From contig QHVT01000004.1 in assembly GCA_003223645.1 (NCBI GenBank), forward strand, positions 371,334 to 435,333: a stretch of DNA of 64,000 nucleotides, in the 5' to 3' direction. This DNA is from Acidobacteriota bacterium. GTDB lineage: Bacteria > Acidobacteriota > Thermoanaerobaculia > Gp7-AA8. The notes below the pieces were generated by a model that was not told where the DNA came from, ran no database searches, and saw nothing but the letters and a program-made list of their open reading frames with translations. Position numbers and translations under genes: made by a program. Below, one piece after another: positions 1 to 64,000 of this stretch; the first letter of the stretch is position 1, and each line of letters opens with the position of its first letter.

Positions 1-3000
1 ACGCGCGATGCGAGCGCGCCGAAAAGCGACTGATACAACAGCGACTGTCCCATCAGTCCCGCCGATCCCGGTTGCGTCGCACCGCCGCGCGTGCCGAGTC
101 CGCCGAAGCCGAGAATCGAGAAGAGCGTGATGTCGCTCGCGGGAGGATCGCTGGTGATCGTCGGCGTCATGCGATCGAGCGTGCCGGTGAGATTGACCGT
201 GACGTCGAGCGGTCCGCTTTCAATTTCGGAGAGATTGCCGGCGACCGTGCCTTCGATCGTGACGTCGAAGAAGGGATCGATGCGGAACGGATTCTGGAAC
301 GCGATCGTGCCGCGCACGAGACGGTAGTCGACGTTCTGAATGATGACCGTGCCGCCTTCGTCGAGCGTGACCTCGCCGAGGATGATCGGCGCGGCGACGG
401 TGCCGGTGACGTCGAGCGTCGCGCTGCCGGTGACGGTGGCGATGTTGTTGTTGACGGCGAGCGTGCCGGGCGCGGTGAGACGGATGTTGAGCTGGATGCG
501 GTCCTGCCACGATGCGCTCGCGACGGGAACGACGCGGCTGCGCGAGAGGATGACGTTGAGCAGCGTCTGCTGGATGTCGAAGTCGCGGTAGTAGAGCGCG
601 CGCGTGACGTCGACGTCGCCGGTGATCGCCGCGCGCTCGAGATCGCCGGAGAAGAGCAGATTGAAATTGCCTTCGATGGTGATGCCTTCGTAGTAGCGCA
701 GCGCGACGTTCGTGCCCTGGAGCGTGATGCGCGCGCGCTGCGGCTTCATGCCGGCGAGCGTGATCGAGCCGCCGAGGATGACGCTGCCGCCGCCGACCGT
801 CGCGCGAATCGATTCGATCTCGATGCGATCTCCGCGGAAGCGCAGACGTCCGTTGATCTCGTCGATGAGTTGCGGGAAGCCGGCGAACTTGATCTGCGCG
901 TCGGCGAGATCGATCGTGCCGGTGAGCTGCGGGCTCGTGATCGCGCCGGCGATGGAGAGCGCGACGTCGGCGTGTCCGTCGGCGCGCATGTCTTTCGCGA
1001 AGAGCTGCAGCAGCGCCGCTTCGATGCGGCCCTTCACGTCGACGTTCATCCGCTTGTCGCCGACGAGATCGGCGTAGCCGGTGACGGCGAACGACGCGTC
1101 TTCGCTGGCGAGCGCGAACTCGTCGAAGGAAATGCGGCCGTTGCGCAGCGTGATGCGCAGCGGCTGCGGTGTTTTGAATTGATGATCGCCGAGCTTGAGA
1201 TTGAACTCGGGTGCGGTTGCTTCGACGACGAGCGCTTCGATCGGCGTCAGTTTCCCGCCGAGCTTCAAGTCGAGCGTGATGTTTCCCAAAGCGGGCAGCG
1301 ATGCGGTCGCAGGCGACAACGCGACCGCGCGCGCGAGGTCGGTGATGACGACGCGCACGTTGCCGTCGATCGCCATGTCCTGACCGACGCTGCCTTCGCC
1401 GTCGATCGTGACGATGTCGGCGATCGATCCTTTGACGATCAATCGTCCGCCGCGAATGGCGATGTAGAGCGACGGCGGCGCGGAGCCGGGAGGAAGCGCG
1501 AGCCCTTTCAGCGTCGCGCCTTCGAGCGTCGCCTCGACGACGAGCTCCGGCTTGTCGAAGGTTCCGGCGCCGGTCGACTTCAACACGAGACGTCCGCCGA
1601 GGACGTTCTGCAGGCTTTCGAGAAGTTTGATTTTCGAGAGGTCGATCGACGACGACGAGATCGTGTAGCTGAACTGCTGTTTGCCGAGGTCGAGCTCCGC
1701 TTCGCCGCGAATCTCGCCGGCCGGCGCGCGCACGATCAGATTCGTCGCGCGCATGCGTCCCTTCGTGAACGTGATGTCGGCCTGCGCGAGATCGACCGCC
1801 TCTCCCATCACGACGCCTTTGCGGATCGTCACGCTGCCGGAGCCTTCGAGCGATTCTTTGCGGCCGGCGATTTTCAGCGTGCCGGTCAGCTCGCCGGTCA
1901 CCGGGATGTTCGCGAAGTCGAGGAACGACGCGATGTCGGCGAGCGGGAAATTGTTCGCGGCGATGCCGAGGTCGAACGTGACGTTGCCTTCGCCGGGAGC
2001 CCAGTGCACGGTACCGTCGAGTTTGAGCGTCGCGTCGGCACGTTTGATGGTCAGGCCGACGAATGTCGCGCGTCCGTCGTCGGGCGAGCCGGCGATGATC
2101 AGTTTGCCGGTCGCGTAGCCCGCGCCGATCTTCATGTCGATGCCCATCGCGTCGATCGTGCGTTGCGCGGGATAGCCGTTCGCGTCGACGGCGATGTCGA
2201 AGACGGGACTCGGACCGCTTTCGGGGAACGCGAGCGTGCCGTTGAGCGCGAGCGTTCCGCCAGCATCAGAGAAGACGGCGCGATCGAATGTAAGCATGCT
2301 GCGGCGGCCGTCGTAGCGGAGATCGAGATTCGCTTCGCCGAGAAGGACGTTGTTGTACTTCACGCCGCTGCCGCTGACATGCGCGACGAGCTGCGGCTTG
2401 TCGATCGGACCTTTAATCTCACCGTTGATCGTGCCGCTGCCGCCGAGGCCGAGCAGCTTGAAGTCGGATTTACCGGCGGAGTGCGCGAAGTTGTACGCGA
2501 GCCGATCGAGCTCGGAAAAATCGTTGCTGCGGATCGCGGCCTTCCAGTCGAGCACCGCGCCTTCGATCTTCATCGCGCCGGTGAGGCTGATGTTCGACCG
2601 GTCGGTGTCGAGATCCATCTTGCGGAAGATCACGCTGCCGCGATCGAGCGCGTAATCGAGCGAGCCGCTGATCGGAATCGCGTACTTCGCGTTCGAGAAC
2701 GACATCGCGGTCTTCGCGAGCCGCGCCGTTCCTTCGCCGCTGCCTTCGAGAATCTTGTCCTTGTTCCAGCGATAGGAGAGATTACCGGTCGCCGCGGTGC
2801 GCAGTCCCGTGTCCTTGATCGTCCAGTCGCCGAAGAGTTTCTCGAGCGAGATGCCGTAGTAGCGGAGATCGGCTTTCATCGGATACGGCTCGCCGAGTTT
2901 CTCGAGCGCGTAATCCGCGGCGATCGTGCCGCCGCCGTAGCTGGCCTTCTCGATCTTCACGGCGAGCTTGTTTCCGTTGACGTCGATGCTGCCCTTCGCG

Positions 3001-4019
3001 TTCGCGAGCTCGTACACGTCGGCGACGATGTGCGGCGTGACGAAGCCGCCGGTGAGGCGGTACTCGCCCTGCTGTCCTTTCAGCTGCGCGTCGAGCGTGA
3101 TGAGGCCCGCGAGCTTCGGCTGCACGCGGAAAATCTCGCGCACGCGCTCGAGCGCGAGATGCGCGCCGATGTGCAGGTCGTACGCGCCTTCGCTCAGCGG
3201 ATTGACCTCGCCGGAGACGAAGGCCTCGACGCCGCGTCCGCGCAACGCGATCGTCTGCAGCGCGAGAATGCCAGGCGTGAAGCGGAATCCGCCGCGCATG
3301 TCGACGTCGAACGGCATGTTGTCCTGGATGCGCAGCGTGACTTTCGGACTGTTGAGGATTCCGGCGTAGAGATCCTGCGCGCGCGTGATCGTCAGTTTCG
3401 ACTCGAGTTTCTGCGCGAACATCGCGATGTCGTTTTTGCGATCGTAGAAGCTGAACGCGCCGTCATGCACGAACACGTTGCCGACTTCGAGATGCACGAT
3501 CTCTGCGCTGCTCTTCGGTCCCGTTTTCCATTTCGGAAAGTTGTTCGTGCCGTCGGGGAAGATCTCGAACCAGAGCTTCGGGCGGATGATGTCGATGCGT
3601 CCGACTTTGATGCGCCGTCCCCAGAACGATTCGACGCCGCCGACGATCTCGATCTGCTTGACGGTGGCAAAGTCTTTGGAGATGCCGCCCGGCGCGTTGG
3701 AAATGCGAATGTCAGTGGCGATCACGCGCATCGGCCGCGAGCGGATGATCGTGACTTTGCCGATCGTGACTTCGCGTCCGAGCCGCTCCTCGAGCGTCTT
3801 CTCGATGCGCAGGCGAACGAGGTCGGCGAAGCTCGCGGTGCCGAGGTAAATCCAGCCGCCGCCGATGACGATGAGGAGCAGAAGAAAGATGCCGCCGAAC
3901 AAAAAGAAGATCGTTTTGAGACAGCCCCACATCGGACCGCGGCGCTGTCGTTCGCGCGCCGAACGGTGGTGCCCTTTCTGGGGCGGCAACAGGGGGTCTG
4001 CCGGATCTTCGACGTTCAT
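1..4019 (-). CDS. TamB/AsmA-like assembly protein, C-terminus beyond window
   Basis: Reads leftward from an ATG at 4019 and is still open at base 1, so at least 1,339 codons are present and only the extreme C-terminus is missing. A charged N-terminal tail precedes one membrane helix (about residues 32-58), followed by an AsmA-type opening (LEERLGREVTIGKV, residues 77-90). The remainder is a long beta-rich stretch. Close to the window edge the motif SDPPASDITLFSILGFGG is the hallmark of the TamB (DUF490) C-terminal domain. TamB-family proteins span the periplasm from the inner membrane and serve outer-membrane assembly and lipid transport, so this indicates a diderm. No TamA/BamA partner is visible. 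The long plus-strand frame over this gene is only its GC-rich shadow. Confidence 0.85.
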   Translation of the reverse strand, partial: MNVEDPADPLLPPQKGHHRSARERQRRGPMWGCLKTIFFLFGGIFLLLLIVIGGGWIYLGTASFADLVRLRIEKTLEERLGREVTIGKVTIIRSRPMRVIATDIRISNAPGGISKDFATVKQIEIVGGVESFWGRRIKVGRIDIIRPKLWFEIFPDGTNNFPKWKTGPKSSAEIVHLEVGNVFVHDGAFSFYDRKNDIAMFAQKLESKLTITRAQDLYAGILNSPKVTLRIQDNMPFDVDMRGGFRFTPGILALQTIALRGRGVEAFVSGEVNPLSEGAYDLHIGAHLALERVREIFRVQPKLAGLITLDAQLKGQQGEYRLTGGFVTPHIVADVYELANAKGSIDVNGNKLAVKIEKASYGGGTIAADYALEKLGEPYPMKADLRYYGISLEKLFGDWTIKDTGLRTAATGNLSYRWNKDKILEGSGEGTARLAKTAMSFSNAKYAIPISGSLDYALDRGSVIFRKMDLDTDRSNISLTGAMKIEGAVLDWKAAIRSNDFSELDRLAYNFAHSAGKSDFKLLGLGGSGTINGEIKGPIDKPQLVAHVSGSGVKYNNVLLGEANLDLRYDGRRSMLTFDRAVFSDAGGTLALNGTLAFPESGPSPVFDIAVDANGYPAQRTIDAMGIDMKIGAGYATGKLIIAGSPDDGRATFVGLTIKRADATLKLDGTVHWAPGEGNVTFDLGIAANNFPLADIASFLDFANIPVTGELTGTLKIAGRKESLEGSGSVTIRKGVVMGEAVDLAQADITFTKGRMRATNLIVRAPAGEIRGEAELDLGKQQFSYTISSSSIDLSKIKLLESLQNVLGGRLVLKSTGAGTFDKPELVVEATLEGATLKGLALPPGSAPPSLYIAIRGGRLIVKGSIADIVTIDGEGSVGQDMAIDGNVRVVITDLARAVALSPATASLPALGNITLDLKLGGKLTPIEALVVEATAPEFNLKLGDHQFKTPQPLRITLRNGRISFDEFALASEDASFAVTGYADLVGDKRMNVDVKGRIEAALLQLFAKDMRADGHADVALSIAGAITSPQLTGTIDLADAQIKFAGFPQLIDEINGRLRFRGDRIEIESIRATVGGGSVILGGSITLAGMKPQRARITLQGTNVALRYYEGITIEGNFNLLFSGDLERAAITGDVDVTRALYYRDFDIQQTLLNVILSRSRVVPVASASWQDRIQLNIRLTAPGTLAVNNNIATVTGSATLDVTGTVAAPIILGEVTLDEGGTVIIQNVDYRLVRGTIAFQNPFRIDPFFDVTIEGTVAGNLSEIESGPLDVTVNLTGTLDRMTPTITSDPPASDITLFSILGFGGLGTRGGATQPGSAGLMGQSLLYQSLFGALASR

Positions 4020-4064
4020 GAACGGGGGCGGGTCGGCACGGCCGACTGCGTTCTGTTGCGCTTG

Positions 4065-5150
4065 CTAATCGCGAGCCACGAGAAACAGGTCACGGAGGTT
4101 GTTTCCGGACGGCGCAATCATAATCGGCTCACCGATTTGCGTGGCAATCCGCAGAGAGTCTGACGCAGCGAGGGCGGCTTCCCATTCCGGACTGCCGCCG
4201 ATGTTGTCACGATGCGGCAAATAGATGCCGGCGACGCCGCTGTTGCCATCCACGCCATCCGAGCTGGCGAACAGCGCCTCGGCGGTACTGCGCATGGCGA
4301 AGCGGACGGCGAGCTCGGTACAGCGTCCGCCTCGGCCGGGACCTTTGATTTTGACGGTGGGCTCGCCGCCGGCGACGATTTCTTTTTGTTGCGCGAGCAG
4401 CGATGCCGCTTCTTCAACGTCGCATTCGATTGGATCCGGCAACCGTTGCGCGCCCATCAACTCCGCGGCGGTCGATGTCAGCGTGTCGTTGTCGGCGATG
4501 AGGATCATGTTGCGCGTGCTTGGTCCCGATGCAACGTCTTCGAGTCGTCCGCGCGAAACATCGGAATACACCAGTGTCGCAACATTGCCGCGCACACGCT
4601 CACCGAGTTTTCCGCCTTTGATCGCAGAGAGTTTTTTCCGCTCCGCGTTGATCGGGCCGATCGCCAGACCCGACGCAATGAGCTGCGCGTTGCGCTCGAT
4701 CAACTCGTCCTCGCTGTGTCCCGCGAGCGGAACTTCGACGCACGCCGATCCGCCGCCGGAGACGAGAAAGAGAATGTCGCGATGCGCGTCGACGAATTCG
4801 ACGAGCGCGCGTCCCGCTTCGAAACTCGCGCGCGTCATTTGCGGATGACCGCCGACGTGAATCTCGACATGCATTGTGGAGCGGCGGCCGCTTCGGCCGC
4901 CGGATTCTCGCGAGTACCGGCGGCCGGGAGCGGCCGCCGCTCCACCAGGCAACTTGTATCCCTCCGGAATCGCAACGAACGCGCTCTCGACGTCGTGCAC
5001 TGCCGCAACGCCATCGAGCAACGCACCGGCGCACTTGCCGATGGCGACGATGTTGGACGGCAGGCTGGAGAGCCTGCCCCACACGCGCTGCACCATTTTT
5101 TCCGGAGCGCAGCGCTCGAGCGTTGTGAGATAGATCGCTTTCAAGTCCAC
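4065..5150 (-). CDS. Glycerate 2-kinase, MOFRL/GckA family, with an in-frame palindromic insert
   Basis: 361 residues. Family features are LVSGGGSA, the conserved NAERKKLSAIKGGKL block, DVSRGRLEDVASGP, GGEPTVKIKGPGRGGR and a C-terminal SGNNLRDLFLV matching the usual 'GTNVNDL' signature of MOFRL-type glycerate kinases, which phosphorylate glycerate to 2-phosphoglycerate. That product is the substrate of enolase, encoded 1.6 kb away. Residues about 69-92 (Ala/Gly/Arg-rich, ending GRRST) are not family sequence. They are encoded by palindromic element A1 and interrupt the region between VAIPEGYKLP and MHVEIHVGGHP. Without the insert the protein is about 337 residues, shorter than the usual 420-450, so it is a compact member. 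The gene diverges from the diguanylate cyclase with only about 23 bp between starts. Confidence 0.85.
   Translation of the reverse strand: MDLKAIYLTTLERCAPEKMVQRVWGRLSSLPSNIVAIGKCAGALLDGVAAVHDVESAFVAIPEGYKLPGGAAAAPGRRYSRESGGRSGRRSTMHVEIHVGGHPQMTRASFEAGRALVEFVDAHRDILFLVSGGGSACVEVPLAGHSEDELIERNAQLIASGLAIGPINAERKKLSAIKGGKLGERVRGNVATLVYSDVSRGRLEDVASGPSTRNMILIADNDTLTSTAAELMGAQRLPDPIECDVEEAASLLAQQKEIVAGGEPTVKIKGPGRGGRCTELAVRFAMRSTAEALFASSDGVDGNSGVAGIYLPHRDNIGGSPEWEAALAASDSLRIATQIGEPIMIAPSGNNLRDLFLVARD
4876..4945. repeat. Palindromic element A1, inserted in frame in the glycerate kinase
   Basis: A 70-bp imperfect palindrome beginning GTGGAGCGGCGGCCGC and ending with its complement GCGGCCGCCGCTCCAC, with a central AT-richer part (attctcgcgag). 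The same arms recur at 23512, 23944, 27836, 32694, 35064 and 58908. Here it is translated without a stop into about 24 residues. Confidence 0.9.
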
Positions 5151-5173
5151 CGCACGGCGATTATCCTCGTGTC

Positions 5174-6322
5174 GTGCCTCGCCGCCATCTCCGTACGCGC
5201 GTGCTGCTGCTCACGGCGGCATTCGCCGCCGCGCTGTTCGCGATCGCGTTCGGACTGAGCTGGCGCGCGCGCGAGTCGCAGCAGCGCTGGTCGCGCCTCA
5301 TCTCCGTCGAGACGAAAGCGGTGACGACGCTCGAAGAAGTGATCCGCGCGCAGAACGCGTTTCACGCGCGGCACGAGCCGGCCGAGCACTATCGCGTCGT
5401 GTTGCAAATCGTCGAAGGCGAAGCGGTGGGACCGTTGCGCGCGCGTATGAGCGTGTACCGCGCGACGCTCAGCGACGCCGCGTCGCGCGCGGTCGTCGAT
5501 GAGGCGCAGCAGATGATCGACGCGCACAAGTCGGAGATCGCGCGGCAGCTTCCGCAGCTCGAGCGCGAGTCGCAGTCGCTCATGCTGATCGGACTCGCCG
5601 TCGCGTGGATCGTCGCGATCAGTTCCTTCGCAGCCGTGCAGATCACGCTGCGCAACGTCGTGCGTCCGATCGAAGAGTTGTCGTCCGCCGCCGATCGCAT
5701 CGCCTCCGGCGATCTCGCCGCCACCGCTCCCGTTGCCGGCGATCACGAGATCGCGACGCTCGGCGTCGCGTTCAATCGCATGGCCGGCGAGCTGAAGGCG
5801 CGCGCGCGCACCGACGACCTCACCGCGCTGCCGAACTTCCGCGCGTTCCGCGAGCACATCGACGCGGAGCTCGAGCGCGCGGACCGCTATCCACAATCGA
5901 TCGGCGTCCTCGTGCTCGATCTCGATCGCTTCAAGAAATACAACGACGCGTTCGGACATCTCGCAGGCAACGACGCGCTGCGCCGCGTCGCGCAGACGAT
6001 TCGCGAGACCGTGCGCACGGTCGACTTTCCTGCGCGCTACGGCGGGGAAGAATTCGCGGTCGTGCTGCCGCAAGTCGATCCGGCGTCGCTTGCGACAATC
6101 GCGGAACGCATCCGCGCGAACATCGAGGCGCTCCCCGCACCGCCCGACGGCTCCGCGATCACGGTGAGCATCGGTGCTGCGATGTTTCCGCGCGACGGCC
6201 TCAAGCCGGAAGCGTTGTTTCAGATGGCGGACGAGCGTTTGTACGAAGCGAAGCGCGCGGGACGCAATCGCGTCGTTACGACGCTTCCAGCTGCGCGATC
6301 AGCTTCACCAAAGACCGCGTGA
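5174..6322 (+). CDS. Membrane-bound HAMP-GGDEF diguanylate cyclase
   Basis: 382 residues from a GTG at 5174. Two membrane helices (about 8-28 and 136-158) flank a periplasmic helical sensor of about 105 residues, followed by HAMP (about 160-212) and a GGDEF domain (about 213-375). The active-site loop is GGEEF (residues 290-294), an active variant of GGDEF. An RxxD inhibitory site (RTVD, 281-284) sits exactly five residues before it, so product feedback is expected. The enzyme makes cyclic di-GMP from GTP in response to an unknown periplasmic signal. No EAL or PilZ gene lies nearby. The 3' end overlaps the convergent MarR gene by 47 bp. Confidence 0.93.
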   Translation: MPRRHLRTRVLLLTAAFAAALFAIAFGLSWRARESQQRWSRLISVETKAVTTLEEVIRAQNAFHARHEPAEHYRVVLQIVEGEAVGPLRARMSVYRATLSDAASRAVVDEAQQMIDAHKSEIARQLPQLERESQSLMLIGLAVAWIVAISSFAAVQITLRNVVRPIEELSSAADRIASGDLAATAPVAGDHEIATLGVAFNRMAGELKARARTDDLTALPNFRAFREHIDAELERADRYPQSIGVLVLDLDRFKKYNDAFGHLAGNDALRRVAQTIRETVRTVDFPARYGGEEFAVVLPQVDPASLATIAERIRANIEALPAPPDGSAITVSIGAAMFPRDGLKPEALFQMADERLYEAKRAGRNRVVTTLPAARSASPKTA

Positions 6323-6704
6323 CCGCCTGCAGCTCGCGCTCCGACAACTCGCCGTCCGACAGCGCGCTCACCCACTGATCGTACGAGGGGCGCAGCCGAT
6401 CGACGAGCGCGCGGCCGCGGCGCGTCAACGACACGCGCGACGATCGCAAATCGTTCGGATCTCCGCTGCGGTCGGCGAGGCCGACCTGCTCGAGGCGCGC
6501 GATCATGCCGGTCATGTTCTGCTTCGTGACCATCAGCCGGCGCGCGAGCGCGACGAGCGTGATCGCGCCGTCTTCCTCCGCCAGCGCGGCGAGGACGGTC
6601 CACTGCTGCGGCGTGATCTTCGCCTTCTCGAACAAGGGTCCGAGACGGCGGATGAAGAGATTGGCGAGTTGGATCACGCCGGTGACGAGGTCGCGATCGG
6701 CCAT
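6276..6704 (-). CDS. MarR-family transcriptional regulator
   Basis: 142 residues. It shows a winged-helix core with recognition region ALARRLMVTKQNMTGMIARL (about 52-71) and the wing DRSGDPNDLRSSRVSLT, both typical of MarR. The start is the ATG at 6704. Just upstream lies a near-perfect 18-bp palindrome (6709-6726) that is likely its own operator. It is downstream of enolase on the same strand with a 42-bp gap holding that operator, so it probably has its own promoter and represses itself. Target genes are unknown; MarR proteins usually respond to phenolic or oxidant ligands. The gene end overlaps the convergent diguanylate cyclase. Confidence 0.92.
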   Translation of the reverse strand: MADRDLVTGVIQLANLFIRRLGPLFEKAKITPQQWTVLAALAEEDGAITLVALARRLMVTKQNMTGMIARLEQVGLADRSGDPNDLRSSRVSLTRRGRALVDRLRPSYDQWVSALSDGELSERELQAVTRSLVKLIAQLEAS

Positions 6705-6708
6705 GGCT

Positions 6709-6726
6709 TGGTCAATGTATTGACCA
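6709..6726. promoter_or_regulatory. Palindromic operator for MarR regulator
   Basis: Sequence TGGTCAATGTATTGACCA: 8-bp perfect inverted arms around a 2-bp centre, 5 bp upstream of the MarR ATG (6704) and inside the 42-bp gap after enolase. Position, length and symmetry fit a MarR dimer site. The assignment to this regulator is inference. Confidence 0.75.
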
Positions 6727-6746
6727 GCAGGCGCCGTGTCAATCCA

Positions 6747-8033
<1,287 letters not shown>

Positions 8034-8041
8034 CTAGTGAG

Positions 8042-8153
8042 TTTATCCCGCGCGAAGACGCGGGATCTCTCGTGCACTTGCACGATCACTCCCATAGGCG
8101 CGGAACGCGCGGTATCACCGGAGATCCCGCGTCTGCGCGCGGGATAAAGTGAA
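8042..8153. repeat. Inverted-repeat element, family I
   Basis: Arms of about 28 bp (TTTATCCCGCGC-AAGACGCGGGATCTC type, one mismatch) face each other across roughly 55 bp. The element fills almost the whole gap between the enolase start and the rhodanese stop (8156). It is stop-adjacent like the other intergenic elements. Only one copy is in this window. Confidence 0.8.
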
Positions 8154-8155
8154 AC

Positions 8156-8629
8156 CTAAACCGGGCCGGCCTGCTGCGGCAGACGCGCGGCCTTCCAGGC
8201 GTTCCAGCCGCCTTTGAGCGCGGTCGCGTTCTTCACGCCGTGATTGTTGAGATCGAGCACGGCCAGGCCGCTGGTCTGTTCGGCGTCGCACGCGCAGTAG
8301 GTGATGATCATCTTGCCGGGAGGCAGTTCTTTGAACCGCGCAATGATCTGGCTGCGCGGAATGCTGAGCGCGCCCTTGATGTGGCCGAGCTGAAATTGCG
8401 TGTTGGAGCGGACGTCGACGATGACCGCCGAGCCGTTCGTGGCGAGGCGATACGCCTCTTTCTCGGAAATGCGCTTCACGTGCGCGACGGCCGCTTCGAG
8501 CGACGCCTGTTCCGCGGAGTTTTGCATCACCTTCGCGTTCGGTGCCGACTTCTTGTACTGGCCGGCGACGCCGATTGCAAACATGCACGCAGCGACGAGA
8601 GTCAGTGCTTTTCTCCAACCTTTTGTCAT
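8156..8629 (-). CDS. Exported single-domain rhodanese
   Basis: 157 residues with an N-terminal hydrophobic signal (about 8-23, ending IGVAGQ). The rhodanese domain (about 50-150) has VIVDVRSNTQFQLGHIKGA, the active-site loop YCACDAEQTS with a catalytic-type cysteine, and the closing LKGGWNAWKAARLP. It probably transfers sulfane sulfur or acts as a thiol carrier outside the cytoplasm. It lies 5 bp downstream of the signal peptidase gene on the same strand, so the two are probably cotranscribed. Confidence 0.88.
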   Translation of the reverse strand: MTKGWRKALTLVAACMFAIGVAGQYKKSAPNAKVMQNSAEQASLEAAVAHVKRISEKEAYRLATNGSAVIVDVRSNTQFQLGHIKGALSIPRSQIIARFKELPPGKMIITYCACDAEQTSGLAVLDLNNHGVKNATALKGGWNAWKAARLPQQAGPV

Positions 8630-8634
8630 GGGGC

Positions 8635-9318
8635 TTAGTCCAATCCTTCGAAGAATCGATTGAAGCGCGGAACGAACCAGTGTTTGCGGTCGAGTGAGAA
8701 CGCCACCGCCACCGCTTCGCCCACGATCCTGCGCCGCTCGATGAATCCGATGTAGCGGCTGTCATTGCTGTTGTCGCGATTGTCGCCGAGGACGAAGTAG
8801 TAACCCTTCGGCACCGTCTGCGGACCGAAGTTCTTCATCGACAGCATGGCCGGATACAACATGATCTTGTGCCGCCGGCCCCACAGATTCTCATCGAACA
8901 CTTCCGGCGGTCCCTGCGGATCGTCGTCGGTTGCGGGCGGCGGCGGAGTCGACGTCTCGGATTGCTTTTGCAGCTTGCCGTTGACGAAGAGCTGGTTGTC
9001 GCGCAGCTCGACGATGTCGCCGGGGAGAGCGACGACGCGTTTCACGAGGCGCACGCCGTCGCGCGGAGAGAAGAGCACGACGATGTCGCCGCGCTTCGGA
9101 TCGCCCCACTTCACGACGTCGATCGTCGTGAACGGGATCTTGAGGTCGTAGGCCAGCTTGTTGACGACCACGCGATCGCCTTCCTGGATCGTCGGCTTCA
9201 TCGAGCCGGTCGGAACGTCGTTCCAGTCCGCCAGCGCGGAGCGCAACGAGCTGACGATGAGGATCATCAGCGCGAACACCCGGATCTCGTACAGGATCTT
9301 TTTCTTGTCTAGTGCCAT
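8635..9318 (-). CDS. lepB: Signal peptidase I
   Basis: 227 residues from the ATG at 9318, chosen because the transcript has AGAGAGAG before it and the N-terminus MALDKKKILYEIRVF leads directly into the membrane helix; a longer frame upstream is encoded by a repeat. The S26 catalytic pair is visible: Ser39 in PTGSMKPTIQEGD and Lys93 in RLVKRVVALPGD, plus the C-terminal box LGDNRDNSNDSR. A proline-rich loop (ETSTPPPPATDDDPQ) replaces part of the periplasmic domain. The enzyme removes signal peptides from exported proteins. Operon with the downstream rhodanese. Confidence 0.95.
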   Translation of the reverse strand: MALDKKKILYEIRVFALMILIVSSLRSALADWNDVPTGSMKPTIQEGDRVVVNKLAYDLKIPFTTIDVVKWGDPKRGDIVVLFSPRDGVRLVKRVVALPGDIVELRDNQLFVNGKLQKQSETSTPPPPATDDDPQGPPEVFDENLWGRRHKIMLYPAMLSMKNFGPQTVPKGYYFVLGDNRDNSNDSRYIGFIERRRIVGEAVAVAFSLDRKHWFVPRFNRFFEGLD

Positions 9319-9375
9319 GGCTCTCTCTGGTACGTCTGAGGCCCATGAACGTTGCGGAGGGCCGTTGTAATCCGG

Positions 9376-9466
9376 GGTGAGGGCCTCCCGGCCTCCGAGC
9401 CTCCCGGCCTCCAAGGAATCTAGGAGGCTTGGAGGCCAAGAGGCTTGGAGGCCAGGAGGCCCAGAG
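9376..9466. repeat. Word-type hairpin element, family J
   Basis: The left half repeats GGCCTCC/GGCCTCCGAGCCTCC and the right half repeats its complement GGAGGCTTGGAGGCC, so the region folds on itself. It lies between the flotillin stop (9470) and the lepB start (9318). The same short-word architecture appears in families D, F, G, H and L with different words. Confidence 0.8.
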
Positions 9467-9469
9467 CAG

Positions 9470-10876
9470 CTACGCCACCTTGTCCCCGCCGATCAACTTC
9501 ACTTTCGCCAGCAGCTCGTCCATCTTCATGCCCGACAGCGCTTCGAAGAGCGCGGGCACCTGGGCGGCGATGGTGGCAAGGTCGCCGGTAATCTTGTGCG
9601 CGCCGGCGGCGTTGCCGTCGCCGGTCGAGACGATCGTGATGCGGTCGACGTTCGCGAGCGGCGCGGCCATCGCCCTGACGACTTCCGGCATCTGCGTGAT
9701 GAGGCGGTCGACGACGGCGGCCTGGTTCCATTCCTGGTATGCCACGGCTTTGACGTTCATCGCCTTCGCCTCGGCCTCACCTTTCTTGAAGATGATCTCG
9801 GCCTCGGCCTCACCTTCCGCACGCACCGAGTTCGCGCGGCCCTCCGCTTCGGTGATCAGGCGCTGGCGCTCCGCCGACGCGAGCGTCTCGATGCGCATGC
9901 GCTCCACTTCGGCGCCTTTCAACACCGTCGCGATCAGTTCCTTCTCGTGGCGCAGGATCTCGGCCTCTTCGACTTTGATCTGCTCCTGCTTCTGGATCTG
10001 CTGCACGCGCACCGACTCGGCGACGACCTGCTGCTCCATGATCTTCGACTGAATCTCGTAGGCCTTGTCGGCCTGCGCTTCCTGGCGCTTCGTCGTCTCG
10101 ACGAACAGTGCCTTCTTGACGTCGAGGTCCCGCTGCGCCTCGGCCTGCGCGGCGAGTGACAGCGTCTCCGCGAGCACCCGCTGCTGATCGGCCTCGGCGC
10201 GTTTGATCGCGGCTTCACGCAACGCTTCGGCGCGCTTGATCGCCGTGTCGCGCTCCGCTTCCGCAGCCGCGATGTCGGCCATCATCTTGATGCGCACGAT
10301 ATCGGGGCGGCCCATGTTGGCGATGTAGTCGTTGCCGTCTTTCACCTCTTTGATGGTGAACGACACGACTTCGAGTCCCATCTTGTCCATGTCATCCGCA
10401 CACGTCGAGCGCATGCGGTCGGCGACCATCTCCGGCTGCTTGACGATCTCCTCCACCGTCAGCTGTCCGATGATGCCGCGCAGGTGACCTTCCATCACGA
10501 GGCGGATGAGACCTTCACGCTGCGGAGGCGTCTTCGAGAGAAACTGCTCCGCCGAGGTGAGGATCGACTCCTGATCGCTCTTCACTTTGATCTGCGCGAC
10601 CGCTTCGACCGTCACGGCCACGCCCTGTTTCGTGTAGAGGTCCTGCTTCGGTGCGACGTCGAACGACATCAGCTCCAGCGGCAGCGACTTCCAGCTGTGG
10701 ATCATCGGGAAAATCAGCGTGCCGCCGCCCTTGATCACGCGCGTGCCGCCGACGCCGTAGACGATGAACGCCTCGTTCGGCCCGACCTTGCGATACATCT
10801 GGGCGATGAATCCGAGGAGCATCAACGTGCCCGCGACGATGCCCCCTACGACAAGCCAGGTTGAAAGTGTCAACAT
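9470..10876 (-). CDS. Flotillin (SPFH-domain membrane scaffold)
   Basis: 468 residues. An N-terminal membrane helix (about 5-25) is followed by the SPFH/band-7 domain (about 28-215) and a long Ala/Glu/Lys/Arg-rich coiled coil (about 215-390) with repeated EAE-type heptads, then an apolar C-terminus. This order is that of bacterial FloT/YuaG flotillins, which organise membrane microdomains. The preceding gene on the same strand encodes an NfeD-like protein, the usual flotillin partner (YuaF). A family G hairpin separates them. Start ATG 10876 has GAGGAGG upstream. Confidence 0.93.
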   Translation of the reverse strand: MLTLSTWLVVGGIVAGTLMLLGFIAQMYRKVGPNEAFIVYGVGGTRVIKGGGTLIFPMIHSWKSLPLELMSFDVAPKQDLYTKQGVAVTVEAVAQIKVKSDQESILTSAEQFLSKTPPQREGLIRLVMEGHLRGIIGQLTVEEIVKQPEMVADRMRSTCADDMDKMGLEVVSFTIKEVKDGNDYIANMGRPDIVRIKMMADIAAAEAERDTAIKRAEALREAAIKRAEADQQRVLAETLSLAAQAEAQRDLDVKKALFVETTKRQEAQADKAYEIQSKIMEQQVVAESVRVQQIQKQEQIKVEEAEILRHEKELIATVLKGAEVERMRIETLASAERQRLITEAEGRANSVRAEGEAEAEIIFKKGEAEAKAMNVKAVAYQEWNQAAVVDRLITQMPEVVRAMAAPLANVDRITIVSTGDGNAAGAHKITGDLATIAAQVPALFEALSGMKMDELLAKVKLIGGDKVA

Positions 10877-10898
10877 AGTTCCATGTCCTCCTCGCGCT

Positions 10899-10982
10899 CG
10901 TCATCCTGAGCCGCGAAGACAGCGAAGGATCTCAAGCCGCGTAGCTCGAGATCCTTCGGCCTCTTCGGGCCTCAGGATGACG
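10899..10982. repeat. Word-type hairpin element, family G (copy 1)
   Basis: Begins CGTCATCCTGAGCCGCGAAG and ends with the complement CTCAGGATGACG, with GAAGGATCTC / GAGATCCTTC as inner arms. It supplies the final TCA TCC TGA of the NfeD-like gene. Further copies are at 12227, 19877, 38960 and 57024. Confidence 0.9.
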
Positions 10983-11556
10983 ATTCATTCGTGAGATCGT
11001 CGTACGGCACCACGTAGGCAATTCCTTTTTCGTATTTCGTGACGACGACCTCGGTGCCTTTGTCGATCGCGCGTCCGTCATCGCTGCGCGCGCCGCAGAC
11101 GCGGCGCGCGCCGGAGTGCGTGAACACGATCTCGCCCGTACCGTCGCCGGCGCGGATCGGAATGACCGTGCGCGCGATGATGCCGGTCATGTTCAGCGAC
11201 TCCGCGAGCGACTCGCGTCTCGAGAGAGCATTGATCGCCGAGTTGATGACCGCACCTCCGACGAGACCGATCACACTCGCGCCGGTGAGCTGGAGCGCGC
11301 TCGACCACGGAGTGAGGCGCTCGAGCAAAAGACCGCCGCCGCCGAACCACGTCAGAAACGCGGTGATCGCCGCGGCGTTGATCATCGACGTCTTCGCGCG
11401 CTTCGGCGCCGCGTGACGAATCCCGCGCGGCAGATGCAGCACGCGATGTCCGTGAAAGACGTGATCGAACACGTTCACGCGCTCCAGACCGGAGACGAAC
11501 GAGACCACGGAGAGTCCCAGTCCGGCGATGAAGCAAATGATGAATAGCGACGTCAT
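10972..11556 (-). CDS. NfeD/YuaF-like membrane protein, flotillin partner
   Basis: 194 residues. An N-terminal helix (about 3-22), two further helices in the middle (about 60-110) and a C-terminal OB-fold-like segment containing GIIARTVIPIRAGDGTGEIVF and KGTEVVVTKYEKGIAYVVPY match NfeD/YqiJ-type partners of flotillin. It is immediately upstream of the flotillin gene on the same strand. The last residues (SSS) and the stop codon are donated by repeat element G1, so the native C-terminus may have been slightly altered. The start ATG at 11556 has GAGGAA upstream, at the very edge of repeat D1. Confidence 0.82.
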   Translation of the reverse strand: MTSLFIICFIAGLGLSVVSFVSGLERVNVFDHVFHGHRVLHLPRGIRHAAPKRAKTSMINAAAITAFLTWFGGGGLLLERLTPWSSALQLTGASVIGLVGGAVINSAINALSRRESLAESLNMTGIIARTVIPIRAGDGTGEIVFTHSGARRVCGARSDDGRAIDKGTEVVVTKYEKGIAYVVPYDDLTNESSS

Positions 11557-11561
11557 AGTTC

Positions 11562-11679
11562 CTCGGTTACTCGGTTACGCGGTTACGCGGTTACGCGGTT
11601 ACGCGGTTACGCGGTTACGCGGTTGCGCGGTTGCGCGGTTTTGCTGCGTGACCGCGCGACCGCGCAACTGCGCAACCGG
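11562..11679. repeat. Word-type hairpin element, family D (copy 1)
   Basis: The 8-bp word CGGTTACG is tandemly repeated about seven times, drifts to CGGTTGCG, and is followed by the complementary arm (GCGACCGCGCAACTGCGCAACC). It fills the space between the XRE stop and the Shine-Dalgarno of the NfeD-like gene. Other copies: 21246, 29401, 31808. Confidence 0.9.
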
Positions 11680-12165
11680 TCACCTCCGCCTCTTTCGTGT
11701 AATACCCACCGCCTCGATGTCCGCGATCAGCCGTTCCATCAGCTGGCGGTTCTCGACGATCGAGCCGAACCACACGAGGCAGTCGCGCGAGTTTTCGTGT
11801 TTGGCGATTCGCAGCAATGCCTCGCTGAGCGTCGGATCGGCGGCGAATTCCTCCGATCCGTCGATCAACCAGAGATCGAGCTGGTCGTCCAGGCCGTGAC
11901 GCGGCTTGTGCGGGTGATGCTCTTCGAGATCGTCGACGAGATATCCCGGATGTACTTTGAAGAACCGCGCGAGCGCCAGCCGCGTACCGCTCGTCAGATG
12001 CGGACGCGCGCCGCTCTCGAGCTGCGAGAGATACGACTGGCTGATCTTTCCTCCCAGCTCCTCGCGCACCCCCTTCGATACCTCGGCCTGCGTCAGTTCC
12101 CGCCCCAGCCCGCGGCTGAATCCCGCGAGCGCGCGCATCTTTGCCAGCTTCTGTCCCAGCGTCAT
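11680..12165 (-). CDS. XRE-family helix-turn-helix regulator
   Basis: 161 residues from the ATG at 12165. An N-terminal HTH (about 2-70) with LTQAEVSKGVREELGGKISQSYLSQLESGARPH (a split recognition helix) is followed by a C-terminal domain rich in charged residues (DDQLDLWLIDGSEEFAADP) of unknown ligand. An in-frame TTG 13 codons upstream was rejected because it coincides with a good promoter (TTGACG, 17 bp, TATATT) whose transcript would start just before 12165. A 15-bp palindrome over the start codon suggests autorepression. Divergent from the AAA ATPase gene. Confidence 0.85.
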   Translation of the reverse strand: MTLGQKLAKMRALAGFSRGLGRELTQAEVSKGVREELGGKISQSYLSQLESGARPHLTSGTRLALARFFKVHPGYLVDDLEEHHPHKPRHGLDDQLDLWLIDGSEEFAADPTLSEALLRIAKHENSRDCLVWFGSIVENRQLMERLIADIEAVGITRKRRR

Positions 12166-12204
12166 TGCAATTTGCAATATATTGCCGATTGTAATATTCG
12201 TCAA
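12164..12204 (-). promoter_or_regulatory. Promoter and palindromic operator of the XRE gene
   Basis: On the minus strand, -35 TTGACG (12204-12199), a 17-bp spacer and -10 TATATT (12181-12176). The palindrome ATTGCAATTTGCAAT (12164-12178) overlaps the -10 and the ATG. The predicted transcript start is only about 4 nt before the ATG, so the mRNA is effectively leaderless. The tract is markedly AT-rich against its surroundings. Confidence 0.75.
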
Positions 12205-12226
12205 GTGCCGGTACAGTGACAGTCAG

Positions 12227-12312
12227 CCGTCACCCTGAGCCGCGAAGACGACGAAGGGTCTCAAACCTCGCTGATCGCGATTTGAGATCCTTCGCTTTGC
12301 TCAGGATGACGG
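12227..12312. repeat. Word-type hairpin element, family G (copy 2)
   Basis: Begins CCGTCACCCTGAGCCGCGAA and ends GCTCAGGATGACGG, with TTTGAGATCCTTCG as inner arm. Located between the divergent XRE and AAA genes, immediately before the AAA start. Confidence 0.9.
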
Positions 12313-12327
12313 ACAGAACGCGACGCC

Positions 12328-13815
12328 ATGTCTCATCAACAGAGTGTGTTGGACCTCAAGGCGCTGGTGCGCTCGTTCCACTCGCTGATCGCCATCGAGA
12401 CGGTCGAGGAGGAGAGAGTGCGGGCGATCCTCAGCGAGGTTGCCGAGAGCCTGCAGCTGCCGTTCTTCGAATGGTCGGTGACGGCCGGCTTCCATCGCGG
12501 CTACGGATCTGCGATCGGCAACACGCAGGAAGCACTGGGTGCGCTCAAGCACATGGCCGAGCTGCAGCATGACGCGATCTACATGCTCAAGGATCTCTGC
12601 CCGCATCTCACGAAGCCGGAGACGACGCGCGCGCTGCGCGAGCTCGCGGCGAAGCTGACGCACACCGCGTCGGCGATCGTGCTGACCGGCGAGCCGATCG
12701 AGCTGCCGCGCGATCTCGAGGCGATGGCCGTGCGCTTCACGCTGGAGCTGCCGGATGAGGGCGAGCGGCGCGACGCGGTGCGGCGCGTAGTCGACGCGAT
12801 GAAAGCGCGCCAGCCGGTGCAGGTGGATTTGTCGCGCGACGACGCGCAACACCTCATCCAGGCGCTGGCCGGTCTCACGCTGCAGCAGACGCGCACCGTG
12901 ATCGCGCAGGCGATCGTCGACGACGGGAAGCTCACGCCGCTGGACATCGATCAGGTGATCCGCGCGAAGGGCGAGATCATCGATCGCGGCGGACTGCTGG
13001 AGTTCTTTCCGCTCGAAGACAATCACTTCGAGCTCGGCGGATTCGCGCGCTTGAAAGAGTGGCTCGCGAATGCGCAGACGGGGTTCACCGCGGAAGCGAA
13101 AGCGCTCAACCTGCAGGCGCCGAAGGGCGTGCTGTTCGCGGGCGTGCAGGGCTGCGGCAAATCGCTCGCCGCGAAGTTCATCGCGCGCGAGTGGAAGCTG
13201 CCGCTGCTCAAGCTCGAAGCGGGACGGCTGTACGACAAGTACGTCGGCGAGTCGGAGAAAAACTTCCGGCGCGCGACGACGGTCGCGCAGGCGATGGCGC
13301 CGGTCGTGTTGTGGATCGACGAGATCGAGAAAGCATTCGCGTCGACGACCGCGGCCGACGCGGACGGCGGACTGTCGCAGCGTCTGTTCGGATCGTTTCT
13401 CACCTGGCTGCAGGAAAAAGAAGACGGCGTGTTCGTCGTCGGCGCGGCGAACGACGTCAACCGCCTCCCGCCCGAGTTGCTGCGCAAAGGACGCTTCGAC
13501 GAGATCTTCTTCGTCGATCTCCCAACGAGCGCGGAGCGCGAGACGATCTTCGCGATTCATCTCCGCTCGCGAAAGCAGGACGTTGCGCGCTTCGATCTCG
13601 CGCAGCTCGCGGCGGCCGGCGAAGGGTTCAGCGGCGCGGAGATCGAACAGGCCGTGATCGCGTCGCTCTACTGCGCGCTGCGCACGAAAGCGCCGCTGAC
13701 GACGGAGGCGCTGCTCGACGCGCTGCGCACGACCGTGCCGCTGTCGGTGGCGCGGCATGAAGACGTGGAGCGGCTGCGGCGATTTTCCGAAGGGCGATTC
13801 ACGCCGGTGGCGTGA
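12328..13815 (+). CDS. Ycf46-like AAA ATPase
   Basis: 495 residues. The N-terminal half resembles the helical leader of cyanobacterial/plastid Ycf46 proteins. The C-terminal AAA domain has Walker A GVQGCGKS (about 272-279), Walker B VVLWIDEIEKAF (about 326-337), sensor-1 VVGAANDVNRLPPELLRKGRFDEIF with the arginine residues of the second-region homology, and a helical lid with GAEIEQAV. This is a chaperone-like or regulatory ATPase of unknown substrate, probably a hexamer. The 3' end overlaps the convergent phosphatase gene by 17 bp. Confidence 0.88.
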   Translation: MSHQQSVLDLKALVRSFHSLIAIETVEEERVRAILSEVAESLQLPFFEWSVTAGFHRGYGSAIGNTQEALGALKHMAELQHDAIYMLKDLCPHLTKPETTRALRELAAKLTHTASAIVLTGEPIELPRDLEAMAVRFTLELPDEGERRDAVRRVVDAMKARQPVQVDLSRDDAQHLIQALAGLTLQQTRTVIAQAIVDDGKLTPLDIDQVIRAKGEIIDRGGLLEFFPLEDNHFELGGFARLKEWLANAQTGFTAEAKALNLQAPKGVLFAGVQGCGKSLAAKFIAREWKLPLLKLEAGRLYDKYVGESEKNFRRATTVAQAMAPVVLWIDEIEKAFASTTAADADGGLSQRLFGSFLTWLQEKEDGVFVVGAANDVNRLPPELLRKGRFDEIFFVDLPTSAERETIFAIHLRSRKQDVARFDLAQLAAAGEGFSGAEIEQAVIASLYCALRTKAPLTTEALLDALRTTVPLSVARHEDVERLRRFSEGRFTPVA

Positions 13816-16570
13816 CTTCCAAAGCCACCACCACCAGCGTCAGATCATCGGCCAGCTCGCCGCCGCTGAACGCGGTCGCGGCGCCGGCGATGCGCTCCTG
13901 CAGTTCGCTCGCGCTCGCGTTGCGATGCATGCTCACCAGCTCCTCGATGCGCTCCTCGCCGAACATCTCTCCGTCGCCGCCGCTCGCTTCGGAGACGCCG
14001 TCGGTGAAGAGCACGAGCCGGTCGCCCGTGGCGATCGCGGTTTCTTTCTCCGTGTACGCGTCGTTGCGCAGCAGGCGCGAGAACGCCGGTCCGCCGTCGC
14101 TGAGCCGCTCGATGGTGCCGTCAGTGTGCGCGAGCACCGGCGCGTTGTGGCCGGCGTTGCACCAGCGCAAACGCATCGACGCGGTGTCGATCGTCGCGTA
14201 GAAAAACGTCACGAATCGTCCGCCGGTGAGGCTCGAGACCACCACGCGCCGCACGCGCTCGCACAAGTCGCGTGGGCTACCGCTCGCCGACGCGCGCACC
14301 GCCGCCTGCAGGCCCGACATCGTGAGCGCCGCCGACATCCCCTTGCCCGCGACGTCGCCGATGCACACCGCCAGCTCGGTGTCGCTCAGCTTCAGCATGT
14401 CGTAATAGTCGCCGCCCATCGTGCGCGCGGGCTGCCACGTGCCGCTCAGCTCCAGTCCCGCCACGCTCGGCATCTCTCGCGGCAGGAGGCTCTCCTGGAT
14501 CGCGCGTGCCTGTTCGTAGTCCGCTTCCTCGCGCTGCTGGCGGATGCGGTCGATGCCGATGTCGAGTTGATCGGCAACGCCGCGCAAAAAGTCGATGTCT
14601 TCGACGTCGAACGCCGCGCCGTTGAGCTTCGCCGCCAGCGCGATGAATCCGTTGACCGGAGTTCCGGGCGTGTTGACCGGAACGATGAGCACCGCTTCCA
14701 TCCGCTTGAGCGCCGCCGCCGCGTCCTCCGGCAGCGCGTGCCGCGACGGATCGAACGGACGGTCGAGCGGCAACAGCGGCGCGCGGCGCATGCGCATCGT
14801 TCCGATCACCGAGTCCGCGAGTCCTACTTTCGCCGCGGCGACGAACTCCTCGTTGCGCGTCACGAACATCGCGACCGCACGGTTTTGCAGCGCGTGTTGC
14901 GTCTTCTCCGCGGCCGACGTGAGGAATGCGCCAAGGTCGTTCGCGGACAGAGTGTCGGCAGCGATCGCGCGCAGCGCTTCCGGATAGTCGTACTTGTGGC
15001 GAAACAGGTTGCGGTCGACGAGCGTCTGCAGCTTGTTGCGCAGCGGCACGACCACCAGCGCGACGACGAGCGTCGACGCGATCACCATCGTCTGATTGCG
15101 CACGCCGGCGACGCTCACCAGCAGCGTTCCGATCCCGCCAACCAGCACGAGATACATCACGATGATCGCGCCGGTGAGAAACGCGTACGCGACGGTCTTG
15201 CGGATGATGATGTCGATGTTCATCAGCCGGTACTTCAGGATCGCGAACGCGAACGAGATCGGGATCAGCAGATAGGCGACCACGGGGATCATGCCGACGA
15301 ATTCCGCCGCATGCATCCATTCGCGCATCGATCCGCCGGAGCTCAGGAGGTAGAGCGAGATGACTTCCGTGATGACGAAGATCATGATCTTCGTCAACAG
15401 CGCGATGAGCGTTCCCCACAGCGGCCACTTCACCTGCCGCCGCTCCTCCGGACCGGACTCGCGGTACGAGCGATAGAGTGCGATGCAGGTGAAGATCGGA
15501 AACGCGGCGACCACGAGGATCGGAGCCACCGCCGTGAATATGCCGATCCCGACAGCGACGTACTTCCAACCCAGCGCATTGGTGATGCGCGTCGCGCCGA
15601 GAAGGACGCCGGCCATCGCGAAAAGCGACGCGATCGGCCGATTCCAGAACGCGCGCCAGCCTTCGCCGCGTCCCTTGCGGACGACCCACCAGGCCACGCT
15701 CATCCCGATCAATGCCAGCGCACCCGATCCGACTTTCAACGCCAGATCGATTTGATCGCTGGCGCTTGCTTTGACGGCAAGAACGGATTGCGCCAGCGCG
15801 ATCATGGCGAAGAGCAGGACCGCCACGATCGGAAGGCCATACACCCACCGCAGCACGCGCGGCGACTTTTGGATGACCGGCCGCTCGCGCGGAAAGACGA
15901 GCGCGAGGTGCAGCACGATCGGCACAAAGGCGAAGCCGGCCACGGCCAAAGCGAGCACGGGAACGAGCGATTGCTGCTCGGCGGCGATCCCGCGAAGCGT
16001 CGAACCGTCGAGCACGACCAGCGGCGGCGTCAGGAGCGACACCGCACCGATCATGACCATCGCATAGAAGACGGCCACGCGCCGGTCATCAGTACGGCGC
16101 GTGAACACCACCAATCCGATGAGGACGAATACGGACGCGACCAGGACCCGAACGACGAACATCGCGAGGAACGTCGGGTTCGCGAGCGGCGAAGTGACGC
16201 GAACCGGCAAATCGAGAACCCGTTTGTCGCGCTTCACGCGATACATCAGCACGTCGCCCGATTTCGCGCGCCGATCGAGCGCGCGGAGCCGCGTCACGTC
16301 GCCGACCGGAATTCCGTTGATCGAGACCACTTCGTCGCGCGTACGCACGCCGGCCTGGTCAGCACCGGACGACCCGTAAACGATGAGGACCGCGCCCGGC
16401 TTGAAGCCGAACACCGCCGGCCGCTTCGACTGCGGCCCCGTGACAGGAAAGTAATTGAGGCCGCTGATCCCGACCCGATGCCAGTAACGCAGGCGCATCG
16501 CGGTGTAAACGATCGACCCGCCGGCAATCACCAGCGTGAGCAGCAGCACGACCGCGACGCGCCGCTTCAA
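13799..16570 (-). CDS. Multi-pass membrane PDZ protein with C-terminal SpoIIE/PP2C serine phosphatase
   Basis: 923 residues from a TTG at 16570. This start is chosen because GGAGGGG precedes it, the first residues lead straight into a membrane helix (about 4-24), and it forms a TTGA overlap with the folE stop; the open frame further upstream is only the folE shadow. Order: helix, PDZ-like domain (about 45-125, DQAGVRTRDEVVSINGIPV), about eight membrane helices (about 135-420), a cytoplasmic GAF-like region, then the phosphatase (about 685-920) with TMGGDYYDM, IGDVAGKGMSAA, WCNAGHNAP and LFTDGVSEASGGDGE metal-binding motifs. It probably dephosphorylates a protein partner, such as an anti-anti-sigma factor, in response to an envelope signal. 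No cognate STAS/RsbW gene is nearby. Confidence 0.88.
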   Translation of the reverse strand: MKRRVAVVLLLTLVIAGGSIVYTAMRLRYWHRVGISGLNYFPVTGPQSKRPAVFGFKPGAVLIVYGSSGADQAGVRTRDEVVSINGIPVGDVTRLRALDRRAKSGDVLMYRVKRDKRVLDLPVRVTSPLANPTFLAMFVVRVLVASVFVLIGLVVFTRRTDDRRVAVFYAMVMIGAVSLLTPPLVVLDGSTLRGIAAEQQSLVPVLALAVAGFAFVPIVLHLALVFPRERPVIQKSPRVLRWVYGLPIVAVLLFAMIALAQSVLAVKASASDQIDLALKVGSGALALIGMSVAWWVVRKGRGEGWRAFWNRPIASLFAMAGVLLGATRITNALGWKYVAVGIGIFTAVAPILVVAAFPIFTCIALYRSYRESGPEERRQVKWPLWGTLIALLTKIMIFVITEVISLYLLSSGGSMREWMHAAEFVGMIPVVAYLLIPISFAFAILKYRLMNIDIIIRKTVAYAFLTGAIIVMYLVLVGGIGTLLVSVAGVRNQTMVIASTLVVALVVVPLRNKLQTLVDRNLFRHKYDYPEALRAIAADTLSANDLGAFLTSAAEKTQHALQNRAVAMFVTRNEEFVAAAKVGLADSVIGTMRMRRAPLLPLDRPFDPSRHALPEDAAAALKRMEAVLIVPVNTPGTPVNGFIALAAKLNGAAFDVEDIDFLRGVADQLDIGIDRIRQQREEADYEQARAIQESLLPREMPSVAGLELSGTWQPARTMGGDYYDMLKLSDTELAVCIGDVAGKGMSAALTMSGLQAAVRASASGSPRDLCERVRRVVVSSLTGGRFVTFFYATIDTASMRLRWCNAGHNAPVLAHTDGTIERLSDGGPAFSRLLRNDAYTEKETAIATGDRLVLFTDGVSEASGGDGEMFGEERIEELVSMHRNASASELQERIAGAATAFSGGELADDLTLVVVALEVTPPA

Positions 16571-17247
16571 TCCCTCGTTCCCCTCCGGTTCACGATCGAC
16601 ATGAACTCGTTGCGCGACCGCTCGTCGTTCAGAAACTCGCCGCGCAGCACGTTGGTCTCCATGAACGACGACTCCTGCTCCACGCCGCGCATCACCATGC
16701 ACATGTGCACGCCGCCCATCCACACGGCGATGCCGCGCGGCTCGAGGATCTTGTCGATCGTGTCCGTGACGTCGTGCGCGAGATGCTCCTGCGACTGCAG
16801 CCGCCGCATGTGCACCTCCACGATCCTCGGGATCTTCGACGCCCCGATGATCCACTCCTCGGGGATGTAGCCGACGATGAACCTTCCGAAGAAAGGAAGA
16901 ATGTGATGCGCGCAGAGCGTCTTGTACGTTCCGCCGATCACGACGAGGTTCTTGCAGTTGGGGTCCGCCGGCGAGCAGGCCTTGCGGAAGAGGGTTGTCA
17001 GTTTTTTGACATCCGTGAAGTCGTAGCCGCTCGTCATCGCCACCAGCGACTCCGACCAGCGCCGCGGCGTGTCGGCGAGATTCTCATCATCGAGATCGAC
17101 GTGCAGGTGGCGCAGCACCTCGCGGAGATGCTGCTGCAGCTTCTCGCGATCGACGGTGGGCCGCGGTTTATCGAGCAGTCCCCGCTCGTCGATGAGGGCT
17201 TCGAGCTCGGAAGGGGCGACGGCAAGTTCCAGTGATTCCTGATTCAT
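16567..17247 (-). CDS. folE: GTP cyclohydrolase I
   Basis: 226 residues. Converts GTP to 7,8-dihydroneopterin triphosphate, the first step of tetrahydrofolate and pterin synthesis. Zinc ligands are visible: Cys112 and His115 in LCAHHILPFFG, and Cys183 in MCMVMRGVEQESS. The usual CEHH has become CAHH, but the ligands remain. IVEVHMRRLQSQEHLA and QESSFMETNVLRGEF match the family. It is the first gene of a two-gene unit; its stop overlaps the TTG start of the membrane phosphatase. The gene diverges from the acyl-CoA dehydrogenase. Confidence 0.95.
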   Translation of the reverse strand: MNQESLELAVAPSELEALIDERGLLDKPRPTVDREKLQQHLREVLRHLHVDLDDENLADTPRRWSESLVAMTSGYDFTDVKKLTTLFRKACSPADPNCKNLVVIGGTYKTLCAHHILPFFGRFIVGYIPEEWIIGASKIPRIVEVHMRRLQSQEHLAHDVTDTIDKILEPRGIAVWMGGVHMCMVMRGVEQESSFMETNVLRGEFLNDERSRNEFMSIVNRRGTRD

Positions 17248-17276
17248 GAGGGCGAAGTATGCTGTAAACGCGCCGC

Positions 17277-17306
17277 TTGACCACTGAATGACGATTCATT
17301 CATACT
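17277..17306 (+). promoter_or_regulatory. FadR-type operator inside the acyl-CoA dehydrogenase promoter
   Basis: A perfect 7-bp inverted repeat TGAATGACGATTCATTCA (17285-17302) lies between a -35 (TTGACC, 17277-17282) and a likely -10 (CATACT, 17301-17306). It differs at one position from the Bacillus subtilis FadR (TetR-family) consensus TGAATGAMTANTCATTCA as I recall it. Its place in the promoter spacer predicts repression relieved by long-chain acyl-CoA. The downstream gene is an acyl-CoA dehydrogenase. Confidence 0.82.
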
Positions 17307-17348
17307 GGCGCGGTTTCTGTAACACCGCACGCAACAGGGAGTTTGATC

Positions 17349-19241
17349 ATGGCAGAAATCAAAACTCAGGGCGCCGTCGAGGCGATGGAAGTCGCCGAGG
17401 CTTCACGCGAGACGGAATGGGAAAAACCGTCGTTCGTCGGCGATCTTTTTCTCGGCAAGCTGAACCTCGATCTCATCCACCCGTTCCCGGAACAGGACCC
17501 GGCCGATAAAGCCGAAGGCGACGCGTTCCTGGCCAAGCTGGAGCGTTTCCTTGCGGAAAACGTCGACGCCGAAGAGATCGATCGCAAGGGCGAGTATGAC
17601 TACGCGCTCTTCGACGGGCTCAACGAGCTCGGCGCGTGGGGCATGAAGATTCCGAAGGAGTACGGCGGACTCGGCTTCAGCGCGACGAACTACAACCGCG
17701 CCCTCGGCCTCACCGCAACGTGGTGCGCGAACACCGTCGCGTGGCTCTCCGCCCATCAGTCGATCGGCGTGCCGCAGCCGCTGAAACTCTTCGGTACCGC
17801 GGAGCAGAAGAAAAAATATCTGCCGCGTCTCGCGAAAGGCGCGGTCTCCGCGTTCGCGCTCACCGAGCCGGGCGTCGGATCCGACCCCGCGAAGATGCAG
17901 ACGATGGCCGTGCCGACTGCCGACGGCAGCGGATGGATCCTCAACGGCGAGAAGCTCTGGTGCACCAACGGCCTCAAGGCCGAGATCATCGTCGTGATGA
18001 CGCAGACGCCGCCGAAAGTCGTCAAGGGCAAAGAGAAGAAACAGATCTCCGCGTTCATCCTCGAAATGAACACGCCGGGCGTCACGATCGACCATCGCTG
18101 CCAGTTCATGGGCCTGCGCGGAATTGGCAATGTGCACATCCGCTTCAAGGATGTCTTCATCCCGAAAGAAAATCTCCTCTGGGGCGAAGGCCTCGGACTC
18201 AAGCTCGCGCTGATCACGCTGAACACGGGACGTCTCACGATTCCCGCGGGCTGCGCGGCCGGCTCGCGCCGCATGATCGAGATCGCGCGCGACTGGGTCA
18301 ACGAGCGCGTGCAGTGGGGCGCGCCGATCGGCAAGCACGAAGCGGTGGCGGCGAAGCTGGCGTGGATGACGTCGCACACGTTCGCGATGGAAGCAATCGT
18401 GTGGCTGACGTCGGGACTCGCCGACCGCGGCAACGTCGATCTCCGCCTCGAGGCGGCGATGGCGAAGCTGTTCAACACCGAAGTGTCGTGGCAGATCGTC
18501 GATCACCTCGTGCAGATCCGCGGCGGACGCGGATTCGAGACGTCGACGTCGCTGCGCGAGCGCGGCGAGAAGGCCTATCCTGTCGAGCGGATCATGCGCG
18601 ACATGCGCATCAACCGCATCTTCGAAGGCACGAGCGAGATCCAGCATCTCTTCATCGCGCGCGAGGCGGTCGATCCGCACATGAAGCGCGGCTACAAGCT
18701 CCTGCAGAAAGAAACGCCCACCGGCGAGAAAATCGCCGCCGCCGCGAAAGCGGGCGCGTTTTACGCGGCGTGGTATCCGTCGCGCTACGTCGGCTGGAGC
18801 CGCTTCCCGAAACACGGCGAGTTCGGAAGCCTCTCCAATCACGTCGGCTACATCGAGCGCCAGTCGCGCCACCTTTCGCGCTCGATCTTCCACGCGATGA
18901 TGCGCTTCCAGGCAAAGCTCGAGCGGAAGCAGATGGTGCTCTTCCGCATCGTCGATATCGGCACGGACCTCTTCGCGATGTCTGCCGCCGTTTCTTACGC
19001 GACGATGCTCGCCAAGAAGGGCGAGAAGAACGCGCTCGAGATTGCGGACCTTTTCTGCCGCGAAGCGCGCACGCGCATCGACCAGAACTTCCGCACCCTC
19101 TTCGATAACCACGACGACCTCGCCTACAAAGTCGTGCAGAAGATGATGAAGGGCGACTACCAGTGGCTCGAAGGATCGCTCGTGCAAGCCGTCGAGCCGA
19201 CGGTCGAGCAGGTGGAAGAGGCGATTCGGAAACTGGCCTGA
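17349..19241 (+). CDS. Acyl-CoA dehydrogenase, long form
   Basis: 630 residues from the ATG at 17349, preceded by CAGGGAG. The first about 400 residues are a standard flavin acyl-CoA dehydrogenase: AFALTEPGVGSDPAKMQT, GWILNGEKLWCTNG, the catalytic-base region PVERIMRDMRINRIFEGTSE, and the FAD-binding QIRGGRGFE. A C-terminal extension of about 200 helical residues, as in VLCAD-like and some bacterial FadE proteins, follows. It catalyses the first dehydrogenation of fatty acid beta-oxidation. The FadR-type operator upstream supports a fatty-acid role. It stands alone, with a hairpin and a minisatellite downstream. Confidence 0.93.
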   Translation: MAEIKTQGAVEAMEVAEASRETEWEKPSFVGDLFLGKLNLDLIHPFPEQDPADKAEGDAFLAKLERFLAENVDAEEIDRKGEYDYALFDGLNELGAWGMKIPKEYGGLGFSATNYNRALGLTATWCANTVAWLSAHQSIGVPQPLKLFGTAEQKKKYLPRLAKGAVSAFALTEPGVGSDPAKMQTMAVPTADGSGWILNGEKLWCTNGLKAEIIVVMTQTPPKVVKGKEKKQISAFILEMNTPGVTIDHRCQFMGLRGIGNVHIRFKDVFIPKENLLWGEGLGLKLALITLNTGRLTIPAGCAAGSRRMIEIARDWVNERVQWGAPIGKHEAVAAKLAWMTSHTFAMEAIVWLTSGLADRGNVDLRLEAAMAKLFNTEVSWQIVDHLVQIRGGRGFETSTSLRERGEKAYPVERIMRDMRINRIFEGTSEIQHLFIAREAVDPHMKRGYKLLQKETPTGEKIAAAAKAGAFYAAWYPSRYVGWSRFPKHGEFGSLSNHVGYIERQSRHLSRSIFHAMMRFQAKLERKQMVLFRIVDIGTDLFAMSAAVSYATMLAKKGEKNALEIADLFCREARTRIDQNFRTLFDNHDDLAYKVVQKMMKGDYQWLEGSLVQAVEPTVEQVEEAIRKLA

Positions 19242-19279
19242 TTCGAGGGCAGATTTTGCTTCGCGAACCAGATTTTTAT

Positions 19280-19308
19280 CTCGCGAGCTAATTCATTTAG
19301 CTCGCGAG
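19280..19308. terminator. Stem-loop downstream of acyl-CoA dehydrogenase
   Basis: A 12-bp perfect stem (CTCGCGAGCTAA / TTAGCTCGCGAG) with a 5-nt loop, starting 38 bp after the stop codon and followed by AAAACTTTT. It may act as a terminator. The inner CTCGCGAG is itself palindromic. Confidence 0.55.
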
Positions 19309-19359
19309 CTAAAACTTTTGGATCGCGGCGATGCCGGAACCTGGCGATCCGCACGTGAA

Positions 19360-19878
19360 AACAGGCGAGTTGCGCGTGCAAACAGGCCAGTCGCGCATGC
19401 AAACAGCCGAGTTGCACATGTGAACAGGCGAATTTCACATGCAAATAGCCGAGTTGCACATGCAAACAGGCGAATTTCACATGCAAACAGGCCAGTTTCA
19501 CATGCAAACAGGCCAGTTTCACATGCAAACAGGTCAGTTTCACATGCAAACAGCCGAGTTTCACATGCAAACAGGCCAGTTTCACATGCAAACAAGCCAG
19601 TTTCACATGCAAACAGGCCAGTTTCACATGCAAACAGCCCAGTTTCACATGCAAACAGGCCAGTTTCACATGCAAACAGGCCAGTTTCACTGCAAACAGC
19701 CCAGTTTCACATGCAAACAGGCCAGTTTCACATGCAAACAGCCGAGTTTCACATGCAAACAGGCCAGTTTCACATGCAAACAGCCGAGTTTCACATGCAA
19801 ACAGCCGAGTTTCACATGCAAACAGGGCCGGTTGCACATGCAAACAGGGCCAGTTGCACATGCAAACAGGCGAGTCGC
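19360..19878. repeat. 21-bp minisatellite, about 24 tandem units
   Basis: Unit ATGCAAACAGGCCAGTTTCAC or close variants (GGCCAG, GCCGAG and GGCGAA in the middle; TTTCAC or TTGCAC at the end), repeated from about 19360 to 19878. The 5' units are most diverged. One unit at about 19689 has lost a base. The whole 19242-19985 gap holds the stem-loop, this array and hairpin G3, and no gene that I can support. Because 21 is a multiple of three, all frames stay open on both strands and give false heptapeptide-repeat ORFs. Confidence 0.9.
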
Positions 19879-19970
19879 ATCCTGAGCCGCAAAGACGCCG
19901 AAGGATCTCCGAATACGCAACTGTTGCGCATTTCGAGATCCTTCGCCGTCTTCGCGGCTCAGGATGACGG
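19877..19970. repeat. Word-type hairpin element, family G (copy 3)
   Basis: Begins GCATCCTGAGCCGCAAAGAC and ends GCGGCTCAGGATGACGG, with inner arms GAAGGATCTC and GAGATCCTTC. Directly abuts the minisatellite on one side and the HMG-CoA reductase start on the other. Confidence 0.9.
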
Positions 19971-19985
19971 TTGTATCCTCGCGTC

Positions 19986-21245
19986 GTGAATCCCCGCATC
20001 AAAGACGTCCTCGCCGGCATCCTCGCAGGAGCGACGCCCGAGGAGCGCGCGCGCAATCTCGCGCCGCATCACGACGCGCTGCCGCCGTCGATCCCCGCGA
20101 AGGACGACGACTCGCGCGACGCGATGGAGAAGCGCCGCGCGTTCCTGCGCGAGCGCGGCTTCAAAATCGATCAGCTCGCCGGCGAAGGAAATGAAATCGC
20201 GCCGGAAGAGTTGCGCGCGAACATCGAGAGCCTCATCGGATTCGCGCGCATCCCGGTCGGCATCATCGGGCCGCTGCGCGTGAACGGTGTGAATGCGCGC
20301 GGCGATTTTTATGTCCCGCTCGCGACGACCGAGGGAGCGCTCGTCGCTTCGTATCAACGCGGCGCGAAGTTGATCAGCATGGCCGGCGGATGCGCCACGC
20401 TGTGCGTCGTCGAGTCGGTCCTGCGCGCGCCGGGGTTCGTCTTCAATTCGCTCGTCGAAGCCGGCGCGTTCCTCGTCCACGTCATCTCGCAATTCGAGGC
20501 GATGCAGGCGCGCGTGAGCGAGACGTCGCGGCACGCGCGGCTCGTGCAGCTCGATCCGATCGTCTCCGGCAAAGAGGTCTACCTCGTCTTTCACTACACG
20601 ACCGGCGACGCGGCCGGACAGAACATGGTCACGTTCGCGACGAACGCGCTCGTGACGCATCTGATCGAGACCGCGCCGGTGAAGCCGTTGACATGGTTCA
20701 TCGAGGCGAACATGTCGGGCGACAAGAAGGCGACGCAGCTCGCGTTTCAGGGCGCGCGCGGAAAGAAAGTCGTCGCCGACGTGACGATCCCGCGCGAGCT
20801 CGTCGTCAAGTATCTGCACGCGGAGCCGGAACAGATTTTTCGCTACTGGCAGCTCGCGATCGTCGGCAGTTTGCAGTCGGGATCGATCGGGATGCAGGGA
20901 CACTACGCGAACGCACTCGCGGCGCTGTTCATCGCCTGCGGACAGGACGTCGCGTGCGTGTCCGAGGCGTCGGTGGGACTGACGAGGATGGACGTGACGA
21001 AGAGCGGCGATTTCTATTGCTCGATCTCGCTGCCGAATCTCATCGTCGGCACGGTCGGCGGCGGCACGCACCTCCCCACCGCCCGCGAATGCCTCGATCT
21101 CCTCGGATGCTTCGGCCCCGGCGGCGCGAAGAAGTTCGCCGAGATCTGTGCGGCGGTCGTGTTGAGCGGCGAGATCTCGATTGCCGGCGCGCTGGCGTCG
21201 GGCGAGTTCGCGAGCGCGCACCAGGCGTTCGGTCGGAAAAGTTGA
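19986..21245 (+). CDS. Hydroxymethylglutaryl-CoA reductase, class I
   Basis: 419 residues from a GTG at 19986 just after hairpin G3. Class I motifs are present: RIPVGIIGPL, the catalytic glutamate in TTEGALVAS (Glu116), SGDKKATQ with the catalytic lysine, DAAGQNMVT, and VGTVGGGTHLPTARECLDLLG. Near the C-terminus, ASAHQAFGRK holds the catalytic histidine position (family SHxxHNR). The enzyme reduces HMG-CoA to mevalonate with NADPH, committing to the mevalonate route to isoprenoids. No other mevalonate-pathway gene is in the window. It heads a plus-strand group with DUF3419 and a phytol/dolichol kinase-like gene, which suggests specialised isoprenoid-lipid synthesis. Class I in a bacterium suggests ancient transfer. 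Confidence 0.93.
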   Translation: MNPRIKDVLAGILAGATPEERARNLAPHHDALPPSIPAKDDDSRDAMEKRRAFLRERGFKIDQLAGEGNEIAPEELRANIESLIGFARIPVGIIGPLRVNGVNARGDFYVPLATTEGALVASYQRGAKLISMAGGCATLCVVESVLRAPGFVFNSLVEAGAFLVHVISQFEAMQARVSETSRHARLVQLDPIVSGKEVYLVFHYTTGDAAGQNMVTFATNALVTHLIETAPVKPLTWFIEANMSGDKKATQLAFQGARGKKVVADVTIPRELVVKYLHAEPEQIFRYWQLAIVGSLQSGSIGMQGHYANALAALFIACGQDVACVSEASVGLTRMDVTKSGDFYCSISLPNLIVGTVGGGTHLPTARECLDLLGCFGPGGAKKFAEICAAVVLSGEISIAGALASGEFASAHQAFGRKS

Positions 21246-21330
21246 TGGTTACGCGGTCGCGCAGTCGCGCGGTTTTTGGATTGTTTCGGCGCCGCGTAAC
21301 CGAGCGACCGCGTAACCGCGCAACCGCAAT
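21246..21330. repeat. Word-type hairpin element, family D (copy 2)
   Basis: GGTTACGCGGTCGCGCAGTC on the left and GCGTAACCGAGCGACCGCG on the right around a T-rich loop. It starts at the HMG-CoA reductase stop and ends at the DUF3419 ATG, leaving no visible Shine-Dalgarno between. Confidence 0.88.
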
Positions 21331-22362
21331 ATGACGCGAATCGACGAGCGCGCCCGCTTCGACATCATCCGCTACGCGAATTCCTGGGAAGACGCCGACG
21401 TGCTGGTCGACGCGCTGCGCCCCGCGCCCGGCAAGCGCATGTTGGCGATCGCGTCGGCGGGCGACAATGCGTTTGCCTTGCTCGCGGGCGGGGCGGAGGT
21501 GGTGGCGGCGGACTTGAGCGCCGCGCAGCTCGCCCTCGTCGAGTTGAAGCGCGCGGCGATTCGTCAGCTCGACAACGATTCTGTTCTCGGATTTCTCGGC
21601 GTGAGCGAGATGCGGAATCGCTGGGGCGTGTATCAGTCGCTGAACACGACTGGCGAATTCGATCGAGAGGTCATCGAGCGCGGCATCATCCACGCCGGCC
21701 GCTTCGAAAACTATTTCCGCATTTTTCGCAAATGGGTCCTGCCGCTCGTGCACTCGAAGCGCGACGTCGAGAAATTGCTCGCCGAAAAATCGCGTGACGA
21801 GCGTCAGCGCTTTTATGACAACGAGTGGAACACGTGGCGCTGGCGCGCGATGTTCCGCGTCTTCTTCAGCCGCTTCGTGATGGGCCGCACCGGTCGCGAT
21901 CCCGAGTTTTTCCGCTACGTCGAAGGCTCGGTCGCCGACCGGATTTTCAAACGCGCCGAATATGCCGCGACCGTTCTCGCGCCGCACGCGAATCCGTACA
22001 TGACGTTCATCTTCACCGGCAACTATCGCAACGTCCTGCCGCGCTATCTGCGCGAGCTCGACGCCGTGCGCGCGAATCTCGACAAGCTCACGCTCGTGCA
22101 AGGCTCGATCGAAGACGCCGCCACCGGCACGTTCGACGGCTTCTATCTCTCCGACATCTTCGAGTACATCGATCCCGCAATCACGCGCGCGATCTTCGAG
22201 CGGCTGCGCGCGCACGCGAATCCAAACGCGCGCTTCGCGTACTGGAACCTGCTCGTTCCGCGCAGCGGACTCGGAACGCCGCTCGAAGCGGAAGCGCGCG
22301 CGCTGTTCGCGCGCGACAACGCGTTTTTCTACAGCGCGTTCGTGCTCGAGGAACACGCGTGA
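21331..22362 (+). CDS. DUF3419 protein, BtaA-like aminocarboxypropyl transferase
   Basis: 343 residues. The DUF3419 family includes BtaA, which transfers the 3-amino-3-carboxypropyl group of S-adenosylmethionine to diacylglycerol in betaine-lipid synthesis. Here RYANSWEDADVLVDAL matches the family opening (YA-CWED), LAIASAGDNAFALLAGG and VVAADLSAAQLALVELK form the SAM-binding site, and FDGFYLSDIFEYID is a later conserved block. No BtaB methyltransferase follows, so the product may be a different polar lipid. Start ATG 21331 directly follows hairpin D2. The stop overlaps the next gene's GTG (GTGA). Confidence 0.85.
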   Translation: MTRIDERARFDIIRYANSWEDADVLVDALRPAPGKRMLAIASAGDNAFALLAGGAEVVAADLSAAQLALVELKRAAIRQLDNDSVLGFLGVSEMRNRWGVYQSLNTTGEFDREVIERGIIHAGRFENYFRIFRKWVLPLVHSKRDVEKLLAEKSRDERQRFYDNEWNTWRWRAMFRVFFSRFVMGRTGRDPEFFRYVEGSVADRIFKRAEYAATVLAPHANPYMTFIFTGNYRNVLPRYLRELDAVRANLDKLTLVQGSIEDAATGTFDGFYLSDIFEYIDPAITRAIFERLRAHANPNARFAYWNLLVPRSGLGTPLEAEARALFARDNAFFYSAFVLEEHA

Positions 22363-23471
22363 GCGGCGTCCTCATCGTCCTCGGCTCATTCACGATCCTT
22401 CTCCTCACGGCCGAAATCTGGGCGCGCCGCGGCGCCAAGCCGGAGTGGACGCGCAAGCTCGTGCACCTCGGCGGCGGCCTGATCGGACTCGCGCTGCCGT
22501 GGCTCATCGAGTCGCCGTGGGTCGTGCTGATTCTCACGGCGTCGCTCTCCGCGCTCTTCCTCCTGGGTGAGCGGCTCGACGTCATGAAGTCGCTGCACAA
22601 GGTCGAGCGCAAGACGCGCGGCAGCGAGTACTACCCGCTCGCGATCTGGCTCGTGTTCGTCATCGCCGCCGATCGCAAGTGGCTCTACCTCGCGGCCGTG
22701 CTCACGCTCGCCGTCGCCGACGCATGCGCGGCGCTGATCGGCGGCAGCTACGGAAAACATCGCTACGAAGTCGAAGACGAATACAAGAGCGTCGAAGGCT
22801 CGGTCGCGTTCTTCATCGTCGCGTTCTTCGCGACGTCACTGCCGATGCTGTTCATGACGACGCTGCCGCGCGCGACGTGCGTGCTGTCCGCGCTGCTCGT
22901 GGCGATGCTCGTGACGATCTTCGAGGCGATCTCGCTGCGCGGCACGGACAACCTCTTCGTGCCGATCGCGGTCGTGTTCGTGCTGCAGAAGATCACGACG
23001 AAAACAGTCCCGCACATCGCGATGCAGAACGTCGCGCTGATCGCGATCGTGATCGTTGTCCTGCTGATCGCGCATCGCATCGAGTGGTTCAACGCGGGCG
23101 GCGCGCTCACCTTCATTCTTTTCCTCTTCGCCACCTGGTCCCTCGGACCACACTTCCGCTGGGTCGTCCCGGTCGTCATCGGCTTTGCGGTCCTCGTGAT
23201 CGCGCGCGTCTTCATTGGGCGGCGCGACCGTCGGCGGCTGAGAGTGACTGCCGTGTCGCGCACGGTGATCGTGCCGTTCCTCTTTCTGCTCGCCGCGAAT
23301 ACGACATCGCAGTTCGAGCGCTTCTATCCGTCGTACATCGCGGCGTGCGCGGTGGTGTTCGCGATGATCTTCGCGACGATGATCAACACGCGCATCGCCG
23401 CGTATCGCGGATGGGCCGCGGTGACGTTTCTCCTTTCACTGGTCGCCGGTCTCGCCGCGCTGGCTCTCTGA
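22359..23471 (+). CDS. Phytol/dolichol kinase-like integral membrane CTP-dependent kinase
   Basis: 370 residues from a GTG at 22359 overlapping the DUF3419 stop by four bases. About ten membrane helices. RKLVHLGGG near the N-terminus and ADACAALIGGSYGKHRYEVE with KSVEGSVAFF are the nucleotide-binding signatures shared by phytol kinase VTE5, dolichol kinase SEC59 and yeast diacylglycerol kinase Dgk1. Its substrate is a prenol, polyprenol or diacylglycerol; the sequence alone cannot choose. The C-terminal half is a second hydrophobic block of unknown role. Likely cotranscribed with HMG-CoA reductase and DUF3419. Confidence 0.78.
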   Translation: MSGVLIVLGSFTILLLTAEIWARRGAKPEWTRKLVHLGGGLIGLALPWLIESPWVVLILTASLSALFLLGERLDVMKSLHKVERKTRGSEYYPLAIWLVFVIAADRKWLYLAAVLTLAVADACAALIGGSYGKHRYEVEDEYKSVEGSVAFFIVAFFATSLPMLFMTTLPRATCVLSALLVAMLVTIFEAISLRGTDNLFVPIAVVFVLQKITTKTVPHIAMQNVALIAIVIVVLLIAHRIEWFNAGGALTFILFLFATWSLGPHFRWVVPVVIGFAVLVIARVFIGRRDRRRLRVTAVSRTVIVPFLFLLAANTTSQFERFYPSYIAACAVVFAMIFATMINTRIAAYRGWAAVTFLLSLVAGLAALAL

Positions 23472-23618
23472 TATGGACTGCGGCGGCTACGCCGCCGCTT
23501 GCGGCGATCCAGTGGAGCGGCGGCCGCTTCGGCCGCCGGTCCCTCGCGAGAAATCCGGCGCCCGAGAGCGGGCGCCGCTCCACTATGAAAGACGGCAGCG
23601 TAGCTGCCGCAGTCCAAA
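23472..23618. repeat. Nested palindromes: family B element split by family A element (A2)
   Basis: Outer arms TATGGACTGCGGCGGCTACG (23472 on) and GGCAGCGTAGCTGCCGCAGT (23593-23612) are family B. Between them, 23512-23583 is a complete 72-bp family A palindrome (GTGGAGCGGCGGCCGC ... GCGCCGCTCCAC). The composite starts one base after the kinase stop codon and fills the gap to the convergent PEP-dikinase stop (23634). Confidence 0.9.
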
Positions 23619-23633
23619 GGTGAACGCGCGCGG

Positions 23634-25994
23634 TCAGTGAAGCTCGACGACGCCGGTCGAGCCGTCCATCGTCACGACGTCGTCAGTCTTGACGAGCTGC
23701 GTGAGACCGCGGATGCCGACGATCGTCGGGATGCCCATCTCGCGCGCGACGATTGCGGAGTGCGACAGGATCGAGCCGCGCTCGATGAGGAGGCCGGAGA
23801 TCGACGGATAGAGCGGGACCCAGCCGGGATCGGTGCGCTCGGCGACGAGGATCTCGCCGTTGAGCCGCAGGTCGTCGTTGGGAGAGCGCAGGACTTTCAC
23901 GGGACCGGTGACGATGCCGGGGGAGCAGGCGATGCCCGTGATTCCGGCGGCCGAGGCGGCCGCCGCTCCACTTCGCGAGCGGAAGCGATTGCGGTTGTGG
24001 GCCATCCCGAAGGTTTCGAAGCGTTCGTCGATGTCGGGATTCGCGCGGTATTCGTCGAATTCTTTTTTGCGCAACGCGGCGAGGCCGCGCAGATCGGTCG
24101 TGAGCGCGGTTCCTTTGACGTAGTCCCACAGCTCTTCGAGACCGAGGTAGAAGACGTCGCCGGGAGAATCGAGGATGTGCTCTTCGGTGAGACGGCGGCC
24201 CATCGCGCGGACGACTTCGCGCACGAGGCCGAAGATGCGCGTGCGCGCGAAGCGCATGTTCTCGCGATTGCGGACGCCGGTGCGCGCGCGCTTCAGCACG
24301 AAGCGGAACGCGATTTTTTTCGGGAACGAGAGCTCCGCGAACGCGCGCGCTTCCGCCTGCGCGCGCACGTCCGGCTGCGCCTTCACTTCGTTGACGAGGT
24401 AGTTGCGGATGAACGACAGCACGACATCGGGACGGTCGCGCAGCGGCGGCTCTTCCAGCTTCAGCTCGTTCATGCCGCGGAAGCCGTACAGCTCCATGTA
24501 GCGGTCGAATTGCTGCGCGAACTTTTCGTGCACGCGCGCCGCTTTCAAATCGCCGCGCGTGATCGCGTCGCGCAACGCGTCGTTCGGGCGCGCGAGATCC
24601 GCGATGCGCAGCAGCATCTTCGCCGGCTCCGTGCTCTCGATGCCGCCCTCGCCGGAGAGGAGATCGTTATGAAGCGGCGTGAGTTTCTTCAGCGTGCCGT
24701 AGAAGATCATCACGAAGAAGTCGTTGATGATCGGCGCGCGCCACGACCAGAGCACACGGTCTTCGAATTCGTAATAGAGCTGCATCAGCTCGTGCGGCCG
24801 CAGCGCGTCAAAGTCGATCGACGACCAGCGGTCGTAGTGCGTTTTGAAGTTCGCTTCGAACTCCGCGGTGAGTTTGTTGATGCGCGCAAAGTTGCGCATC
24901 AACCGCCACACCAGCGGCAGCATCGCCAATCGACTCGTTTTCTGTTCGGGCGCGGCGGTGGTCTCGCGCACGCCCATCATCGACTCCATGAACTTCCGGT
25001 TCTGCTCGTAGCCGGGAAAGAGCCGCACCATCGCATACCAGTTGAGGAGGTTGTAGAAGACCTGGCCGCGAAAGAGGCCGAGCGTGTTCTCGAAGACGTA
25101 CTTGTTCTCCTTCACGACGCGTTCGGGGATGCCCATCACCTGCGCGAAGAGGCGATAGACGATCGCGTAGGCGCGGCGGATCACGCTGAACGTCATCGGC
25201 GAGGTGACGCCGGAGAAGCTCTCGACGATGTTCGAGTTGTCCCACAGCAGGCGGTTGCCGGCCGCGGGGCCGTACTCCTCGATCGTCGTGATCGGACGCG
25301 CCTGCAGAATCCACAAACCGTTTGCGTCGAACGCAAACTCGATGTCCTGCGGCGTACCGAACGCGTTCTCGATCGCGATCGATGTCTTCGCCAGCTCGCG
25401 CACCTGCTCGTCGGTGAGACTCGGCGCGTTCGGATTTTCGACGCGCACGCCGACTGCTTCTTTTTTCTCGACGATCTCCGCGTGGATCGAGAGATCGCTT
25501 TTCTGCACGACAAACGTATCGGCGTCGAAGCCCTGGCTGACCAGACCTTCGCCGAGTCCGAAGAGCGCGCTGATGACGATCTCGTTCGTGTCCTGCGTCG
25601 TCGGATTCGCGGTGAAGACGACGCCGCTCGTCTGCGAGTGGATCATCTGCTGCACGATGACCGGCATTGGCTGGTCGTCGATCGCGATGCCGTGCTCTTT
25701 GCGGTACGCGAGCGCTCGCTCGCTGTACGCTGACGCGCGCACCTTCTCGATCGCGCTCGCAATCTCGCTGCGGGGGACATTGAGAAAGGATTCGTGCATG
25801 CCGGCGAACGATGCGCCCGCGGCGTCTTCGCCGACCGCGGACGATCGCACGGCGAAGAGTTCTCCCTGGAGAGCGGGCGTCCCGCCCGCCCCCGGGAGGC
25901 GGGCAGGATGCCCGCTCTCCTCCACATAAAACGCGGGCACGCGGAAGCCGAGCTGCGCGAGCTTCGCGAGGTTCGCGGCTTTACCGGAGCCCAT
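23634..25994 (-). CDS. PEP-synthase/PPDK-like phosphotransferase with two in-frame palindromic inserts
   Basis: 786 residues. It has the order of pyruvate-phosphate dikinase/PEP synthase or rifampin phosphotransferase: ATP-grasp (about 1-230; KAANLAKLAQLGFRVP, FAVRSSAVGEDAAGASFAGM, VIVQQMIHSQTSGVVFT, EFAFDANGLWILQARP), a long central helical domain (about 245-650), and a C-terminal swivelling domain (about 680-786) with catalytic His in GSILSHSAIVAREMGIP. ATP would phosphorylate the His and then an unknown acceptor. Two parts are repeat-encoded: residues about 25-42 (element C1), where the family normally has a longer segment, and SGAAAASAAGI (half element A3) just before the His domain. Last gene of a four-gene overlapping operon; overlaps UbiA by 14 bp. 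Confidence 0.82.
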   Translation of the reverse strand: MGSGKAANLAKLAQLGFRVPAFYVEESGHPARLPGAGGTPALQGELFAVRSSAVGEDAAGASFAGMHESFLNVPRSEIASAIEKVRASAYSERALAYRKEHGIAIDDQPMPVIVQQMIHSQTSGVVFTANPTTQDTNEIVISALFGLGEGLVSQGFDADTFVVQKSDLSIHAEIVEKKEAVGVRVENPNAPSLTDEQVRELAKTSIAIENAFGTPQDIEFAFDANGLWILQARPITTIEEYGPAAGNRLLWDNSNIVESFSGVTSPMTFSVIRRAYAIVYRLFAQVMGIPERVVKENKYVFENTLGLFRGQVFYNLLNWYAMVRLFPGYEQNRKFMESMMGVRETTAAPEQKTSRLAMLPLVWRLMRNFARINKLTAEFEANFKTHYDRWSSIDFDALRPHELMQLYYEFEDRVLWSWRAPIINDFFVMIFYGTLKKLTPLHNDLLSGEGGIESTEPAKMLLRIADLARPNDALRDAITRGDLKAARVHEKFAQQFDRYMELYGFRGMNELKLEEPPLRDRPDVVLSFIRNYLVNEVKAQPDVRAQAEARAFAELSFPKKIAFRFVLKRARTGVRNRENMRFARTRIFGLVREVVRAMGRRLTEEHILDSPGDVFYLGLEELWDYVKGTALTTDLRGLAALRKKEFDEYRANPDIDERFETFGMAHNRNRFRSRSGAAAASAAGITGIACSPGIVTGPVKVLRSPNDDLRLNGEILVAERTDPGWVPLYPSISGLLIERGSILSHSAIVAREMGIPTIVGIRGLTQLVKTDDVVTMDGSTGVVELH
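23944..23971. repeat. Half palindromic element A3, in frame in the PEP-dikinase-like gene
   Basis: CCGGCGGCCGAGGCGGCCGC followed by CGCTCCAC is the right half of family A. Translated on the minus strand as SGAAAASAAG, at the linker before the phosphohistidine domain. Confidence 0.85.
25868..25920. repeat. Palindromic element C1, in frame in the PEP-dikinase-like gene
   Basis: A 53-bp palindrome with arms GGAGAGCGGGCGTCCCGCCC and GGGCAGGATGCCCGCTCTCC around CCCCGGGAG. It appears base-identical to the copy at 29085-29137. Translated in frame as GHPARLPGAGGTPALQ-type sequence inside the ATP-grasp domain. Confidence 0.9.
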
Positions 25995-26907
25995 ACTTCC
26001 TCACGAGCTCGACCGCGACGAGGAGGTCGAAGACGATCATGTACATGCCGGCGTACACCTCCATCATCTTCGCGTGCCGCGGCGTCGGACGGAAGCGGTA
26101 CTGGAAGAAGCCGAAGAGGCAGACGGCGTAGAGCGCGACGAGCGCGACGTAGAACCAGCGCGATACGCCGAGGTGATGGCCGACGGAGGCGACGAGCGCG
26201 GTGTCGATGGCGCGGATGGCGAGGACGAGATATGCCGCGCCGAACGTGCCGAAGATTTTCGTGTACGACTCGACGCCGTCGATCTCCTGTTCCGGCGCGC
26301 GGATTTTGCGCGACACCTCCCAGTTGAACGTAACGAAGAAGCCGACGAACGCGTAGACCCAGAACCACGGCGGCGCGTCCCATGGCCAGCGCCGCGTCGC
26401 GAACGAGAACACGAGCAGCGACAGCAGCGGCATGACCAGCATGTGCGACGTCGCGTAGAGGAGGAAGTAGCGTTTCAGAAAATCGCGTGCGAAAAACTCG
26501 CGCAACATGAGCAGTGAGAAGCCGAAGGCGATCGCCCACGCGGTGAGCGCCTGCGGGCCGCGCAGCGCAGCGATGACGATTTCCATCGTGATCGCGATCC
26601 CGCCTGCGATTTTTAAATGACGCAGCGTGACGAGTCCGCGCTGCAGCACGCGGTTCGGGAAGTAGCGGCAGTCTTCTTCGTAGTCCTTGTGCTCGTCGAA
26701 GACACGGACGTGGAAGAAGAAGGAGACGAGCATCAGCATCCCCAGGAACGACCAGCGGTCGTAGTGCATCACGGGATGTTGCTTTGACAAGTGCTGCGTC
26801 AGCGCGAAGGCGAGGAATTGATTGGAGGAGTAGTACGTGAGGATGAGCAGGACGTTCGCGATCGGGGGGAAGCGCTCGTTGAGGTAGGCGAGGAAGTTCT
26901 TCAGCAC
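25981..26907 (-). CDS. UbiA-family prenyltransferase-like membrane protein
   Basis: 308 residues, about eight membrane helices. The loop FDEHKDYEEDCRYFPNRVLQ corresponds to the first Asp-rich motif of UbiA prenyltransferases (NDxxDxxxD type, with D-x3-D-x3-D spacing), which binds prenyl diphosphate through Mg. A second acidic cluster (KIRAPEQEIDGVESYTKIFG) sits where the second motif is expected, as in digeranylgeranylglyceryl phosphate and homogentisate transferases. Substrates are not determinable. The GTG start at 26907 overlaps the AMP-ligase stop by seven bases, and its 3' end overlaps the PEP-dikinase-like gene. Confidence 0.82.
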   Translation of the reverse strand: MLKNFLAYLNERFPPIANVLLILTYYSSNQFLAFALTQHLSKQHPVMHYDRWSFLGMLMLVSFFFHVRVFDEHKDYEEDCRYFPNRVLQRGLVTLRHLKIAGGIAITMEIVIAALRGPQALTAWAIAFGFSLLMLREFFARDFLKRYFLLYATSHMLVMPLLSLLVFSFATRRWPWDAPPWFWVYAFVGFFVTFNWEVSRKIRAPEQEIDGVESYTKIFGTFGAAYLVLAIRAIDTALVASVGHHLGVSRWFYVALVALYAVCLFGFFQYRFRPTPRHAKMMEVYAGMYMIVFDLLVAVELVRKYGLR

Positions 26908-28226
26908 AACTGCTCCCTCAACTTCGCGTAATCGATCTTCGAGTTGTGGCGAGGATCGACCGGCAGCGGCTCGCGCGTGACGATCACTTCGTCTGCATCG
27001 ACGCGCTTCTTCACATCCTCCGCAACATCTGCATCGCTTTCGATGACGACGATCAATCGCTCGTTCACGCCCACCGCCGCCACCCGCCGAATGCGTGCAT
27101 CGTCCCCGCGCGCTGCCTGCTCCACCAGTTGCGCGTGCACGGCCACACCGTTCCGCCAGATCGTCGAGTGCACGCGTCCGGCGATGCGAAAGCGTCCTTC
27201 TTCATCGAACCAGCCGGTGTCGCCCATGCGATGCCATTCGTTTTCAGACGCGACGTGCTCGCCGCGAATGAGCAGCTCTCCGACTTTGTCGTCGATCAAC
27301 TCCAGCTTCGCGTCAACACCGTTAACGATGCGTCCCGCGAGATAGCCGCGACCTCCCGCCGCCAGCCGCTCCCGCGCCTCGATGTGCGCCACCGGCTCCG
27401 CCTCGGACGATCCGTACGCGATCACGATCTCCGCGTCCGGCCACGCGGCGATCCACGCGCGCAGCTGCGCGTCCGTGACCGGCGCGCCGCCGGTGAGAAT
27501 GCGGCGGAAGCGCGGGCGATCTGCGAGCGCCGCGAGCTTGTCGAAGAGCGGAGGCGAAGCCGTGGCGGTGGTGGCGTTTTTCGCTGCGCGTGCGACGAGC
27601 TGCGGATCCAGCGCGTCAATGCGTTTGAGGTCGATCGGCGGAATGATCGTCGTGACGCCCAGCGCGAGATTGTTCAGCGCGAAGATCGGAAACGTGCAGA
27701 GATCGACGTCGCCTTCTTTCGGAGGAAACGCCTCTGCGAGCCGCTCGTGCTGCGCGATCAGGATGCGATGCGTGCGGATCACTTGTTTCGGCGTTCCGCT
27801 GGAGCCGGTGGTAAACGTGACGATCGCGGCGTCCTGTGGAGCGGCGGCCGCTCTCGGCCGCCGGTTCGTCGCGAGAGGTCGGCGGCCGAGGGCGGCCGCC
27901 GCTCCACAGGATACGAGACGAACGATCTGGCTCTTCCAGGTACCGACCCAATGATCCGGTGCGGCCGCGCGCGCGAGTTGGATCATGCGTCGCAGGCCCA
28001 CCCACGGATCGATGAACACGGCGACGCCGCCGGCGTTGAGGACGCCGAGGAGCGAGGCGTAGAGATCGATCGACATCGGCAGCATCAGCATCACGCGGCC
28101 GCGGGCGTGAATGCGCTCCACCCGCTCCCACAACTCGGCGAACGTGATCGCGCGCTTGCCGTCGTAAAAGGCGATCCGCTCCGGATGCGCGCGTGCGGCG
28201 TCGCGGAAGAGCGCGGCTGCGTTCAC
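26901..28226 (-). CDS. AMP-dependent synthetase/ligase (OleC-like), with in-frame palindrome
   Basis: 441 residues from a GTG at 28226 (GTGA overlap with the acyltransferase stop). ANL-family motifs: P-loop TFTTGSSGTPK, YGSSEAEPVAH, MGDTGWFDEEGRFRIAGR with the hinge region, and a C-terminal LPVDPRHNSKIDYAKL that places the adenylation lysine. The PVDPRHNSKI ending resembles OleC/long-chain fatty acid ligases. It would activate a carboxylic acid as acyl-AMP and perhaps CoA ester. About 25 residues (SCGAAAALGRR... to PRAAAAPQD) directly before the P-loop motif are encoded by palindrome A4 and are not family sequence. Shorter than typical 500-550-residue members. Confidence 0.85.
   Translation of the reverse strand: MNAAALFRDAARAHPERIAFYDGKRAITFAELWERVERIHARGRVMLMLPMSIDLYASLLGVLNAGGVAVFIDPWVGLRRMIQLARAAAPDHWVGTWKSQIVRLVSCGAAAALGRRPLATNRRPRAAAAPQDAAIVTFTTGSSGTPKQVIRTHRILIAQHERLAEAFPPKEGDVDLCTFPIFALNNLALGVTTIIPPIDLKRIDALDPQLVARAAKNATTATASPPLFDKLAALADRPRFRRILTGGAPVTDAQLRAWIAAWPDAEIVIAYGSSEAEPVAHIEARERLAAGGRGYLAGRIVNGVDAKLELIDDKVGELLIRGEHVASENEWHRMGDTGWFDEEGRFRIAGRVHSTIWRNGVAVHAQLVEQAARGDDARIRRVAAVGVNERLIVVIESDADVAEDVKKRVDADEVIVTREPLPVDPRHNSKIDYAKLREQLC
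27836..27907. repeat. Palindromic element A4, in frame in the AMP-ligase gene
   Basis: A 72-bp family A palindrome: GTGGAGCGGCGGCCGCTCTC ... GAGGGCGGCCGCCGCTCCAC. Symmetry extends outward a few bases (TCCT before, AGGA after). No stop in the coding frame. Confidence 0.92.
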
Positions 28227-29041
28227 AGTGTGTAGAGATAGTACTCGCGGAACGTGACGCCGTGGCCGGCGTCCATCGACTGCGACGCGTTCCCCTCGTG
28301 CATCAGGCAGTGGTTCGCGGTCGGACGTCCCATCGCCAGCGCGCTCGCGTACGCGCGGTGCAACAGCGCCCATCCGACGTATCCACGCCGGTGCGCGGGC
28401 ACGATGCCGATCGTCTTGTAGTCGACGACGCCCGGCTTCGCGTCCGGATACGCGAACAGAAATCCGACTTCGTCTCCGTTCGCATCCAGCGCAAAGAGCA
28501 CGAGCTCGGGGACGAGCAGGCGCTCGATTCCGGCATACAGCTTCAGGAATTCTTCGCGCGCGATATCGAAGTAAAAACGATTGCCTTTGAAAATCTCCAG
28601 CGACAGACGCCACACCAGCGTCAGCTCTTCTTCGACGCGCGACGCGTCGAATGAGCGGAAGCGATAGCCGCGCTGCAGCGCGCGCGCATGCATCGCGGCT
28701 AACTGGTCTATCAAGGGCGTGACGTCGTCGATGCGTTTCGACGAATAGCGCTCGATCACTTCGAACGGCGACCACAGCTCCGCGTAGTACGGCGGGTTCA
28801 CCGGCTCGAGAAGAAACGGCGGATCGTCGAACGGCCCTACGTTCACGCGGTAGCGATGCCACGTGTCGCCGTCCATCGGTCCGACCACCTGCGTCGCGCC
28901 TTGCGCGCGCAGCGACGCTGCCGCTTCGCGCAAGAGCGCCTGCACTTTTTCGGGCTCGTTCGCCGCTTCGAAAAATCCGATGACGCCGAGATCGGCGCGC
29001 AACATCGCGGTGCAACGCGCGGCAGTGTTCTCGAAAATCAC
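28223..29041 (-). CDS. GNAT-fold acyltransferase
   Basis: 272 residues, GTG start at 29041. VVGPMDGDTWHRYRVN, LFALDANGDEVGFLFAYPD and VDYKTIGIVPAHRRGYVGWALLHRAY (the acyl-CoA pyrophosphate loop) mark a GNAT-type fold with an N-terminal half-domain, similar to enzymes that acylate or aminoacylate lipids and peptides. It ends REYYLYTL, as such proteins often do. First gene of the four-gene unit with AMP-ligase, UbiA and PEP-dikinase-like. The region upstream is a nested repeat (families E and C), so the native start could have been displaced. Substrate unknown. Confidence 0.78.
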   Translation of the reverse strand: MIFENTAARCTAMLRADLGVIGFFEAANEPEKVQALLREAAASLRAQGATQVVGPMDGDTWHRYRVNVGPFDDPPFLLEPVNPPYYAELWSPFEVIERYSSKRIDDVTPLIDQLAAMHARALQRGYRFRSFDASRVEEELTLVWRLSLEIFKGNRFYFDIAREEFLKLYAGIERLLVPELVLFALDANGDEVGFLFAYPDAKPGVVDYKTIGIVPAHRRGYVGWALLHRAYASALAMGRPTANHCLMHEGNASQSMDAGHGVTFREYYLYTL

Positions 29042-29042
29042 G

Positions 29043-29176
29043 ATCCCTCATCCGCCCTTCGGGCACCTTGTCCCCGAACGCCGAGGAGAGCGGGCGTCCC
29101 GCCCGCCCCCGGGAGGCGGGCAGGATGCCCGCTCTCCTCGACGCAGGGAGGGGGTGGCCGAAGGGCGGGCGAGGGG
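29043..29176. repeat. Nested repeat: family E hairpin split by palindrome C2
   Basis: Outer arms CCCTCATCCGCCCTTCGGGC and GCCGAAGGGCGGGCGAGGGG are complementary. Within them, 29085-29137 is a complete family C palindrome apparently identical to the one inside the PEP-dikinase-like gene. It lies between the zinc-ribbon gene's stop (29184) and the acyltransferase start. Confidence 0.88.
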
Positions 29177-29183
29177 TCGAACT

Positions 29184-29396
29184 TCACGGCTTGTCGTCGA
29201 CGCTTTCGTGTCCCTCGTACGACGCGGCGAGACAGTCGCGGCAGATCAGCGGCCCCGGCTTCGCACCGGGACGCGGCACCCAGCCGTGTCGATGCACCGC
29301 GGCCTCGAACGAGCGGATGTACTCGTCGGGAATCTCGCCGACCACTTCGTCCACGACGTCACAGTCGCCGCACTGCAGGACCACCCGGCCTTCCAT
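29184..29396 (-). CDS. Small zinc-ribbon protein, unknown function
   Basis: 70 residues from the ATG at 29396 with GAGGAA upstream; an earlier in-frame ATG lies in repeat D3 and was rejected. Two CxxC pairs (LQCGDCD and LICRDCLAA) about 37 residues apart suggest one zinc ribbon. The middle part (EIPDEYIRSFEAAVHRHGW) looks helical. I do not recognise a family. It is downstream of the M49-like peptidase gene. Confidence 0.7.
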   Translation of the reverse strand: MEGRVVLQCGDCDVVDEVVGEIPDEYIRSFEAAVHRHGWVPRPGAKPGPLICRDCLAASYEGHESVDDKP

Positions 29397-29400
29397 ATGT

Positions 29401-29484
29401 TCCTCGGTTACGCGGTTGCGCAGTCCCGCAGTTGCTCGGCGAAACCAATGCCGCGCAACTGAGTAACCGCGCAACTGAGCAACT
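29401..29484. repeat. Word-type hairpin element, family D (copy 3)
   Basis: CCTCGGTTACGCGGTTGCGC and the opposed GCGCAACTGAGTAACCGCGC. Starts at the Shine-Dalgarno of the zinc-ribbon gene and ends at the stop codon of the M49-like peptidase. Confidence 0.88.
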
Positions 29485-31182
29485 TCACTTCTCTCCCGCC
29501 CCCGCGAACACGGGGTTGATGTCGACCGGGATGTCGCTCAGCTTTGCGATCACGCCCTGCATTTCCGGCGTCGAGACGCCGTACTTGTCGAGGAGGCGCT
29601 GCGCGCGCGCGAAGTCGCCGGTGGCTTCGATCGTCAGGAGCTCCGTGCCGAGGGACTTCACGCCGTCGCGATATTTCGCGGCGTCGATCGTGTAGGTGCC
29701 GTCGCCTTTCGGCGTGACCGCGCCTTTCTCGCGCAGCCAGTTCCACTGCACCGCCGTTCCGCGTCCGTGTGCCTCGCCGATGCCGAAGCGCATCGAGCGG
29801 AACATGAGGCCGGTGTACGTCGCCCACAGCTGCCGCTCGTCGAACGTCGAGAGCAGCTTGTGGTCGCGCGCGTAGAGGACGTTCCACAGTCCGATGACGT
29901 CGGCCTTGCACTCTTCGATGGTCGAGTAGAGGTTCTTGAGCAGCGTGCGCGAGTCGACGCGCTTGCCGGAGCCGGCCGGATCGGGAATCAGTCCCGGGCC
30001 GAGGCCGTGCGAGAGCTCGTGGAAGAGCGTGGTGTTGAAGTAGGCGTCGAACGAGATCGCGTCGCGCAGCGCCGGCTCGAGGATGCGCATCGCCACCGGC
30101 TTGCCGCTCTGACGGAACTTCGCGTCCATCACGTTCTTGAGCAGGACCTTCTTCGAGCCCTTCATCTCGCGCACGGCTTCGTCGTTCGGCAGATTGAAGG
30201 CCGACGTCTGGACGCCACGGCGCGCGTCGCCGGCGGTGTAAATCTCCTGCACGACTTTGATCGGCGACGACGTGCCGCGATTGGGATTCTTGTATTCGTC
30301 CGGCTCGGGGAGGTTCTTCTCCATGTCCGGCAGGTGCTGCGCGTACGCCGCGAGCTTGTCGCTCTCCGGCTTGTCGACGACGTTCACGAACGACTCGAAC
30401 GACGCCTTGTAGTTGAAGAGGTTGTCCTCGTAGACCTCGTACGGTCCGATGACGACTTCGATCGGGCTCTCGAGGTCCATCCAGGCGATGTCGCTGTCGC
30501 GATAGTTGTCCTTCAGGAACGCGTCGCCGAGCTTGGTCAGGTAATTCTTCAGCGACGGACTCGTCGTCAGCGCCGCGGCTTCGCGCAGCTTCGCGGCCGC
30601 CTGCATAAGAAGGTCTCGATACTGCTGCGAGTACGGAATCGTCTTCAGGTTCGCGCCGTCGCGGCGGACGACGGTGAAGAGTCCTTCCAGCGCTTCCTTC
30701 TGATCGGGATGCGCGGCGACGTACTTTTCGAATTCAGCTTTCGTCAGATCGGCCGGATAGAACGCCGCGCCTTCCGGCTTCTTCGTGAACGGCGCGATGA
30801 ACGCTTCGTCCTGCGCGAGGCGGTCCCACTTTCCTTTGTTGACGACGAAGTATTCGTATCCGGCGCGATCGAGATCGGATGCCGTCGACTGCGCTTTCAG
30901 TTTGTCGCGCAGCGCGGGATTGTCTTCGGACACCTGCCGCCAGTAGATCTCGTCGATGAATTGCGAGGCTTCAATGAGCTTCGCGACGACCTGCTGCTCT
31001 TCGGCATTGAGGAGCGAGTGGTCGTAGTCGACGACCGTCTTCGGCAGTTGCGCGAGACGGTGCGGAACGTCTTGTTTGATCTCCAATTTTCCGGAGCTCT
31101 CCTGCGGCGTTGCAGGCGCGCTGGTTTCGGTTTTCTGGCAGGCGGCGGCGAAAAGAGCGAGCGCGAACAGCAGCTTCTTCAT
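29485..31182 (-). CDS. M49-like (dipeptidyl-peptidase III family) lipoprotein metallopeptidase
   Basis: 565 residues from the ATG at 31182. MKKLLFALALFAAACQK is a lipoprotein signal with Cys15 as the lipidation site. The zinc site is FHELSHGLGPG (HExxH) with a downstream EECKAD supplying the third ligand, as in the bacterial DPP III-like group often annotated 'Zn-dependent hydrolase'. The remainder is helical, with LPEPDEYKNPNRGTSSPIKV before the active site. It probably cleaves peptides in the periplasm. Divergent from the FHA gene, 43 bp between starts. Confidence 0.85.
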   Translation of the reverse strand: MKKLLFALALFAAACQKTETSAPATPQESSGKLEIKQDVPHRLAQLPKTVVDYDHSLLNAEEQQVVAKLIEASQFIDEIYWRQVSEDNPALRDKLKAQSTASDLDRAGYEYFVVNKGKWDRLAQDEAFIAPFTKKPEGAAFYPADLTKAEFEKYVAAHPDQKEALEGLFTVVRRDGANLKTIPYSQQYRDLLMQAAAKLREAAALTTSPSLKNYLTKLGDAFLKDNYRDSDIAWMDLESPIEVVIGPYEVYEDNLFNYKASFESFVNVVDKPESDKLAAYAQHLPDMEKNLPEPDEYKNPNRGTSSPIKVVQEIYTAGDARRGVQTSAFNLPNDEAVREMKGSKKVLLKNVMDAKFRQSGKPVAMRILEPALRDAISFDAYFNTTLFHELSHGLGPGLIPDPAGSGKRVDSRTLLKNLYSTIEECKADVIGLWNVLYARDHKLLSTFDERQLWATYTGLMFRSMRFGIGEAHGRGTAVQWNWLREKGAVTPKGDGTYTIDAAKYRDGVKSLGTELLTIEATGDFARAQRLLDKYGVSTPEMQGVIAKLSDIPVDINPVFAGAGEK

Positions 31183-31225
31183 GACAGTGCGGATTCTATG
31201 CGCGACTCGTGCTAACTTTTCGCCC

Positions 31226-31807
31226 GTGATCATTGAATGTCCGAGCTGCCACTCCAAGTATCAATACGACGAAGAGCGGTTCGAACGAAAACCGTCGAAG
31301 AAGATCAAGTGCGCGAAGTGCGCGAACATCTTCGACATTCACAACCCCGCCTTCGCGCCGAAGCCCGCGCCGTCCGCGCCGGTGGGCGACCGTACGTTCG
31401 CCGGCAACACGCAGCGGCCGAAGATGCCGGTCGACACGACCGAACAGTCGCCGCTGCCGAGTCCGCGCGACACCGGTAAGAGCGAGCCGCTCAAGCTTCC
31501 GGTCGGACGCCGCCTGTCGCTGGCCGTGCTCGACGGCCCCGACGCCGGCATGGTGTATCGCATCGAGAAGCCGCGCATCAGCATTGGACGCGCGAGCGCC
31601 GATCTCACGCTCAATGACACGGAAGCCTCGCGCCTCCACGCCGCGATCGAAGTGCGCGATCAGCTCATCATGCTGAACGATCTCGGCTCGACCAACGGCA
31701 CGCTGATCGGCGGCGAGAAGATCCTCGGCGCGACGGAGATCGGCGACAAAGCGGAGTTCCAGGTCGGCGCGACGACGCTGATGTTGATCGTCACGGAAGA
31801 TGGGTAA
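31226..31807 (+). CDS. Zinc-ribbon plus FHA-domain protein
   Basis: 193 residues from a GTG at 31226. An N-terminal MJ0042-type zinc ribbon (CPSCHSKYQYDEERF ... IKCAKCANIFDI, residues 4-36) is followed by a Pro/Ser-rich linker, and then an FHA domain (about 105-190) with ISIGRASADLTLNDTEASRLHA and LNDLGSTNGTLIGGEKI. FHA domains bind phosphothreonine, so this may be read out by Ser/Thr kinases such as the one at 48904-51180. Followed directly by hairpin D4 and the polysaccharide exporter permease. Confidence 0.88.
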   Translation: MIIECPSCHSKYQYDEERFERKPSKKIKCAKCANIFDIHNPAFAPKPAPSAPVGDRTFAGNTQRPKMPVDTTEQSPLPSPRDTGKSEPLKLPVGRRLSLAVLDGPDAGMVYRIEKPRISIGRASADLTLNDTEASRLHAAIEVRDQLIMLNDLGSTNGTLIGGEKILGATEIGDKAEFQVGATTLMLIVTEDG

Positions 31808-31885
31808 GTCGGTTGCGCGGTTACGCAGTCTCGCGGTTACGCAGCGCCGCGAGACTGAGCGACCGCGCAACTGCGCAACTGCACT
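31808..31885. repeat. Word-type hairpin element, family D (copy 4)
   Basis: GTCGGTTGCGCGGTTACGCA on the left and GACCGCGCAACTGCGCAACT on the right. Begins at the FHA stop codon and ends at the GTG of the ABC permease. Confidence 0.88.
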
Positions 31886-32677
31886 GTGAACGACCTCGCG
31901 ACTCTTCTCCGCCACCGCCAGCTCATCGCGGCGCTGACCGCGCGCGATCTGAAAGCCCGCTATCGCGGCTCGCTCCTCGGCTATTTCTGGTCGCTGGCCA
32001 ATCCGCTGCTGCTGCTCGCGGTCTACACGCTCGTTTTCACAAAGTTCTTTCCGACGCAGGGAGTACAGCCGTTTCCTCTCTTTCTTTTCTCCGGAATTTT
32101 GCCGTGGACGTTTTTCGCGGCGGCGGTACTGGAGTCGACGAACTCGATCTCTTCGAACGCGGGCCTCATCAAGAAGGTGATGTTTCCGGCCGAGGCGCTG
32201 CCGATCGTGGTCGTGCTCTCGCACCTCGTGCACTTCGCGCTGGCGGTGCCGATCCTGCTTGCGGCGATCGGCATCTTCGCCGCGCTCGGAAAGTTCACGA
32301 TCAGCGCGACGATCCTCTTCGCGCCGCTGTTGATGCTGCTGCAGACGCTGTTCGTCGCCGGCGTGGCGATGACGGTGTCGTCGGCGGCGGTGCTGTTCCG
32401 CGACCTGCGCGACATCATCACCAACCTCCTGCAGCTCGGCTTCTTCGTCACGCCGATCATCTATACGATCGACAGGGTGCAGAGCCCCGTGCTGCGCGCG
32501 CTCCTGCGCATCAACCCGATGACGCCCTTCATCCTCGCCTACCAGGACGTCTTCTTCTTCGGCCGCGCGCCGAGCACGCCCGACACGGTGCTCATCCTCG
32601 CCTACTCGACGTTGTCGCTGCTGACCGGCTTTTTCGTCTTCAATCGTTTGCGGGACACGTTGGCGGAAGCCATTTAG
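31886..32677 (+). CDS. ABC-2 type permease for polysaccharide export (Wzm-like)
   Basis: 263 residues with six membrane helices and the cytoplasmic N-terminus ARDLKARYRGSLLGYFWSLANP, the signature of Wzm/TagG/KpsM-type permeases that move O-antigen or other surface glycans across the inner membrane. The matching ATPase (Wzt-like) is at 34319-35716, with an oppositely oriented gene and a repeat between them. No glycosyltransferases are in this window, so the glycan is unknown. GTG start at 31886, directly after repeat D4, with no clear Shine-Dalgarno. Confidence 0.92.
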   Translation: MNDLATLLRHRQLIAALTARDLKARYRGSLLGYFWSLANPLLLLAVYTLVFTKFFPTQGVQPFPLFLFSGILPWTFFAAAVLESTNSISSNAGLIKKVMFPAEALPIVVVLSHLVHFALAVPILLAAIGIFAALGKFTISATILFAPLLMLLQTLFVAGVAMTVSSAAVLFRDLRDIITNLLQLGFFVTPIIYTIDRVQSPVLRALLRINPMTPFILAYQDVFFFGRAPSTPDTVLILAYSTLSLLTGFFVFNRLRDTLAEAI

Positions 32678-32693
32678 CTTCTCGCCAAAATCT

Positions 32694-32730
32694 GTGGAGC
32701 GGCGGCCGCCACGGGCGGCTGCGTGGATTG
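32694..32730. repeat. Partial palindromic element A6
   Basis: GTGGAGCGGCGGCCGCCACG begins 17 bp after the permease stop and matches the left arm of family A; the right arm is missing. Bases to 32822 show nothing I recognise. Confidence 0.7.
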
Positions 32731-32822
32731 CTCCGCCTCGCGGCATGCTTGTCGCCACGTCACGACCTGCGACTTCGAGCGGCGCAACGCGCCTGAGATC
32801 GTCGTTTCTGCCGCGCAGGCTC

Positions 32823-34262
32823 CTAGTGCCGCACCGCCCGCCCGCGCTGCGGTTGCGGCGGCGGCGCGGCGAGGATGGTCACGTACATCGTCGTCGACGG
32901 CTGCCCCGGCTCGTCGACCAGCGTGGCGGTGATGGCCGCGGTTCCGGGCGCGAGCGCGTCGATCGCGAAGCTCGCTTGATGATCGACGATGATCGATGAC
33001 GGGACGCGGACGAGCGACGCGTTTTGCGTCGTGAGCGCAACGCGCTGCGGGCCGTCAGGCGAGGGATCGATGTGCAGCGCGACGGTGACGGACTGCTTCT
33101 CGCGCACGCTCACGCTGCGCGACTCGAACCACGGAAGCGGATGCGCGACGACCGCGTCGTCGTTGACGATCGTGATCGTGACGGGCGAGCCTTCGATCGT
33201 CATCGCCGGTCCGGCGGAGCGGACGAATTGCAGCGAGAACGTCTCGTCCGCCTCGGGAGTGGTGTCGCCGACGATCTGCACGAGGAAGTCGCCGCGCGTC
33301 GCGCCGGCGGGAATCGTGATCTGTCCCTGCATCACGTAGCCGTCCGGCGCGAGCCAGTCGCTCACGCGCATCGCCGTGCCTTCGTACAGCGTCCACCAGA
33401 AATCGACCGGCTGCGAGAACGTGCGCGAGAGCGTCACCGGAATCTTGAGCAGTGTCATCCCGCTGTCGCCTTCGACGACGCGCACGCTGCCGACGCTCGT
33501 CGCGCGCGGCGCCACGTCGTCTTCCACGATGTGAATGTCCACGCTGTCCATCACGGCGTTCTTCAGCAACGCGAGTCCGGTGTAACACTCGAGCCAGAGA
33601 TAGTGATACGAGTCGCCGTTGTAGACGTCGTCGTCGATCACCGGAATCGTGACCGGCTTGATCGTTTCGCCCGGCTCGAACGTCACGCTGCCCTCGACGA
33701 TGCTCAGGTTGCGATCGACGCTGCCTGACGACGGATAACCGGTGCGATAGTCGACGGTCACGCGGCGGCTCGTGTCGCCGGTGCGTTTGAGCCTCACCGT
33801 CACGCTGCCCGCGGTTTCGGCGACCGTGTACGACGCATTCTCGGACGCCACGACCGCGAGCGGCTCGGCTGCCATGACGACGGAGCCCTGCCACGCCGCG
33901 GTGCCGCCGTCATTCGTCACCGTGACGTCGACGCGATGCATGCCCGGCGTTGTGAAGGCGTGTGTCGTCGATGCTGCGCCGGTCTGCGTCGACGTCTGCC
34001 CGTCGTCAAACGTCCATTTCACGACGTCGCACGCGCGGATGTCGTACGGATGGCATTGGTAGTACCACGGATAACACGACTGCACTTTCTGGAGCCTGAG
34101 CGCGACCGCGCGTCCGGCGAAACAGGGGTCGGACGGAGCGCAATACGGAAGGACGAGCGTCATTCCATCGCCGCTCGGCTTGAGGCCGGGACAGCTTTGT
34201 GCGCGCGACTCTCCAACGAACAGCAACGCGGCGGAGAGCAGTACGAGCACGCGCATTCTCAT
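32823..34262 (-). CDS. Secreted PKD/Calx-beta domain protein
   Basis: 479 residues from the ATG at 34262; a signal peptide of about 22 residues (LVLLSAALLFVGESRAQ). A cysteine-rich N-terminal part with a PKD-like repeat (VVKWTFDDGQTSTQTG ... AFTTPGMHRVDVTVTNDG) is followed by at least two Calx-beta domains (ASYTVAETAGSVTVRLKRTG; VRVVEGDSGMTLLKIPVTLS) with the DDD/DETF calcium-type loops, and a final Ig-like part ending in a Pro-rich tail. Such proteins are usually extracellular adhesins or cell-surface modules. It sits antisense between the two halves of the ABC exporter and is divergent from the Wzt gene. Confidence 0.85.
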   Translation of the reverse strand: MRMRVLVLLSAALLFVGESRAQSCPGLKPSGDGMTLVLPYCAPSDPCFAGRAVALRLQKVQSCYPWYYQCHPYDIRACDVVKWTFDDGQTSTQTGAASTTHAFTTPGMHRVDVTVTNDGGTAAWQGSVVMAAEPLAVVASENASYTVAETAGSVTVRLKRTGDTSRRVTVDYRTGYPSSGSVDRNLSIVEGSVTFEPGETIKPVTIPVIDDDVYNGDSYHYLWLECYTGLALLKNAVMDSVDIHIVEDDVAPRATSVGSVRVVEGDSGMTLLKIPVTLSRTFSQPVDFWWTLYEGTAMRVSDWLAPDGYVMQGQITIPAGATRGDFLVQIVGDTTPEADETFSLQFVRSAGPAMTIEGSPVTITIVNDDAVVAHPLPWFESRSVSVREKQSVTVALHIDPSPDGPQRVALTTQNASLVRVPSSIIVDHQASFAIDALAPGTAAITATLVDEPGQPSTTMYVTILAAPPPQPQRGRAVRH

Positions 34263-34318
34263 GTTCGTGAGTACGCGCCGCCGCGCGCGAGCGTCCATGC
34301 ACCGCTAGAATCGTCACA

Positions 34319-35716
34319 GTGTCCGGCGACGAATTCGCAATCGCGTTACAGAATGTCTCGAAGAGCTACCGGCTCTGGGGCCGGCGCTCGCAATTCGCGA
34401 CGCTGAAAAGCGCGCTCCTGAAACGCGATCTCAAGCTCTCTCCCGAACAAACCGTGCCCGCGCTGCGCGAGGTCTCGTTCACGATCCATCGCGGCGAAGC
34501 GTTCGGCGTGATCGGACGCAACGGCTCGGGAAAATCGACGCTGCTGAAAATCATCTCCGGCATTCTCAAACCGACCAGCGGAACGATGACGGTGAACGGA
34601 CGCATCGCCGCGCTGATCGAATTGGGCGCGGGGTTTCATCCGGAGATCACCGGCCGCGAGAACATCTACATCAACGGCATCATGCTCGGCCTCACGCGCC
34701 GCGAGATCGACGAGCGCTTCGACCGCATCGTCGAATTCTCCGGCATCGGCGAGTTCCTTGACCAGCCGGTCAAAACGTACTCCTCCGGCATGTACGTCCG
34801 CCTCGGCTTCGCCGTCGCCGTGCACGTCGATCCCGACATTCTCCTGATCGACGAAGTCCTCGCCGTCGGCGACGAAGAATTCTCCGCGCGCTGCATCGCC
34901 AAGATCCAGGAGATGAAACTGCGCGGCGTCACGCTCGTCTTCGTCACGCACCAGCTGGATCAGGTGCGGAATCTTTGCGATCGCGCCGTGTGGCTCGATC
35001 ACGGCCTCATGGAGGCGATCGGCGATCCGATGAGAGTGGTCGACGCCTATCTCCAGGAAGTCAGTGGAGCGGCGCCCGCTTCGGGAGCCGGCACTGGCGA
35101 GGAACCGGCGGCCGAAGCGGCCGCCGCTCCACAGAAGCAGGATCCCAACGAGGAGGAGCGCTGGGGCAGCGGCGAAGTCGTTCTCAAGCACGTCGCGCTG
35201 ACCGATCATCACGGGCGCGAGCTCATCGCCATCGGCGCGGGCACGCCGATCACGATCGATCTCGACGTCGAAGTGCGCGCGCCGCAGGACGACTTCGTGT
35301 TCGGCATCGGCATCTACCACGCCGACGGCACGTGCGTGTACGGCACGAACACCGACGTCGAGGGCTATGCGCCGCAGCAGCTCGACGCCAACGCGCGCGT
35401 GCGTTTCGTCACGACGTCGCTCGACCTCGTCGCCGGCACGTATCGCATCGACGCCGCCGTGCACACGCGCAACGGGCGCGCGTTCGACTACCGGCGCAAC
35501 GTCCTCCGCTTCGTCGTCGGCTCGCGCGTTCACGACGCCGGCGTGTATCGCCCGAAACACGAATGGAAATTCGACGGCGGCGTCGCGTTCAAGAGCATCG
35601 ACACGCTGCGGCAGAACGTGCCGGCGTCGATCGCGGAGGCGTTGCAGTCGGCGGAGAAGAAAGGCTCAGAGGCTCAGAGGCTCAAAGGCTCTAAGGAGAA
35701 ACAGAAACCCCAGTAG
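34319..35716 (+). CDS. Polysaccharide export ATPase with Wzt-type C-terminal domain and in-frame palindrome
   Basis: 465 residues. The nucleotide-binding domain (about 5-245) has Walker A GRNGSGKST (66-74), signature YSSGM (154-158), Walker B ILLIDEVLAVGDEE and the H-loop FVTHQ. The C-terminal beta-sandwich (about 285-430; HVALTDHHGREL, FGIGIYHADGTCVYGTNTD) is the Wzt carbohydrate-binding domain that recognises the finished glycan. The linker (about 249-271) is encoded by palindrome A5. The last about 17 residues (GSEAQRLKGSKEKQKPQ) come from another repeat (family L). Partner of the permease at 31886. Confidence 0.92.
   Translation: MSGDEFAIALQNVSKSYRLWGRRSQFATLKSALLKRDLKLSPEQTVPALREVSFTIHRGEAFGVIGRNGSGKSTLLKIISGILKPTSGTMTVNGRIAALIELGAGFHPEITGRENIYINGIMLGLTRREIDERFDRIVEFSGIGEFLDQPVKTYSSGMYVRLGFAVAVHVDPDILLIDEVLAVGDEEFSARCIAKIQEMKLRGVTLVFVTHQLDQVRNLCDRAVWLDHGLMEAIGDPMRVVDAYLQEVSGAAPASGAGTGEEPAAEAAAAPQKQDPNEEERWGSGEVVLKHVALTDHHGRELIAIGAGTPITIDLDVEVRAPQDDFVFGIGIYHADGTCVYGTNTDVEGYAPQQLDANARVRFVTTSLDLVAGTYRIDAAVHTRNGRAFDYRRNVLRFVVGSRVHDAGVYRPKHEWKFDGGVAFKSIDTLRQNVPASIAEALQSAEKKGSEAQRLKGSKEKQKPQ
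35064..35132. repeat. Palindromic element A5, in frame in the Wzt-like gene
   Basis: A 69-bp family A copy: GTGGAGCGGCGCCCGCTTCG ... GAAGCGGCCGCCGCTCCAC. It codes for the Ala/Gly/Glu-rich linker between the ATPase and the glycan-binding domain. Confidence 0.92.
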
Positions 35717-35760
35717 TCCGGTACTGCTTTGAGTCTGGTGAGCCTGTGCGCCTTTGCGCC
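35662..35760. repeat. Word-type hairpin element, family L, spanning the Wzt stop
   Basis: GGCTCAGAGGCTCAGAGGCT on the left opposes the weaker GAGTCTGGTGAGCCTGTGCG and CCTTTGCGCC on the right. The left arm codes for the last residues of the Wzt-like protein, and the stop lies between the arms. Confidence 0.65.
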
Positions 35761-35794
35761 TACAATTCCCCGTCGTCCGGAGGTTTCACAAATC

Positions 35795-36553
35795 ATGAGC
35801 ATGGTCACCGTCGTCGTCCTCGTCATCATCGGTCTCTACCTTCTCAGCTCCATCAAGATCCTTCCCGAGTACGAGCGCGGGGTCATCTTCCGCCTCGGCC
35901 GGTTGCTGCCCGAAGCAAAAGGGCCGGGCCTCTTTCTGGTGTTCGCACCGATCGACAAGATCGTGCGGGTGTCGCTGCGGCAGGAAGCGTTCGAGGTGCC
36001 GCCGCAGGACATCATCACGCGCGACAACGTGACGCTGAAGGTGAACGCGGTCGTGTTCCTGCGCGTGATCGCGCCGCGAAACGCGGTGGTCGAGGTGTTC
36101 GACTACCGCTACCAGACTTCGCAGTTCGCGCAGACCACCCTGCGCTCGGTCCTCGGCGAGGTCGAGCTCGACGACGTGCTCGCGCATCGCGAGATGCTGA
36201 ACACGAAGATCCAGAACATCCTCGACACCCACACCGAGCCATGGGGCGTGAAGGTCGTGAATGTCGAGATCAAACAGGTCGATCTGCCGGAGTCGATGCT
36301 GCGGGCGATGGCCAAACAGGCCGAGGCGGAGCGCGAGAAGCGCGCCAAGCTGATTCACGCCGAAGGCGAATTCGCGGCCTCGCAACGGCTGGCCGATGCG
36401 GCGAAGATCATCTCCAGCGAACCGGCCACGATCCAGCTGCGCTACCTGCAGACGCTCACCGAGATCGGAGTGGAGAAAAACACGACCATCGTCTTTCCGC
36501 TGCCCGTGGACATGATCGCGAATCTGTCCAAATTCATCGCAAAGAATGCATGA
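35795..36553 (+). CDS. Slipin/stomatin-like SPFH protein
   Basis: 252 residues from the ATG at 35795, with GGAGG 11 bp before it. N-terminal membrane helix (about 2-20), then a band-7/SPFH domain (about 22-200) with [53 protein letters not shown] and [19 protein letters not shown], ending in a short Ala/Glu coiled coil and a hydrophobic tail. The length and motifs match bacterial slipins, normally paired with a NfeD1b-type serine protease, which is absent here. The stop overlaps the next gene. Confidence 0.93.
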
Positions 36554-37082
36554 ACTGCCGATGATGGAGGCGGCCCTCTTTCAATTGAGGGCCGCGCTCG
36601 ACGTCGATGATCCGCTGCAACTGCCGGCGCGCCTTCTCGAAGGCGCGATCGCCGCGGCGAGAGAACAGGGCGTGAACGCCGCGCGCGTGAGCGACATCGA
36701 GTTCGCGCTCAACGACCTCGCCGCCGACGCGCCGGTTTCAGCGGAGCCGTCGATCGCGCTGCTGCGCGCGGACCTCGCCGCGCTGCAACGCGCGACCGCG
36801 CTGCCGCCCGACGTGATCGCGTCGATACGCGCATTGCAAGCGAAGCTGAAAACGCGCGCGAAGGCGATCGAGCGCACGCAGTATCGGCCGGAAGGCGCGC
36901 CGATCGAGCCGCTCCCGCATCCGCCGCAGGAGCTGCGCATCGAGGCGGAGCCGCTCGCACGCAAACTCGCGGACGCCGGATTCGTCACCCCGTCGCTCGA
37001 CGGATTGCTCGCCGATCCCGACTCGCTGCGCTTTCACTCGATCAACGAGATCGTCGACGAGCTGGACGTGATCGCGGGGTAG
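36546..37082 (+). CDS. Hypothetical protein overlapping slipin
   Basis: 178 residues, starting at an ATG overlapping the slipin stop by eight bases, so translation is probably coupled (ATGs at 36561 and 36564 are alternatives). It is mostly helical and rich in Ala, Leu and Pro, with no membrane segment or recognisable motif. [33 protein letters not shown]-type helices lead to a C-terminal [17 protein letters not shown] do not recognise a family. Its position suggests a function with the SPFH protein. GC-skewed codon use matches the neighbours. Confidence 0.65.
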
Positions 37083-37084
37083 AG

Positions 37085-37160
37085 CTGATAGGACTTGTAG
37101 GACAACCAGGACTCATAGGTCCTATTTGTCCTATTCGTCCTCTTTGTCCTATTCGTCCTA
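37085..37160. repeat. Word-type hairpin element, family F (copy 1)
   Basis: Words based on TAGGAC (gataggacttgtaggac) on the left and GTCCTA (cctatttgtcctattcgtcc) on the right. Lies between the convergent stops of the hypothetical and patatin genes. Other copies: 44018, 48814, 51193. Confidence 0.88.
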
Positions 37161-38954
37161 TTGCAGCGAACCCGCCACCCTCCACTTCTCGATCTGCTCG
37201 CGCGCGTCTTCGTATCCGCACTGCTCGAGTTTCTCGATCGCCTCGAACTCGAGCAGTCCGAACCGATTGATCGGCGGATGGAACACGAGGTCGGCGGACT
37301 TCACCGCGTCGTCCTGTTGGCGGCTGCTGGCGAGCATCGACGCACGCACCATGATCTCGACGATCGACGGGAACTTCACTGCCGCTTTCTTGCGGATGCG
37401 AAATTTATTGCGCACCAACTCCCACGGCGTCGGCACGCGGTCGGACACGAACGCCTCGTCCTCCTCCACCGTCACCTCGGACGCAATCACGCGTCCGCAT
37501 CCGCGCTCGCGCATGATGTCGGCCGGGACGTTGTTGAGAAACGCGCCGTCGACGTGGAGCCGCCCGTCCATCAGCACCGGCGGCGTGATCCCGGCGACCG
37601 ATGCCGACGCGGTCAACGCTGTCAACAGCGATCCGCTGTCGTGCACGACCGCATGTGCGCGCGAGAGATCGCTGGACACGCAGAAGAACCGCAGCCACAG
37701 GTCCTCGATCTGCGTGTCGCCGTACATGAGGCGCGTGCATTTCGCGGCGATCTTCGCGCCGAGGATCGAGACCAGCGGCAGCGTGTAGTCCTTCTGCGGG
37801 CGCAGCTTCACCCAGACGCGGCGGTTCTCCTCGAGCATCCGCTTCGGCGACCAGCCGAGGGCCCACTGCGCGGCCATCGACGCGCCCATGCTCGTGCCGC
37901 CGACCATGTCGATCGGGATGCGCGCGTCGCGCAGCGCGCGGAGCACGCCGATGTGCGCGAAGCCCCGCGCGCCGCCGCCGCCGAGGACGAGGCCGATCGC
38001 GCGGCCGGCAAGAAAGCGCGCCAGACGCGCGTAATCGTCGGAGTTGTGAATGCGAACGTGATGATGTTCATCGACGCGGCGATTCTTCAGCCACTGCAGC
38101 GTGTCGTGCGGCAGGCGATCGTCCTGATGAAGAAGGACGAGCATGCGTCGCGGCGCACCGACGCGCGTGGAGTCTTCGAGCAGTGCTTCGACCGCGTGCA
38201 GCGACGCGTCGCCGTTCGCGTTCGCGACGAGAACCACGCGATCGGCCTGGCGAATGCAGCGCTCCGTCCACTCCGAGATGCCGCGATCGGCTTCATGAAT
38301 GATGAAGCGATGCAGCGGCTCCTGCTCGTTGAGCCAGCCGACGACGCGCGCGTCGTTCGGATCGTTCTCCGGAACGCGCGCGATTCCCGGAACGCCGATG
38401 CGCTGATCGACGATGTCCGCGTCGAGGAGCAGCGTCTCGCCGATCGCGCTGGTTGCAGTAGCGAGTCGCGTCGTGAAGTCGCGCAGCGGAACGTCGTCGC
38501 CGAGGGCGATCACCGCGACGTCGATCGCCTCCTGCGAGTCGCGCTTCCTCTGTTGCAATCGCGCGAACTGCACACGCAGCAACTGGCGCATCAGCTCCGG
38601 ATGCAGCGCGATGACGTGATCGAACGCGTCGTTCGGAAATTTGATCAGCAGCGTGTCGCGCGCGGCGACGACGCTCGCGCTGCGCGGCTGATGCGTGAAG
38701 AACGACATCTCGCCGACCGTCTCGCCCGGCCACACCTCGGCGACGACTCCGTTTCCGCGCACGACCCGCACGCGCCCGCTGGCAACGACGTACACGCCGT
38801 CGCACGCGTCACCTTCATGAAACAGAAACTGCGAGCGCCGGACTTCGACCCATTGCGCCAGCGCTTCCAGCCTCGCCAGCGCCGCGTCGCCGATCGCGCC
38901 GAACAGCCGCGACGCGGCGGCAGCGAACCGGTCGCGTTGGAGATCGGCGTTCAT
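37158..38954 (-). CDS. Patatin/NTE-family lipase with N-terminal cyclic-nucleotide-binding domain
   Basis: 598 residues from the ATG at 38954. Residues about 15-130 form a cNMP-binding domain (FLFHEGDACDGVYVVASGRVRVV, GETVGEMSFFTHQPRSASV). A middle region of about 180 residues is a Rossmann-like domain seen in NTE proteins. The patatin domain (about 315-500) has the oxyanion motif GGGGARG, nucleophile GTSMG and catalytic aspartate in HVDGAFLNN, so the Ser-Asp dyad is intact. Expected to hydrolyse phospholipids or lysophospholipids under nucleotide or membrane control, like neuropathy target esterase. Convergent with the slipin-associated gene. Confidence 0.93.
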   Translation of the reverse strand: MNADLQRDRFAAAASRLFGAIGDAALARLEALAQWVEVRRSQFLFHEGDACDGVYVVASGRVRVVRGNGVVAEVWPGETVGEMSFFTHQPRSASVVAARDTLLIKFPNDAFDHVIALHPELMRQLLRVQFARLQQRKRDSQEAIDVAVIALGDDVPLRDFTTRLATATSAIGETLLLDADIVDQRIGVPGIARVPENDPNDARVVGWLNEQEPLHRFIIHEADRGISEWTERCIRQADRVVLVANANGDASLHAVEALLEDSTRVGAPRRMLVLLHQDDRLPHDTLQWLKNRRVDEHHHVRIHNSDDYARLARFLAGRAIGLVLGGGGARGFAHIGVLRALRDARIPIDMVGGTSMGASMAAQWALGWSPKRMLEENRRVWVKLRPQKDYTLPLVSILGAKIAAKCTRLMYGDTQIEDLWLRFFCVSSDLSRAHAVVHDSGSLLTALTASASVAGITPPVLMDGRLHVDGAFLNNVPADIMRERGCGRVIASEVTVEEDEAFVSDRVPTPWELVRNKFRIRKKAAVKFPSIVEIMVRASMLASSRQQDDAVKSADLVFHPPINRFGLLEFEAIEKLEQCGYEDAREQIEKWRVAGSLQ

Positions 38955-38959
38955 CACGG

Positions 38960-39062
38960 TGTCATTCTGAGCCGCGAAGACGGCGAAGAATCCGCCGCCG
39001 ACAGAGCGAGCAGCGTTCGTTCGCGGAGGATCCTTCGGCGTCTTCGCGCCTCAGGATGACAC
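38960..39062. repeat. Word-type hairpin element, family G (copy 4)
   Basis: GTGTCATTCTGAGCCGCGAA and CGCGCCTCAGGATGACAC arms. Lies between the bacterioferritin stop (39067) and the patatin start (38954). Confidence 0.88.
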
Positions 39063-39066
39063 ATGG

Positions 39067-39543
39067 CTATTCGTCTTCGCGAATCTGCTGGGCGAGGTAA
39101 TTCTGCGCGCCGACCTGTTCGATGAGCGCGAGCTGCGCCTCGAGCCAGTCGACGTGCTCTTCTTCGTCGTGGAGGATTTCTTCGAGCAACTGTCGGCTGT
39201 TGTTGTCGCCCACTTCGCGGCAGGTCTCGATGCCTTTGTTCAGTCGCGGCAGCGCTTCCAGCTCCAGGCCGAGATCGAGTTTGAGCATCTCCGGCACGTT
39301 CTCGCCGATGTTGATCTTGCCGAGGCGCTGCACGTTGGGAATGCCCTCGAGGAACAGCACGCGCTCGATCAACTCCTCGGCGTGTTTCATCTCGCCGATG
39401 GAATGCTTGCGGATCATGTGGTGCAGGCGGTCGAAGCCCCAGTTTTCGCACATCTCCGAGTGCAGGAAGTATTGATTGATCGCCGTCAGCTCGGAGGTGA
39501 GCACGTCGTTGAGGATGTCGATGATCGCCTTGTCGCCCTGCAT
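39067..39543 (-). CDS. bfr: Bacterioferritin
   Basis: 158 residues, normal length. Ferroxidase ligands are visible as Glu18 (LTSELTAINQY), Glu51 and His54 (GEMKHAEEL), and the C-terminal EEEHVDWLEAQ. Met52 is the usual haem-bridging residue. It stores iron as a 24-mer mineral cage. It lies just downstream of the ferredoxin Bfd on the same strand (12-bp gap), the classic store-and-release pair. The pair appears to be read from a promoter before Bfd carrying a Fur-type box. Confidence 0.97.
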   Translation of the reverse strand: MQGDKAIIDILNDVLTSELTAINQYFLHSEMCENWGFDRLHHMIRKHSIGEMKHAEELIERVLFLEGIPNVQRLGKINIGENVPEMLKLDLGLELEALPRLNKGIETCREVGDNNSRQLLEEILHDEEEHVDWLEAQLALIEQVGAQNYLAQQIREDE

Positions 39544-39555
39544 GGGGCGAGCGTA

Positions 39556-39771
39556 TCACGCCATCGCGGACACGGCGGTGAGCTCGGGCGCGTGCGCGGG
39601 GCAGACCGGCTCGGGCGCCGAGGCGGCGAGCATCGTGCGGAGCGACACGTGGCAGGAGCCGCACTGGTCGCCGATGCCGCAACGCTGCAGCTCGCGGAGC
39701 GTGGACGCTCCGGCGTCGATGGCGTTTTGGATCTGGCGCTCGGAGGCGCCGCGGCAGATGCAGACGATCAC
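39556..39771 (-). CDS. bfd: Bacterioferritin-associated ferredoxin (Bfd-like)
   Basis: 71 residues from a GTG at 39771, giving MIVCICRGASERQIQ, which aligns with the Bfd N-terminus (MYVCLCNG...). [2Fe-2S] ligands are Cys4, Cys6, Cys37 and Cys40 (CGIGDQCGSC). An upstream ATG at 39816 was rejected because it falls in the predicted -10 element and its added residues are encoded by an operator-like palindrome. Bfd reduces ferric iron in bacterioferritin so that it can leave the shell. The C-terminal tail (about 52-71) is longer than usual and of unknown role. Confidence 0.88.
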   Translation of the reverse strand: MIVCICRGASERQIQNAIDAGASTLRELQRCGIGDQCGSCHVSLRTMLAASAPEPVCPAHAPELTAVSAMA

Positions 39772-39791
39772 GTTTTTGACTTTCCGGTACT

Positions 39792-39843
39792 TGAGACTGA
39801 GTCTCAGTACACGCATGATGACGCGTTCATTCCCGTCCGTCAA
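39792..39843 (-). promoter_or_regulatory. Promoter with Fur-type box before bfd-bfr
   Basis: On the minus strand: -35 TTGACG (39843-39838), 17 bp, weak -10 CATCAT (39820-39815), then a 7-1-7 palindrome TGAGACTGAGTCTCA (39792-39806) just after the expected transcript start. It resembles the Fur-box arrangement TGAGAATNATTCTCA with one change per arm. Predicted iron-dependent control. Confidence 0.65.
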
Positions 39844-39849
39844 GTTGTC

Positions 39850-40410
39850 ATGGCGCTTGCAATTTCGAAAGGCGTGAAGCGCCCGATTTTTCTGATACTT
39901 ACGACGGTCTTTCTGTGCCTGCCGGCCGCGGCAGAGCTGCAACTCGACGTCGACCTCTCCGACCGCACGCTGGTCGCGCTCGACAACGGCAACGAAGTCG
40001 CGCGCTACGCGGTCGCCGTCGGGACGAAACAGTATCCGACGCCGCGAGGCAGCTTCCGCATTCGCAAGGTCGTGTGGAACCCGCCGTGGAAGCCGCCCGA
40101 CTCGCCGTGGGCGAAAGGGAAGGATCCCAAGCCGCCCGGACATCCCGACAATCCGATGAAGCGCGTGAAGATTTTCTTCAGCGAGCCCGATTACTACATT
40201 CACGGAACGGATGAGGACGACTCGTTAGGCCGCGCGGAGTCGCACGGCTGCCTGCGCATGAACACGAGCGACGCGACGCAGCTCGCGCAACTGGTGATGG
40301 AGCGCGGCGGCAAGCCGATGCCCGAGCCGTGGTACCGCCGGATTTTTCATCGAAGGACGACGACGGTGATCTATCTGAAAGCGCCTGTGGCGATCAAGAT
40401 TCACGGGTAG
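39850..40410 (+). CDS. L,D-transpeptidase (YkuD family)
   Basis: 186 residues from the ATG at 39850, with a signal peptide (about 12-28, FLCLPAAAE). The catalytic motif HGTDEDDSLGRAESHGCLRM holds the nucleophile cysteine (about 134) and its histidine. VAVGTKQYPTPRGSFRIRKVVWNPPW matches the family entrance. It forms 3-3 peptidoglycan cross-links or attaches proteins to peptidoglycan in the periplasm. Divergent from bfd by about 80 bp. The 60-bp gap after it carries a partial family E-like sequence (CCTCACCCGGCCTCGGGCGC). Confidence 0.93.
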   Translation: MALAISKGVKRPIFLILTTVFLCLPAAAELQLDVDLSDRTLVALDNGNEVARYAVAVGTKQYPTPRGSFRIRKVVWNPPWKPPDSPWAKGKDPKPPGHPDNPMKRVKIFFSEPDYYIHGTDEDDSLGRAESHGCLRMNTSDATQLAQLVMERGGKPMPEPWYRRIFHRRTTTVIYLKAPVAIKIHG

Positions 40411-40471
40411 GACGACCCTCACCCGGCCTCGGGCGCATCGCGACTCTCCCGCGCGTCGTATGCTTGCAACG

Positions 40472-41848
40472 ATGCACTTCCGCCAGTTCTATCTCAACTG
40501 TCTCGCTCACGCTTCCTACTTCATCGCCTCCGACCGCGAGGCGATCGTCGTCGATCCGCAGCGGGATGTGCAGCAGTATTTAGATGAAGCGGAGCGCTTG
40601 CAGTGCCGCATCCGCTACGTGATCGAGACGCATCTGCATGCGGATTTCGTAAGCGGGCATCGGGAACTGGCGGAGAAGACGGGCGCGGAGATCGTGTTCG
40701 GGGCGGCGGCAGGGGTGGAGTTTCCGCACGTCGCGGCCGCCGAGGGCGATGAGTTGCGCGTCGGGCGCGTGGTTCTGCGCGCGCTGGAGACGCCGGGGCA
40801 CACGCCGGAGAGTCTTTGCTGGCTCGTGATCGACACCGAAGTCTCGAACGAGCCGCAGAAGGTGCTGACGGGAGACACGCTGTTCATCGGCGACGTCGGG
40901 CGTCCCGATCTCGCGGGCGGACGCGGGCTCACGCCGCAGCAGCAGGCGGCGATGTTGTACGACTCGCTGCACGACAAAGTGCTCACGCTCGACGGCGCGG
41001 TGGAGGTGTGGCCTGCGCACGGCGCGGGCTCGGCGTGCGGAAAGAACATTTCGAAGGAGCGCTCGTCGACGATCGGGATGCAGCGGCGGATGAATTACGC
41101 GCTGCAGCCGATGCCGCGCGAGGCGTTCGTCGAGATGATGACGCGCGACCTCGCGCGCGCGCCGCGCTACTTTCCGATGGACGCGGAGATGAATCGCCGC
41201 GGCGCGCGTTCGCTGGAGGACATCGAGGTGCGGGCCCTCTCACCCGCTGAAGTGTGGAAAAGCGGCAGCGTAGCTGCCGCAGTCCATATGGTTCTCGATG
41301 TACGCGACGGTGCGGAGTACGGCGCGGGACACGTTCCCGGCTCCATCAACATAGGTTTGTCGGGACAGTACGCGTCGTGGGCGGGAACGCTGGTGAGCGC
41401 GCAGGATGAAGTGATCATCGTCGCTTCGGATCGAGCGCGTGCGGAAGAAGCGGTCATGCGACTCGCGCGCGTCGGACTCGAGAACGTCGCGGGATTTCTC
41501 GACGGCGGAATCGACGCGTGGCGCGCGGCCGGTCTGCCGCTCGACATGATTCCGCAGATCGATGTGACGGAGCTGCAGTCGATGGACAACGTCGAAGTGC
41601 TCGATGTCCGCCGCCGCGGCGAGTACGAAGCGGGACACGTGCCGCACGCGATGAACGTGCCGCTCGATACGCTGCCCGAGCACATCGCACAGCTCGATCC
41701 GTCGAAAGCGATCGCCGTGATTTGCGCGAGCGGCTATCGCTCGTCGACCGCGACGAGCATCCTGCAGCGCCACGAATTCCGCACGCTGTACAACGTCGCC
41801 GGCGGGACGAGCGCGTGGGTGGCGGCGGGATTCGCCGTTCACCGGTAA
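40472..41848 (+). CDS. MBL-fold / double rhodanese protein (persulfide-dioxygenase type), with in-frame insert
   Basis: 458 residues from the ATG at 40472 (a second ATG lies 12 bp earlier). The metallo-beta-lactamase domain (about 1-240) has THLHADFVSGH, ETPGHTPESLCW, LTGDTLFIGDVGRPDL and VWPAHGAGSACG, the set found in ETHE1/Blh persulfide dioxygenases. Two rhodanese domains follow: the first (about 270-355) lacks the catalytic cysteine (IVASDRARAEE), the second (about 365-455) has CASGYRSS with the cysteine. Likely oxidises glutathione persulfide and handles sulfane sulfur. Residues SGSVAAAVH at the start of the first rhodanese domain come from repeat family B. Confidence 0.88.
   Translation: MHFRQFYLNCLAHASYFIASDREAIVVDPQRDVQQYLDEAERLQCRIRYVIETHLHADFVSGHRELAEKTGAEIVFGAAAGVEFPHVAAAEGDELRVGRVVLRALETPGHTPESLCWLVIDTEVSNEPQKVLTGDTLFIGDVGRPDLAGGRGLTPQQQAAMLYDSLHDKVLTLDGAVEVWPAHGAGSACGKNISKERSSTIGMQRRMNYALQPMPREAFVEMMTRDLARAPRYFPMDAEMNRRGARSLEDIEVRALSPAEVWKSGSVAAAVHMVLDVRDGAEYGAGHVPGSINIGLSGQYASWAGTLVSAQDEVIIVASDRARAEEAVMRLARVGLENVAGFLDGGIDAWRAAGLPLDMIPQIDVTELQSMDNVEVLDVRRRGEYEAGHVPHAMNVPLDTLPEHIAQLDPSKAIAVICASGYRSSTATSILQRHEFRTLYNVAGGTSAWVAAGFAVHR
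41258..41289. repeat. Palindromic element B2, in frame in the MBL-rhodanese gene
   Basis: AAAGCGGCAGCGTAGCTGCC followed by GCAGTCCATAT. It is the same sequence as the right arm of the composite element at 23588-23618, in the middle of a coding gene. Confidence 0.88.
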
Positions 41849-41920
41849 CGCGCCTCCATTCGCCGAACGCGGCGAGACCTCCGCGCAAACGAGCCGTAAC
41901 TTGCGCGTGGAGGTCGAAAC

Positions 41921-42304
41921 ATGGACAACACCTCAATCAATGAGCGGCACCCGTTGCCGGTCGGCAAATTGGCGATAGGGCTGGTGCTGCTCGCGGCCGG
42001 CGCGGCGATGTTCTTCGACGCGATCGACGTCTGGGAGATCGGATTGCTGTGGCGCTACTGGCCGCTGATCCTCATCGCCATCGGCGCGGCGAAGGCGTTC
42101 GAAGCGTTCCGGCGGCGGCAGGGCGACGGCAGCTATTTCCTCCTCGGTGCCGGCCTGTGGATGCTCGCCGGCAGTTTCAATCTCTTCGGCTTGACGTACA
42201 GCAGCGCGTTGCCGATCGGAATCATCGTCGTGGGATTCGGCGCGGTCGTGCACGCGATCATCGATGTGCCGCCGGCGGCAAAGGAGAACGGCAATGAACG
42301 GTAA
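41921..42304 (+). CDS. Small membrane protein, LiaI/LiaF-TM-like
   Basis: 127 residues. Three to four short membrane helices in the pattern of the LiaI-LiaF transmembrane domain (GKLAIGLVLLAAGAAMFFDAI, YWPLILIAIGAAKAFEAF, SALPIGIIVVGFGAVVHAI). GGAGGTCG lies upstream of its ATG. First gene of a five-gene-like envelope-stress unit with a LiaF-like protein, LytS kinase and LytTR regulator. Its stop overlaps the next start (AATGAACGGTAATG). Confidence 0.85.
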   Translation: MDNTSINERHPLPVGKLAIGLVLLAAGAAMFFDAIDVWEIGLLWRYWPLILIAIGAAKAFEAFRRRQGDGSYFLLGAGLWMLAGSFNLFGLTYSSALPIGIIVVGFGAVVHAIIDVPPAAKENGNER

Positions 42305-42983
42305 TGAGGGATTCCGCATCTCGCCGCGGCTGATCATCGGACTGGCGATCCTCGCGTTCGGCGTCCTCTGGATGCTCGACAACCTCGACTACATCAACGC
42401 GTCGCATTACACGCGCTACTGGCCGGTCATCCTGATTCTCATCGGCCTGTCGAAGCTGACGGACACGCGCGCGTCGAAAGGCGGACCGATCGCATTGATC
42501 ATCGTCGGGGCCGTGCTCCTCGCCGCGCGACTGACGCACTTCAGTTTCGACCTCGGCGACCTGATCCCGCTCGGCATCGCGATGCTCGGCGCGAAGCTGG
42601 TGATCGACGCGATGTCGCGCAAGCGCGCCGTTTCGTCGGCGGGCGATCCGAACTCGATCGTCCACGCGTTCGCGATGATGGCCGGCATCCATCATCAGAA
42701 CACGTCGCAGGAGTTTCGAGGAGGCGACGCGAATGCGATCATGGGCGGCGTGGAGCTCGACCTGCGCAACGCGCAGATCAAAGAAGGGGAAGAAGCGGTG
42801 CTCGACACGTTCGCGCTATGGGGCGGCGTCGAGATCACGGTGCCGGAGAACTGGCGCGTGGTCGGACAGGTGATGCCGCTCATGGGTGGATTCGAAAACA
42901 AGACGCGCGCGTCCGGTGCGTCGGGGCCCGTGCTGATCGTGAAGGGCACCGCGGTGATGGGCGGGGTGGAAGTGAAGAACTGA
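42294..42983 (+). CDS. LiaF-like membrane protein
   Basis: 229 residues from the ATG at 42294. Four helices (about 10-115) resembling the previous gene's protein are followed by a cytoplasmic or periplasmic beta-rich domain (about 150-229): DANAIMGGVELDLRNAQIKEGE, FALWGGVEITVPENWRV and VKGTAVMGGVEVKN. This three-fold GGVE pattern is the LiaF C-terminal domain, which in Firmicutes holds a histidine kinase inactive until envelope damage. Here it precedes a LytS-type kinase, so a similar restraint is plausible (inference). Confidence 0.85.
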   Translation: MNGNEGFRISPRLIIGLAILAFGVLWMLDNLDYINASHYTRYWPVILILIGLSKLTDTRASKGGPIALIIVGAVLLAARLTHFSFDLGDLIPLGIAMLGAKLVIDAMSRKRAVSSAGDPNSIVHAFAMMAGIHHQNTSQEFRGGDANAIMGGVELDLRNAQIKEGEEAVLDTFALWGGVEITVPENWRVVGQVMPLMGGFENKTRASGASGPVLIVKGTAVMGGVEVKN

Positions 42984-42987
42984 CGCA

Positions 42988-44019
42988 ATGCATCCGATCC
43001 TCGCCGGCCGGCAGCGGCTCGCGCTTTATCTCCTCACGTGGTGCCTGCTGGCGGTGTTGCTGGCGCTCGTGGCGATCGAGCCCGGTCGCGCCGGCCTGCG
43101 CGACGCGCTGCTGCTGACGTTTCCGCCGACGATCATCTACGCGTTCTTCTGCCTCGCGGCGTGGTATCCGGCGCGCGCGCTGCCGCTCGAGACGGCGCGC
43201 GCAACGTCGATTCTGCCCGCGCATCTCGCCGCCGCGATCGTGCTCTCCGCGATCTGGCTGCTGCTGTTTCGCCTCTGGGCGCGGGTGTTAGGCGAAGCCG
43301 CGATGCAGGCCGTCGCGAATCGCGCGGCGGTGTTCGTGGTGACGGGCATTCTGTTGTACGTGATCGCCGTCGCGTTCTGCTACGTGCTCGTGGCGATCGA
43401 AAAATCGCGCGCCGTCGAGCAGCGCGAGATTACGGTGAAGCTGCTCGCGCGCGAGGCGGAGCTGAAAGCGCTGAAGGCGCAGCTCGATCCGCATTTCCTG
43501 TTCAACAGTCTCAACTCGATCAGCGCGCTGTGCGGATCGAACCCGACGTCGGCGCGCACGCTGACGACGCTGCTCGCGGAGTACTTGCGCAAAAGCCTCC
43601 GCATCGGAAGTGCAGAATCGATCACATTGTCCGAGGAGCTGGAACTGGCGTCGAGCTACCTCGCGATCGAGCGGATTCGGTTCGGACCGCGCCTCGAGTT
43701 CGAGCAGAACATCGAAGAGAGCGTGCGCGGATATCGCGTGCCGCCGCTCCTGCTGCAGCCGCTCGTCGAGAACGCGGTCACGCACGGAGTGGGACATCTC
43801 CTCGACGGCGGAGTCGTGCGCATCGACGCCGCACGAGACGGAGAGCGCGTGCACATCACAGTCGAGAATCGCTGCGATCCCGATCGTCCGTCGAGCCGCG
43901 GCGAAGGAATCGGATTGGCGAATGTGCGAAGGAGAGTGGCCGCGTTTTATGGGGAGGGTGCGCGCGTTGATATGCGCGATGATGTGGAACGGTTTCGGGT
44001 GGACTTGTGGCTGCCGTAG
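42988..44019 (+). CDS. LytS/YehU-type sensor histidine kinase
   Basis: 343 residues. Four membrane helices (about 10-135) lead to a His_kinase domain with LDPHFLFNSLNSISAL (phospho-acceptor His and the invariant FNSLN), YLAIERIRFG, LLQPLVENAVTHG (N-box) and GEGIGLANVRRR (G-box). It autophosphorylates and pairs with the LytTR regulator just downstream. Its stop codon TAG is the first TAG of a family F repeat word. Sensor ligand unknown; the LiaF-like neighbours suggest cell-envelope stress. Confidence 0.93.
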   Translation: MHPILAGRQRLALYLLTWCLLAVLLALVAIEPGRAGLRDALLLTFPPTIIYAFFCLAAWYPARALPLETARATSILPAHLAAAIVLSAIWLLLFRLWARVLGEAAMQAVANRAAVFVVTGILLYVIAVAFCYVLVAIEKSRAVEQREITVKLLAREAELKALKAQLDPHFLFNSLNSISALCGSNPTSARTLTTLLAEYLRKSLRIGSAESITLSEELELASSYLAIERIRFGPRLEFEQNIEESVRGYRVPPLLLQPLVENAVTHGVGHLLDGGVVRIDAARDGERVHITVENRCDPDRPSSRGEGIGLANVRRRVAAFYGEGARVDMRDDVERFRVDLWLP

Positions 44020-44096
44020 GACATCGTAGGACGCTCTAGGACCTCTAGGACGCTCTAGGACGTCCTATCAGTCCTATACGTCCTATATGTCCTAAA
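44018..44096. repeat. Word-type hairpin element, family F (copy 2)
   Basis: TAGGACATCGTAGGACGCTC on the left, GTCCTATCAGTCCTATACGT on the right. It begins at the LytS stop and ends at the LytTR start, so the pair is not separated by anything else. Confidence 0.9.
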
Positions 44097-44101
44097 AACC
44101 C

Positions 44102-44821
44102 ATGATCGACATAATCCTCATCGACGACGAACCCCCCGCCCGCGCGATTCTGCGCGAGTATCTCGCCGACTATCCGCAGTTCCGCGTCGTGGCGGAATGC
44201 GCGAACGGGTACGAGGCCGTCAAGGCAGTCGCGGAACATCAGCCGGCGCTGTTGTTTCTCGACATCCAGATGCCTAAGCTCGACGGATTCGAAGTGCTCG
44301 ACCTGCTCGATCCGAAACCGAAAGTCATCTTCGTCACGGCGTACGACGAGTACGCGCTGCGCGCGTTCGAGGTGCATGCGGTCGACTATCTGCTCAAGCC
44401 ATTCACGGCAGCGCGCTTCGGCGAAGTGCTCGCGCATGCGGAGCAGATGCTGCAAGCCGCGCCGTCGACGCAACGCTCGCCCATGCTCGCGAAGAAGCCG
44501 CTGCAGCGGATCGCGTTCAAGGACGGCGCGAGCATCGACGTCGTTCCGGTGCAACGCATCGACTACATCGAGGCGCAGGACGATTACGTGCACGTCGTCG
44601 CGCGCGGCGCGAAGCACATCAAGCAGCAGACGCTCGGCGAGTTGGAACAGCTGCTCGATCCGACGCGCTTCGTGCGCGTACATCGCAGCTACATCGTGAA
44701 CCTGGAGAGCCTGGATCGCGTGGAGCCGTACGCGAAAGACAGCCGCGTGGCGGTGCTCAAGGACGGGACTCGAGTACCGGTGAGCCGGACGGGATACGAG
44801 CGGCTGCGCGCGTTGCTGTAG
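44102..44821 (+). CDS. LytTR-family response regulator
   Basis: 239 residues. Receiver domain (1-120) with Asp54 in LLFLDIQMPKLDG, TAYDEYALRAFE and LLKPF; LytTR DNA-binding domain (about 140-239) with VVPVQRIDYIEAQDDYVHV and FVRVHRSYIVNLESLDRVE. Output of the upstream LytS kinase, probably controlling envelope genes including the LiaF-like pair. The last 65 bp overlap the convergent MEDS histidine kinase. Confidence 0.95.
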   Translation: MIDIILIDDEPPARAILREYLADYPQFRVVAECANGYEAVKAVAEHQPALLFLDIQMPKLDGFEVLDLLDPKPKVIFVTAYDEYALRAFEVHAVDYLLKPFTAARFGEVLAHAEQMLQAAPSTQRSPMLAKKPLQRIAFKDGASIDVVPVQRIDYIEAQDDYVHVVARGAKHIKQQTLGELEQLLDPTRFVRVHRSYIVNLESLDRVEPYAKDSRVAVLKDGTRVPVSRTGYERLRALL

Positions 44822-46490
44822 CAGCGGCGAGCGGCAGCAGGACGGTAAACGTCGCGCCCTGCGCGGGACCGGCGCTGTTTGCGGAAACGGAGCCGCCGTG
44901 CAGCTCGGCGATGTACTTGACGATCGCGAGCCCGAGTCCGAGTCCGCCGTGCTTGCGCGTCGATGTCGCCTCGGCCTGGCGGAAGGCTTCGAAGACGTGC
45001 GGCAGAAACTCCGGCGCGATTCCTTTTCCCTCGTCGCGCACGGTGATGCGCGCGTGGCCGGCGTCGCGATCCAGCTCGACCGTCACGCTCGTACCGGTCT
45101 CGGAAAACTTGATCGCGTTCGACACGAGGTTCCAGACGATCTGCTGCAGCCGCGTCGGATCGCCGTTGACGATCATCCGCTGGCTCGGCACGTTCACGTG
45201 AATGCCGATCGCTTTCGCATCCGCGGCCAGGAGCTGCGTCTGCACGGCGTTGTCGATGATCATCGAGAGATCGACCAATTCGCTTTGCAGCGTCAGCTTT
45301 CCGGTGACGATGCGCGAGAGGTCGAGCAGGTCATCGATCAGCGTCGCCTGCGCGCGCGCGCTGCGCTCGATCGTGTCGTAGGCGACCTGCTTCGTGTCGT
45401 CGTCGAGGCCACCCAGCCTGAGCATGCGCGCCCAGCCGAGGATGGCGGTGAGCGGCGTGCGGAGCTCGTGCGAGAGCGTGGCGAGAAATTCGTCTTTGGT
45501 GCGATTGGCCTGGTGCGCGATATGGAACAGCCGCGCGTTCTCGAGCGCGATCGCGCAGCGGCGCGCGAGCTCGATGGCGAGCACGAGATCGTCGTCGGTG
45601 TAGCGCGGCGTGTGGGAAATGAAGGTGATCGATCCGACTTCGCGGTCGGGGAGACGCATCGGTGCGACCATGCGCGTGCGGTCGCTGCTCAGCGAGGAGA
45701 TGACCGGGGGCGCTTCTTCGTCGACGCCCGCAACGTCGATGGTGCAGTCATCGGCGAGCCGCGGCACGATCACGTTCGTGATCTCGCGGATCTTCGCCTC
45801 GTAATCGAGCGTTCGATTCAGCGTCGCCGATGCCTCGGAGAGAAACGCGTTCGATTCTTCGAGCTCTTTGCGCCGCGCCATCTCCGTCTCGAGCGCGGCG
45901 GCGCGCTGCTGGAGGAACGTGATCTCGCGGCCGCGCGTCTCGTCGTCGAGGCCGGCGAACATCTCGGTCGGGACGACGACGGAGTGATGCCGGCAGATTT
46001 CGCCGAAGCGGCCGGTGTCGGTCTCGCGATAGAAGTTGCCGATCGGATAGGCGCACATCAGCGCGAAATCGACGTGCGGAGCGAGGTCGTTCCAGAACTG
46101 CTCGAGCGTGATCGCCGCGGACGGGTTGCCGTCGCGCCAGAGCAGGTCGACCATTTCGCCGTACGCGCGAACACGGCTGCCGCTGCCGTTCGCCCGCTCT
46201 CGTATCGCACTGCCGATCGTCTCGCGGAAACGCGGCTCGTCGGGCTCGTTGCCGGACATGAACGCATTCAGCGTCTCGCGCGCGTCGAGGAACGTCATGG
46301 ACCGTAAGTCGTAACCGCGTGCGCTGAGATGACCGGCGACGGCCTGGCAATGCTCCTCCGTCGCGATCATGATGCCGGGCTCGTGTTTTTCGAGGCCGCT
46401 GGCGAAGTAGTCGGCGACGCGCGCGAAGAGAAACTCGTCCCTTTCGTAGAACTGTACCGCGTGCTCAAAAGCAAATTCGAGGGCCGACAT
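44757..46490 (-). CDS. MEDS-domain sensor histidine kinase
   Basis: 577 residues, no membrane segments. An N-terminal MEDS/DcmR sensory domain (about 5-165; EHAVQFYERDEFLFARVADYF, CAYPIGNFY) is followed by a coiled coil and GAF-like domain (about 200-325), HisKA with EFLATLSHELRTPLTAIL (H-box), and HATPase with WNLVSNAIKFSE (N-box), VRDEGKGIAPEF and GGLGLGLAIVKYIAEL (G-box). Cytoplasmic kinase with no adjacent response regulator in its own transcription unit. The convergent LytTR gene overlaps its 3' end; whether they interact is unknown. Confidence 0.92.
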   Translation of the reverse strand: MSALEFAFEHAVQFYERDEFLFARVADYFASGLEKHEPGIMIATEEHCQAVAGHLSARGYDLRSMTFLDARETLNAFMSGNEPDEPRFRETIGSAIRERANGSGSRVRAYGEMVDLLWRDGNPSAAITLEQFWNDLAPHVDFALMCAYPIGNFYRETDTGRFGEICRHHSVVVPTEMFAGLDDETRGREITFLQQRAAALETEMARRKELEESNAFLSEASATLNRTLDYEAKIREITNVIVPRLADDCTIDVAGVDEEAPPVISSLSSDRTRMVAPMRLPDREVGSITFISHTPRYTDDDLVLAIELARRCAIALENARLFHIAHQANRTKDEFLATLSHELRTPLTAILGWARMLRLGGLDDDTKQVAYDTIERSARAQATLIDDLLDLSRIVTGKLTLQSELVDLSMIIDNAVQTQLLAADAKAIGIHVNVPSQRMIVNGDPTRLQQIVWNLVSNAIKFSETGTSVTVELDRDAGHARITVRDEGKGIAPEFLPHVFEAFRQAEATSTRKHGGLGLGLAIVKYIAELHGGSVSANSAGPAQGATFTVLLPLAAATATRAAARIPSGSPVLESRP

Positions 46491-46513
46491 AGGAACTGCA
46501 AACAGTTAGCAAA

Positions 46514-46810
46514 TCACGGACCATGATGCAACTCTTCGATCGATCGAGTGAGACGCGGACGATCCGGATCAGAAAGGTCGAGCTCGTTCCACGGCACGCG
46601 CAGCGGCTCGCGCTTCAGCGGCCAGCCCACGAGATGCGCGGCGGAGATGCCGAGCCGCTCGAGCATCGCGGACGGTCCGAGATGCCACTCCAGGATCACG
46701 CATTCCCCGCCGCGGATCTCCGCGTGCACGGAGTGAATGCGTCCCGCGACTTTGCCGTTGCGGTCGCGCACGGGATGGCGAACCATCTTCTGGAGATGGA
46801 CCTGCCTCAC
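46514..46810 (-). CDS. PRC-barrel-like protein 2
   Basis: 98 residues from a GTG at 46810 that overlaps the preceding stop (GTGA); an ATG at 46786 is the alternative. VRDRNGKVAGRIHSVHAEIRG matches a PRC-barrel opening (nucleotide or metal cofactor fold), with a later LRVPWNELDLSDPDRPRL. It is the last gene of the NRAMP operon and resembles the neighbouring protein in overall arrangement. Probably a cytoplasmic regulatory partner of the transporter (inference). Confidence 0.72.
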   Translation of the reverse strand: MRQVHLQKMVRHPVRDRNGKVAGRIHSVHAEIRGGECVILEWHLGPSAMLERLGISAAHLVGWPLKREPLRVPWNELDLSDPDRPRLTRSIEELHHGP

Positions 46811-47169
46811 TCGTCCTTCTCCTTTCCGCCCGGCAGCTTGCTGACGATGTGCTTGCGCAGCCAGCGCTCCCAATCGAAGGCCGGCGTTTTCTCGGCGTCG
46901 ACGTCGAGCTTCACATGATGCTGCGTCACCTCGTGGACTTCGTCCCACGGGACATGCTGCCGCGCCCCGCGCCGCGTCCACGCCGCGGCGCGCGGATAAA
47001 CACGCTTTGCGAGCACGGTGAATCCGAGCTCGAAGTGATCGACGCGCGGCGGCTGGCCGTCGCGCAGCTCGATGACGACCCCGTCGATGCGTCCCATCTG
47101 TTTCTCGTCTTTGTCGACGAGCTGCTTGTCGAGAATGTCGCGGATGAGATCGAACTGATGGAGCGCCAT
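46807..47169 (-). CDS. PRC-barrel-like protein 1
   Basis: 120 residues. Starts with an ATG overlapping the NRAMP stop by four bases. DKQLVDKDEKQMGRIDGVVIEL is a PRC-barrel strand pair; HVPWDEVHEVTQHHVKLDVD and the final WERWLRKHIVSKLPGGKEKDE follow. PRC-like proteins beside NRAMP-type transporters are a recurring pattern as I recall it, but their exact role is not established. Confidence 0.75.
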   Translation of the reverse strand: MALHQFDLIRDILDKQLVDKDEKQMGRIDGVVIELRDGQPPRVDHFELGFTVLAKRVYPRAAAWTRRGARQHVPWDEVHEVTQHHVKLDVDAEKTPAFDWERWLRKHIVSKLPGGKEKDE

Positions 47170-48386
47170 CAGCTGCCTCCCGCCACGGCGAGCGGAATCG
47201 ATACGACCGCGAGCACCAGCGACAGCAGGGTGACGAAAACCACGACGGCATTCGAAAACCACCCATTCTTTTGCTTGTGCAGCAGCTTCTCGTCGTTCAT
47301 CAGGAGGAGAAACGGCAGCGTGACGAACGGCAGCACCGCGGCGTTGATGGCCATCGTCAACAGCGTTAACTTCAGCGGATCGACGCCGAAGGCGATGATG
47401 AGCGCGGAAAGAAAGATCGCAGCCGTGTAGACGAGACTGAAGCGCGCGTCTTTCGACGGCTTCAAATCCTCCCCCCAGTTCCAGCCGAAGGTCTGCGCGG
47501 TGGCGTAGGCCATCGACAGCGAGACTTCGAGCGCGGCGCCGAGGCAGGCAATGCCCATCGCGGCGGCGAAAAGGACGAAGCCCCAGTACGGAAACGCCCG
47601 CGTGAGCATCAGCGCGGCCTGCTGGTAATCGTCGACTTCGATGCCGCGCGATCCGAGCACGACTCCTGAAACGACCAGCGCGCCGAGGGCGATCAGCGCG
47701 CCGAATGACATCCCGATGAATGCGATCGCGCGGTTCACGCCGACGTACGTCTCGTCCCATTTGTCTTCGATCGCGCCGGACGAATAGAAGTAGAAGAGGT
47801 ACGGCGCGAGCACGGAGCCGAGGAGGCTGACGGCGATGAACCAGTACTTCGCCGGATCGCGCGTCGGCAGCGAGGGCAACGCGCCGGCGGCGACCTCCCG
47901 CAGCGGCGGATGATGCGCGATCGCCGCGACGACAAAGCAGAGCGTGATGAGCCCGAGCAGCGACGTGCTGTTCTCGATCGTGTTGAACTTCGAGCGCCAG
48001 AGAAACAGCCAGACCAGCAGCGCCACCGGCATCGCGAACCACGAGTACTTGATGCCGGTGACGAGCTGCAGCGCGAACGAGATGCCGCCGATCTCCGCGC
48101 CGAGGATCAAAAGGTGTGTGAGCGTGAGGATGATGAAGGGGATGAACCAGAAGCCGAAGCCGAGGTGCTCGCGGATCGCGTCGGGCAGCGCTTTCTGCGA
48201 CACCGCGGCGAAGCGGCCCGACATCTCGACGAGGAAGATCACGAGGATCGTCGCGAGCACGAGCGCCCAGATCAGCTGAAAGCGAAAGCTCGCGCCGGCC
48301 TGCGCACTCGTTGCGATGTTGCCGACGTCGAAGAAGCCGCCGACGCTGGTGAGAATGCCGAGGGCGAGTTGGGTCGCCTTCTTCAT
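47169..48386 (-). CDS. NRAMP-related divalent metal transporter with altered metal site
   Basis: 405 residues, eleven predicted helices. The helix-1 motif, normally DPGN, is DVGN here (GGFFDVGNIATSAQAG), and the helix-6 MPH motif is replaced by APY (LGSVLAPYLFYFYSS). The methionine that favours soft transition metals is thus absent, as in NRAMP-related transporters that carry Mg or Al. Specificity for Mn/Fe should not be assumed. Cotranscribed with an upstream lipoprotein and two downstream PRC-barrel genes, all linked by 4-base overlaps. Confidence 0.88.
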   Translation of the reverse strand: MKKATQLALGILTSVGGFFDVGNIATSAQAGASFRFQLIWALVLATILVIFLVEMSGRFAAVSQKALPDAIREHLGFGFWFIPFIILTLTHLLILGAEIGGISFALQLVTGIKYSWFAMPVALLVWLFLWRSKFNTIENSTSLLGLITLCFVVAAIAHHPPLREVAAGALPSLPTRDPAKYWFIAVSLLGSVLAPYLFYFYSSGAIEDKWDETYVGVNRAIAFIGMSFGALIALGALVVSGVVLGSRGIEVDDYQQAALMLTRAFPYWGFVLFAAAMGIACLGAALEVSLSMAYATAQTFGWNWGEDLKPSKDARFSLVYTAAIFLSALIIAFGVDPLKLTLLTMAINAAVLPFVTLPFLLLMNDEKLLHKQKNGWFSNAVVVFVTLLSLVLAVVSIPLAVAGGS

Positions 48387-48775
48387 TGTTCGAGCGCCTC
48401 CAGCTTGTCGTAAATGCCGTGGCAGCGCTTCGCTTCACGCGCCGCGATGTTCGCGTCGTGATTGCGCACCGCCGCGCCGAGTGTCGACGCGCTGTCCGAC
48501 AACTCATCGAGCGCGCTGCTGATGTTCTTGCGCAGCGACTCCGACGCCTTCGATTTGCCGACTTCCTTCCGCGTCGCGTCGATCGCCTTCTTCGCCGACT
48601 CGACCGAGTTCTCCATCAGCGACTTCGGCACGCGATTGTCCAGCCACAGCTCGCTCGCGAATGCGAGCGACGCCGCCCACGACTTCACAGGCGAAGCTGC
48701 TTTGATGAGCTTCTGATCGTCGCTCTGGTGCGAGCACGCGAGCACGAAGACAAGAACGAACGCGAGTCTGCGCAC
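48383..48775 (-). CDS. Small helical lipoprotein, unknown function
   Basis: 130 residues from the GTG at 48775 (a TTG at 48793 is the alternative). VRRLAFVLVFVLAC is a lipoprotein signal with the lipidated Cys. The mature part is helical and charged (KSLMENSVESAKKAIDATRK, LRKNISSALDELSDSASTL), with one further cysteine (AKRCHGIYDKLEALEQ). No family recognised. The stop overlaps the NRAMP start (AATGA), so it belongs to that operon and may be an outer-membrane or periplasmic accessory. Confidence 0.7.
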   Translation of the reverse strand: MRRLAFVLVFVLACSHQSDDQKLIKAASPVKSWAASLAFASELWLDNRVPKSLMENSVESAKKAIDATRKEVGKSKASESLRKNISSALDELSDSASTLGAAVRNHDANIAAREAKRCHGIYDKLEALEQ

Positions 48776-48813
48776 ATCAGGCGGTGTGAGCAATTAGGGT
48801 GCCGTGGGGCGAA

Positions 48814-48903
48814 ATAGGACCTATAGGACGAATACGACGCATAGGACTTTAGGTCATAGAAGTCCTATTCGTCCTAGAGGTCTTATCTGTCCTATGGGTC
48901 CTA
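48814..48903. repeat. Word-type hairpin element, family F (copy 3)
   Basis: AATAGGACCTATAGGACGAA on the left and GTCCTATTCGTCCTAGAGG on the right, ending at the Ser/Thr kinase stop codon. Confidence 0.9.
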
Positions 48904-51180
<2,277 letters not shown>

Positions 51181-51192
51181 GGGGGAATAGTA

Positions 51193-51275
51193 ATAGGACC
51201 AAATAGGACGAATAGGACTTTGTAGGACCTATAGGTCGTATTCGTCCTATAGGTCCTATAGGTCCTAAAAGTCCT
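51193..51275. repeat. Word-type hairpin element, family F (copy 4)
   Basis: AATAGGACCAAATAGGACGA on the left and GTCCTATAGGTCCTATAGGT on the right. The multicopper oxidase stop codon (TAG) is the first word of the element. Confidence 0.9.
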
Positions 51276-53460
51276 AGTGCGAATGCGCGCTCGTATCCGC
51301 CACCGGGCACGGCGGCAGCGCCGTCAACGGCTTCGTGCACGTATCCGGCGCACCGTTCGGGGACGCCTCGCTCCAGCTGCCGTCGGGGCAGACGGTCTGC
51401 ACGGTGAGCATCATTCCGCGGTCTTCGTGTCCGAGGAAGTGGCAGTGCAGAACGTAGGGGCCGGTGTAGTCCTCGAAGCGCTGGCGGATGACGACCTCGG
51501 TGCTCGGATTGTTCGGATCGTTCGGATTCGTGTTGTTCGGCAGGGTGATGCTGTCCTGCCAGATCGGCTCGGGGTAGACGACTTTCTTTCCGTCGAGGTC
51601 GTACGTGCTCACGACTTGGAACGGATTGATGTGAATGTGGAAGACGTGGAACGGTTTGAGCGGCGGCTTGCCTCCGCGTTTGCCGTTCTGCGAGATGTGC
51701 CACTCTTCGCCGCCCTGCGGATCGAGCACCTCGGTGAACGCCGCGCAGCGATCATCGAACTGCATCGGCTGATCGTTGTTCATTCCCTTCACCCGGATCG
51801 CGAACTTGCCGTCGGGCGCGGGATTGGGCGGCACCTGCGCAACGCCTTTGTCCGTGAGGATCTGGAACTGCACGTATTGCGGCGTGCGATTCGGAACGAT
51901 CGGGTGGAGGAACGGCGGCAGATCGGGATATTCGTCGACGGTCGGGTACTCCATGTCGCAGCCGTCCTTGAGTGGGCAGTCGATCACGTTGATCGAGAGG
52001 AGCGCCGGCTGCGAGGATCCGGGTGCGACGGCGTCGAGCGCCGCGCGCAGTTTCGAGATCTGCACCTGGCGCGCGTGGCTTCCCTTGCCGGGCTTCTCGC
52101 CCTGCTCGTCGATCGCGCCGAACACTTCGTAGGGAATGAAGAACTCGCCGACGGCTTTCGGCGCCTTGATCAGGAAGTCGGCGCGATTGCCGGGAGAGAA
52201 CATGAACTTCAAGTCGTCGATGTGACCGTCACACGGAGTGGGGTCGAGCATCGGCTGGCAGTCGTAATTCCTCTTGCTGAACTGAACTCCATCCATCGCG
52301 ATCTGCCGCGCCTGCGGATCGACGGCGCTGCTCGTGTCGACGCCGTCGAAGTCGATGACCAGCTGCGAGTCGGCGTCGATGTTCTCGTTGACGAAGCGCC
52401 AGCGCTGGATCTCGCCTTTGTACATGGTGATCTGCGGCACGAGCTGTCCGTTGATCAATGCGATCGGATTGATGCCGCCGGTCTTGCTCGTGAAGTTGAG
52501 ATCGTGAACGTTCTGAATGCTGACGAGCTTGTTGCGCAGGAAGCGGTTCTTCTGCAGGTAGTAATCCTTCAACCAGTCGTCGAACGGACCCTCGATGATC
52601 AGCGAGCCGGCCATTCCGTTGCCCACCTGATCGGCCGTCGATCCATGTTTGTGCGGATGCCACCAGTGCGTTCCCTCGGCCTGATTCGCCGGCAGCGAAT
52701 TGACCGCGTACTGGTACTCGCACGGAACTTCGTACTCCTGGCCGTGCGTCACATGGCCTTTCGGCGTACCGCAGGGCGTGAGCTGCAGCAGCACGTAATC
52801 CTGCGGCGCCTGCGGCGAGACGTGCGTGCCGTGGAAGTGCAGGTTCGTCGTGTTGTCGCCGTGCATGCAGTTCATGCGGAGGGGCGTCTGCGTGTCACCG
52901 CAGCACTGCGGCAGATTGTTCGGATCGCTGCAGTCGCAGTTGCCGTGGCTCTCGTTGCCGTTGGGTCCTCCCCAGCTGCACTCTTCGTTCGACGGCGGAA
53001 GATGGTTGATCAGCTTGATGCTCCAGCTGTCGCCCGGTTTGTAGTTGTCGCTCTCGCGCCGCAGGTGCAGCGTCGGGCCGGGAAATTTCGCGACGCCGTC
53101 TTTCGGGTCCTTGTACATGCGCAGATTGAATGTCTGCATCGAGCAGGTCCAGACGTTGTTGTTGTTCAGGTAGACCGGCACCTGCCGCGGCTCCTGCACG
53201 ACGTCGAAGACGGTGTCGAGGTGGTGCGTATTCGGATCGACGGTCAGCTCCGTCGGCTCCTTCAGTTCGTCGCCGGAGCCGGGACATCCGGGCACGACCG
53301 TGTTCTGCCCTTCGACCTCCTGTACCGCGCCTTTGGCGACTCTCATCACGGTCTTGGCGAACTTCTTCGGATTGCTGGGACTGTTTTGCGCGATGAGCGC
53401 GGGGGAAAGAATGAAGACGACGGCGAGGACAAAGACACCGTGGGCCGACCTGCGATCCAT
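51274..53460 (-). CDS. Secreted multicopper oxidase
   Basis: 728 residues from the ATG at 53460, with AGGAGAG upstream and a signal peptide (about 8-25, VFILSPALIAQ). Copper sites are complete: HFHGTH, HWWHPHKHG, HVFHIHINPF and HCHFLGHEDRGM (type 1 and trinuclear ligands). A cysteine-rich insert (NEECSW, NCDCSD, CCGDTQ, CMHGDN) precedes the first copper motif, an unusual feature that may be disulfide bonded. Candidate roles are metal (Mn, Cu) or phenol oxidation outside the cell; the substrate cannot be read from sequence. It is not clearly in an operon. Confidence 0.93.
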   Translation of the reverse strand: MDRRSAHGVFVLAVVFILSPALIAQNSPSNPKKFAKTVMRVAKGAVQEVEGQNTVVPGCPGSGDELKEPTELTVDPNTHHLDTVFDVVQEPRQVPVYLNNNNVWTCSMQTFNLRMYKDPKDGVAKFPGPTLHLRRESDNYKPGDSWSIKLINHLPPSNEECSWGGPNGNESHGNCDCSDPNNLPQCCGDTQTPLRMNCMHGDNTTNLHFHGTHVSPQAPQDYVLLQLTPCGTPKGHVTHGQEYEVPCEYQYAVNSLPANQAEGTHWWHPHKHGSTADQVGNGMAGSLIIEGPFDDWLKDYYLQKNRFLRNKLVSIQNVHDLNFTSKTGGINPIALINGQLVPQITMYKGEIQRWRFVNENIDADSQLVIDFDGVDTSSAVDPQARQIAMDGVQFSKRNYDCQPMLDPTPCDGHIDDLKFMFSPGNRADFLIKAPKAVGEFFIPYEVFGAIDEQGEKPGKGSHARQVQISKLRAALDAVAPGSSQPALLSINVIDCPLKDGCDMEYPTVDEYPDLPPFLHPIVPNRTPQYVQFQILTDKGVAQVPPNPAPDGKFAIRVKGMNNDQPMQFDDRCAAFTEVLDPQGGEEWHISQNGKRGGKPPLKPFHVFHIHINPFQVVSTYDLDGKKVVYPEPIWQDSITLPNNTNPNDPNNPSTEVVIRQRFEDYTGPYVLHCHFLGHEDRGMMLTVQTVCPDGSWSEASPNGAPDTCTKPLTALPPCPVADTSAHSH

Positions 53461-53544
53461 GAGAACTCTCCTCTCTCGTTCGGGCAGACGGAAATACGGG
53501 CTTACGTCAGGATCGTATGTCCGCGGCGCGGCGGCGGTCAAGCG

Positions 53545-53880
53545 TCAGCGCAGTTGCGCGAGCAGTTGATCGCTGTCGAACGGTTTGCGCAGCGTGTTCG
53601 GTTCTTCGTCTTCGGTGATGAAGATGACCTTTCCGGACTGATCGCCGAGTGCGTCGCGCAGCGTCGATTCCGCCGGATCTACATCCGCGAGAATGTACGC
53701 GTAGTCGTGCTCGCGCAGTTTCAAAAGCGCAGCGTCAGGCGTGGCCACGGCGTCGCAGTTGTAGTCGGCGCGCGTCAGCGTGGACGAGATCGCGGAACGA
53801 AAATCCGCGTCGTATTCGACAAGGAGGACCATGGGCATCGGGACGACTTCTTCGTGCAATCGTCCGCCCCCCGGTTTCAT
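53545..53880 (-). CDS. Degenerate response-regulator receiver protein
   Basis: 111 residues. The ATG at 53880 overlaps the HK stop (ATGA), while MPMVLLVEYD at 53838 fits the receiver domain better, so the start is uncertain. A single receiver fold: acidic pair VEYDADF instead of DD, a phospho-site region ILADVDPAEST where the aspartate context is altered, and the conserved LRKPF lysine. Probably a pseudo-receiver or adaptor. Third gene of the KaiC-HK-RR operon. Confidence 0.78.
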   Translation of the reverse strand: MKPGGGRLHEEVVPMPMVLLVEYDADFRSAISSTLTRADYNCDAVATPDAALLKLREHDYAYILADVDPAESTLRDALGDQSGKVIFITEDEEPNTLRKPFDSDQLLAQLR

Positions 53881-55421
53881 TCCTTCATCGGGAATCGCGC
53901 GAGCAGACTCTCGATGTCCTGTACGTCAGCCGGCTTGGTCAGGTGATCATCAAAGCCCGCCTCGGCCGCTTTGCGTTTGTCGTCCGGTTGTCCGAATCCG
54001 CTGACCGCGATGAGCACCACGTCGCGCCCGAGCTCGGATCGCACTTTCATCGCGACCTGATAGCCGTCGAGACGCGGCAGTCCGATGTCGATGAGCGCCA
54101 TGTGCGGCTTCGACTCGACGATCGTCTCGACGCCGGTCACGCCGTCGGCGACGGCACGCACGTCGTGTCCGAGGCGCTTGAGGCGGAGACGCAACAGCTC
54201 GCGGATGTCGGTGTTGTCTTCCACGATCACGATGCGCCGCGGCGGCGAAGGCTCCGCGGTTTCGCGCGCGCTGAGACGGCGCTCTTCCTGCTGCGGCGCC
54301 GCCGCGAGCGGAAAGCGGATCGTGAACGTGCTTCCTTTTCCCACGCCGTCGCTCTTCGCTTCGACCGTGCCGCCGTGCAGCTCGACGAGGTTGCGCACGA
54401 GCGCGAGACCGATGCCCATCCCGCCCTGCGAACGTCCGATCGCGTTCTCGGCCTGCGCGAAGAGCTCGAAGATCGTGGAGATGCGCTCGGCGGCGATGCC
54501 GACGCCGTCGTCTTCGACGCGGATGACGGCGGAGCCGTTCTCGCCGTCGAGCGTGACGATCACGTGCCCGTTCTCCGGCGTGTACTTGATCGCGTTCATC
54601 AGCACGTTGTTGATGATCTGATCGATGCGCACCGGATCGCCGTTGACGTACAGCGCGTCTCCGGCCAGGCGGAGATCGACGCTGACCTGATGCACGCGCG
54701 CGGACTCGAGCAGCGTCTGCAGCGATTGCTGCGCGAGACGGCGCAAATCGACGAGCTGCGGCTTGATGACGATCTTTCCGGAGACGACGCGCGAGAGGTC
54801 GAGAAGGTCGTTGACGATGCGCGTGAGATGGCGCGACTGCCGCTCGATGAGCCGCGCGTGGTCGCCGTCGAGCTTTCCGTCGGACTCGATCATCTGCGAC
54901 GCCAGAAGGATCGCGCCGAGGGGATTGCGCAGCTCGTGGCCGAGAATCGCCAGGAAGCGGTCGCGCTCGTGCACGCGGTCCTCGAGCATGTCCATCAGAT
55001 CGCGCACTTCATACTGGCGCCGCCGCGCGCTGAGCGCCGACTGCGCGCTGCTGATCAGACTCTGAATGCGCACCGGGCGGTCGATGAGCGTGACGTTCGT
55101 GAGCCGCACGAGCGGGTGGTACGAGCGTGTTCTCGCTTCGAGCTCAGGCAGTCCGGCGAGGATCATGACCGGCACTTCCGACCACGCGGGCTGCTGCTCC
55201 AGCGCGCGCACCAATTGCCCCAGGTCCTTCGACGGCAATGCCTCCTCGGTGAAGAGCAGCGCGCCGGCACCTCTCTCGAACTCCCGGCAGAGCTCCTCGA
55301 GATCGCGAAAGGTCTCGCAGGCGATGCCCGCCTTCTGGAGCTGCGCGCACATCAGCTCCGCGTCGCGTCCGACCGGCGCGACGACGAGAATCCGTTCCGC
55401 GAGATCGGCTGCGACCGTCAT
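53877..55421 (-). CDS. Hybrid histidine kinase with C-terminal receiver
   Basis: 514 residues. The N-terminal receiver-like domain (about 8-125) is degenerate (VVAPVGRD, LLFTEEALPS); a coiled coil leads to HisKA with FLAILGHELRNPLGAIL (H-box), HATPase with NVLMNAIKYTPENG (N-box), VEDDGVGI and GGMGIGLALVRNL (G-box), and a C-terminal receiver (about 395-510) with IVEDNTDIRE and ALIDIGLPRLDG (phospho-Asp). No membrane segments. Its ATG overlaps the KaiC stop (ATGA). It probably relays a signal from the KaiC-like ATPase. Confidence 0.93.
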   Translation of the reverse strand: MTVAADLAERILVVAPVGRDAELMCAQLQKAGIACETFRDLEELCREFERGAGALLFTEEALPSKDLGQLVRALEQQPAWSEVPVMILAGLPELEARTRSYHPLVRLTNVTLIDRPVRIQSLISSAQSALSARRRQYEVRDLMDMLEDRVHERDRFLAILGHELRNPLGAILLASQMIESDGKLDGDHARLIERQSRHLTRIVNDLLDLSRVVSGKIVIKPQLVDLRRLAQQSLQTLLESARVHQVSVDLRLAGDALYVNGDPVRIDQIINNVLMNAIKYTPENGHVIVTLDGENGSAVIRVEDDGVGIAAERISTIFELFAQAENAIGRSQGGMGIGLALVRNLVELHGGTVEAKSDGVGKGSTFTIRFPLAAAPQQEERRLSARETAEPSPPRRIVIVEDNTDIRELLRLRLKRLGHDVRAVADGVTGVETIVESKPHMALIDIGLPRLDGYQVAMKVRSELGRDVVLIAVSGFGQPDDKRKAAEAGFDDHLTKPADVQDIESLLARFPMKE

Positions 55422-56890
55422 TGCGTGCGAAGGTCCTCCACCACCCGGTCGTAGTTCGGCGTGCCGGTGAGCACGCCGCGATAGCCGTCGAGTGAAGCGC
55501 CGATCTCGATGCCCCTGGACGAGAGAATGAAGTCGCGGATCGACGTCTCGTGCATGCCGCTGCGCTTCTTGATGACGGAAAGCGCTTTGCGAACCTTGGC
55601 GTGCGCCTCGAAGTAGCGCAGCAGCACGACGCAGTCGGCGAGATAGCTGACGTCGACCGGCGCGTGCATCTGCCCGACGAGTCCCGCCTGCGCGAACACG
55701 AGCAGCGTGGCGACGCCGTTCTGTCCGAGATACGCGAGCAGTTCGTGCAGATGCAGCAGCAGAAAGCGCTCCTCGGGGACGGCGTTTAGATATCCGTTCA
55801 GGCTGTCGATGGTGAGCACGCGCGTGCCGTCCTTCTCGACCGCGCCGCGCACGAGCTGCGCGAACTGGCCCGGCTGCAACTGCGCGGGATCGATCTGGCG
55901 GACGACGATCGTGCCCTTGTCGACATGTTCGTGCAGCGGCATGCCGAGCGACTCCGAGCGATTGAAGAGACTCGACAGGCTCTCCTCGAACAGGAACATG
56001 CTCGCGCGCTCGCCGCGCTTCGCCGCCGCGATCGCGTACTGCGTCGCCAGCGCGGATTTGCCGGCGCCCGCCGGTCCCATGATCAGCGTGCTCGTGCCGC
56101 GGTCGACGCCGCCGCCGAGCATCGTGTCGAGCACTTCGATGCCGCTGGCCACCCGTTCGAGCGGAACGATGCGCCGATGTTCGGCCGCGATGAGGCGCGG
56201 ATAGACGACGATGCCGCCTCTCAGGATGTTGAAGTCTTGATAGCCGTCGCGGAAGTTGAGGCCGCGCATCTTCACGATCTGCAGCCGCCGCCGCGCCGCG
56301 CCGTACAGCGGCGTATAGCGCTCCAGCTCCACCACGCCGTGCGGAACGCTCTGCAGCTGCATGTCCGTGACGTCCGTCGTGCGGTCGTCGAGGAACAGCA
56401 CCGTAGTGTTGCGTCCCGCGAAAAACTGCTTCAGCGCGAGGATCTGCTTGCGATAGCGCAGGGTGCTTTGTGCGAGCAGACGGATCTCGGAAAGCGAGTC
56501 GAGGACGACGCGATGGGGCTTCACGCGATCAATTTCGGTGAGCAGCGCCTTGATGGTTCGTCCCAGCTCGACTTCCGCCGGATAGAAGACCGTCGTCTCG
56601 TCGTCGGCAAGGCTCTCTTCGCCGATCAACTCTTCGTAAATGTGCACGCCGGCGAGGTCCCAGCCGTGCGACTCCGCGACGGCCTCGAGATCGGATTTCG
56701 ATTCCGACAGCGTGATGTAAAGCGGCGTCTCGCCGTTCCTCGCCCCTTCCAGGAGGAACTGCAGGCCCAGCGTGGTCTTGCCGACGCCGGGATCACCCTG
56801 CAAGAGGTAAACGTGATTGCGAGGGAACCCGCCCAGAAGGATGTGATCGAGTCCCTCGATTCCTGTCGAAGCAACTGGTTGCTGGCTCAT
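55418..56890 (-). CDS. KaiC-like double RecA ATPase
   Basis: 490 residues from the ATG at 56890 (AGGAG upstream). Two tandem KaiC/RecA domains: N-terminal Walker A GDPGVGKTT and Walker B VVLDSLSEI; C-terminal Walker A GPAGAGKSA with VLTIDSLNGYL. No KaiA or KaiB gene is near, so this is not a classic clock. KaiC-like proteins beside histidine kinases are widespread in non-cyanobacteria and link to stress or taxis responses. First gene of a three-gene operon with a hybrid kinase and a small receiver. Confidence 0.93.
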   Translation of the reverse strand: MSQQPVASTGIEGLDHILLGGFPRNHVYLLQGDPGVGKTTLGLQFLLEGARNGETPLYITLSESKSDLEAVAESHGWDLAGVHIYEELIGEESLADDETTVFYPAEVELGRTIKALLTEIDRVKPHRVVLDSLSEIRLLAQSTLRYRKQILALKQFFAGRNTTVLFLDDRTTDVTDMQLQSVPHGVVELERYTPLYGAARRRLQIVKMRGLNFRDGYQDFNILRGGIVVYPRLIAAEHRRIVPLERVASGIEVLDTMLGGGVDRGTSTLIMGPAGAGKSALATQYAIAAAKRGERASMFLFEESLSSLFNRSESLGMPLHEHVDKGTIVVRQIDPAQLQPGQFAQLVRGAVEKDGTRVLTIDSLNGYLNAVPEERFLLLHLHELLAYLGQNGVATLLVFAQAGLVGQMHAPVDVSYLADCVVLLRYFEAHAKVRKALSVIKKRSGMHETSIRDFILSSRGIEIGASLDGYRGVLTGTPNYDRVVEDLRTQ

Positions 56891-57023
56891 CGACTTACGA
56901 CTCCTGCCCAATGGCTTGAGTCCGCCTAAAAGCGAAAAAAATGCCAGCTTGTGACGGGTGTGTCCGTCGGGGAAAACTCTTAACAAGTGGTTCGCATCAT
57001 CCCTGAGACCCTGTGAAAAAATC

Positions 57024-57121
57024 CCGTCATCCTGAGCCGCGCAGACGGCGAAGGATCTCTAAGTTGCAGGCTCTTCGTATTTTGAGATCCTTCGTCGCGC
57101 TTCGCCGACTCAGGATGACGG
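57024..57121. repeat. Word-type hairpin element, family G (copy 5)
   Basis: CCGTCATCCTGAGCCGCGCA and CGACTCAGGATGACGG arms, between the divergent KaiC and DUF5367 genes. Bases 56891-57023 are an A-rich leader with no feature that I recognise. Confidence 0.9.
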
Positions 57122-57145
57122 CTTCAGAGGTTCCCTGGCGCTTCC

Positions 57146-57190
57146 TTGACACACGATCGCGCCATCCATGAATATGAATTCAGATTCATG
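57146..57190 (+). promoter_or_regulatory. Promoter and TetR-type operator of the DUF5367-TetR pair
   Basis: -35 TTGACA (57146-57151), 17-bp spacer and -10-like TGAATA (57169-57174). A 24-bp palindrome (57167-57190) has arms CATGAAT/ATTCATG around the inner palindrome TGAATTCA (22 of 24 bases symmetric), covering the -10 and the start codon of the first gene (57188). Strong candidate operator for the TetR encoded just downstream. Confidence 0.78.
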
Positions 57191-57553
57191 TTTGCTCGAT
57201 CGAGAGTATTACTGGTCGGTATCGCGTTCTGGCTTGCCGGAACGATCACCATCCGGCTCGTCGGTCATCGCCTCCTCGTTCCGCGGTTTGCGATCGCGCT
57301 CTACGCGATCAGCTTCGTGGCGATGTTCCTCCTCGCGCTGCGCTTGTTCCGCGCATTGTGCGTCGACGCGGTCGAAGGCGTGACGCTGCTCGCGTTGCCG
57401 ACGCTCATCCTCGATCCGATCTCCTGCCTCTTCTTTGCTTCGCTCTTCCCGAACGTGGCCGTCTCCGGCGCCGGCATTTTCGGAGGATGGATGCTGATCT
57501 GCTGCGGCGGTGCGGTGGCGGGTGCCTGGACCGGAAGGACATCGGGGCGGTGA
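57188..57553 (+). CDS. DUF5367-like small membrane protein
   Basis: 121 residues from the ATG at 57188, which lies inside a TetR-type operator. Four membrane helices: LLVGIAFWLAGTITIRLVG, FAIALYAISFVAMFLLALRL, VTLLALPTLILDPISCLFF and GAGIFGGWMLICCGGAVAGA. This matches DUF5367 by length and pattern; function unknown, but such genes are commonly linked to TetR regulators and may be small exporters. Its stop overlaps the TetR GTG (GTGA). Confidence 0.75.
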   Translation: MFARSRVLLVGIAFWLAGTITIRLVGHRLLVPRFAIALYAISFVAMFLLALRLFRALCVDAVEGVTLLALPTLILDPISCLFFASLFPNVAVSGAGIFGGWMLICCGGAVAGAWTGRTSGR

Positions 57554-58170
57554 AGCGGCCGCTCATCGCCGCGACGGAAGATCTGCCGCTGCCGCGGCAG
57601 GCTCGCAGCGTGGCGAAGCGCGAGCGCATTCTCGAGGCGGGACGCGCACTGTTCCGCGCGCGCGGCTACGAGTCGACGTCGATCGAAGACATCACCGCGC
57701 ACGCGGGCGTCGCGGCCGGCGCGTTCTATCTCTCCTTTCGTTCGAAGCGGCAGCTGCTCATCGTCCTGATGAACGAACTGACGGAGCGTCTCGCCGCGCT
57801 CGATCTTCGTCCGGCCGCGTCGAAGGACATGCAAGCCGCGCTGCGCGAATTCGTCGCCGCGCTCTTTCGCACCGACCTCGAATACTACGGCGTCGTTCGC
57901 GCGTGGCAGGAGGCGTCGCTCACCGATCGCGAGCTGCGCGCGATGCACGCGGAAATCGAGTCATGGACGCACGCGCGCATCCTGTCGGTCTTCCGCAAGT
58001 TGCAAACGCTCCCGCATGCGCGGCGCGACATCGATCTCCCCGCATTCGCGCAGATGATGGACCGGCACTTCTGGTCGCTCCTCGCGCGCGCCGCGACCCT
58101 CACGCCGCGCGAGCTGCAGCGCGAGGTGAGGATCGCGGCGGACGTGATGCATCGCTATCTCTTCAAGTAG
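57550..58170 (+). CDS. TetR-family transcriptional regulator
   Basis: 206 residues from the GTG at 57550. HTH (about 20-68): RILEAGRALFRARGYESTSI and HAGVAAGAFYLSFRSKRQLL, the standard TetR DNA-binding part. The C-terminal domain (about 75-205) is helical and unassigned. Coupled to the DUF5367 gene; it likely represses the pair through the palindrome at 57167. The 3' end overlaps the DoxX gene by 8 bp. Confidence 0.93.
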   Translation: MKRPLIAATEDLPLPRQARSVAKRERILEAGRALFRARGYESTSIEDITAHAGVAAGAFYLSFRSKRQLLIVLMNELTERLAALDLRPAASKDMQAALREFVAALFRTDLEYYGVVRAWQEASLTDRELRAMHAEIESWTHARILSVFRKLQTLPHARRDIDLPAFAQMMDRHFWSLLARAATLTPRELQREVRIAADVMHRYLFK

Positions 58171-58561
58171 TGCGCTTGCGGAACAGCAGGTTGTCGAGCG
58201 CCCACGCGCCCGGACCCTGCGCGGCGATGTAGAGCCACGTCCAGCAGTACAGCACCGCCGGCTCGCCGCCGTTCACCTTCGGCACGAAGCCGTTCGGCGC
58301 ATGGCCGGTGAAATACCCGACGGCCATCAAGCCGCTGGCGAGAAATGCGACGGGACGCGTCAGGAGGCCGATTGCGATGAGGATGCCGCCGAAAAACTCG
58401 ATCGGTCCGGCGATCCAGATGATGTATTTCGGCACGCCGGGAGGCAGCCCGCCGAACCAGCCGAGCACTTTCTGCGAGCCGTGACACGCGAACATCACGC
58501 CCGCGAGAAAGCGAAAGATGCTCAGGATCTGCGGCGCCCACGACTTGAATCGATCGATCAT
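58163..58561 (-). CDS. DoxX-family membrane protein
   Basis: 132 residues from the ATG at 58561. Four helices with the DoxX signature (RFLAGVMFACHGSQKVLGWFGG, GPIEFFGGILIAIGLLTRP, LASGLMAVGYFTGHAPNGF). The DoxX family includes the thiosulfate:quinone oxidoreductase small subunit, but most members are of unknown function. The start codon overlaps the stop of the SRPBCC remnant (ATGA); SRPBCC-DoxX pairs are common. Confidence 0.85.
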   Translation of the reverse strand: MIDRFKSWAPQILSIFRFLAGVMFACHGSQKVLGWFGGLPPGVPKYIIWIAGPIEFFGGILIAIGLLTRPVAFLASGLMAVGYFTGHAPNGFVPKVNGGEPAVLYCWTWLYIAAQGPGAWALDNLLFRKRTT

Positions 58562-58900
58562 CGCGCGCTCCCGACCACACTGACGAGACGATCGAGCGTC
58601 TCCGCCCATCCCTCTTCCATTCCCTCGGCGAATCCCTCGACGACGCTCACGAGCCGCGCATTCACCGTGACGCGCGTCTTCGCGTCAACCTCCGCGAACG
58701 CCACGGTGATCACGACCTCGGCCATCGAATTTCCGCCGGCGTCGAACGTCTGCAGCGTGAACACGAGCCGCTCGTTCTCCGCGATCTCGTGATACGCGCC
58801 TTTGTTCGAGTACGTGACGCCGTCGGGCACGCGCATGTCGATGCGGATCGAACTCGTGCGTCGTGATCGTGAAGCCGCCGGGACGGCCGCTCTCCTCTCA
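58558..58900 (-). pseudogene. SRPBCC/AHSA1-type remnant, 5'-truncated and frameshifted
   Basis: The C-terminal two-thirds of an AHSA1-like SRPBCC domain is intact in one frame (DMRVPDGVTYSNKGAYHEIA ... EGMEEGWAETLDRLVSVV). The family's preceding block appears in another frame (GFTITTHEFD, about 58840-58868), so a frameshift separates them. Everything before it (the usual opening with a Trp-rich motif) is missing, cut off at palindrome A7 and a piece of family C. A short product from an internal ATG (58830) is possible, but the domain would be incomplete. Confidence 0.75.
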
Positions 58901-58907
58901 GGATGCC

Positions 58908-58933
58908 GGTGGAGCGGCGGCCGCCGCTCCACC
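58908..58933. repeat. Minimal palindromic element A7
   Basis: A perfect 26-bp palindrome whose arms are GGTGGAGCGGCGG and CCGCCGCTCCACC. It represents family A reduced to its two outer arms. It lies at the breakpoint of the SRPBCC remnant. Confidence 0.9.
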
Positions 58934-58947
58934 GTTGATCATTCTCG

Positions 58948-59280
58948 TCAGGATGCTTCCGTACCCTGGGGCGGAGTCGCATCCGCTCCGAATCCGAAGT
59001 GCTTGCGAATGCGCTCGCGCAGCCGCGCGCGCGCCTGTTCGCGCTCCTCGCGCGTTCGGTGGCGGCGCGAGCCGCCGCCGTGCCAGCCGCCGAAGAGGAT
59101 GCGCGCCAGCGCGAGGATGCCGAGGGCCTGCCAGAACGTGATCAGCTTGAAGCCGAAGAGCGGCGGCAGGAGCCAGTTCCACAGCGCCCTGACGACTGTG
59201 CCGCCGAGGAACGTGAAGAGGGCGATGGCGACAATGCCGAGCAGGATGGCGGGAACGATGTATCGGGGTGTGAATCTCAT
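58948..59280 (-). CDS. Small membrane protein, unknown function
   Basis: 110 residues from the ATG at 59280 with AGGAG seven bases upstream. Two hydrophobic segments (YIVPAILLGIVAIALFTFLG; WQALGILALARILFGGW) and an Arg/Glu-rich tail (REEREQARARLRERIRKHFG). Probably the anti-sigma-like or heat-shock-associated partner of the sigma factor gene, which it follows with coupled translation (inference from position only). No family recognised. Confidence 0.72.
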   Translation of the reverse strand: MRFTPRYIVPAILLGIVAIALFTFLGGTVVRALWNWLLPPLFGFKLITFWQALGILALARILFGGWHGGGSRRHRTREEREQARARLRERIRKHFGFGADATPPQGTEAS

Positions 59281-59290
59281 TGGAGTCTCC

Positions 59291-59818
59291 TCATTCATTC
59301 GTGATTTCGTCGTAGATGTGTTGCAGCCGCTTGCGCAGATGCAGGACCGCGTAGCGTTTGCGCGAGAGCAGCGTGTTCACGCCGACTCCCGTCTCCACCG
59401 CGATCTCCTTGAAGCTGCGTCCTTCCAACTCATGCGCGACGAACACGTCGCGCTGTTCCTTCGGTAACTCGTCGAACGCCGCGCGCAGCTCTTCGAGCAG
59501 GAGGCCGCGCACGTACGACGCTTCCGGTCCGGCGTCGCTCGACGGCAGCAGCGCTTCGAGGTCGAGCACGTCGTCGTCATCGAGCTCGATGCTGCGCTTG
59601 CGAAAGAGATCGGTGATGCGATTGCGCGCGACCCGGAACAGCCAGCCGGTGAGGTGATCGATCGGCATGAGGAAGCGATTGGCCTCGACCAGCTTGTAGA
59701 AGACGTCCTGCAGCACGTCCTCGGCATCGCGCAGGTCCGGCACGCGACGGCGGATGAACTGGAGCAGGCGCGATTGCTCGCGGCTGACCACGTCCGTGAT
59801 CCTGTCGTTCTGTGCCAT
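59291..59818 (-). CDS. ECF-family RNA polymerase sigma factor
   Basis: 175 residues from the ATG at 59818 (an earlier ATG at 59833 is possible). Region 2: LRDAEDVLQDVFYKLVEAN and HLTGWLFRVARNRITDLFRK; region 4: LPKEQRDVFVAHELEGRSFKEIA with GVGVNTLLSRKRYAVLHL. An acidic linker (ELDDDDVLDLEALLPSSD) joins them. It directs polymerase to a stress or envelope regulon. It ends 11 bp before the membrane protein start (59280), a likely two-gene unit. Confidence 0.93.
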   Translation of the reverse strand: MAQNDRITDVVSREQSRLLQFIRRRVPDLRDAEDVLQDVFYKLVEANRFLMPIDHLTGWLFRVARNRITDLFRKRSIELDDDDVLDLEALLPSSDAGPEASYVRGLLLEELRAAFDELPKEQRDVFVAHELEGRSFKEIAVETGVGVNTLLSRKRYAVLHLRKRLQHIYDEITNE

Positions 59819-59861
59819 CGCGTTCATCATCCACATACGGAGACGAATGGGACGCGCGGAT

Positions 59862-60050
59862 ATTGTGGATGGCGGATGGCGGATGGCGGATGGCAGCTTC
59901 GCTGATTCGCCGCCCATCCAGGTTTCTGCCATCCGCGATGTGCCATCCGCCATCGGCGCAGCCGCCAACCGCCATCCGCCATCTGCCATCTGCCATCGGC
60001 CATCGGCCATCTGCCACCCGCCATCGGCGCAGCCGCAAGCGTCCATCCGC
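59862..60050. repeat. Word-type hairpin element, family H
   Basis: The left arm repeats GGATGGC (gatggcggatggcggatggc) and the right arm repeats GCCATCC/GCCATCTGCCATCGGCC, with GGCGCAGCCGC spacers. It fills most of the gap between the divergent ECF and TonB-receptor genes. Confidence 0.88.
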
Positions 60051-60099
60051 GCAGCGAGCTATACTTCCTTCTATCCAAAAAGCGAAAAGGAGTGGCTCA

Positions 60100-62748
60100 A
60101 TGCTCAAGCCCGGGCGCATCGTCCTTTTTCTCCTCGCACTGGCGTCGCCTCTCAGCGCGCAATCGATCAAAGGAAGAGTCGTGCTGCAGCAGGACGACTC
60201 GCCGCTTCCCGGCGTGACGGTCTCGGTTCCGGATTGGGGACTGTCGGCGGTCACGGACGTCGACGGGCATTACGCGATCGACGCGACGGGCCGCAACGGA
60301 ACGGTGCGCGTCGTCGCGTCGCTGCTGGGATTTCAGACGCACGGCGAGACGGTCGTCGTCGCGCCGGGTCACGACGTCGTGCAGAACTTCTCGCTGCACG
60401 TGCAGTACGGACAGGAGATCACGGTCGGCTCGCGCGCGATCGGCGCGGAGCAGGAAAAAGCGGTTCCCGTCGACGTGATCCCGCAGGAGCAGATCGAGAC
60501 CGCGCCGTCGACGGAGACGAACCAGATCCTGCAGACGCTCGCGCCGTCGTTCAACTTCCCGCGGCCGACGATCAGCGACGGCACGGACAGCGTGCGTCCG
60601 GCGACGCTGCGCGGGCTCGGACCCGATCAGCTGCTGGTGATGATGAACGGCAAGCGCCGCCACGCGAGCGCGCTCGTGAATGCGAACAACACGGTCGGGC
60701 GCGGATCGAGCGGCGTCGATCTCAACGCCATTCCGTCGTCGGCGATCGAGAGCATCGAGATCCTGCGCGACGGCGCGGCCGCGCAATACGGATCGGATGC
60801 GATCGCGGGCGTGATCAATCTGGTGATGAAGTCGTCGCCCGAGCCGCTGAAGGTCGACGTGAAAGGCGGAACGACGACGCACAGCGACGGCGAGATGCTC
60901 GACCTTTCATTGAGCGGTGGCTGGGCGATCGGACGCGGCGCATTGTTCGTCGCGGGCGAGCATCGCACGCGCTATGAAACGAATCGCGCGAATCCCGATC
61001 TGCGCGACCAGCTCGTCGCCGGCGACGCCGGCCACAACATCATCGGGCAGCCGAACACCCACTGGGGCGACTCGTACGCGCGCGACATGCTGCTGTTCAC
61101 AAATCTCAATCTGCCGATGACCGCGGACGGCAAACAGATTTTCTATGCGTTCGGCGGATACAGCCTGCGCCACGGATCGCACGGCGGCAACTACCGGCGC
61201 GCGATCGACGCGAACAACTGGCGGCAGATTTATCCGGTCGGATTTCTTCCGCTGATCCAGCCGCGCGTGGCCGACACCGCGCTGACCGCCGGCGCGCGCG
61301 GACAGCTCGCAACCTGGTACTACGACCTCAGCGCCGGCTACGGCCGCAACCGATTCGCGTTCTACGTCACCGACTCGCTCAACGCATCCCTCGGACCAAC
61401 GCTCCCGCCGAATCAGACGCGCTTCTACAACGGCTCGCTCGGCGACAAGCAAATCACCGTCAATCTCGACGCGTCGCGCGCGTACAAAGCCGGCTTCGCC
61501 GGTCCGCTGAACGTTGCGTGGGGCGCGGAGTATCGCCGCGACTCGTTCGAAGAGCACGCCGGCGAGCCGAGCTCGTACATCAACGGCGGCGTGCCGAATC
61601 AAGCCGGCGGACGCGCGGCCGCGGGCGCGCAGGTGTTCCCCGGATTTCAGCCGTCGAATGAAGTCGACGTGTCGCGCAACAGCAAGGCGGTCTACGCCGA
61701 TCTCGAGGCCGACGTGCACGCGAAATTCCGCCTCGGGCTCGCCGGACGCTACGAAAACTTCAGCGACTTCGGCAGCACGACCAACGGCAAGATCACGGCG
61801 CGCTTCTCGCCGGTCAAGCAACTGATCTTCCGCGGCTCGGCGAGCAGCGGCTTCCGCGCGCCGTCGCTCAGCCAGGGCTTCTGGTCGGCGATCAGCACGA
61901 ACTTCATTCCCAACAGCCAGGGTGTCGTCGAAGCCGTGCAAGTCGGCACGTTCCGCGTCAACGCACCGATCTCCCGCGCCCTCGGCGCACGCGATCTGAA
62001 GCCCGAGAATTCGAAGAACCTCAGCGCGGGATTCGTGTGGCAGCCGCTGTCGAACCTCGAATTCACCGCCGACTACTTCCATATCGACATTGACGACCGC
62101 ATCGTCTACTCCGGCAACTTCAATCAGACTTCGTTGCAGCCGATCCTCGAGCCGTTCGGCGTCGGCGGCGTGCGCTTCTTGACGAACGCGATCGACACCG
62201 AGACGAACGGCTACGACCTCGTCGCGAACTATCAGCGTCCGTTCATCGGCGGACGCGTTGATCTCTCCGCGGCGTACAGCAACAACAAAACGGAAGTGAC
62301 GAACGTGCAGCCGACGCCGGGACCGCTGCAGAATTTCGGCGCGACGCTGTTCGACCGGCAGGAGCTGCGGCGATTCGAATGCGGACAGCCGCGCGACAAC
62401 GTTCGCCTGATGCAGAGCTGGAACCGCTCGGGCTGGAACGTGACGCTGCGCGAGGCGCGCTACGGCGAGTACTGCAGCCTCACGCTTCTGGCGGCCGACG
62501 ATCAAACGTACGCGGCGGAATGGGTCGCCGACGCGGAGCTCTCGTATCGATGGCAGCAGTACACGCTGGCGATCGGCGCCGAGAATTTGTTCGACAACTT
62601 CCCCGACCGCAATTTCCTCTTCCGTCCCGGCACGACGAACGTGCTCGCGCAGCAGGCGGGTGCGGGCGGAACGAACTCCTATCCGATCAACTCCGCGTTC
62701 GGCATGAACGGACGGTTCGTCTACACGCGCGTGACGTACCGATTCTAA
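60100..62748 (+). CDS. TonB-dependent outer-membrane receptor
   Basis: 882 residues from the ATG at 60100 (AAGGAG upstream); signal peptide of about 20 residues (LFLLALASPLSAQ). Then a CarboxypepD-regulatory-like domain (about 22-105; GRVVLQQDDSPLPGVTVSV), a TonB box region and plug (about 120-250; RGLGPDQLLVMMNGKRRH, IEILRDGAAAQYGSDAIAGV) and a long beta-barrel ending FVYTRVTYRF, with the terminal aromatic residue expected for BAM insertion. No ligand-specific motif is visible. Possible substrates are siderophores, vitamin B12 or glycans. No exbB/tonB in the window. Confidence 0.95.
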   Translation: MLKPGRIVLFLLALASPLSAQSIKGRVVLQQDDSPLPGVTVSVPDWGLSAVTDVDGHYAIDATGRNGTVRVVASLLGFQTHGETVVVAPGHDVVQNFSLHVQYGQEITVGSRAIGAEQEKAVPVDVIPQEQIETAPSTETNQILQTLAPSFNFPRPTISDGTDSVRPATLRGLGPDQLLVMMNGKRRHASALVNANNTVGRGSSGVDLNAIPSSAIESIEILRDGAAAQYGSDAIAGVINLVMKSSPEPLKVDVKGGTTTHSDGEMLDLSLSGGWAIGRGALFVAGEHRTRYETNRANPDLRDQLVAGDAGHNIIGQPNTHWGDSYARDMLLFTNLNLPMTADGKQIFYAFGGYSLRHGSHGGNYRRAIDANNWRQIYPVGFLPLIQPRVADTALTAGARGQLATWYYDLSAGYGRNRFAFYVTDSLNASLGPTLPPNQTRFYNGSLGDKQITVNLDASRAYKAGFAGPLNVAWGAEYRRDSFEEHAGEPSSYINGGVPNQAGGRAAAGAQVFPGFQPSNEVDVSRNSKAVYADLEADVHAKFRLGLAGRYENFSDFGSTTNGKITARFSPVKQLIFRGSASSGFRAPSLSQGFWSAISTNFIPNSQGVVEAVQVGTFRVNAPISRALGARDLKPENSKNLSAGFVWQPLSNLEFTADYFHIDIDDRIVYSGNFNQTSLQPILEPFGVGGVRFLTNAIDTETNGYDLVANYQRPFIGGRVDLSAAYSNNKTEVTNVQPTPGPLQNFGATLFDRQELRRFECGQPRDNVRLMQSWNRSGWNVTLREARYGEYCSLTLLAADDQTYAAEWVADAELSYRWQQYTLAIGAENLFDNFPDRNFLFRPGTTNVLAQQAGAGGTNSYPINSAFGMNGRFVYTRVTYRF

Positions 62749-62759
62749 GGACGGCGTTC

Positions 62760-64000
62760 TTAAGTGAACGTCCACGGCGCGTACACGTACGCGAGCCTTT
62801 CCGGCTCGCGTACGCCTTCCGCACGCATCAGCGCTTCGCTTTCCTCGATGAGCGCGCGCTCGCCTGTCAGCTCGCCGAGGCGGCGCTGCACGACGGAATG
62901 ATGGAAGCGCATCTCCGCTTCGCCGAAACGACGCGCAGCGGATTGCAATCGACGGATCGCTGACTGTTTGTCTCTGCGACGCACGTCGATTCCCGCGCGC
63001 AGCAGCTCCGCGAGCGCGTGGCCCCAATGCGTCCGCTCGCGCTCGATCAGGAGCGCCGTGCGCTCCGCTTCGCCGAGAAGTCGCCGGCATTCTTCGGGCG
63101 TCTCCGTTCCTTCGTCGATCGCTGCGAGCGCGGAGCGTCCGCGAAGATCGAGCATGCTGATGTTGGTGAACTGCACGTGCAGCGAGAGCGCGGCTTTCAT
63201 CGCCGGCCAGCGCTGCTCGACGCCGATCCATGCATGCGAGCCGTGATGTTCGTAGATCGCGATGTCCGCCATCGCCCACAGCTCCCACATGTAATGGACC
63301 TGCGAGCCGGCCTGCGACCAGCGGGTGAACGCGTCGTGCGAGACGTCGCGCGCCTCCCGCGTGTCGCCGGCGTTGAGGTAGACGAAGTGCGAGTGCAGTC
63401 CGCGGAACATCGTCAGCGCGTAGAGGTCGCCGCGCTCCTGCGCGTCGTTGACGAGATGCGGATAACGCGCGGCCATCTCTTTCATTTCGCCGAGGTAAAG
63501 GAGACAGTAGAAGGAGAAAAAGCGCGCGCTGTCGAGCTCCCACGTCACGCCGGTGCAGCCGTCGAGCAGGATCCGTTCGGCGGCCACCGACGCTTCGAAT
63601 CCCTCTCGCCAGCGCCCTTCGAGAAATCCGCAGATGCCTTCGATCAGCGCGAGCAGTCCGCTGGCGTACGCGGAGTTCGCGCGCTCGACGAGCTCGCGCG
63701 CATACGCGCGCAGCTTCGTGGTCTTGCGCCGCGCGCGCGAGCCGCGGACGGCGCTGTATCCCGCTTCCATGCACATCGCCCGCGCCGCGCGATGCAGCTC
63801 TCCGGCGTTGAGCGCGCCGAGCGCGTGATGCGTTTGAAAGACGGCGCCGCGCATCGTGTCGACGACTCCGAGGCCGACGGAGACGGACCAACAGGTATCG
63901 ACGCGCATCAACAGCTCGGGACGGATGCTGATCTCGTCGCGCTCGCGAAATCTTTTTCCGCGCAATGCAAGACGCGCGCGTCCGAGGAGGATCGAGAACA
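62760..64000 (-). CDS. C-terminal part of a TPR-type signalling protein, N-terminus beyond window
   Basis: Open at the right edge; about 413 codons are here. The sequence is helical with weak TPR-like repeats (EGFEASVAAERILLDGCTG; AMKAALSLHVQFTNISMLDL; GEAERTALLIERERTHWGHAL) and a leading conserved block (RPELLMRVDTCWSVSVGLG). This resembles the C-terminal region of large Ser/Thr kinase-ATPase (PknK/LuxR-like) proteins. The upstream domains are not in the window, so the function stays open. No membrane segments. Convergent with the TonB receptor, 11 bp apart. Confidence 0.7.
   Translation of the reverse strand, partial: FSILLGRARLALRGKRFRERDEISIRPELLMRVDTCWSVSVGLGVVDTMRGAVFQTHHALGALNAGELHRAARAMCMEAGYSAVRGSRARRKTTKLRAYARELVERANSAYASGLLALIEGICGFLEGRWREGFEASVAAERILLDGCTGVTWELDSARFFSFYCLLYLGEMKEMAARYPHLVNDAQERGDLYALTMFRGLHSHFVYLNAGDTREARDVSHDAFTRWSQAGSQVHYMWELWAMADIAIYEHHGSHAWIGVEQRWPAMKAALSLHVQFTNISMLDLRGRSALAAIDEGTETPEECRRLLGEAERTALLIERERTHWGHALAELLRAGIDVRRRDKQSAIRRLQSAARRFGEAEMRFHHSVVQRRLGELTGERALIEESEALMRAEGVREPERLAYVYAPWTFT

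Follow-up and report, generated by a model that had tools for sequence, protein, structure and literature searches.

A horizontally travelling cluster of UbiA-, Rph- and BtaA-like genes in distant bacteria, possibly for a betaine-like polar lipid

BtaA, a known relative of the DUF3419 proteins, was reported to convert DAG to DAG-homoserine using SAM (PMC3972451). The bacterial sources of some biomarker ether lipids, the branched GDGTs, are still unknown according to another report (PMC11868695), so that an uncharacterised cluster resembling an ether-lipid system merits testing. Such a cluster is described here from a 64,000-nucleotide stretch of an Acidobacteriota genome (the window). It is a real, horizontally travelling gene cluster common to very different bacteria, and we give about an even chance to the view that it is a horizontally acquired lipid-biosynthesis cluster yielding a phosphorus-free, betaine-like polar lipid. 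A described pathway with this gene set was not found in the literature searched, in keeping with the initial annotation, which could name none.

In the window the cluster forms a tightly packed block of seven genes at 19986-29041, which an ORF check resolves into two convergent operons, with all seven frames at the positions first assigned to them. Adjacent genes of an operon share 4 to 22 bases, the exception being an 85-base gap between the first two forward-strand genes. These encode an HMGR-like protein (19986..21245; 419 aa from the GTG at 19986, a TTG start at 19971 being also open; PF00368, 1.2e-108) and a DUF3419/BtaA-like protein, by family a probable SAM:lipid 3-amino-3-carboxypropyl transferase (21331..22362; PF11899, 7.7e-49), and are followed by the gene for a DolK-like membrane protein (22359..23471). 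The reverse strand carries a Rph/PEP-synthase-like phosphotransferase (23634..25994; PPDK_N 7.4e-59 and PEP-utilizers 1.5e-24), a UbiA-family membrane prenyltransferase with a changed second Asp-rich motif (25981..26907; PF01040, 2.3e-8), an AMP-forming acid ligase (26901..28244; PF00501, AMP-binding, 1.4e-35) and a GNAT acyltransferase (28223..29041), assigned from its orthologues and from a model of one of them, that of locus L026.

The block lies within an insertion (19242..29183) between a native acyl-CoA dehydrogenase gene, which ends at 19241, and a small gene at 29184-29474, and a tandem array of 24.9 copies of a 21-base unit (19352..19875) stands at its left edge. The flanking genes are directly adjacent in all six relatives whose fetched locus contains both, and a search that took in the UbiA and DolK-like genes found no match to them in any of 59 other genomes; these two results together identify the block as an insertion. 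Among 396 genomes of the phylum, a UbiA profile gave matches in no more than two, the window's own and G244, whose locus belongs to the exchanged-module type described below. Local inheritance was rejected on the strength of these 59/59 and 2/396 counts. No UbiA was found in the phage collection.

Six core genes (DUF3419, DolK-like, GNAT, AMP-ligase, UbiA and Rph/PEP-synthase-like) stand together in 22 of the 49 loci read apart from the window, ten of which also carry HMGR and hence all seven. The taxa concerned are Planctomycetota, Clostridia and the phylum to which a Victivallis MAG belongs, and in the cultured alphaproteobacterium Roseinatronobacter sp. S2 all seven genes form one operon on plasmid NZ_CP121116.1. 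When loci were selected by UbiA only (41 loci from 39 genomes), the Rph-like gene was present in 34, the ligase in 29, GNAT in 28, DUF3419 in 19, DolK in 18 and HMGR in 11, with the six core genes in 16 and all seven in eight; among the 23 of these loci with at least 7 kb on each side the corresponding numbers were 22, 20, 19, 14, 13 and 8, with the six in 12 and the seven in seven. Three gene pairs are conserved, namely UbiA with the Rph-like gene (adjoining in every six-core locus), GNAT with the ligase, and DUF3419 with the DolK-like gene, and fusions join ligase to UbiA in L026 and Rph-like protein to ligase in L029. A putative UbiA/Rph-like fusion in L116/L117 was dropped, the two matches lying in separate open frames. 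The GNAT gene is missing from L145, and L146 and L147 have a UbiA match and none of the other six genes. Nineteen of the 49 loci match neither type of cluster fully, some but not all of them being cut by contig ends, which counts against the lipid-cluster reading. Of the 32 loci that the Rph-like query brought up, 24 had only that gene when the proteins of the window were searched against them by tblastn at 1e-4.

The association first proposed for these genes from position only is thus borne out by the six-gene sets at distant loci and by the complete plasmid set. Conservation as a block, which the initial annotation had suggested checking in related genomes, fails in sister genomes, which have neither UbiA nor the DolK-like gene, and holds in distant ones. 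The scattering of homologues in sister genomes that was to refute the association therefore does not apply. The convergent layout holds for the window and does not generalise: only L026 shares it among the 22 six-gene loci, the other 21 having their genes on one strand.

Eight related loci carry a different set of genes in place of the DUF3419/DolK pair. A CarS-like (CDP-archaeol-synthase-like) gene and a PS-decarboxylase (PSD) gene are present in all eight and a CDP-alcohol transferase gene in seven, and neither DUF3419 nor DolK was found in them; conversely, none of the CarS-like, PSD or CDP-alcohol-transferase genes occurs in the 22 six-core loci. The two sets never share a locus, which suggests a common lipid core to which one or the other head-group module can be fitted. 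That the ligase was detected in just two of the eight counts against the lipid-cluster reading.

The UbiA protein scores 34.1 bits against PF01040, missing the Pfam cut-off by 0.1. Its nearest solved relative, by profile search of the PDB, is the archaeal digeranylgeranylglyceryl-phosphate (DGGGP) synthase 6m31 (1.6e-6), two other matches standing at 0.009. Residues R68, D71, D75, D79, E197, R200, K201 and E208 are invariant in the 41 filtered alignment rows, which include one duplicate; the first Asp-rich motif is kept and the second is replaced by RK...E in all of them, so that an ordinary prenyl diphosphate may not be the substrate of this UbiA, a point against the lipid-cluster reading. 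The Rph-like protein has an ATP-grasp domain, a middle region and a C-terminal His swivel domain (H745, found in 30 of 31 rows, with one gap), and no Pfam domain beyond PPDK_N and PEP-utilizers. Its best NCBIfam match is the phosphoenolpyruvate synthase NF004881 (747.2 bits vs 883), it remains below the curated cut-offs of RIF_Ptrans (256.9 vs 999), RedH (297.5 vs 1350) and PigC (282 vs 1300), and in the PDB it matches the rifampin phosphotransferases 5fbs and 5hv1 at about 1e-54. The family includes ligases for small-molecule natural products, which again speaks against a lipid cluster. The N-terminus of the window copy is shortened and contains a repeat, so the activity of this copy is not certain.

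The window's DolK-like and GNAT proteins have no Pfam or NCBIfam match. For the DolK-like protein, whose name originates from the initial annotation, an AF2 model (pLDDT 72.8) has its best fold match in CdsA 4q2g, with a probability of 0.99 but an E-value of 0.07 and TM of 0.25-0.32; on this modelling it is a possible CTP-dependent lipid kinase or cytidylyltransferase, and the weakness of the match counts against the lipid-cluster reading. Orthologues of the GNAT match Acetyltransf_1 (1e-5 in L026, 2.5e-6 in L029), and the L026 model (pLDDT 83.7) matches tandem GNATs, the window copy having a shorter N-terminus than those of L025 and L026. No PDB match was found for the GNAT, and the best for DUF3419 had an E-value of only 0.15. 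The GNAT may resemble bacterial ceramide synthase, a putative likeness for which a literature search combining the two found no papers. The ligase lies nearest to NF006754 (PRK09274; 2.3e-70) and to OleC-type beta-lactone synthetases (NF045786; 9.2e-40), below the cut-off of both.

The HMGR-like protein of the window scores 328.6 bits against TIGR00533, below the cut-off of 441.8. The catalytic Glu, Lys, Asp and His (E116, K247, D321 and H412) are kept in all 14 cluster HMGRs examined; the substrate-pocket Lys (human Lys735), which is present in the four solved HMGR chains aligned, is Leu, Val, Met or Ile in all 14 (Leu290 in the window). The pocket Lys is missing outside the cluster too, in four HMGR-like proteins taken from plasmid records (Alteromonas, Photobacterium, Sinorhizobium and Streptomyces); in the stretches examined beside their genes there is no DUF3419, DolK, GNAT, UbiA or Rph-like gene, and two of the four have a ligase-profile match alongside. 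DXR is present, with neither HMG-CoA synthase nor an over-cut-off mevalonate kinase, in 11 of the 14 genomes with a cluster HMGR, among them that of the window: the window's genome has no match to HMG-CoA synthase (PF01154), which was found in three of the 14, and its best mevalonate-kinase match reaches 87.8 bits vs a cut-off of 163.05, which two of 18 genomes exceed. Given the hosts without HMG-CoA synthase and the loss of the pocket Lys in all 14 proteins, a repurposed thioester reductase is, on sequence grounds, likelier than the isoprenoid supply envisaged in the initial annotation, an assignment that is now weakened. The classical scheme, in which mevalonate from HMGR would feed the making of IPP and UbiA would join the resulting prenyl chain to a polar lipid, is set against both observations and against the Clostridia genomes G422, G423, G424 and G426, where no HMGR was found, and we judge it distinctly unlikely. 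In its favour are the intact fold and catalytic residues, three genomes (G1268, G1121 and G1165) with HMGR, HMG-CoA synthase and mevalonate-kinase matches, no DXR and, in the parts read, no second HMGR, and a Lys or Arg one residue before the lost Lys in five of the 14, a possible shift of the charge for which the scheme was given slightly more weight. Twelve of the 22 six-core loci have no HMGR, a point against the lipid-cluster reading, and the six-gene Clostridia loci among these indicate that the gene is optional.

The natural-product ligases in the Rph-like family (RedH 1.9e-88 and PigC 8.5e-84, below their cut-offs), the sporadic distribution and the plasmid copy would also suit a secreted or intracellular prenylated natural product, with a PigC/RedH-type ligase and a UbiA that prenylates the ligase-activated acid. 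This is unlikely: the enzymes of the exchanged module all belong to lipid head-group families, BtaA works on a lipid (PMC3972451), and Pfam found no polyketide synthase, NRPS, transporter or resistance gene among the seven. Salvage of a scavenged prenol such as phytol, which the DolK-like and Rph-like proteins would convert to a diphosphate for UbiA, has a plant precedent in VTE5, VTE6 and VTE2, and the kinase-like, phosphotransferase and UbiA genes do co-occur in six-core loci, one carrier being recorded from a sheep duodenum sample; it leaves HMGR, ligase, GNAT and DUF3419 unexplained and eight exchanged-module loci have no DolK-like gene, making it very improbable. Chance neighbourhood, to which the lack of UbiA and the DolK-like gene in sister genomes would lend itself, has a vanishingly small probability and was rejected, the block being conserved at 22 loci of distant genomes as well as on one plasmid.

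A polar lipid, as originally proposed, stays the best reading of the set, the exchanged module being of lipid head-group families; the product would probably be an unusual ether-type membrane lipid, our best guess being one with a homoserine-type head. In the proposed route the ligase would activate an acid. In those clusters that have it, the HMGR-like enzyme would reduce a thioester to an alcohol, and phosphorylation of an alcohol would fall to the Rph-like enzyme, which the DolK-like one may assist. UbiA would then turn an allylic diphosphate into an ether, as archaeal DGGGP synthase does, the GNAT would add an acyl group, and DUF3419 would transfer an aminocarboxypropyl (homoserine) group from SAM onto the lipid as its head, the DUF3419/DolK pair being swapped in related clusters for a CDP-lipid/phosphoserine/decarboxylase module. 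A bolder and rather unlikely version sees a new membrane-lipid system, unlike known ether-lipid routes, with a core of UbiA, Rph-like kinase and GNAT (in the DUF3419 type always with the ligase) and plug-in heads, either homoserine (DUF3419) or phosphoethanolamine (CarS-like, CDP-alcohol transferase and PSD). Here a thioester reductase derived from HMGR would act, possibly on a fatty 2-enoyl chain, to give an allylic alcohol that would be phosphorylated twice and ether-linked by UbiA. If true, ether lipids would be made by a route that differs from those known in archaea and bacteria; if the lipid reading is right, a mobile pathway for an uncharacterised polar lipid is common to several bacterial phyla, and a relative of HMG-CoA reductase works outside the mevalonate pathway. 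As the entire operon sits on a plasmid of a cultured isolate, the question can be put to a direct test.

Compared with the BtaA/BtaB betaine-lipid (DGTS) system, the cluster shares a DUF3419/BtaA-family enzyme, BtaA placing the SAM aminocarboxypropyl group on a lipid alcohol (PMC3972451); it differs in having no BtaB N-methyltransferase among the seven, a point against the lipid-cluster reading, and in adding UbiA, Rph-like, ligase, GNAT, DolK-like and HMGR genes. The archaeal ether-lipid pathway and its homologues in FCB bacteria (PMC7852524) resemble the cluster in that its UbiA is closest to DGGGP synthase among solved structures and in the CarS-like, CDP-alcohol transferase and PS decarboxylase genes of the exchanged-module clusters; in contrast, the second UbiA motif is changed, neither GGGP synthase nor a glycerol-phosphate enzyme is among the seven, which also counts against a lipid cluster, and the co-localisation of GGGPS and DGGGPS reported for Cloacimonetes is not the arrangement found here. 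Class I HMG-CoA reductase has the fold and catalytic Glu/Lys/Asp/His in common with the cluster protein, which differs in its pocket residue and in 11 of 14 hosts without HMG-CoA synthase. OleC-type beta-lactone synthetases are among the nearest named families of the ligase, although it falls below their cut-off and no OleA, OleB or OleD family protein is among the seven. Finally, PEP synthase (PRK06241-type), Rph, RedH and PigC share the ATP-grasp and His swivel layout, residues 44-785 aligning to the PRK06241.2-2 model, whereas the cluster protein falls under every curated cut-off shown, fits Rph only partly in its middle region, and adjoins UbiA in 22 of 22 six-core loci.

Seven ORFs, arranged as two operons facing each other, occupy positions 19986-29041 of the window, as the initial annotation had described. 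The plus-strand operon encodes an HMG-CoA reductase (HMGR)-like protein (19986-21245), a DUF3419 protein (21331-22362) and a membrane protein termed DolK-like (22359-23471), and the minus-strand operon a GNAT acyltransferase (29041-28223), an AMP-ligase (28244-26901), a UbiA prenyltransferase (26907-25981) and an Rph/PEP-synthase-like protein (25994-23634). Five of the seven are recognised by Pfam, with UbiA scoring 0.1 bit below the cut-off; neither the DolK-like nor the GNAT protein itself matches a Pfam or NCBIfam model. The GNAT identity is backed by family matches of orthologues and by a model of the orthologue from L026, a cluster locus in another genome (pLDDT 83.7), whose structure matches are tandem GNATs. 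The DolK-like model (pLDDT 72.8) matches the CDP-DAG synthetase CdsA (probability 0.99, E 0.07, TM-scores 0.25 and 0.32); this weak match fits a CTP-dependent lipid enzyme and does not distinguish kinase from cytidylyltransferase. A second DUF3419 gene, with 36% identity, lies on another contig of the same genome (L150:9357-10454, G000:C33).

These genes form a conserved cluster that recurs as a block. Scanning genome contigs with the window's Rph-like protein gave 32 loci, of which seven (L025-L030 and L032) carry the cluster, or as much of it as the contig permits, one (L031) carries a related type and 24 have no cluster gene but the Rph-like one (tblastn at 1e-4). A UbiA profile built from eight sequences, with seed genomes included in the counts, was matched in 2 of 396 genomes of the window's phylum. 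For the phyla of genomes titled Planctomycetaceae (G420) and Victivallis vadensis (G419) the figures were 14 of 294 and 18 of 288, and for the class of a genome titled Clostridia (G424) 10 of 391. Excluding seeds, 41 UbiA-picked loci from 39 genomes had the following neighbours within 10 kb of UbiA: Rph-like in 34, ligase in 29, GNAT in 28, DUF3419 in 19, DolK-like in 18 and HMGR in 11, with the six core genes (all but HMGR) complete in 16 and all seven in 8. Where at least 7 kb was available on both sides (23 loci), the counts were 22, 20, 19, 14, 13 and 8, respectively, with six core genes in 12 and seven in 7. When L025-L032 are included, 49 loci result, among them the near-duplicates L030 and L032, and the proposed conservation as a block is borne out by six core genes in 22 and all seven in 10; it does not extend to 59 further genomes of the 60 searched, including a same-genus one, in which neither UbiA nor DolK-like has a match. 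Nineteen of the 49 do not fully match either type, six-gene or exchanged-module (discussed below), some being cut by contig ends and others, such as L146, not. Four loci on the Planctomycetota side (L108, L109, L112 and L113), with UbiA and ligase, Rph-like in two and a more distant DUF3419 in L112, are possibly a third type.

The block is built of pairs: DUF3419 adjoins DolK-like, and UbiA adjoins Rph-like, in all 22 six-core loci, and GNAT adjoins ligase in 21, the exception being L025, where three opposite-strand ORFs, one encoding a radical SAM protein, separate them. Radical SAM genes beside or within the cluster are L025:5764-6912 (with SPASM) and L133:1847-2932 (weak B12-binding match). 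The relative order of the pairs varies from locus to locus; in 21 of the 22 loci the genes lie on one strand, and L026 alone is convergent like the window. Ligase is fused to UbiA in L026 and Rph-like to ligase in L029, and the unfused ligase of L030, which occupies the place matching the L029 fusion, bears a C-terminal acyl-carrier domain. The cluster also lies on a 137-kb plasmid (NZ_CP121116.1) of the cultured Roseinatronobacter sp. S2, from a pH 12 serpentinizing system (PMC10508151), as a run of UbiA, PEP/pyruvate-binding protein, DUF3419, two hypothetical proteins and AMP-binding protein. The gene preceding UbiA spans the record start and is missing from the PLSDB table; since sequence across this junction encodes a cluster-type HMGR (3.9e-162), and the hypothetical proteins are DolK-like (1.9e-69) and GNAT (3.2e-63) by profile, all seven genes stand in one single-strand run.

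In the window's genome the cluster is an insertion. The flanking gene at 29488-31257 is present in 16 of 20 genomes, the window's own included, and both flanks are held by 6 of 19 loci from other genomes (L006-L010 and L012). In all six an acyl-CoA dehydrogenase gene adjoins the 29488-31257 gene, at most a small gene intervening, and none of the seven cluster genes lies in this interval, which spans 9.9 kb in the window. A tandem array (19352-19875; 21-base unit, 24.9 copies, 89% matches) lies at the insertion's left edge, and a short array of CGGTTACG (9.6 copies) lies at 11564-11640. In a UbiA tree of 41 rows, the smallest supported set containing the window has eight rows (support 95/99), Lentisphaerota and Planctomycetota among them, with a top identity of 61%; this placement, together with absence from relatives, points to horizontal gain. 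The window copy is probably, though not certainly, functional: at positions at least 93% conserved it deviates once each in DUF3419, GNAT and Rph-like, twice in ligase and nowhere in UbiA or DolK-like, the Rph-like count excluding the N-terminal part because no such positions occur there. That part is shorter than in relatives and holds an in-frame interspersed repeat; the ligase carries a further one. Short GC-rich inverted repeats of two families occur at about 25873-25917, 29090-29134 and 27836-27907, with more sites near 4876, 23512, 23958, 32694, 35119 and 58909; copies lie within the Rph-like and ligase genes and directly upstream of GNAT.

The HMGR-like protein is atypical. PF00368 has one copy, located in the cluster, in each of the window's genome, G419 and G420, and is absent from same-genus G001, from the Clostridia G422, G423, G424 and G426, and from G421, G425 and G244, most being of unstated completeness. 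Among the 14 genomes that carry a cluster HMGR, DXR is encoded in 11, the window's own being one; these lack HMG-CoA synthase and mevalonate kinase over cut-off, the DXR of G705 being a partial match of 46 bits; the other three (G1268, G1121 and G1165) have HMG-CoA synthase without DXR, and mevalonate kinase over cut-off in two, with G1268 just below. All 14 HMGRs compared, a set without L106, where the gene is truncated by the contig end, retain E116, K247, D321 and H412 (window numbering), taken for the catalytic residues. Four residues upstream of a conserved Gly, at window Leu290, all 14 have Leu, Val, Met or Ile. Four aligned solved HMGR chains have lysine here, presumably human Lys735, which holds the HMG carboxylate; in both plant-type alignments the program put a gap at this position. 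Lys or Arg stands one residue earlier in 5 of the 14. Inhibitor-contacting residues of HMGR include Lys735, Ser684 and Arg590 (PMC3875450), and the position aligned with Ser684 is Glu or Asp in all 14. The window protein scores 328.6 bits against a curated HMGR cut-off of 441.8. Two observations caution against over-reading this oddity: the pocket lysine is also missing in four plasmid-record HMGR-like proteins that do not belong to such clusters (L160:7992-9251, L159:7974-9164, L161:7872-9122 and L162:7560-10334), and no second HMGR was found in the covered parts of G1268, G1121 and G1165. Genes around the Sinorhizobium lysine-less one encode acyl-CoA carboxylase and indolepyruvate oxidoreductase.

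A related cluster type, with UbiA and two Rph-like genes, is found at eight loci (L031, L120 and L125-L130). GNAT was detected at seven of them and ligase at two; DUF3419 and DolK-like are missing from all eight. Instead they encode a CarS-like protein (8/8), a PS-decarboxylase-like protein (8/8; weak in L031, 1.5e-15) and a CDP-alcohol phosphotransferase (7/8), with Pfam confirming all three in L128 and L130, CarS-like in L031 and L120, and the other two in L125. None of these families occurs in the 22 six-core loci (23 in the search table, as L121 duplicates L030), and no locus combines both modules. BtaA converts diacylglycerol to diacylglyceryl-homoserine (PMC3972451), and this module exchange is our strongest hint that the cluster product is a lipid whose head is supplied by DUF3419.

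Block recurrence, insertion in the window's genome, gene pairing and module exchange are observed. In the proposed model the ligase would activate an acid, the HMGR-like enzyme reduce a thioester, and Rph-like, perhaps jointly with DolK-like, phosphorylate an alcohol; UbiA would form an ether, GNAT add an acyl group and DUF3419 a homoserine head. The chains may be isoprenoid or fatty; an enoyl-CoA hydratase/3-hydroxyacyl-CoA dehydrogenase gene immediately upstream of GNAT, at L026 only, is a slight hint of fatty 2-enoyl chains.

The gene set had been called undescribed, which here means that no description was found in the literature searched, mostly non-subscription journals; the DUF3419 literature searched likewise held nothing evident on it. 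Archaeal-lipid genes in FCB bacteria are already known (PMC7852524), and a Black Sea study links diverse ether lipids with Planctomycetota, without mentioning UbiA (PMC11868695). Compared with the PDB, the UbiA profile matches digeranylgeranylglyceryl phosphate synthase best (6m31, 1.6e-6), followed by two chlorophyll synthase entries at 0.009. The first motif (R68, D71, D75 and D79) is invariant in 41 of 41 filter-passing rows (one a duplicate); at the second, where the archaeal synthase has an Asp-rich motif, the cluster UbiA proteins instead have E197, R200, K201 and E208, all invariant.
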